Source of the DNA: Chrysochromulina tobinii
Taxonomy: Eukaryota > Haptophyta > Prymnesiales > Chrysochromulinaceae
NCBI GenBank assembly: GCA_001275005.1
Contig: JWZX01002661.1
Coordinates: 1 to 24,329 of the forward strand
DNA: 24,329 nt
Direction: 5' to 3'
In this document: piece by piece, positions 1 through 24,329 of the stretch
Layout: each line of letters opens with the position of its first letter
Numbering within the stretch: the stretch's first letter is position 1
The notes under the pieces: model-generated
The model's database searches: none
Told to the model about the DNA's origin: nothing
Seen by the model: the letters and a program-made list of their open reading frames with translations, nothing else
Made by a program: the position numbers and the translations under genes

Positions 1-3000
1 CGCGGCGGAGGCGGTTTGGAGGCGGCGGCGTCGGAGGCGGTGAATGCGGCGGTTGAGGCGGTGGAGGCGGCGGCGGAGGGGTTGGAAGCGGGGAAGGGAG
101 GCGGTTTGGGCGACGGAGGCGAGGGCGGCGGGGGCGAGGGTGGCGGCGGCGACGGCGTCGGCGACGGCGGCGACGGGGCTCCGAACTGGACCTCTCGAAG
201 GTAGCATTGGAACCTCGCCTGATAATCTGAGCTCGCGTAAGAAGTGATGACTACTTGCCAGCGAGATGCTGTCACTGGGCTGTTAAAGGTGCCATAAGCA
301 AACTCCCCATCGGGGATGGTAGTGAAGTCAGTGTTCGAGCCAGGAACGGTAACCATTGTCCCTGAAGCGTCGGCATATTTGAGATGCACCTGCCCGAAGC
401 GATACCAGGTGCTGCCTGCAACCCGCCACCGTGAAAACGTGTATCGAATGCCCATCTCAATAGTGTAGGTATATAGCAGGGGCAGGTATTTCGGTCCAGC
501 AAAGTCGATGGAATTTCCAAGTGGGTTTGAGGCTGTGCCATCAAAAGGAGCCGTGATCGTGCAAAGGTTATAGTAGCACGCATAGGACACGAGTGGCGAA
601 TGCTGTGGCACGGTCCAGCTCGAGCCAGACCCTGAACAGTATGTGATTCCGTTGACAGTGCTCACAGCAAGGAGGGGCGGCGGCGGCGACGACGGTGACG
701 GTGACGGCGGCAACGGGGGCGGCGATAGCGGTGGCGGCGACGGGGGCGGGGGCGAGTGCGGCGAGGGCGGCGGCGGCGGTGCGCGAACGTGAAAGCACCA
801 CGGGTATCCGACACCACCGGATACCCAGCAACATCCTCTGGCCGCGCACGCACTCTCCGAGGCACCTTGCTCAGGGTGGCAATCGGAGCGGAGGGTTGGA
901 GTGTACGAAAACCACGGTTCATCCTTGCATGCTGGCGGGTTGGTTCGCGTCCCTAGTTTGACCCAAAAATGGTTCAAATGTTCCGCGATGAAGATTACCA
1001 TTTGATACTTGCACGTTGGATATTCCGTGACCATCAAGGTGACTGGCGCAGAAGGATATCTGCGCGCGACGAGGCGCAGACTTGAAGCCATTCCGACGCC
1101 GGCGTTGCAAGTGCCGGAGCCGCCTGTGTATGACTGAGTCTTCATGGCGTTTGTCCTTATCGGACTCACGGCGTTGCCTAAATGGGAAGTAGGGCTAGGT
1201 AGGCTGTTCCACAGTGTGTGGCATTGGTCGTTGCTCGTCGCCTGACCGGCGAATTTATGTTCAATCCTTGTGCCCACGTCGATCTTGTAGCAACTGTTTA
1301 CTGCCCCATGATTGCCGTAGACATAGAGGACGACACCGGCGTAGCTGGCGGGGTCGAGCCGTAAGGCACTGCAGCAGCACCCGTATCCTACCCCATGATC
1401 ATCGGCAGGGCACCCATACTGTAGAGTCCAATCGCAGGCGCCGGTTCCGCTAATGTTATAGTACGCCGAATAGCAGTCAAGGGTCTCGAGAGACCCTCCA
1501 GGATGAGCTACACCATGAGCGCTCGTGCACGGCAGCATCGCAAGCGATGCAAAGAGCGATGCAAGGAGCACGAGGGCGCGATGCAAGAACGGGAGCGCCC
1601 CTGGACGCAGAGGCTGCCGCCGAAAGGCTAGGGCTCGGATCCGTGAGGACCCACCATGCGTCAAGCGCTGGTGCCATGTTTGCGCCCAGATGACAGTATG
1701 AAGCAGTGCAAGCACCCCCGGAGCGAAGGCGGCATCGGTCGTTTGTGTGCCGCCGGTGAAGTAGAGCTGCATAGCGGACGCACGACTCGCACCACCTCCA
1801 ACATAACAAGAGCCATCGACATTCCCCTCATTTCCTGCTGCCGCTGCAAGCAAATGAGCGGAGGCGGAATGCCAAAGTCGTCGCGAGTGTACTGGTGCCT
1901 GCTGGTTGCTGTGCTGGTTTGCAGATGTGGATCTGAACCTCTGCTCGTGAGCTTGAATAGCGCGACCCTTACAGTCATCGCAATCAGTGCCATAGTCACA
2001 AACGCTGTACTGGTATCCAGGTCCACCGTCATCACATTCACCATCAGATGGGTATTGACATGTGTTGAAGCATTGCCCCGGGGGAGGCGGTGCGGGCAGC
2101 GGGGAGGCTTGCGTCCGCTCTCGCATAATGCTCGAAAGCAGCGCTCTAAACAGACCCATTAACCGTACGTCGAGGCCAGCCATTGCAAAGAAGACCATCG
2201 AGAGCAGGCAAGCGAATCGACTCATCTTGCCTTGAAGAGCTGTGGCCTCCCGTCCAGGGGCTGCAGAATGGGCATGCGCGTGAGGGGTGGCGCCTCGTGG
2301 CGGCGGCAGCGAACTCGGCGGGGGCGACGAGGGGTGGTGCGTCAGCGGCGGCGGCGGCGAGGGCGGCGGTGGCGAGGGTGTGGACGGTGGCGCCATCGAC
2401 TTGAGCCACTTGTTACGGTAGGAGCGGTTGCGCTCTTGCTTCGAGCAATTTGCCCAGACGAGCGACGTGAGCCTGAGAAGCAGCACGGGTGCGAGGTCAG
2501 CGCACTCCACCCACTCCACCCACTGCAAAGACATACAGTCCAAGTTCGTCGCTTTCTCCATGGGGTCGCCCGCAGCGTCCTCGCTCGCGTTTGTCTGTTC
2601 GTACGGGAAAGAGTACTTGATGTCGGCGTCCCCGATCATGTCCGCATCGAAGAGCTCCTTTAGTGACGGAGGCGGTGACGGAGGAGGCGGCGACGGAGGA
2701 GGCGGCGACGGAGGAGGCGGCGACGGAGGAGGCGGAAGCGGAGGCGGTGAAAGCGGAGGTGATGAAGGTGGTGAAGGTGGTGGTGGCGACCGTGGTGGAG
2801 ATGGGGGCGGTGGGGAGGGGGGTGGCGGCGAGGGAGAGGGTGAGGGTGGTGGAGACGGTGGTTGTGAAGGCGGTGACGACGGCGGCGGCGACGGCGGCGG
2901 TGGTGACGGCACCGGAGGCGAGGGCGGCGGGGGTGATGGCGGCGGCGATGAAGGCGGTGGAGGCGATGGCAGATGCGGTGAAGGCGATGGAGAAGGCGGT

Positions 3001-3345
3001 GATGATGGTGGTGGTGACGGCGGCGGAGGCGATGGCGGCGGGCGTGATGGCGGCTGAGGCGACGGCGGCGGAGGCGACGGCGGCGACGGCGGTCGTGGTG
3101 ACGGCGGTCGTGGTGACGGCGGTCGTGGTGACGGCGGTCGTGGTGACGGCAGGTAGGCACACATTGCGAACTCTGAGCCAGGGCCGCTGCCGTCGTCCGT
3201 GCACGAGCTGCCGCCGGCGATGAGGCATTTATTCATGCAGACCATGGCAGGGGAATGTGGAAGCGGGGGCGGTGGGGGCGGCAACGCGGTGCGAACGCTG
3301 CAGTCGAAGCAGTCGGTGCCGTACGCGCACATCGGGGGCACCGAA
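1..3345 (-). CDS. Modular secreted/cell-wall protein with Cys modules, trefoil domain and Ser-Pro-rich spacers (3' end off window)
   Basis: One minus-strand frame is open from 3578 to base 1 without a stop. In order it shows the end of a Cys module (MCAYGTDCFDC, about 3332-3298), a second Cys module (about 3239-3150), a long Ser-Pro spacer (3148-2665), a globular part (2660-2405), a short Ser-Pro spacer, a hydrophobic stretch after Met 2225 (MSRFACLLSMVFFAMAG), a full Cys module (CDDGGPG..YSVCDYGTDC, about 2070-1960), a Cys-containing region (1860-930), and a trefoil P-type domain (about 890-785; C-H-P-E-Q-G, ARGCCW, PWCF). Then come more Ser-Pro repeats and a beta-rich domain (664-185) ending RWQVVITSSY...VQFG, which is discoidin-like at best. 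Such architectures suit extracellular carbohydrate-binding or wall proteins. The true start is unresolved: the first Cys module lacks its N-terminal half, so an upstream exon is likely, with a possible acceptor near 3346. A separate secreted gene starting at 2225 is an alternative. Confidence 0.6.
785..890 (-). other. Trefoil (P-type) domain coding segment
   Basis: Within the large minus-strand frame this part reads RSDCHPEQGASESACAARGC, then CWVSGG..., then PWCF. The spacing of cysteines, the CC pair followed by W, and the PWCF ending match the P-type trefoil pattern found in secreted proteins and next to some glycoside hydrolases. I see no GH31 catalytic region in the window. Confidence 0.7.
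2665..3150 (-). repeat. Ser-Pro-rich coding minisatellite
   Basis: Degenerate 9- and 15-bp units encode SPPPP, SPP and SPRPP on the minus strand. Four exact 15-bp units lie at about 3089-3149, and four GGAGGAGGC-type units lie near 2672-2735. In plants and green algae such tracts are usually hydroxyproline-rich and glycosylated; that is family knowledge and is not shown here. The plus strand is Gly/Asp-rich in one frame, which I treat as a shadow. Confidence 0.75.
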
Positions 3346-3578
3346 CTGGGACTGCCGTTTGGGGATGCCACCCATGAGGATACTTGTACTTGCGATGGCT
3401 GCGCGCAGGCACGAAAACGTGTGTTAGCTGGGGCACGGGCGTTGGAGCTGGAGTGGGTTGCGAGTGTGGCAGGCGGTGACGTGTGTGTGGTGTGTGCGGT
3501 GTAGATGAAGGTGTAGCAGAGGCGCTGGGATGCAGAGCCCAAGCCATCATATGAAGTAGTGCTCTCGCTGAGGTGGTG

Positions 3579-4443
3579 TTACACGCGTGGGTGAGTGCTA
3601 CACGCGTGGGTGAGTGTAGGGTGAGTGCTACACGCGTGGGCCCAGGGGGACGCGCTGGACTCGGTGGCAGTGGGCGCTGGACTCGGTGGCAGTGGGTCGC
3701 GCCGGCGGACGAGATCAGCATCGTGCCGACGCGCCGCGCCGACAGCGCCGGCGCCGCCTCGAGCATGATCGAGTCCAACTCCATCTCCGTCGTCAGCGAC
3801 GCCGCCAGAGGCGACAAGACAAGTGCATGAGGAGGATCATGCCTCGACGATGCCACGGTGGTGCTTGTTGTGGCGGTCATGGCATGGATGATCAGGCCGG
3901 AGCCGACGGCGCTGCACTCGATGGTGAGCGGGACGAGCAGTGCGCGGACGGGGCCGCAGCCTCGAGGACGACCGGCGCGCCCGGCTCACAGGCACTGGCT
4001 TCACAGGTACAGGCTTCGCGCCGCCTGGGCCATGCGGGAGAGCGCGGGCGTGACGGCGGCCGGATCATCTTGTGACCGTGGTGTCGACGTCGCGCCTGCC
4101 GGTCGTGGCGGAGATGTCGAGGGCGCGGTGGCCGTCGTGCCCGACCGTTCGCAGCCGCGGCTGCCTGCACCGGGCGAGCAACGCGCAAACCGTCAGCAAA
4201 ACAGGCGTGGCGGCGCGTTCGCACGTGCTGATGGCGAGCGCAAGTTGAGTCGCGCGGAGGCCGGCGCGCCTCTCGGCGGGCACGTAGTTGGGGCAGGCGC
4301 GGGAGCGGACGGCGGGCGTGCGCATGTGCACCTGCAGCATGTGCACCTGCAGCATGTGCACCAGTCGCGGGCGCAGCGCAGCGGCAGGGCCGACCGAAAG
4401 CTGCGCGCGCTGCAGGCGTGGCTGCTAGCAGGGCCGGGCACAC
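3579..4443. other. Unresolved stretch, probably exons and introns of a minus-strand gene
   Basis: On the minus strand, 3700-3880 reads as a helical, GC3-rich segment (LAASLTTEMELDSIMLEAAP). About 4410-4190 reads as another (LRPRLVHMLQVHMRTPAVRS...ATQLALAISTC). A 15-bp direct repeat (GTGCACATGCTGCAG on the minus strand) lies near 4324-4355. I could not connect these pieces with consistent phases. The plus strand over 3700-3830 is also open with GC-rich third positions, so even the strand is uncertain there. Confidence 0.3.
3581..3695. repeat. Two short tandem repeats
   Basis: ACACGCGTGGGTGAGTG recurs at 3581 and 3600, with a shorter copy near 3629. A 22-bp unit beginning GCGCTGGACTCGGTGGC is repeated head to tail at 3652 and 3674. 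They lie where coding evidence fades between the two minus-strand genes. Confidence 0.7.
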
Positions 4444-5040
4444 CTGCGGGTGGTGGGTTGGTGTCCCTGGGCTCGAAGAGGTTGGTGACGAAGTTGATCG
4501 CGGGGTGGATCGTCTTGCCCGCGCTCTAGTGCCGCGGCGCGTGCATGGTGATGTGTGCGCTCAGGTGTTGTGCGTGTGGAGATGAGTGTGTGGCGGGGCT
4601 GTTGTGTGTTGATCTCGCGTGGCGGCTGGGAGAAGACGGCGGGACTCGGGCGGAGATCGCACCTCGAATTGAAGCGTGGATTGCACCACAAACTGAATGG
4701 CGTTGGCCTCCTGTTCATCGAGCGCCGCTGGCAAGGCGAAGTCGAGCTGTAATGCGACGAGCAGGAGGCGCAGCATGCTGATCTCGAGGCTCTCGGGTTC
4801 GGTGTCTTGTTGTCTCATGATGTTGTCTGCGTAGGAAGGCAGGCGGGCGGGTACGAGCGCGATGAGTCGCGCGACGTCGATCGCAGGCGTGCGGCCACTG
4901 GGTTGGCTCGCGCGCTTGCGCGCCCTTTGCAGTAGCTTGGTGTGGGCGTGCCCAGCGAAGTTGCTTGGCGGATGGATGGCTCGGGTGCTGCGGGGCTGGG
5001 GCCAATCACTGCCCTGGGCATGGGAGCGCGCGATGATCAT
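4444..5040 (-). CDS. Two exons of an unrecognised alpha-helical protein
   Basis: The minus strand 5040-4663 reads as a convincing helical segment (DVARLIALVPARLPSYADNI ... LEISMLRLLLVALQLDFALP ... AIQFVVQSTLQFE) and ends at a donor, GAG/GTGCGATC. The next exon starts at 4513 after GGGCAAG and reads TIHPAINFVTNLFEP in phase 0. It may end at GCAG/GTGTGC (4444). The other strand is broken by stops here. The 5' boundary of the first exon is not fixed: 5040 is simply the first ATG of the frame. The helical repeat-like pattern could be an armadillo- or RIH-type scaffold, but I do not recognise the family. Confidence 0.4.
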
Positions 5041-5600
5041 GCGCGTCAGCTCGGGGGCCAGGCCAAAGGGTGGTGCAGACCGAGTGCGCTCACCGAGAGC
5101 GCTCTGGATACCGAGTGCGCTGTGAGTGCGCTCGTTTTATCCTTTTTTATCAAGTTTTTGGAGAATTGGCGAGATCGCCACCGGCGGGATCAACCTCGAA
5201 AACACCGGGGGGAGCCGGGACGCACGAGACAGACACACTGGCCCGGTACTGTCTGTGGGTACAGACGCCGCCTGGCCCTGCGATCCGCCGAGCGGCGACG
5301 CCATGAAAGGCCTTCTGTCTTGATCTGCTTCGCGAGCGGCGCATCTCGTGTTTTAATGCCCGGGAAGAGAGTGATCAGCCCTCGCGGACGCCGAAGCCGC
5401 GTACCGGTACCTCCGCGCCGCCCGGTACGCGGAGGAGTGCCGTCAGCGATGCCGTCAGGCTCGCGCCCTTGCTGCTCCCTCGTCTCGTGTGTCCGGCTCC
5501 ACCCGGTGTTTTGAACAGACGCCGGGCCTGTTCATGAATTTTTCCATGAATTTTTCCAAACTTCGAGAAAAAAGTTGAGGGACGTGTTTGCTCTTTTGGA
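5041..5600. other. Intergenic spacer upstream of the filamin-repeat gene
   Basis: No convincing coding sequence. It separates a minus-strand gene from the plus-strand filamin-repeat gene, so it should hold divergent promoters. A short AT-rich stretch at 5530-5580 (two copies of a CATGAATTTTTCC-like unit, then a run of A) precedes the start codon at 5601. No clear TATA box. Confidence 0.4.
5199..5512. repeat. Large imperfect inverted repeat
   Basis: The arm 5199-5230 (begins AAAACACCGG, ends GCACGAGAC) matches the reverse complement of 5482-5512 with two substitutions and one gap over 31 bases. About 250 bp separate the arms. Just outside both arms is a weaker AAGTTT-containing similarity. 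It could be the remnant of a foldback/MITE-like element or a paired regulatory site of a divergent promoter. No transposase is visible. Confidence 0.65.
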
Positions 5601-8600
5601 ATGCCTGCAGCAGGAGCCACTGGTGCTCGTGCTGGCGCGGGCGCGGGCGCGGGCGCGGGCGCAGCTGCGGCTGCGACTGCGGCGGCGGCGGCGGCTGTGG
5701 CAGCGGCGGCGGCGGCGGCGGCGGCTGCTGCAGCAGCAGCTTTGGCGAGCGAGAGCTTGTTGGGTGGCGGCAGCGGCCGGATCGAGGGCGAGCTTGCTCA
5801 TGCCATCACGCACCAGAAGAATGAGTTCAAGGTCATCGCGCTCGACGAGGCCGGCAGGCCCAAGGGAACGGGCGGTGACGAGTGCGTGGTGCACGTGCAC
5901 CGGTGCGGCGAGGTGGTGCGGGTAAAGACGAGCGACAATGGCGACGGCTCGTACGCTGTGAGCTTCAACCCGGACACGTCTGGCGAGTACAGCATCGACA
6001 TCTCGGTGGGCGGCGTGCCGCTCACCGGCAGCCCGTTCAGCTGCCAGGCCTCCACGCGCACGCCGCACCCGCCCAATTGCTTGGTCTCCGGAGAGGCCCT
6101 TCGCAGGGCCGTGTCGCGCGAGCAGCAGTACGTTGGGCTTCGGGCCTCTTTGATGATCTCTGATGACCTCATTGATTGGCTCTGATGACCTCATTGATTG
6201 GCTCTGATGACCTCATTGATTGGCTCTGATGACGTTGGGCTTCGGGCCTCTTTGATTAGCTCTGATGAGCTCCGCTGAGTGCCTTTGATTGGCTCTGATG
6301 AGTTTCGCTGAGTGCCTCGCGACTCCTCAGGCACGTGGAGATCCGCTTCAAAGACGTGCTGGGCAACACGGCGCACGCGGCCGATGTGGACGTGTACGCC
6401 GAGCCCGTCGACAGCCTCGACCTGGCTGAGGCGGAGGAGGAGCTGGGCTTACCTGGATGGCTGCGCACCGGTCAGCCGGCGTCGCCTCGTTCGGCGCGCG
6501 GCGGGGCGGCCTACGGCTCGGCTCTTCACAGCCCCCGCCCCGCCCATGAGGGTGTTCACACCGCCAAGGTAAAGGTGCCGTTGGTCGTGCGAGTGGGGGT
6601 GGGCACCGACTCGGAGCGCGTGGGACAGGTGCGCGCATGCATTGTGATGGCCTCTTGATGGCATCGTGATGGCCTCTTGATGGCCTCTTGACGGCCTCTT
6701 GATGGCCTCTTGATGGCCTCGTGATGGCATCGTGATGCCTCGTTATTACCTCTTGATGGCCTTGTGATTGCCTTTTGATTGCCTCTTGATGCGTGTGTTC
6801 TCAGGTGCGCGCTGGCCGGACGGTGTACCTGCTCTGATGACCTCTGATGACCTCTGATGACCTCTGATGACCTCTGATGACTCTGAATTGCGTCCCTCAT
6901 CAGGTGCGCGCTGGCCGGACGGTGTACCTGCTCGAAGAGCGGACCGAGATTGCGGGAGATGGCGCCGACGGTCCGGTCGTGCGCGCCCTGATCGCCCTCG
7001 ATGCCGACGAGGCATCCGATCCATTCGAAGAAGATCGATGGCGCCTCGCGTACGCCGCCACGCTCGGCACGGCGCTCTGGGGACCGGGCACGTCGCCGGC
7101 GCACGTCGCCGACGCGCCGCTGGGCGCGCCGCGTGGCGGTGACGGCGATGGCGATGGCGGCGGCGGCGGCGGCGGCGGCGGTAGCGGCAGCCCGGGGCAG
7201 AGCTCTCTTCACTCGTCCTATTCGACGGCCAACTTGCTCGCTGCGCCGGTGGAGTCGCCTCATCGCTCTTCCCCTGTCGGGTGGGTGACGATCGCTACGA
7301 ATGGCCTCTGATGACCTCTGATGACCTCTGATGACCTCTTAATTGCGTCCCTCATCAGGTGGGTGACGATCGCTACGAATGACCTCTGATGACCTCGGAT
7401 GACCTCTGATGACCTCTTAATTGCGTCCCTCATCAGGTGGGTGACGATCGCTACGAATGGCAAGCTGCTTGTCACGCCACAGCGCCAGCTCGATGCCGGC
7501 GCACGCCAGCGACACATGGTCGCCTGGGCGCGCCGAAAGGCTGTGGACAAGACGATGGCGAGCTGGGGGCAGGGGCAGGAGGGCAAGAAGAGAGGCGATG
7601 ATACGGGCGGCGCCAAGCAGGCGAAAGTGCAACTGCCTTCCCGCTGGAAGCTCGGGGCCTTCTGGTCCGAGGTAGGATCTCCCTTGATTACCTCTGATTG
7701 CAACTGCCTTCCCGCTGGAAGCTCGGAGCCTTCTGGTCCGAGGTAGGATCTCCCTTGATTACCTCTAATTGCAACTGCCTTCCCGCTGGAAGCTCGGAGC
7801 CTTCTGGTCCGAGGTAGGATCTCCCTTGATTACCTCTGATTGCTTCTGGTCCGAGGTAGGATCTCCCTTCGATTGCCTCTAATTGCCCACTGAGTGCGCC
7901 TCTGATGGCTCTCTGATGGCTTTCTGAGTGCCCTTCTATGGCCTCCGAGTTGCCTCTGAGTGGCCTCCGATGACCTCCTTCATCAGGTGACCTCCGATGA
8001 GCTCGGGGTCGGCTTCCCTGATGACCTCCCTGATGACCTCCCTGATGACCTCCTTCATCAGGTGACCTCCGATGAGCTCGGGGTCGGCTTCGCCTTCGGC
8101 GGGCTCGAGCCAGGCCGATTGCATGCTAAGGGCAAGTGCATCGACGTGCACAAACTCTTCTACTCGATCGGGCGTGCCGGCCGGTACGTGACCCTTGATT
8201 ACCCTTGATTGCCACTGATTGCCCTTGATGGCCCTTGATGGCCCTTGATGACCCTTGATGACCCTTATGGCCCTTGATGGCCCTTGATGGCCCTTGATGG
8301 CCCTTGATGGCCCTTGATTGCTCTTATGGCCCTTGATAGCCCTTGATGACCCTTGATGGCCCTTGATGGCCCTTGATGACCCTTGATTGCCCTTATGGCC
8401 CTTGATGGCCCTTGATTGCTCTCGTACTCAACTTGGGTTCGTCCCTCCCATATATGGTACGTGCCAGATACAAGCTCCACATCGGGCTTCGTCACACGAA
8501 GAGCCCGCTGCCCGGTTCCCCCTTCGACTTGGTGGTCGTGCCCGGCCCCGCCTCCGCGGTCACGACGATGGTGCCCAGGGGCATCCCGAAGCGCGGTTAC

Positions 8601-11600
8601 GTGGGCAGCAAGAAGGACGACGGTGGCTTCGAGATGAGTCTGCGCTCGTACGACTTCATGGGCAATCGGTGCGTCGAGGGCGGTGCGAAGCTCAAGTGCA
8701 TGGCTGTGGGGACCGCAGGCGCCGTCTCGGCGGATACGGTCGACAACGGCAACGGCACTTACACATGCTCGTGGCATTCGGAGAAGGCGGGAAAGCACAA
8801 GGTGCAGGTGCTCATCGGAGATGAGCAGGTGAGCTGCGCTTGATTGCGTCTGGGTTATGTCTTGATTGCGCTTGATTGCCATGGCTCGAGCTCACGTGAT
8901 TGGATCTCCCGCCCTCGAGCTCACGTGATTGGATCTCCCGCCCTCGAGCTCAGGTGATCGGATCTCCCTTCCTGCTCGAGCTCACGTGATTGGATCTCCC
9001 TTCGTGCTCGAGCTCACGTGATTGGATCTCCCGCCCTCGAGCTCAGGTGATCGGATCTCCCTTCCTGCTCGAGCTGCTGCCCTCCGAGCCCGCCCTCGAG
9101 CTCACGACGATCAGCGGCAGCGGCCTCGAGCGCGTCGTGGCGGGCGAGCCGTGCACCATCTGCGTCAAGCTCGTCGACCAGTTCGGGAACCCGATCCCAC
9201 TCAACGAGTCGCTCCGATTCGGCTTGGCACTGCTCCCCGCAGGTGATTGCATGCGTGATTGCATCCGTGATTGCATCCGTGATTGCATGCGCAGCTCCGA
9301 TTCGGCTTGGCACGGCTGCCACGTGAGAATACGCGGAGGACGAGGCGCAAGTCGGACCAACATGAGGGCAAGTGCATGCACGTGCTCACTACGGCGCCCT
9401 CTCCCCACAGGTGAGAATGCGCGGCGGAAGAAGCGAAAGTCGGACCAGTATAAGGGCAAGTGGGACCGGAAGCAGCAGCATTATGAGATGACCTACTTGC
9501 CCACGAAGACTGGCGAGCTGCAGCTGCACCTCTGGTGAGTGCGGCCGCAGTGGCCGTAGATTGCCCACCTCATCACATGATTGCCCACATCATCACATGA
9601 TTGCCCTCCTCATCATCAGGTACGAGACGCGCATCGAGGACACCAAGCGCTGGCAGCGCACCCAGCTCCCCGGCTCGCCGTTCACCGTCATGGGCGCCTC
9701 GGGCAAGTGGCATGCGTACAGCAGCACCGTGCGTGTCGAGTGGGCGGAGGACGCGCACGACAAGCCGCAGATCATCGACCCGAACGACGACCTGCCCGAT
9801 GACGTCCCATGCGGATCGATGGTCTACATCCGGCCTCAGGTGATTGCCCTTGATGGCGCTTGATGGCCCTTGATTGCCTCTGATGGCCTCCGATGACCTC
9901 CTTCGTCAGGTGAAGGACCAGTTTGGCAACCCGGCGCCCGATGATGGCAATCTCACAGTCGAGATCGTCGGCCCAGATCGCATCTCGAAGGTGCTCGACG
10001 TCAAGCAGACTGCGGATGGGCTGCTGGCCAAGTACGAGACGCTGCTCATGGGCATGTACTGGCTCGACGTGCTGCTCAACGGCACACCAGTCCAGGGCTC
10101 CCCGATGACGTTCAAGTGAGTGCCTCCACACATGATTGCCCGCCTCATCAGTCCAGGGCTCCCCGATGACGTTCAAGTGAGTGCACTGCCTCTGAGGGCT
10201 GATGGCCTCTGATGCTCGCCCTATGGCCTCTGATGACCTCTGATGACCTCTGATGAAATCTGATTGCTTATGCGAGTGCCTCCTGATGACCACGTGATCG
10301 GCTGCGCTTCTGTGCAGGGTGGTGACCGGCTCGGCGGATGGCGGGAAGAGCGTGGTCGAGGTGCCCAAACGTCCCTTGTACGAGGACATCTGCTACGAGG
10401 TGGTCCTGCGCACGGTGGACCGATTAGGCAACCGTTGCGATCGGTCCACCGCGACGGTAACGGCGAGGCTGCTGCCGAGCATCACCGGAGGCAAATTGCC
10501 CGATGGGCAGAGCTCGATCATCGAGGTGGATGATATGGAGGATGGTACGCGCACTCTGATGACCTCTGATGACCTCTGATGACCTCTGATGGCCTCTGAT
10601 GACCTGTGATGGCCTCGGATGGCCTGGGATGATATGGAGGATGGTACGCGCACTCTGATGACCTCTGATGACCTCTGATGGCCTCCTTCATCCCTCTGAG
10701 TGTCATCTGATGAGCGTCGATGGCGCCCTTTCCCTCAGGTACCTTTGTCCTCGACGTCGAGCTGGTGTCCGAAGCGGACGTGAAGCTCATCGTCACGATC
10801 ACGGTGCCGGGCGATAAGCCGCAGGAGATGGCCGCCGTCCCCTTGCGCTTCCTCCGCACCGGAGCGGACCCCAGCGAGAAGGGGGAGCTCAAGCTCGCCG
10901 TGGAGCAGAAGAAGAAGGCCGTCGCCGACTCCAAGGGGGACAAGAAGGGCGCCGTGGCGGGCGCCGCCAAGAAGGCGGGTGGGAGCGCCGTGGTGGGCGC
11001 CGACAAGAAGTCGGTTCAGATCGACGCGTCGGCGGGGGGCAGCGCCGTGGTGGGCAGCGATGCGGGCGAGGGCGGTGGCAAGGGTCATCTCGGTGGCGTG
11101 AGACTGGACACGCCGATGGCGCGCTCGCTCGCGGCCAAGGCGGATCTCGCCGAGCGGGAGCTCAATGCGAGATCGGAGACGGTGGCGGCAGCGAAGCTCG
11201 AGCGGCAGCAAGCGCTCGAGGAGGAGGCGGCGCGCAAGGCGGCGCAGGCGCAGGCGGCGCAGGCGCAGGCGGCGGCCGAAAAGGCGGCGGCGGCGCGGGC
11301 GGAACGGGCGGAGGCGGCGGAGGCCAAGGTGGCAGCCCTCGCATCGAGATCCAATCTGAGCGCCGAGATGAAGGCGGAGCTCTCGGCGCTGCGGGAGGCT
11401 GCGGCGGCGGAGCGGGCGCATGCGGACTTGGCGATGGCGGAGGCGGCGGCGGCGGCCAAGGCGGCACGCGAGCTCGCGGGAGCTGCTGCGAGGGAGGAGG
11501 AGGTGCGCATGAAGGCTGAAGTTCTGATGACCTCTGATGACATCTGATGGCCTCTGATGACCTCTGATGACCTCTGATTGGCTCTCTCATCAGGTGCGCG

Positions 11601-12042
11601 CCAAGGCGGAAGCGCTGGCCAAGTCGAGGGCGGAGCGTGAGGCGGCGATGGCGGAGAGGGCGGAGGCGAAGAGGGCGGAGGAGGCGAAGGCCATGGGTGC
11701 GGCGGCCGCCAAGAAGGTGGCTGATGCGGAGGCGGACGTGAAGCGCTCGGAGGAGAAGTGGGCGGCAGAGGCGGATCGGAAGGCGGCGGAGGTGGCTCAG
11801 GGTGCGGCGCTGGCTGCCAAGAAGGCGGAGGAGGACATTGCCAAGGCGAGGACGGATGCGGAGCGAAAGGCTCTTCGCGACAAGGCGGCGGCCGCGGCGG
11901 CCGCCGACAAGGCGGAGGAGGCGAATGTGCGCGCGCAGGTGACGGCCATGGGCAAAGCGGAACATGCGGCGATGCGGGAGGGCGTCGTGGCGGCGATGGC
12001 GGAGCATGAGATGGCGGTGGCGGCGGCGGCCGAGGTGGAGAA

Positions 12043-12078
<36 letters not shown>

Positions 12079-15000
12079 CAAGTCGGAGAGGGAAGACCAG
12101 GAGCGAATCGCGGCGATTGCGGCGGCCAAAGCCGCACAGCGTGCCAAGGCGGACGAGGCGGCTGAGCGCGCGGCGCAGCTTGAGGCGAACGCGGCGCGTA
12201 AGAAGGCCTTGGCTAAGGTGGCTTCCGCCTCGAGCATCAAGTCGGCCGAGGCGGAGGCCGAGGCTGCCGCCGAGGAGGCGGCGGCGGCGCGGGAGGCGGC
12301 TGTGGTAGAGCTCGCGGCTGCGGCGGAGCTCACGGCAGTGGCGCACACGGCGGTGCTCAGGCGCACTCACACGAGCATGATCAAGGCCGAGACCGCTGTG
12401 AGCGCGTCGCTTGGTGCGTCCGAGGGCGAGGCGGTGCTCAATGCGGCACGGGACGCGGTGCGAATGGAGGCCGAGGCGGCCGCGGTGGCGATTGAGACGA
12501 AGGCGGAGCGCAAGGCGCGCGAGGCGGCCGATCGCAAGGCGGCGAGGCAGGAGGCCAAGGGCGCCACGCAGGACAAGGCCGCCATCGAGCTACAACAGAA
12601 GCTCGAGGCGGTGCAGAAGGCGAAGGCGGTACGGGAGACGGTGGCGGCGGAGGCGCCCAAGCTGCCGGCGCCCAAGCTGCTGGCGGAGGCTGGCGGCGGC
12701 GGCGGCGGCAAGGGGGGCGGCGGCAATGGGGCCAAGGGGGCTGAGGGCGGCAAGGGGGGATACGCGAGCCTTGATGAGGCTGATGACGCCGGCTATTCGA
12801 GCCCTGATGACGATGATGACGACGATGACGACGACGACGACGCGTCCTTGGATCCGAAGGCGAACAGGGCGCTGGCGGCCAAGTAAGGTGCGGCGAACGA
12901 TGCAAAGGCGAAGGCCAAGGCGGCGGCCGAGAAGGCCAAAGCCGAGGCCGATAAGAAAAAGGGCGGCAAGGGCGCGGAGGACAAAAAGTCGCCCAAAGGG
13001 GGCGCCGTGCTGGGCGCCAAGGGTGGAGAGGCGGATGACAAAGGTGATCTGGAGGACTCGGGGCAAGGCGACGTGGGCAGCGGCATTCGTATGAAGAAGA
13101 CGGTGAGGGCAATGATGAGGGCACTGATGAGGCCACTGATGGACGCTGATGGCCTCTGTGATGGCCTCTGATGGACACTGATGGCCTCTGTGATGGCCTC
13201 TCTGATGGCCTCTGTGATGGCCTCTCTGAAGGCCTCTCTGAGGCCTCTCTGATGGCCACGAATGAGCACTGATGGCCTCTTTGATGGCCTCCGATCGCCT
13301 CTGATGGCCCCCTGTGCCCCCCTCGATGCGACTCAGGTGTACGCGAAGCTGCTGGTCCAAAAGGCGCGAAAGAAGCTTGCGAACGAAGTCCGTGCGTGCT
13401 CCGTGGAGAACGAGGCCTTTGGCAAGACCCAAACCGAAAAGTACTTGGGCGAGACGCACAAGAAGGCGGAGGCCATCGCCGCGGGCAAGGCCGAGATGAA
13501 ATCGGCCATCGAGGGGCTCCGAGTGCATAACCTCGAGCTCGCCAAGGAGCTCAAGATCAATCTGTCGCAGCTGCAGGTGATTGCATGCGTGATTGCATGC
13601 GTGATTGCATGCGTGATTGCATGCGTGATTGCCAAGGAGCTCAAGATCAATCTGTCGCAGCTGCAGGTGAGTGCACACTGCGTGCCCTCTGAGTGCCCTC
13701 TGAGTGCCCTCTCAAAGCCCTCTGAGTGCCCTCTGAGTGCACACTGAGTGCCCTCTGAGTGCCCTCTCAAAGCTCTCTGAGTGCCCTCTGAGTGCACACT
13801 GAGCCCGTGGGTCCCGTCGCGTGGTGGCTTCCACACACAGGCCGAGGCGCGAGATGCAAAGCTGTCTGAGCTCGCCAAGGCGAGATTGCTCGTCGAGCAC
13901 GCGAAGGCCATCCAGTCGCCGCGTACCTTGGAATCGCACCGATCCGTCATTGAGGCGAATCAGAAGAAGGCCAAGCAGGTGCGTGAGCTCTGATGACCTC
14001 TGATGACCTCTGATTGCCTCTCTCATCAGAAGAAGCCCAAGCTGGTGCGCGAGCTCGAGGAGCCCTGCCACTCGCTCGCATGCAAGCGCTCACTACGGCG
14101 CTCCCCTCCTCCTCCTCTTCACAGGTGCGCGAGCTCGAGGAGCTCTGCCACTCGCTCGCATGCAAGCGCTCACTACGGCGCTCCCCTCCTCCTCCTCTTC
14201 ACAGGTGCGCGAGCTCGAGGAGCTCTGCCACTCGCTCGCAGACGCGGCGGAGGCAAGCACCGCCGCGTCCAAGAGACTCCTCGTCGGCAAGATCAAGATT
14301 GGTGCGCCTCTCGCCTCCAATCTCGGCCCAATCTCGCCTGCAATCTCGGCCCAATCTCGCCTGCAATCTCGGCCTAATCTCGCCTCCAATCTCGCCTCGC
14401 AGAGATCGGAGCTCCCGCGCTCGATGCGTCGCGCGCGGTCATCACGGCGGAGAGGTTCGAGATCCGCGACGCCGTGCGCCAGGTGATTGCGCTTGATTGC
14501 GCTGGATGGCCCTGGATGGCCCTTGATGGCGCTCTTGATTGCGCTTGATGGCCCTTGATGGCGCTCTTGATGGCCATTGACCGCGACGCCATTCGGCAGA
14601 TGATGCGCGAGGGTGAGAGCAAGATTGAGCAACATAAGTCCGCCGTGCGCACTGAGCGCCGTAGCAAGCACGAGCTCGTCGACGAGTTCAAAAAGGGCGC
14701 GAAAGGCGCTCGGACTGCCCTCTCGTCGCGCCGTAAGGAGGATGCTGATGGGCTACGATCCAAATCGGGCGACCTGTCGGAGCTGCGCTCACAGTCGATC
14801 ATTGAGACGGTGCGAGGGCCTCTGATGACCACTGATGACCACTGATGATGACCTCTAATGACCACTGATTGCCAGTCCACCATTGAGACGGTGCGAGCGA
14901 ACCGGCTGGCGCGCGACGGCGTGCCGCCGCCACGCATGCAGGCGCTCACCACGGCGCCCCATCCTTCCCCACAGGTGCGAGCGAACCGGCTGGCGCGCGA

Positions 15001-15169
15001 CGGCGTGATCGAGGACCGCTCGGCGCCCTCGCAGACGTTGCCGCCCAAGGAGATCGCGCATGTGCCTCTGCCTCTCCAGTACCGTCCGCCCAGCACAGCG
15101 CGTCGGTCGAATCGGTCGGCCTCGCCCAAAAGCAAGCGCTCCGCGCGCAAGCAGCTCAAGTCGCGCTGA
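5601..15169 (+). CDS. Filamin/ABP280-repeat and coiled-coil cytoskeletal protein, 19 exons
   Basis: Exons: 5601-6127, 6331-6628, 6904-7280, 7437-7671, 8062-8183, 8468-8828, 9047-9242, 9411-9534, 9620-9839, 9910-10115, 10318-10544, 10739-11502, 11594-13102, 13337-13576, 13841-13978, 14205-14301, 14403-14482, 14600-14809, 14975-15169. They sum to 6126 nt, 2042 codons, with every junction in phase. After a poly-Ala/Gly N-terminus, residues about 74-150 form a filamin repeat (DNGDGSYAVSF...GSPF). Four or five more Ig-like repeats follow to about residue 1010, marked by GSPF/GSPM and DNGNGTYTCSW. Then comes an Ala/Glu/Lys coiled coil (about 1100-1640), an Asp run, and a basic coiled-coil tail ending SPKSKRSARKQLKSR. 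Filamin repeats normally crosslink actin or scaffold proteins; no N-terminal actin-binding CH domains are visible, so a ciliary or structural scaffold role is an inference. An in-frame TAA is codon 1650. The start is the first ATG after an in-frame stop at 5547. Confidence 0.8.
6128..6330 (+). repeat. Filamin gene intron 1
   Basis: Donor GTACGT, acceptor CTCCTCAG, phase 2. The 5' end (from 6130, ACGTTGGGCTTCGGGCC) is repeated 102 bp downstream at 6232. Between the copies a 22-bp unit (CTCATTGATTGGCTCTGATG + AC) is repeated three times. Confidence 0.75.
6629..6903 (+). repeat. Filamin gene intron 2 with copy of next exon start
   Basis: Phase 0 (Q/V). The first 30 bases of exon 3 plus the preceding CAG occur exactly at 6802-6834, 99 bp upstream of the true exon start at 6904. 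That copy runs directly into CTCTGATGAC decamers. The 5' half is a CTTGATGGC-type array. The upstream copy is also a perfect candidate acceptor, but it would lead to a stop. Confidence 0.75.
7281..7436 (+). repeat. Filamin gene intron 3: two tandem 78-bp units
   Basis: The intron is exactly two head-to-tail 78-bp units (7281-7358 and 7359-7436) that differ at two positions. Each begins with the first 23 bases of exon 4 (GTGGGTGACGATCGC...) and ends ATTGCGTCCCTCATCAG. Each unit therefore has its own donor and its own acceptor. Confidence 0.85.
7672..8061 (+). repeat. Filamin gene intron 4 with donor array and acceptor duplication
   Basis: The last 42 bases of exon 4, its donor (GAG/GTAGGATC) and following intron sequence form a 71-bp unit starting at 7630, 7701 and 7772, with a partial fourth copy near 7843. 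At the 3' end a 75-bp duplication (7987-8061) repeats the start of exon 5. Four potential donors and two acceptors result. Confidence 0.8.
8184..8467 (+). repeat. Filamin gene intron 5, CCCTTGATGGC array
   Basis: Donor GTACGT, acceptor GTGCCAG, phase 2 (R-Y). About 8195-8425 is an array of more than twenty 9-12 bp units of the form CCCTTGATGGC, with variants ending in ACC or TTG. Confidence 0.75.
8829..9046 (+). repeat. Filamin gene intron 6 built from copies of the exon 7 start
   Basis: About five units of 28-34 bp (CTCACGTGATTGGATCTCCC-type) precede exon 7. They are diverged copies of the first bases of exon 7 (GTGATCGGATCTCCCTTCCT). One copy at 8951 even has CAG/GTGATC, 93 bp upstream of the real acceptor, but reads into a stop. 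Confidence 0.75.
9243..9410 (+). repeat. Filamin gene intron 7, in-frame and stop-free
   Basis: 168 bp, a multiple of three with no stop in the coding frame, so retention would add 56 residues. It holds GTGATTGCATGC units and then, at about 9294-9374, an uninterrupted diverged copy of the exon 7 end joined to the exon 8 start (junction 9322/9323). It ends with the shared 3' module (9374-9410). Confidence 0.7.
9535..9619 (+). other. Filamin gene intron 8
   Basis: 85 bp, phase 2 (W). Donor GTGAGT, acceptor CATCATCAG. The centre has two near-identical copies of a 20-bp ATTGCCCAC..ATCACATG unit. Confidence 0.75.
9840..9909 (+). other. Filamin gene intron 9
   Basis: 70 bp, phase 0 (Q/V), the shortest intron of the gene. 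Made entirely of CCTTGATGGC- and CCTCYGATGACC-type units, ending CTTCGTCAG. Confidence 0.75.
10116..10317 (+). repeat. Filamin gene intron 10 with duplicated donor
   Basis: Phase 2. A 36-base segment spanning the end of exon 10 and its donor (CAGTCCAGGGCTCCCCGATG...GTGAGTGC) recurs 61 bp downstream at 10149. The copy is preceded by CATCAG and followed by GTGAGT, so it is bounded like a cryptic 28-nt exon. Confidence 0.75.
10545..10738 (+). repeat. Filamin gene intron 11, 99-bp duplication
   Basis: Phase 1 (G). The exon 11 end and donor (GATGATATGGAGGATGGTAC) recur 99 bp downstream at 10628. Both copies are followed by CTCTGATGAC decamers. Confidence 0.75.
11503..11593 (+). repeat. Filamin gene intron 12 starting with a diverged copy of exon 13
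   Basis: Phase 0 (E/V). The first 24 intron bases match the first 24 bases of exon 13 at 18 positions. CTCTGATGAC decamers and CTCTCATCAG follow. This looks like an older duplication than intron 3. Confidence 0.7.
12884..12886 (+). other. In-frame TAA inside exon 13 (codon 1650)
   Basis: The frame reads ...ALAAK, TAA, GAANDAKAKAKAAAEKAKA... The downstream 72 codons of the exon keep the same Ala/Lys/Glu composition and splice in frame to six more exons. GTAAGG resembles a donor, but every nearby AG lies at the wrong phase for a short intron. Possibilities: a true truncation (1649 residues), readthrough, or a CAA-to-TAA change or sequencing error. Confidence 0.75.
13103..13336 (+). repeat. Filamin gene intron 13
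   Basis: Phase 0 (T/V), donor GTGAGG, acceptor GCGACTCAG. Mostly GATGGCCTCTGT and CACTGATGG-type units from 13110 to 13310. Confidence 0.7.
13577..13840 (+). repeat. Filamin gene intron 14 with exon-end copy
   Basis: Phase 0 (Q/A). The exon 14 end (GCCAAGGAGCTCAAGATC...CTGCAG) is repeated exactly 90 bp downstream at 13631-13666, separated by four GTGATTGCATGC units. CCTCTGAGTGCC units follow. The first 100 bp are open in frame, so use of the second donor would add 30 residues. Confidence 0.75.
13979..14204 (+). repeat. Filamin gene intron 15: three 80-bp units
   Basis: Units start at 14045, 14125 and 14205 (the last is exon 16). Each begins GTGCGCGAGCTCGAGGAGC, and the two intronic ones carry the shared 3' module ending TTCACAG. 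The first is preceded at 14027 by a copy of the exon 15 end, giving an uninterrupted exon 15-exon 16 junction inside the intron. Confidence 0.8.
14302..14402 (+). repeat. Filamin gene intron 16
   Basis: 101 bp, phase 1. Five to six units of the form AATCTCGCCTGC/AATCTCGGCCC, ending CTCGCAG. It is unusual in lacking TGAT units. The neighbouring acceptors CAGAG and CGGAG would give different joins; the CAG before 14403 keeps frame and gives KIKIEIGAPAL. Confidence 0.6.
14483..14599 (+). repeat. Filamin gene intron 17 ending in a copy of exon 17
   Basis: Phase 0 (Q/M). TTGATGGC-type units fill the intron. Its last 21 bases (ACCGCGACGCCATTCGGCAG) are a diverged copy of the last bases of exon 17. 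Confidence 0.7.
14810..14974 (+). repeat. Filamin gene intron 18 with uninterrupted junction copy
   Basis: Phase 0 (T/V). After ACTGATGACC units, 14876-14923 is a copy of the exon 18 end joined directly to the first 33 bases of exon 19 (junction 14890/14891). The shared 3' module (14934-14974) follows. Confidence 0.8.
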
Positions 15170-15691
15170 GCTGAGCGCCGAGCTGAGCGCCGAGCTGAGC
15201 GGGGTGAGCTGTGAAAGGACGGGCTGTGAAAGGACGGCGCCGAGAGGGAGAGACGAGGCCATGTAACCACCGTATCGAATGCGTGCTGAGGCGTGGCGGC
15301 GGGGGCACACGGCATGTGAACGGCATGTGTGGGTGCTGCTCGTTCCTCGAGTACGTAGAGTCGAGGAGCATAGACGCTGGTCGGAGCTCGGATTTTACCC
15401 CGAGATTTTACCCGGGGCCTGAGATAGTGACGAGACATGACGAAACGAGAGTGAGGGAGAGAGAGCGAGACCGTGTATGCGATTTCGTTTGAGAAGCGAT
15501 TACAAGTACGTGTTCATGCGTGATGCGATGCGATGTGTCTTGTGTGTGCCGCGCCGCAGCCGCCGGTTCTGTTCGTCGTAGTAAACTACAAGCAGCAGGT
15601 CGCCCCTTTTCCCCTAATCAGCTCCCACCCGAAGCTCGGGCGACGGGGTGGGATGATTTGGGATGAGACCAGGAGCGGCACATGCACCCGA
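15170..15691. other. 3' flank of the filamin gene and spacer
   Basis: No coding sequence seen. Just after the stop, GAGCTGAGCGCC is repeated three times (15171-15200), then TGTGAAAGGACGG twice (15210-15237). GATTTTACCC occurs twice near 15391-15412. No clear polyadenylation signal. Confidence 0.5.
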
Positions 15692-15724
15692 CACGGCGCG
15701 CGCGCGCGCGCGTCGTCTATATAG
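15692..15724 (+). promoter_or_regulatory. Alternating CG run next to a TATA-like box
   Basis: A run of alternating C and G (about 15694-15711) is followed by TATATAG at 15718-15724, only 14 bases before the ATG at 15738. At the usual 25-30 base spacing, transcription would begin inside the reading frame, so either the box is not used or the real start is further downstream. Confidence 0.35.
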
Positions 15725-15737
15725 AAAATCGCCTTCG

Positions 15738-17402
15738 ATGGCGGCCGAAGAAGCGAGGCAGGCAGCATCCAAGCATTCTTCTGCCAATTGGCGCGCTCTC
15801 CCGCATCATCCGTATCAGGTGCTGCCGAGCGAAGATCACGTCAGGAAGTGCGCGCTCGTCAACCAGGCTTATGCTGAAGCATTGCAAGCATGCCGCAACG
15901 ATCCGTACCTCTCTGCCAAGCTGCAGGTGGTGCAAGATCCGCGCAGCCCTTTTCACTGGTTCATCCACTTCAGAAACTTGAGCGCGGCTCCTTTCGATTT
16001 GTTCAAGAGTGGCATCTACGGCCACATTCAATTTTGCTCCGTGGGCCGCATGGACAAGACAAAGAACCGGCCCTTCCTCGTGAAGCAGCCCGCAGTTGGC
16101 ATCTTGACGCCAACGGCAATCTTCACCAGCTATAAGCCGGACGGATCGCTCAGCACCGGTGCGAAGGACATCGGCATTCCTGGGGTATGCGGCACGGCCT
16201 ATGCGGACGAGCATATCTATCGCATGGCCATGAATGACGTGTTTAATGACCACCCTCTGCAAACCGGAGTCACCTACACGTGGAACTCCGAGGCCTCGGT
16301 CACCGCTCAGGAAGATGTGCTGGAAGTCGCCAACAGTGGTGGCGAGTACGGCCGCTACCTGTGCCCCATACTCCGTTATCGCAGCTCCATCACCACTTGG
16401 CTGGCGCAGCTCGTCATGCTGCTCGACCTTAACATGAGCCCTGCCGGGCCACTCGTCGGGAGTCGCTTCGACGGCATCAAGGCCTTCAATGGCGGGCCGC
16501 TTGAATACAAAGCCATAACCGACGCGGCCGATGCTAGCGTTCATTGGGCTCAGTCTGCCTACTGCGGACAGCTGCTCGCCTTATTTGAATCTGTGTACGC
16601 GGTGCCGCCACCTCTCAACCGTGCACCGCCGACAGCTCCTTCGCCCGTACGTTGGGCGGCAGCCGAGGCAGCGGCAGCCGAGGCAGCGGCAGCCGAGGCA
16701 GCGGCAGCCGAGGCAGCAGCAGCCGAGGCAGCAGCAGCCGGGGCAGCAGCAGCCGGGGCAGCGGGCGCATCGACGGCGGCCGAAGAGGCTCAGGCAAGGG
16801 CGGCAGTAGCCATACCGATGGTAGTCATCGGCGATGCAGTTGGGGAGGATTCCGAGATTCCCATCGGCGAGCTGGTGCAAGTCAACGATGCGACCGCCAG
16901 TACCGCGGCGGACGCCACGGTCGAGCTGAGCTACCGGTATACGCGTGCGTGTGCTGCGGTCAAGGTGGACCCAGACGCAGCAGCCACTCAACTCGGCGCT
17001 CACGGATCGATTCGCCGAGGATTCACTGGTTGCGCTCCGCGCGCGCTCGCCGTGCTGCCTGTGCTCGAGGCTGAGGGCGTGCTGCAGTCAGTGAGGCAGG
17101 CGCCCTGCCGTCGCGCGAGAGATGCTGTAGCAGTACAGGCGAGCAGTACAGGCCAGCAGCCGGCGGGGCAGCCGAGATCAAGGCGCCAGCGTACTTTGGA
17201 GGCGTCGCCCGCAATTAGCCTTCAGTGCGGGCAGCGAGTCAGCTGCGTCTTCGAGCACGACGGTGCTGCGACTGTGTTTCACGGCGCGGTGACGAGTGTG
17301 AACACCGAATTCCGCAATTGCGAAGTGCTTTTTGACGATGGACGCTCGCACCGCGTGGCGATCGCAAGGCTCACGGCCCTTGAGCCCTTTAGTTACGAGT
17401 GA
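15738..17402 (+). CDS. Unrecognised intronless protein with EAAAA linker and Tudor/SH3-like C-terminus
   Basis: 554 codons from ATG 15738; an upstream in-frame ATG at 15663 is possible. Residues 1-300 form a dense globular domain that I do not recognise (HPYQVLPSEDHVRKCALVNQ, PRSPFHWFIHFRNLSAAPFD, CSVGRMDKTKNRPFLVKQPA). Then come a Pro linker and five exact or near AEAAA units (15-bp repeats, about 16660-16735) turning into AGAAA. The last ~60 residues (GQRVSCVFEHDG...EVLFDDGRSHRVAIARL) look like a small beta-barrel of the Tudor/SH3 kind, which often binds methylated peptides or nucleic acid. No transmembrane segment or signal peptide. Unlike both flanking plus-strand genes it has no introns, which may mean a retrocopy or a gene of different origin. 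Confidence 0.65.
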   Translation: MAAEEARQAASKHSSANWRALPHHPYQVLPSEDHVRKCALVNQAYAEALQACRNDPYLSAKLQVVQDPRSPFHWFIHFRNLSAAPFDLFKSGIYGHIQFCSVGRMDKTKNRPFLVKQPAVGILTPTAIFTSYKPDGSLSTGAKDIGIPGVCGTAYADEHIYRMAMNDVFNDHPLQTGVTYTWNSEASVTAQEDVLEVANSGGEYGRYLCPILRYRSSITTWLAQLVMLLDLNMSPAGPLVGSRFDGIKAFNGGPLEYKAITDAADASVHWAQSAYCGQLLALFESVYAVPPPLNRAPPTAPSPVRWAAAEAAAAEAAAAEAAAAEAAAAEAAAAGAAAAGAAGASTAAEEAQARAAVAIPMVVIGDAVGEDSEIPIGELVQVNDATASTAADATVELSYRYTRACAAVKVDPDAAATQLGAHGSIRRGFTGCAPRALAVLPVLEAEGVLQSVRQAPCRRARDAVAVQASSTGQQPAGQPRSRRQRTLEASPAISLQCGQRVSCVFEHDGAATVFHGAVTSVNTEFRNCEVLFDDGRSHRVAIARLTALEPFSYE

Positions 17403-17611
17403 CCCGTGACCGTCCCGAGAGGGAACAGGGAGGGCGCGGCTCTTCCGTTGGCCTCGGCGGTCGGCGTGTGAGAAAGAACGCCTTGCTGAGCGCCATCCCT
17501 TTGATGCGAGTACTCTTTCGAGCAGGTCACCCTTCGTTTACCACAACACTCCCTCGATTGTAATTCAAAGGTTCAGAATTAACGCCGGTTCCGGAGCTTT
17601 CCCAATTTCCG
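17403..17611. other. Intergenic spacer
   Basis: About 210 bp between two co-oriented genes. It holds the 3' end of the first and the promoter of the second; a less GC-rich stretch lies at 17530-17580. No recognisable motif. Confidence 0.4.
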
Positions 17612-19088
17612 ATGCTCTGGACGGGAACCGGTACGGCGCGTTCCGTCCGCACGGCAATGGCAGCGCCGCTGACATCCATCGCTGGCGATGCACCCGACTC
17701 CTTCGCTGGCGATGCACCCGACGCCTCGTTGGCGGCAGACGCCGAGCTGGAGGCCTCGGTGGCACAGATCTTCGAGTCACTTCGGGTGCTGGACGACCAT
17801 ACGGAGGCGCTCGAGGCCTACGATGCGGCCGCCGAGGATGAGCCCGACTGGCTCCTGCAAGCGACTGCGGCGGTCAAGCACATTTCGGCCGTGCCCGTCA
17901 GCCCGGCGGTGCCGCCAGCGCTCGGCGAGAGGCAGATCACGTGGGACGAGAAGGCGGCGACGGTGCAGTTCGAGATCACGTCTGCGGGCGGTATGCCGAA
18001 CATGGACGTGGGAGCACTCGCGTGGATCGACGCGCAGCTCGTGCCCATCGTCGCGCGCTCGTTCCCACATCTCGCACGCCTCGTCACCTCCCCCGACAAC
18101 GACGCGGACACAGCCGAGGACTACGCGCGCGAGCTGCTCAAGAAGCGAGACGCGCTGCTGCTGCGCAAGCGACAAGTCAGAGAAGAGGTCGTGCAACGGA
18201 GCGCGGTCGGCGCCGTCTCGGCAGAGCTTCGAAAGGAGGAGCATGAGGCGCACGTGCTACGGATCGCCACGGTCAAGCAGGCAAGCGGCCGTCACGAAAG
18301 CGTCACCCGACCTTACCACCTTGGCCCCCGACCCTCAAATTCACATTCACAGCGTCACCCGACCTTCACACCTTGGCCCCCGATCCTCTCAAGTTCACAT
18401 TCACACTTATGACCACCTTTGGCCCCCGGCCCTCGCCCTTATTTGCTGTCTCCGCGCACCTGTGGGGAAAGGGTTGCGTCGTGAGCTCTTGCATGCTGGA
18501 CCCGACCCTCGCGCTCATCCGCTGCCTCCCCGCCCCGGTGGGCCCCGTCGCAGGCGCGCGAGTACGCGGCGCTGCGGGATCAGCTCGATGCGACGATGGA
18601 AGTGGCGCGCGCCACGAGCGAGGCGGCGCGCACCATCTTCGACGAGCATCTGCGCGACGTGCAGGTCATGGGCCTTGAATGCCATTGAATGCCATTGATT
18701 GCCATTGATGACGCTTTATTGCGCTTGATTGCCATTGATTACGATTGATTGCTCTTGATAGCTCTCGAGGACTCTTGATGGCTCTTGATGGCTCTTGATG
18801 GCCATCTGAGTGCTCCCCAGAATGAGCCGTGATTGCACGCGTGATTGCATGCGCAGCTCCTCCTGTCCGAGTTACGTCGGCTGGACGCTGATTGCATGCG
18901 TGATTGCACGCGTGATTGCATGCGCAGCTCCTCCTGTCCGAGTTACGTCGGCTGGACGCTGGGGTGGCGGCCGCTGCCGAGTCGCAGCTATCTGCTTCGC
19001 AGGCGCAGCTGGCGGTGCGAAAGCGGCAGGCGCAGGCACAGGCGAAGCAGCAGCAGGCGAAACCACAAGGCGCCGTCATGGGCGCCAA

Positions 19089-19119
<31 letters not shown>

Positions 19120-19630
19120 AGCTGGGCACGCAAGGTGCGGGTGATCGCCATTGATTGCCATTGATTGCATGCGTGATTGCATGCGTGATTGCATGCGGCG
19201 AGGGCAGCTGGGCACGCCAGGTGCGCTCCTTTTCGTTTGGGGCGGCGCGGGGACGGTACCGCCTAGCATGCAAGTGCTCATCACGGCGCCCTCTCCCCCC
19301 AGGTGCGCTCCTTTTCGTTTGGGCGGCGCGGGGGTAGTCACCCGAAGGGTGAAAGAGGCCTCGCAGTGACGCCCACCGCCGGCATCCACAACACACGTTA
19401 CAGCTGCACCGCGCCCGAGGAGATGCATCCCATCTCGTACGACGCGCTCTCTCCTGAGCACGTGCCAGGCGCCGTGTCGGGCGCGCCTCAGGACAGGCCC
19501 CAGACGATCGATCGCGTCAAGGGGGCCTGGAGCGACATGGCGGCTTCCGTCGGCGAGGGCGTCGAGGATGTCAAGAGTGCTGTGCGGTCTCTCTCCTTTA
19601 GGCTGCGCGGACGGCAAGCGAAACACGGTT

Positions 19631-19674
<44 letters not shown>

Positions 19675-19767
19675 GGGGCTCCTTCGGCGGCGCCCGTGTT
19701 CCGTTCTCTGGCGTCGGTGGAGCGGCCGTCGCCCGGGGCTGACACCTCCGACTGGGAGCGTTTGTGA
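17612..19767 (+). CDS. Coiled-coil protein of unknown function, 4 exons
   Basis: Exons 17612-18280, 18554-18664, 18928-19134, 19303-19767 total 1452 nt (483 residues). Intron 1 would be a GC-AG intron (CAG/GCAAGC). ATG 17657 (MAAPL) has a better start context than 17612. The N-terminus has a SIAGDAPDSFAGDAPD repeat and an EPDWLLQA motif. The middle is a charged coiled coil (LLKKRDALLLRKRQVREEVV, AREYAALRDQLDATMEVARA, RKRQAQAQAKQQQ). The C-terminus is basic/Ser-rich with two poly-Gly runs and ends DTSDWERL. Family not recognised. Shared intron modules and style link it to the filamin-repeat gene; a cytoskeletal role is only a guess. Confidence 0.7.
18281..18553 (+). repeat. Coiled-coil gene intron 1 (GC-AG) with inverted module
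   Basis: A ~51-bp unit (CGTCACCCGACCTTACCACC...TTCACATTCACAG) starts at 18301 and 18352, with a third partial copy near 18410. Bases 18460-18496 are the reverse complement of the 3' module seen in other introns (30 of 37 match the intron 7 copy). Confidence 0.65.
18665..18927 (+). repeat. Coiled-coil gene intron 2, 71-bp duplication
   Basis: Phase 0 (Q/L). The first ~34 bases of exon 3 (CTCCTCCTGTCCGAGTTACG...) and the preceding TGATTGCATGCGCAG occur at 18857 and again at 18928. The 5' half is a CCATTGATTG/CTCTTGATGG array. Confidence 0.75.
19135..19302 (+). repeat. Coiled-coil gene intron 3 with uninterrupted junction copy
   Basis: Phase 0 (K/V). After TGATTGCATGCG units, 19197-19251 is a copy of the exon 3 end (GGCGAGGGCAGCTGGGCACG + CCAG) joined directly to the exon 4 start (GTGCGCTCCTTTTCGTTTGG), junction 19220/19221. 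The shared 3' module (19266-19302) follows. Confidence 0.8.
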
Positions 19768-20189
19768 CCCGGACGGGGACGGCGGAGCGGAGTACATGGC
19801 GGAGTACCAGCGGGACGCCGGACCTGGAAACGATCGTGATTGAATGATCCTGCTTCGGTACCGCCGCGTTAAAGACAACCACAAATTTAATGTACATGCG
19901 ACGGCCCGACACACGAGAGATCGACTCAGACCGGACAGCCGCGAGCGCTGACCCGCGCCTTAGCCTAGTACCGCTTACGAGGTCACGGCCACCTGTGACT
20001 TCCCACAAGTGCTATCGGCAAGTGGGTTTCGGGGCGAGCTTTAGGCGAGCTGGTGGGCAATATCCCCCGTCATCGTGCACCTCAGCCGGCTCGCTCGCGC
20101 GCGATTCGTCTTTCCGCAGCGTGGACTCGCGGTGTGTTCACACCGCGTGCTGTCCCCTCGAGCCGCGTGGTCCCCCCTTGGTCTTCACA
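19768..20189. other. Convergent intergenic region
   Basis: 3' flanks of the coiled-coil gene (plus) and the pyruvate-carrier gene (minus). No coding sequence. A less GC-rich stretch at 19835-19895 is the likeliest place for 3' ends. Confidence 0.45.
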
Positions 20190-21062
20190 CTACATGTAGT
20201 CCGCCTTGACCTTCCGCCCCAGGTGCCATAGCGAGCTGGCGAAGAGGAGGACGTTGACCGAGGTGAGTGGGTAGTTGATGGGGCTCACCACGAGGCCATA
20301 CTGGGAGAAGATCAAGCCAGTGAGCGTGAGGGCGGAGTACTGCGACAGCGAGATCTTCTCGGTCGGCTTGTCGTACTCGAGCATTGAGGTGCCGGAGATG
20401 AGGATCTTCGTGACGGGTGGCCACGGGTGGATGGTGAACGGGCCGCCCGCCGACGAGAGGAACGCCGGCCCAATCGGCGCGACCACGCGCTGGATCGCCG
20501 GGCCCGCGATCACCAGACCGGTGACGATCGCAGCGCCGGTCGCTGCCTTCGTGGCCAGCTCGGTGATCTCCTTCTTGGCGGCCTCGCCGCCGTGCTGCAG
20601 CTTGTACTCGAGGACGCGGCGCAGCTGGTTCGACTGTGCGATTACGTTGAAGATATGCGAGCCTGCAAGCACGTAGTTGCGTGGCGCCACCGCCCAGCCC
20701 GCCCACCTGGCGAAGAGCGACGAGTAGCAGAGCATGACGCACGTCATCGGCAACGAGATGACCTCGGCGCCCTTTTGCGAGGCGTCGTAGACGGCCGAGC
20801 CGCCCAGGAACCAGTTGCAGCACGCGCCGAAGAAGCCAAACCGTTTCACCGGCGAGCTGTTGGCTTCCGCAAACTCGGAGGCCACCTTGGAGGCGATCCT
20901 CTGCACAACGCCGGGCTCGGCGGCAGGCGGTGGCGGCGGAGGCGCGGCCGCCTTGGTGCACAGCTGGCGGCCGGTTGCAGCTGCTGTGCCGGCCAATCCA
21001 AAGCGGGCGAGCCGCGTCGGCAGCAGCGTGCTCGTGACAAGACGGCGGAGTATGGTAGCCAT
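20190..21062 (-). CDS. MPC: Single-chain mitochondrial pyruvate carrier: MPC1-like + linker helix + MPC2-like
   Basis: 290 residues, intronless. Residues 1-35 (MATILRRLVTSTLLPTRLAR...) are Arg-rich without acids, a typical mitochondrial presequence. Residues 71-155 match MPC1: NWFLGGSAVYD, a P/E-type loop, CYSSLFARWAGWAVAPRNY, and a Q..QLRR ending. Residues 206-290 match MPC2: GPFTIHPWPPVTK, DKPTEKISLSQYSALTLTGL, IFSQYGLVVSPINYPL. Between them, 175-199 (TGAAIVTGLVIAGPAI...) is hydrophobic enough to span the membrane. MPC imports pyruvate into the matrix across the inner membrane and normally works as a heterodimer of two ~110-130-residue proteins. ATG 21062 is chosen because the presequence starts there; the frame stays open upstream to 21167, overlapping the neighbour's stop. 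Confidence 0.85.
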   Translation of the reverse strand: MATILRRLVTSTLLPTRLARFGLAGTAAATGRQLCTKAAAPPPPPPAAEPGVVQRIASKVASEFAEANSSPVKRFGFFGACCNWFLGGSAVYDASQKGAEVISLPMTCVMLCYSSLFARWAGWAVAPRNYVLAGSHIFNVIAQSNQLRRVLEYKLQHGGEAAKKEITELATKAATGAAIVTGLVIAGPAIQRVVAPIGPAFLSSAGGPFTIHPWPPVTKILISGTSMLEYDKPTEKISLSQYSALTLTGLIFSQYGLVVSPINYPLTSVNVLLFASSLWHLGRKVKADYM

Positions 21063-21163
21063 TCTTTTTTTGCGTCGTGAATCAGATGTTGATTGCAAAA
21101 GAAAGATCTGAACATAATCTCCATCGCCCACCGAAAGTGCAGTGTAATGCGAGCCTGGCCTCG
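21063..21163 (-). promoter_or_regulatory. Short promoter region of the pyruvate-carrier gene
   Basis: Only 101 bp separate the EF-hand gene stop from the carrier ATG on the same strand, so the carrier promoter must sit here or inside the upstream gene. An A-rich leader (minus strand, AAAAAAAGA) lies just before the ATG. No TATA box seen. Confidence 0.4.
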
Positions 21164-21904
21164 TCATGAGCGCTGCTCACCAATCGTGGCTATGATCGTA
21201 TCCGCAAGCCCTTCGCCCGCCTTGAGGAACTCTTGCCTGTCGACGGTCCCGCTGCCGTCCTCGTCGAAGAGACACCAGATCGCGTCGATGGTGGAGCGCA
21301 TCTGCGCGACGCGCGCCGGGTCGCTCGTCAGCTGTAGCGTCTTGAGCAGCGCACGCACCACCTCCTCCTTATCGAGAGCTCTCGAGGAGTCCTCGTCCCA
21401 GTAGTCGAACCAAGCGTTCCGATCCGTGCGGATGTCAGGGATGCGCTCGTCACGGCGCCCCGCCACCACCTTCGTCACATGCTCGACGAGCTGTGGAAGC
21501 TCGTGCCGCTCGATGAAACCGCTGCCATCGCGATCGAACTGCTCCCACCATCCTGGCGCGGAGGCGGCGCGGTCAAAGGCATCCAGATCGACCGGCAAGA
21601 TCGCCTTGAGGGATTCAACCACCTCCGCGTGCGACAGCTTCCCATTACCGTCAAAGTCGACGGTGCCAAACCAGCCGTCGGGGTCCGAGCGGATGTCTGG
21701 AACCTTCTGGACGGAGTGGATGGGTCTCCTAGTGAGCGGGCAGGTGATGATTCCGTTTGCGAGCATCTCGCGCGCCGCCGCGAGATTATAAAAGTGCTTG
21801 CTCACGCGCTGGCCTGTCGCGTCGAGGAAGACGCCGATCTCGCCCCGGCACAGGGGCTCGAAGCAGATGGGGCACTCCGCGTGCTGCAGCGCCACAGATT
21901 CCAT
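21164..21904 (-). CDS. RING/U-box-like and four EF-hand calcium-binding protein
   Basis: 246 residues, intronless. Residues 11-60 (CPICFEPLCR...H37...CPLTRRP) are a degenerate RING or U-box: C11, C14, C19, H37 and C55 are visible, too few for certain zinc binding. Four EF-hand loops follow: 83-94 (DFDGNGKLSHAE), 124-135 (DRDGSGFIERHE), 170-181 (DEDSSRALDKEE, position 6 Gly replaced by Arg), 214-225 (DEDGSGTVDRQE). Loops 1, 2 and 4 have all ligand positions; loop 3 may bind weakly. The repeated PDIR(S/T)D...WF motif before EF-hands 1 and 3 shows an internal duplication. Possibly a calcium-regulated E3-type ligase or sensor. The frame continues upstream to 21946 without an ATG, so ATG 21904 is the start. 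Confidence 0.75.
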   Translation of the reverse strand: MESVALQHAECPICFEPLCRGEIGVFLDATGQRVSKHFYNLAAAREMLANGIITCPLTRRPIHSVQKVPDIRSDPDGWFGTVDFDGNGKLSHAEVVESLKAILPVDLDAFDRAASAPGWWEQFDRDGSGFIERHELPQLVEHVTKVVAGRRDERIPDIRTDRNAWFDYWDEDSSRALDKEEVVRALLKTLQLTSDPARVAQMRSTIDAIWCLFDEDGSGTVDRQEFLKAGEGLADTIIATIGEQRS

Positions 21905-22111
21905 CGTTCGGCGCGCGCTCGCTTTGCTCACGCTCACCCAAGGCAAGTCAAGTCAAGTCAGCTCCGGTGATCGCGTTACTTTGCTGCTCTGCAGTGCACT
22001 CGCTCAGCTCGGCTCCGTGGGGGTCACTTTGACTTGATTTGTCTTGCTTGGGTCGTCGCCCCTCCTTCAAAGGCTTTCTCAAAAGCCGACAAGCAGGCTC
22101 CGTCCGTCGCC
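21905..22111. promoter_or_regulatory. Divergent promoter with 18-bp inverted repeat
   Basis: 207 bp lie between the ATG of the minus-strand EF-hand gene and the ATG of the plus-strand gene. GCAAGTCAAGTCAAGTCA (21943-21960) faces its inverted copy TGACTTGATTTGTCTTGC (22030-22047); 16 of 18 positions pair, with 69 bp between. The symmetry suggests a shared factor site serving both genes. Confidence 0.55.
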
Positions 22112-24329
22112 ATGAGACGATTCGGTGACGTCCTCGGTGACGTCGGCAACCGCATGCGCTCATTCGTGGTAGGCGACGAGCCGGCCTCGTCGCAACCGAT
22201 CGATCCCAGCGTGCCGGCAGCGCGAACGTCAAAGCGCACGCTTAAGACTCCTCCGTCCACCGGTAAGTCTTCTCTCAGCCGGTCCAAGTACGGCAGCAGC
22301 ATCGTGTACGAGGAGTTTCACCGTGTCGCCATCCGTGCCAAGATGAAGGCACCCGTCGGGAGCCAGCTGCAGGGGCTCTCAGTGGACGACATGTTCTCGC
22401 TGGCCAGTGAGCGCAAGCTCCGCCCAAACGAGTGGAGTCCGTTTCTGCGCGGCCTCCAGGCTGACGAGCCCGCGCTCGAGCCGGAGGCGGCCTTGGAGAA
22501 CGCCGATGCAGAGCGGACCAGCGACGACTCCGAGCCGGACTGGTTGCAGGAGGCGAGCGTGCTGCTTGAGCGTGCGGCGATGAGCGCCTTTGTTGACGCC
22601 TCTGATGCCTCCGATGCCCCCGCATCCGACACCGCCTCTGCCTCCGCAAATGCTTCCTTTCGCAATACTTCCTGCGACGCCTCCGCCTCCGACACCGCTG
22701 CCTCCGGAGTGTGCTCCGCCTCCGCCTCTGGCACGGCCCCTCGCGACGCCCACGACGGCGCCTCTGGCACGGCCCCTCGCGGCGCCCTCGACGCCCACGA
22801 CGGCGCCCTCGGCGCCCACGACGGCGCCTTTGGCACGGCCCCTCACGGCGGCTCCGCACTCGAACCTCTCACTGCGTCCACAGCGCCCAGCACGGCGCCC
22901 ACGATGGCGCCCAGCACCGCGCCCACGATGGCGCCCAGCACGGCGCCCAGCACCGCGCCCAGCACGGCGCCCGCGGTGCATCAGTGGCCACGCCCGCCGC
23001 CGTTTGTACACCGGCGACGCCAGGGTGCCATACTCCCCGCGCCACCGCCGCCTCCCGCGCCGGAACGGCCCCTGTACACGTCGTTCAACGTGCCGCCCCG
23101 CACGCCGCCCCGCACGCCGCGACACACCAAGGGGGCGGCGGCGCCCACGGCGGCGCCCGCGGCGGCGCTCGTGGCGCCGTCTTCTGCGCCGCGCAGCGCC
23201 GTACCGGTGCCCAAGCCGACCTCGACACCCCCGAGCGCACGCCGAGCTCACGCCCAGCTCGGCGCCGAGATCGCGCCCAAGCCGATCTCGACACCCCCGA
23301 GCTCACGCCGAGCTCACGCCCAGCTCGGCGCCGAGATCGCGCCCAAGCCGATCTCGACACCCCCGAGCGCACGCCGCCTCTCTCGCCGACTCAGCGAGCT
23401 CGCCCAACCTCCCGCACGCTGGGCCAAGATTGACGAACCGCCGCTCCCCGAGCCGCCGCTCTATTCGTCGTTTGTGCCTCCCAAGCCCAAGACGACGCGC
23501 CCCCCGCCCAAGGCGCCGTCGCGGGCGTTCCTGAGCGCCGCCTCCTCCAACAGGGGCGCCGTGGTGGGCGCCGAGGCACAGCCGCACCCACGCCGCAAGA
23601 TTCTCAATCAACCCGGGGCCCAGATTGACGAACCTCAGCACCCACGCCGCGAGTTTCTCGTCAATCGGAAGCTCATCGCCGGCTTCGACGCGTGGCGCAT
23701 GCAAATGCAGCCAGCAACGCCGCCGGAGAGCACTGAGGAGGCGGCGGTAGTCGGCCTCGGCAGCTCGCCACTCCCGCCCAAATATGGCAAGTACAATCTC
23801 GGAGATCTCGACCTCGAGGATCTCGACCTCGGCAGATCGCCACTCCCGCCGCTCTTCGACGGCCTTGGCGATCTTGGCGCTGCCTCGCCGCTCGCATGCA
23901 TCGGCAGCTCGTCCTCGCTCTCGCCGCTGCTCGCGCCCAAATATGGCAAGTCCGATCTCGCATGCATCGGCAGCTCGTCATTGCTCTCGCCGCTGCTCGC
24001 GCCCCTCGGCTGCGTTGGCAACCCGCTGCTCGAGGCGGCGGAGGCGGAGGCGGAGGCGGCGGAGGCGGAGGCGGAGGCGGAGGCGGAGGCGGAGGCGGCG
24101 GAGGCGGCAGAGGTGGAGGCGGAGGCGGTGGAGGCGGAGGCGGCGGAGGCGGAGGCGGCGGCGAATGAGGCGGCCGTCAGCTTTGCCGCAGGCGTGCTGG
24201 CAGCATTAGCTATGCTTCCCGAACCCTCCCTGGCAGTGGAGGCGACCGATGAGGGGGAGGTGGAGGTGGAGGTGGAGGGGGAGGCGGAGGTGGCGGAGGA
24301 GGCGGAGGCGGATGTGGAGGTGGAGGCGG
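22112..24329 (+). CDS. Large disordered repeat-rich protein (3' end off window)
   Basis: ATG 22112 opens a frame that reaches the window end without a stop (739 codons). Residues 1-170 are the most ordered: MRRFGDVLGDVGNRMRSFVV, VYEEFHRVAIRAKMKAPVGS, LSVDDMFSLAS, SEPDWLQEASVLLERAAMSA. Then come Asp/Ala/Ser repeats, STAP/TMAP repeats (22882-22975), Pro-rich motifs PLYTSFNVPPRTP and PLYSSFVPPKPKT, a 22-residue tandem repeat (from 23210), APKYGK-(N/S)DL repeats, and a final Glu-Ala/Glu-Val run. No family recognised; the composition suggests a structural or phase-separating protein. A 16-nt GTAAGT...CTCTCAG string at 22261 is too short to be an intron. Confidence 0.6.
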   Translation, partial: MRRFGDVLGDVGNRMRSFVVGDEPASSQPIDPSVPAARTSKRTLKTPPSTGKSSLSRSKYGSSIVYEEFHRVAIRAKMKAPVGSQLQGLSVDDMFSLASERKLRPNEWSPFLRGLQADEPALEPEAALENADAERTSDDSEPDWLQEASVLLERAAMSAFVDASDASDAPASDTASASANASFRNTSCDASASDTAASGVCSASASGTAPRDAHDGASGTAPRGALDAHDGALGAHDGAFGTAPHGGSALEPLTASTAPSTAPTMAPSTAPTMAPSTAPSTAPSTAPAVHQWPRPPPFVHRRRQGAILPAPPPPPAPERPLYTSFNVPPRTPPRTPRHTKGAAAPTAAPAAALVAPSSAPRSAVPVPKPTSTPPSARRAHAQLGAEIAPKPISTPPSSRRAHAQLGAEIAPKPISTPPSARRLSRRLSELAQPPARWAKIDEPPLPEPPLYSSFVPPKPKTTRPPPKAPSRAFLSAASSNRGAVVGAEAQPHPRRKILNQPGAQIDEPQHPRREFLVNRKLIAGFDAWRMQMQPATPPESTEEAAVVGLGSSPLPPKYGKYNLGDLDLEDLDLGRSPLPPLFDGLGDLGAASPLACIGSSSSLSPLLAPKYGKSDLACIGSSSLLSPLLAPLGCVGNPLLEAAEAEAEAAEAEAEAEAEAEAAEAAEVEAEAVEAEAAEAEAAANEAAVSFAAGVLAALAMLPEPSLAVEATDEGEVEVEVEGEAEVAEEAEADVEVEA
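22882..22975 (+). repeat. Ser-Thr-Ala-Pro coding repeat
   Basis: 12- to 15-bp units AGCACGGCGCCC/ACGATGGCGCCC encode STAP and TMAP about eight times. Confidence 0.7.
23210..23376 (+). repeat. 66-bp tandem coding repeat
   Basis: Units start at 23210, 23276 and 23342 (the last about half length), nearly identical. Each encodes 22 residues, PKPxSTPPSxRRAHAQLGAE + IA. Confidence 0.85.
24030..24165 (+). repeat. GGAGGCGGC-type Glu-Ala coding repeat
   Basis: 6- and 9-bp units encode (EA)n and EAA with EV variants. A similar run restarts at 24237 and continues to the window end. Confidence 0.8.

Follow-up and report, generated by a model that had tools for sequence, protein, structure and literature searches.

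Introners are reportedly known from Micromonas and Aureococcus through the work of Huff et al. in 2016. The Amoebophrya introner elements, as the accessible part of PMC7789003 describes them, are invasive repeated introns of a marine protist that have unusual splice sites, direct repeats of 3-5 nt at the exon-intron borders and inverted repeats 8-20 nt long. Gozashti et al. (2022; PMC9860276) describe some families that bring a 3' splice site of their own and obtain the 5' splice site from the duplicated target, and terminal inverted repeats are not required of introners; in the sections of that paper that bear on this question, earlier characterised families have target duplications of 3-9 bp, and in an example from a TARA metagenome Chrysochromulina sp. 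the duplications measure 4 bp and the introner itself supplies the 5' splice site. Exon sequence is also duplicated at the new introns of the fission-yeast cases SPOG_01682 and SOCG_00815, which the available portion of PMC3629103 presents as repeat-built introns made of duplicated exon, or of exon plus the end of the parental intron. Introns attributed to staggered double-strand breaks in Daphnia (PMC4202315) have exon-end direct repeats of 4-12 bp at the opposite end of the new intron, with further internal repeats ascribed to subsequent breaks while the introns were young; the sections of that source on these introns mention no inserted element common to them.

The introns considered here lie in one contig of Chrysochromulina tobinii (C1505), which was analysed over its entire length of 24,329 bases (no N, 64.5% G+C) and is called the window below. 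Because the assembly that we searched comprises 53.15 Mb in 2,253 contigs and the published one, according to PMC4580454, 59 Mb in 3,472 contigs at 63.4% G+C, ours must be a portion or another version of it. Window introns were taken from a hand-made gene model with 21 introns, among which 6132-6340 and 8829-9073 are tentative. Four of the 21 are the echo introns of Table 1. The first three belong to a single gene, matched by the public C. tobinii protein Ctob_008325, whose product contains filamin repeats; the fourth is in the next gene, of which the tested piece gave no Pfam match. The named relatives of a neighbouring gene are from the haptophytes Haptolina brevifila and Coccolithus braarudii.

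We write the structure of an echo intron as A/b-x-A'B'-y/B, where A and B are the exon end and exon start, A' and B' their intronic copies, b the first bases of B carried on the outer copy, x and y spacers, and a slash a splice site. The original prediction, which proposed aligning each echo to its flanking exons, held that each of the four introns contains an uninterrupted copy of its exon junction. Local alignment of the joined exon ends (60+60 nt) with each intron bears this out: there is one contiguous echo per intron, with the predicted junctions at 9322/9323, 14044/14045, 14890/14891 and 19220/19221. The echo of intron 1 spans 9294-9374 and departs from the exon sequence by some twelve substitutions and a single gap of 3 nt at the junction, and those of introns 2, 3 and 4 span 14025-14080, 14873-14923 and 19195-19252. 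When introns were compared with the 35-nt exon ends of foreign introns (420 comparisons), the best chance scores were 11 for upstream and 13 for downstream ends; echo arms in the same test scored 15, 21 and 23 for A and 20-35 for B, all above the control. The A arm of intron 14810-14974 falls below the cut of 13 (2 mismatches in 25) and is plain in direct alignments. An automatic echo flag was raised for two of the four window introns; in intron 13979-14204, where the B'-y unit is doubled as an 80-nt tandem, the best B match in the flag test is the second B' copy. The echo is most readily understood as earlier uninterrupted exon sequence, and exon-end duplication is part of the origin of these introns. 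Beyond what had been predicted, x is a minisatellite, y is a dispersed element, and this layout recurs elsewhere in the genome.

Table 1. Echo introns and donor-side or acceptor-side duplications in the window
Feature	Position	Strand	Description
Echo intron 1	9243..9410	+	x 9243-9293; A' 9294-9322; B' 9323-9374; y core 9374-9397; tail to acceptor 9410
Echo intron 2	13979..14204	+	b 13979-13990; x 13991-14024; A' 14025-14044; B'-y twice, 14045-14124 and 14125-14204
Echo intron 3	14810..14974	+	b 14810-14816; x 14817-14872; A' 14873-14890; B' 14891-14923; y core 14934-14957; tail to 14974
Echo intron 4	19135..19302	+	b 19135-19139; x 19140-19194; A' 19195-19220; B' 19221-19252; y core 19266-19289; tail to 19302
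Donor-side duplication without y	10088..10184	+	36-nt copy of exon end and first intron bases, 10088-10123 and 10149-10184; short minisatellite-like spacer; intron 10116-10317, no B duplicate
Donor-side duplication without y	10528..10685	+	59 nt, offset 99; intron 10545-10738
Donor-side duplication without y	13541..13675	+	45 nt, offset 90, around GTGATTGCATGC units; intron 13577-13841
Acceptor-side duplication	6801..6933	+	TGATGACC minisatellite in place of y core; intron 6629-6903

Splicing at all four introns preserves the reading frame, which is the one support at junction 4. At junctions 1-3, the closest homologous proteins are continuous and have no echo-like insert. The closest homologue at junction 1 (P0001, 57% identical) has an equal number of residues and no extra ones, P0144 is gap-free across junctions 2 and 3, and Ctob_008325 has precisely the assumed splice at junction 2, skipping the echo of intron 2. 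Other homologues are longer at junction 1, P0002 and P0006 by a few residues and P0003, P0004, P0007 and P0008 by roughly 10-20 residues of charged sequence, which do not repeat the flanking motif, unlike what would be expected of an included echo. P0005 stops short of junction 1, and Ctob_008325 terminates inside echo intron 3. A search of the C. tobinii genome for an intron-free copy, with two joined flanks, matched the query locus only.

That the echo itself is used, either as a small exon or as a recursive splice site with acceptor and donor juxtaposed at A'/B', is very improbable in our judgement. An AG does stand 15 nt before the junction, a multiple of three, in window introns 2 and 3, intron 1 (168 nt) would be stop-free if retained, and the junction of window intron 4 reads AG/GT. 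However, the other 10 of the 11 echo junctions do not read AG/GT, on which ground recursive splicing was rejected as a general rule; introns 2-4 would carry stops if retained, P0001 lacks extra residues at junction 1 and P0144 at junctions 2 and 3, and Ctob_008325 skips the echo of intron 2.

The element y, downstream of each echo, comprises the core GCATGCAAGTGCTCACCACGGCGC, a variable-length C/T-rich stretch and, at the acceptor, CCCCACAG. The core pattern, with up to three mismatches, has 2,549 matches in 53 Mb (1,239 forward, 1,310 reverse), and the same pattern read backwards, our control, has 2 (1 + 1). The search pattern itself accounts for part of the conservation of the core, but not for that of the acceptor end and the left edge. 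By eye, a column profile shows no terminal inverted repeats, the left edge being GCATGCAA and the right CCCCACAG. We read CTCAC within y as a possible branch-point-like motif. Our sample of y loci was drawn from exact matches on low-numbered contigs, from 200 kb of contig starts and from the window; 60 of the sampled stretches came from the first 100 places among the core matches listed, all of them exact. After L028 (the same place as L008), L001-L007 and matches lacking 200 nt upstream or 80 nt downstream had been left out, 86 loci were counted.

A copy of the downstream exon start (B') lies just upstream of y in 51 of these 86 loci, at a score of at least 10 that was reached by 1 of 300 random pairings; the other 35 have no B' duplicate. 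One of the 51 rows is the second B' copy in window intron 2, and a few are tandem copies (L048, L053, L058). The duplicates vary in length, with a median of 30 nt over the 47 rows whose start is clean (range 10-103; quartiles at 21 and 35.5), and the y introns have a median length of 80 nt (5-95%: 65-93). The longest B', at 103 nt, comes from a tandem locus. B' measures 20-44 nt in eight rows with 100% identity; identity is also complete in two rows of L053, a tandem locus, and in the additional B' of window intron 2. Where B' starts no more than 2 nt from the junction (43 rows), its first bases are GT in 37, GC in 5 and CT in 1, and the exon end before the 37 GT donors is AG in 16 and CG in 11. 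Since B' mostly begins with GT and y brings an acceptor, the duplicate would provide the 5' splice site and y the 3' one. Similar introns thus stand at many unrelated positions, as is expected of introners, the B'-y-B arrangement recurring in differing flanks. Judged from its sequence context, y behaves like an introner that would carry its own acceptor and take its donor from an unusually long target duplication.

The second layer lies on the donor side. Upstream of each window echo, x is a minisatellite with 10-12-nt units such as TGATTGCATGCG or CTCTGATGACC, placed between two copies of the exon end. Among the 51 B' rows, 11 have an upstream A copy with a score of at least 19 (in 393 cross-locus control comparisons, the 99th percentile was 13 and the maximum 16). 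One of them, L054, in which the spacer is a reverse-strand y, was excluded; the remaining 10 echoes are the four window introns and L038, L050, L051, L056, L073 and L081. Because echoes recur in this way, mostly with base differences between the copies, we rejected chance and a lone assembly error as explanations. In 8 of the 10, 5-12 nt of the B start are attached to the outer copy, and an extra A copy is present within x in L050 and upstream in L056.

Each layer also occurs singly: 40 of the 51 y rows have no A copy above the cut, and window introns 10116, 10545 and 13577 have donor-side duplications and no y. Further donor-side duplications were seen by eye in L013 and L020, among those listed. 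A broad scan for A-x-A'B'-y-B in the window, seven small loci and 200 kb of contig starts yielded 36 rows over the two strands, most of them mirror images or repeats of coding or satellite kind. Among these rows, judged by eye, the minus strand of L020 is the one convincing case outside the window; it has the echo topology with no y core, and its B' does not begin with GT. Among the 21 modelled window introns, 8 have an A duplication (7 by the cut, plus 14810), 9 a B duplication and 5 both, against about 3.4 expected under independence, so that two common processes suffice for their joint occurrence. Four of the five introns with both are contiguous echoes, and the fifth (7672-8061) is not. 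The second layer is present in all four y introns of the window versus 6 of 46 rows elsewhere, an excess that a two-layer model does not predict and that is also what drew attention to the window.

We consider it probable that echo introns are two-layer structures, in which insertion of y with a target duplication of about 30 nt was followed by a donor-side duplication with x. In the first step, y would enter exon A-B and duplicate some 30 nt of the target to give A-B'-y-B. The duplicate would provide the 5' splice site with its first bases, mostly GT, y would supply the branch-point-like CTCAC, the C/T-rich tract and the 3' AG, and splicing as A/GT(B')..y-AG/B would recover the message. A duplication across this donor, its copies separated by a TGATTGC/TGATGACC minisatellite (x), would then produce A/b-x-A'B'-y/B, after which the outer donor would be used and A'B' would persist as a remnant of the earlier exon. 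Because a y intron itself starts with a copy of exon B, a donor-side duplication there necessarily leaves A' and B' joined. On this reading y would be mobile, and the mechanism would be of a staggered-break and fill-in kind.

The original prediction had instead read the echoes as intron birth by tandem duplication. The echoes and the exon-end duplication are real, but tandem multiplication of an exon segment A-B, spliced from the first junction to the last with internal copies left behind, is an account to which we give little credence. The A'B' copies are contiguous and in register, as it requires, and the part of PMC3629103 on fission-yeast introns built of tandem repeats offers a comparable case. 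Yet multiplication of A-B would give equal spacing and B..A spacers, whereas the A-A' and B'-B spacings are unequal at 11 of 11 echo loci and the spacers are foreign. At 9 of the 11, x has no similarity to its own exons (the exceptions, L056 and L050, have more A copies), and y has none at 9 of the 11 (the exceptions being window intron 2, with its second B', and L050, with a weak match); moreover, y is common to the whole genome. Introns of the tandem genomic duplication type have AGGT at the duplicated junction and equal exon units; here the units are unequal, AG/GT stands at 1 of the 11 echo junctions, and the exon ends in AG in 16 of the 37 GT-donor y rows. The chance that a spliced message was captured as cDNA in an existing intron seems vanishingly small: the echo does resemble a spliced junction, but capture leaves unexplained that B' is attached to genomic exon A in the 40 y rows with no second A copy above the cut, and that the first bases of B are on the outer copy in 8 of the 10 echoes.

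Within the two-layer reading, the order of events leans towards y first. Neither A nor A' ends in AG in 6 of the 10 echoes, so that no precise acceptor would have existed there before y. Over 12 loci, including L054 and L020, the A copies differ at 12/382 positions and the B copies at 23/412, which points the same way; the relation runs the other way in L054 and in introns 2 and 3 of the window, where the greater divergence of the A copies suits the opposite order. In that order, an x-type insertion would have made an intron with the end of A' as its acceptor, and y would have been added later with a duplication spanning that acceptor. We think this unlikely as a general account, given the missing AG ends. 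It is plausible for L051, where A' ends in AAG and x has a GT of its own, and x first is likely for L020 minus, where A' ends in CAG and B' starts with GC rather than GT and no y core is present; an x-A' intron with no echo was also seen by eye in L008.

These introns can now be set beside the described systems. With the introners of PMC9860276, as far as that text covers them, y shares its occurrence as repeated short introns at unrelated sites, and it differs from those characterised earlier in the length and variability of its duplication and in the second duplicated layer, and from the Chrysochromulina sp. example also in carrying the acceptor. Acceptor-carrying introners that take their donor from a target duplication are already known; what differs here is the long, variable duplication and the second layer. 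Repeated introns bordered by direct repeats are common to y and the Amoebophrya elements as described in PMC7789003, but y has no inverted ends by eye and its introns are mostly GT-AG. Unlike the cases in the available part of PMC3629103, the C. tobinii echo introns have foreign spacers and do not require AG/GT. The internal repeats of young Daphnia introns resemble the two layers here, although the C. tobinii repeats are 20-50 nt long and accompanied by a dispersed element, in contrast to what the accessible text of PMC4202315 reports. Neither this family of y elements nor echoes of exon junctions in C. tobinii turned up in our literature search, although the supplementary tables of PMC9860276 may list the species.

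A bolder possibility, which we put forward tentatively, is that y represents a mechanistically new class of introner. Such a mobile y would be a minimal 3'-splice module, made of the 24-nt core and its tail, that is inserted at staggered breaks whose overhangs are long and variable (20-50 nt); filling in these breaks would make the 5' half of the intron. The minisatellite-filled donor-side duplications would be further events of this type in introns that are still young, and each echo intron would be a layered record of successive events at one junction, with the pre-intron exon inside. The long and variable duplications speak against an ordinary fixed-length transposase, and a break-and-fill route becomes testable.

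The origin of new introns is a long-standing question, and its traces usually decay. Here a single alga offers about 2,500 matches to a putative intron-forming element, many with target duplications that can still be read and a subset with two stacked layers. Echo intron 3 also explains at least one wrong public gene model, that of Ctob_008325. A later duplication at the front edge of an intron appears to preserve a copy of the original, uninterrupted gene sequence.

Three further tandem duplications lie at intron edges in the window, one at a 5' edge (donor side) and two at 3' edges (acceptor side), and these are listed below together with other genes. The donor-side repeat is a donor-side duplication that has itself been multiplied. 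The y element, the dispersed introner-like element that carries the acceptor, is recognised by a 24-nt core. At two sampled y loci elsewhere in the genome it occurs in several copies: four y-like cores stand in a row at L047, and y copies lie on both strands at L054, one of them flanked by a 31-nt duplication.

Features of the window
Feature	Position	Strand	Description
Proline-rich frame	3-3578	minus	trefoil domain
Acceptor-side tandem duplication	7281-7436		78-nt unit; minisatellite present, y core absent
Donor-side tandem repeat	7628-7869		exon end and first intron bases; 71-nt unit, about 3 copies, then a shorter one
Acceptor-side tandem duplication	18828-18961		71-nt unit; minisatellite present, y core absent
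Mitochondrial pyruvate carrier gene	20190-21176	minus	99% identical protein in ENA data
EF-hand protein	21164-21952	minus	

In the filamin-type gene, the long coiled-coil frame is broken by an in-frame TAA (12884-12886), beyond which the same frame is still coding-like; the public protein model, Ctob_008325, bypasses this stop. Our gene model keeps VHNLELAKELKINLSQLQ (13520-13576), which is absent from Ctob_008325; this segment is partly occupied by residues in a homologue (P0144). The C-terminal end of Ctob_008325, ...SIIETVRGPLMTTDDH, is a read-through (14810-14840) into echo intron 3, an intron holding a copy of its own exon junction, and this end is an annotation error.

At echo intron 1, the final bases of the upstream exon (CTCCCCGCAG, 9231-9242) are, by eye, unlike the echo, the joined exon copies inside the intron, and similar to the 3' end of y. 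Thus, the event at this intron probably altered the protein.
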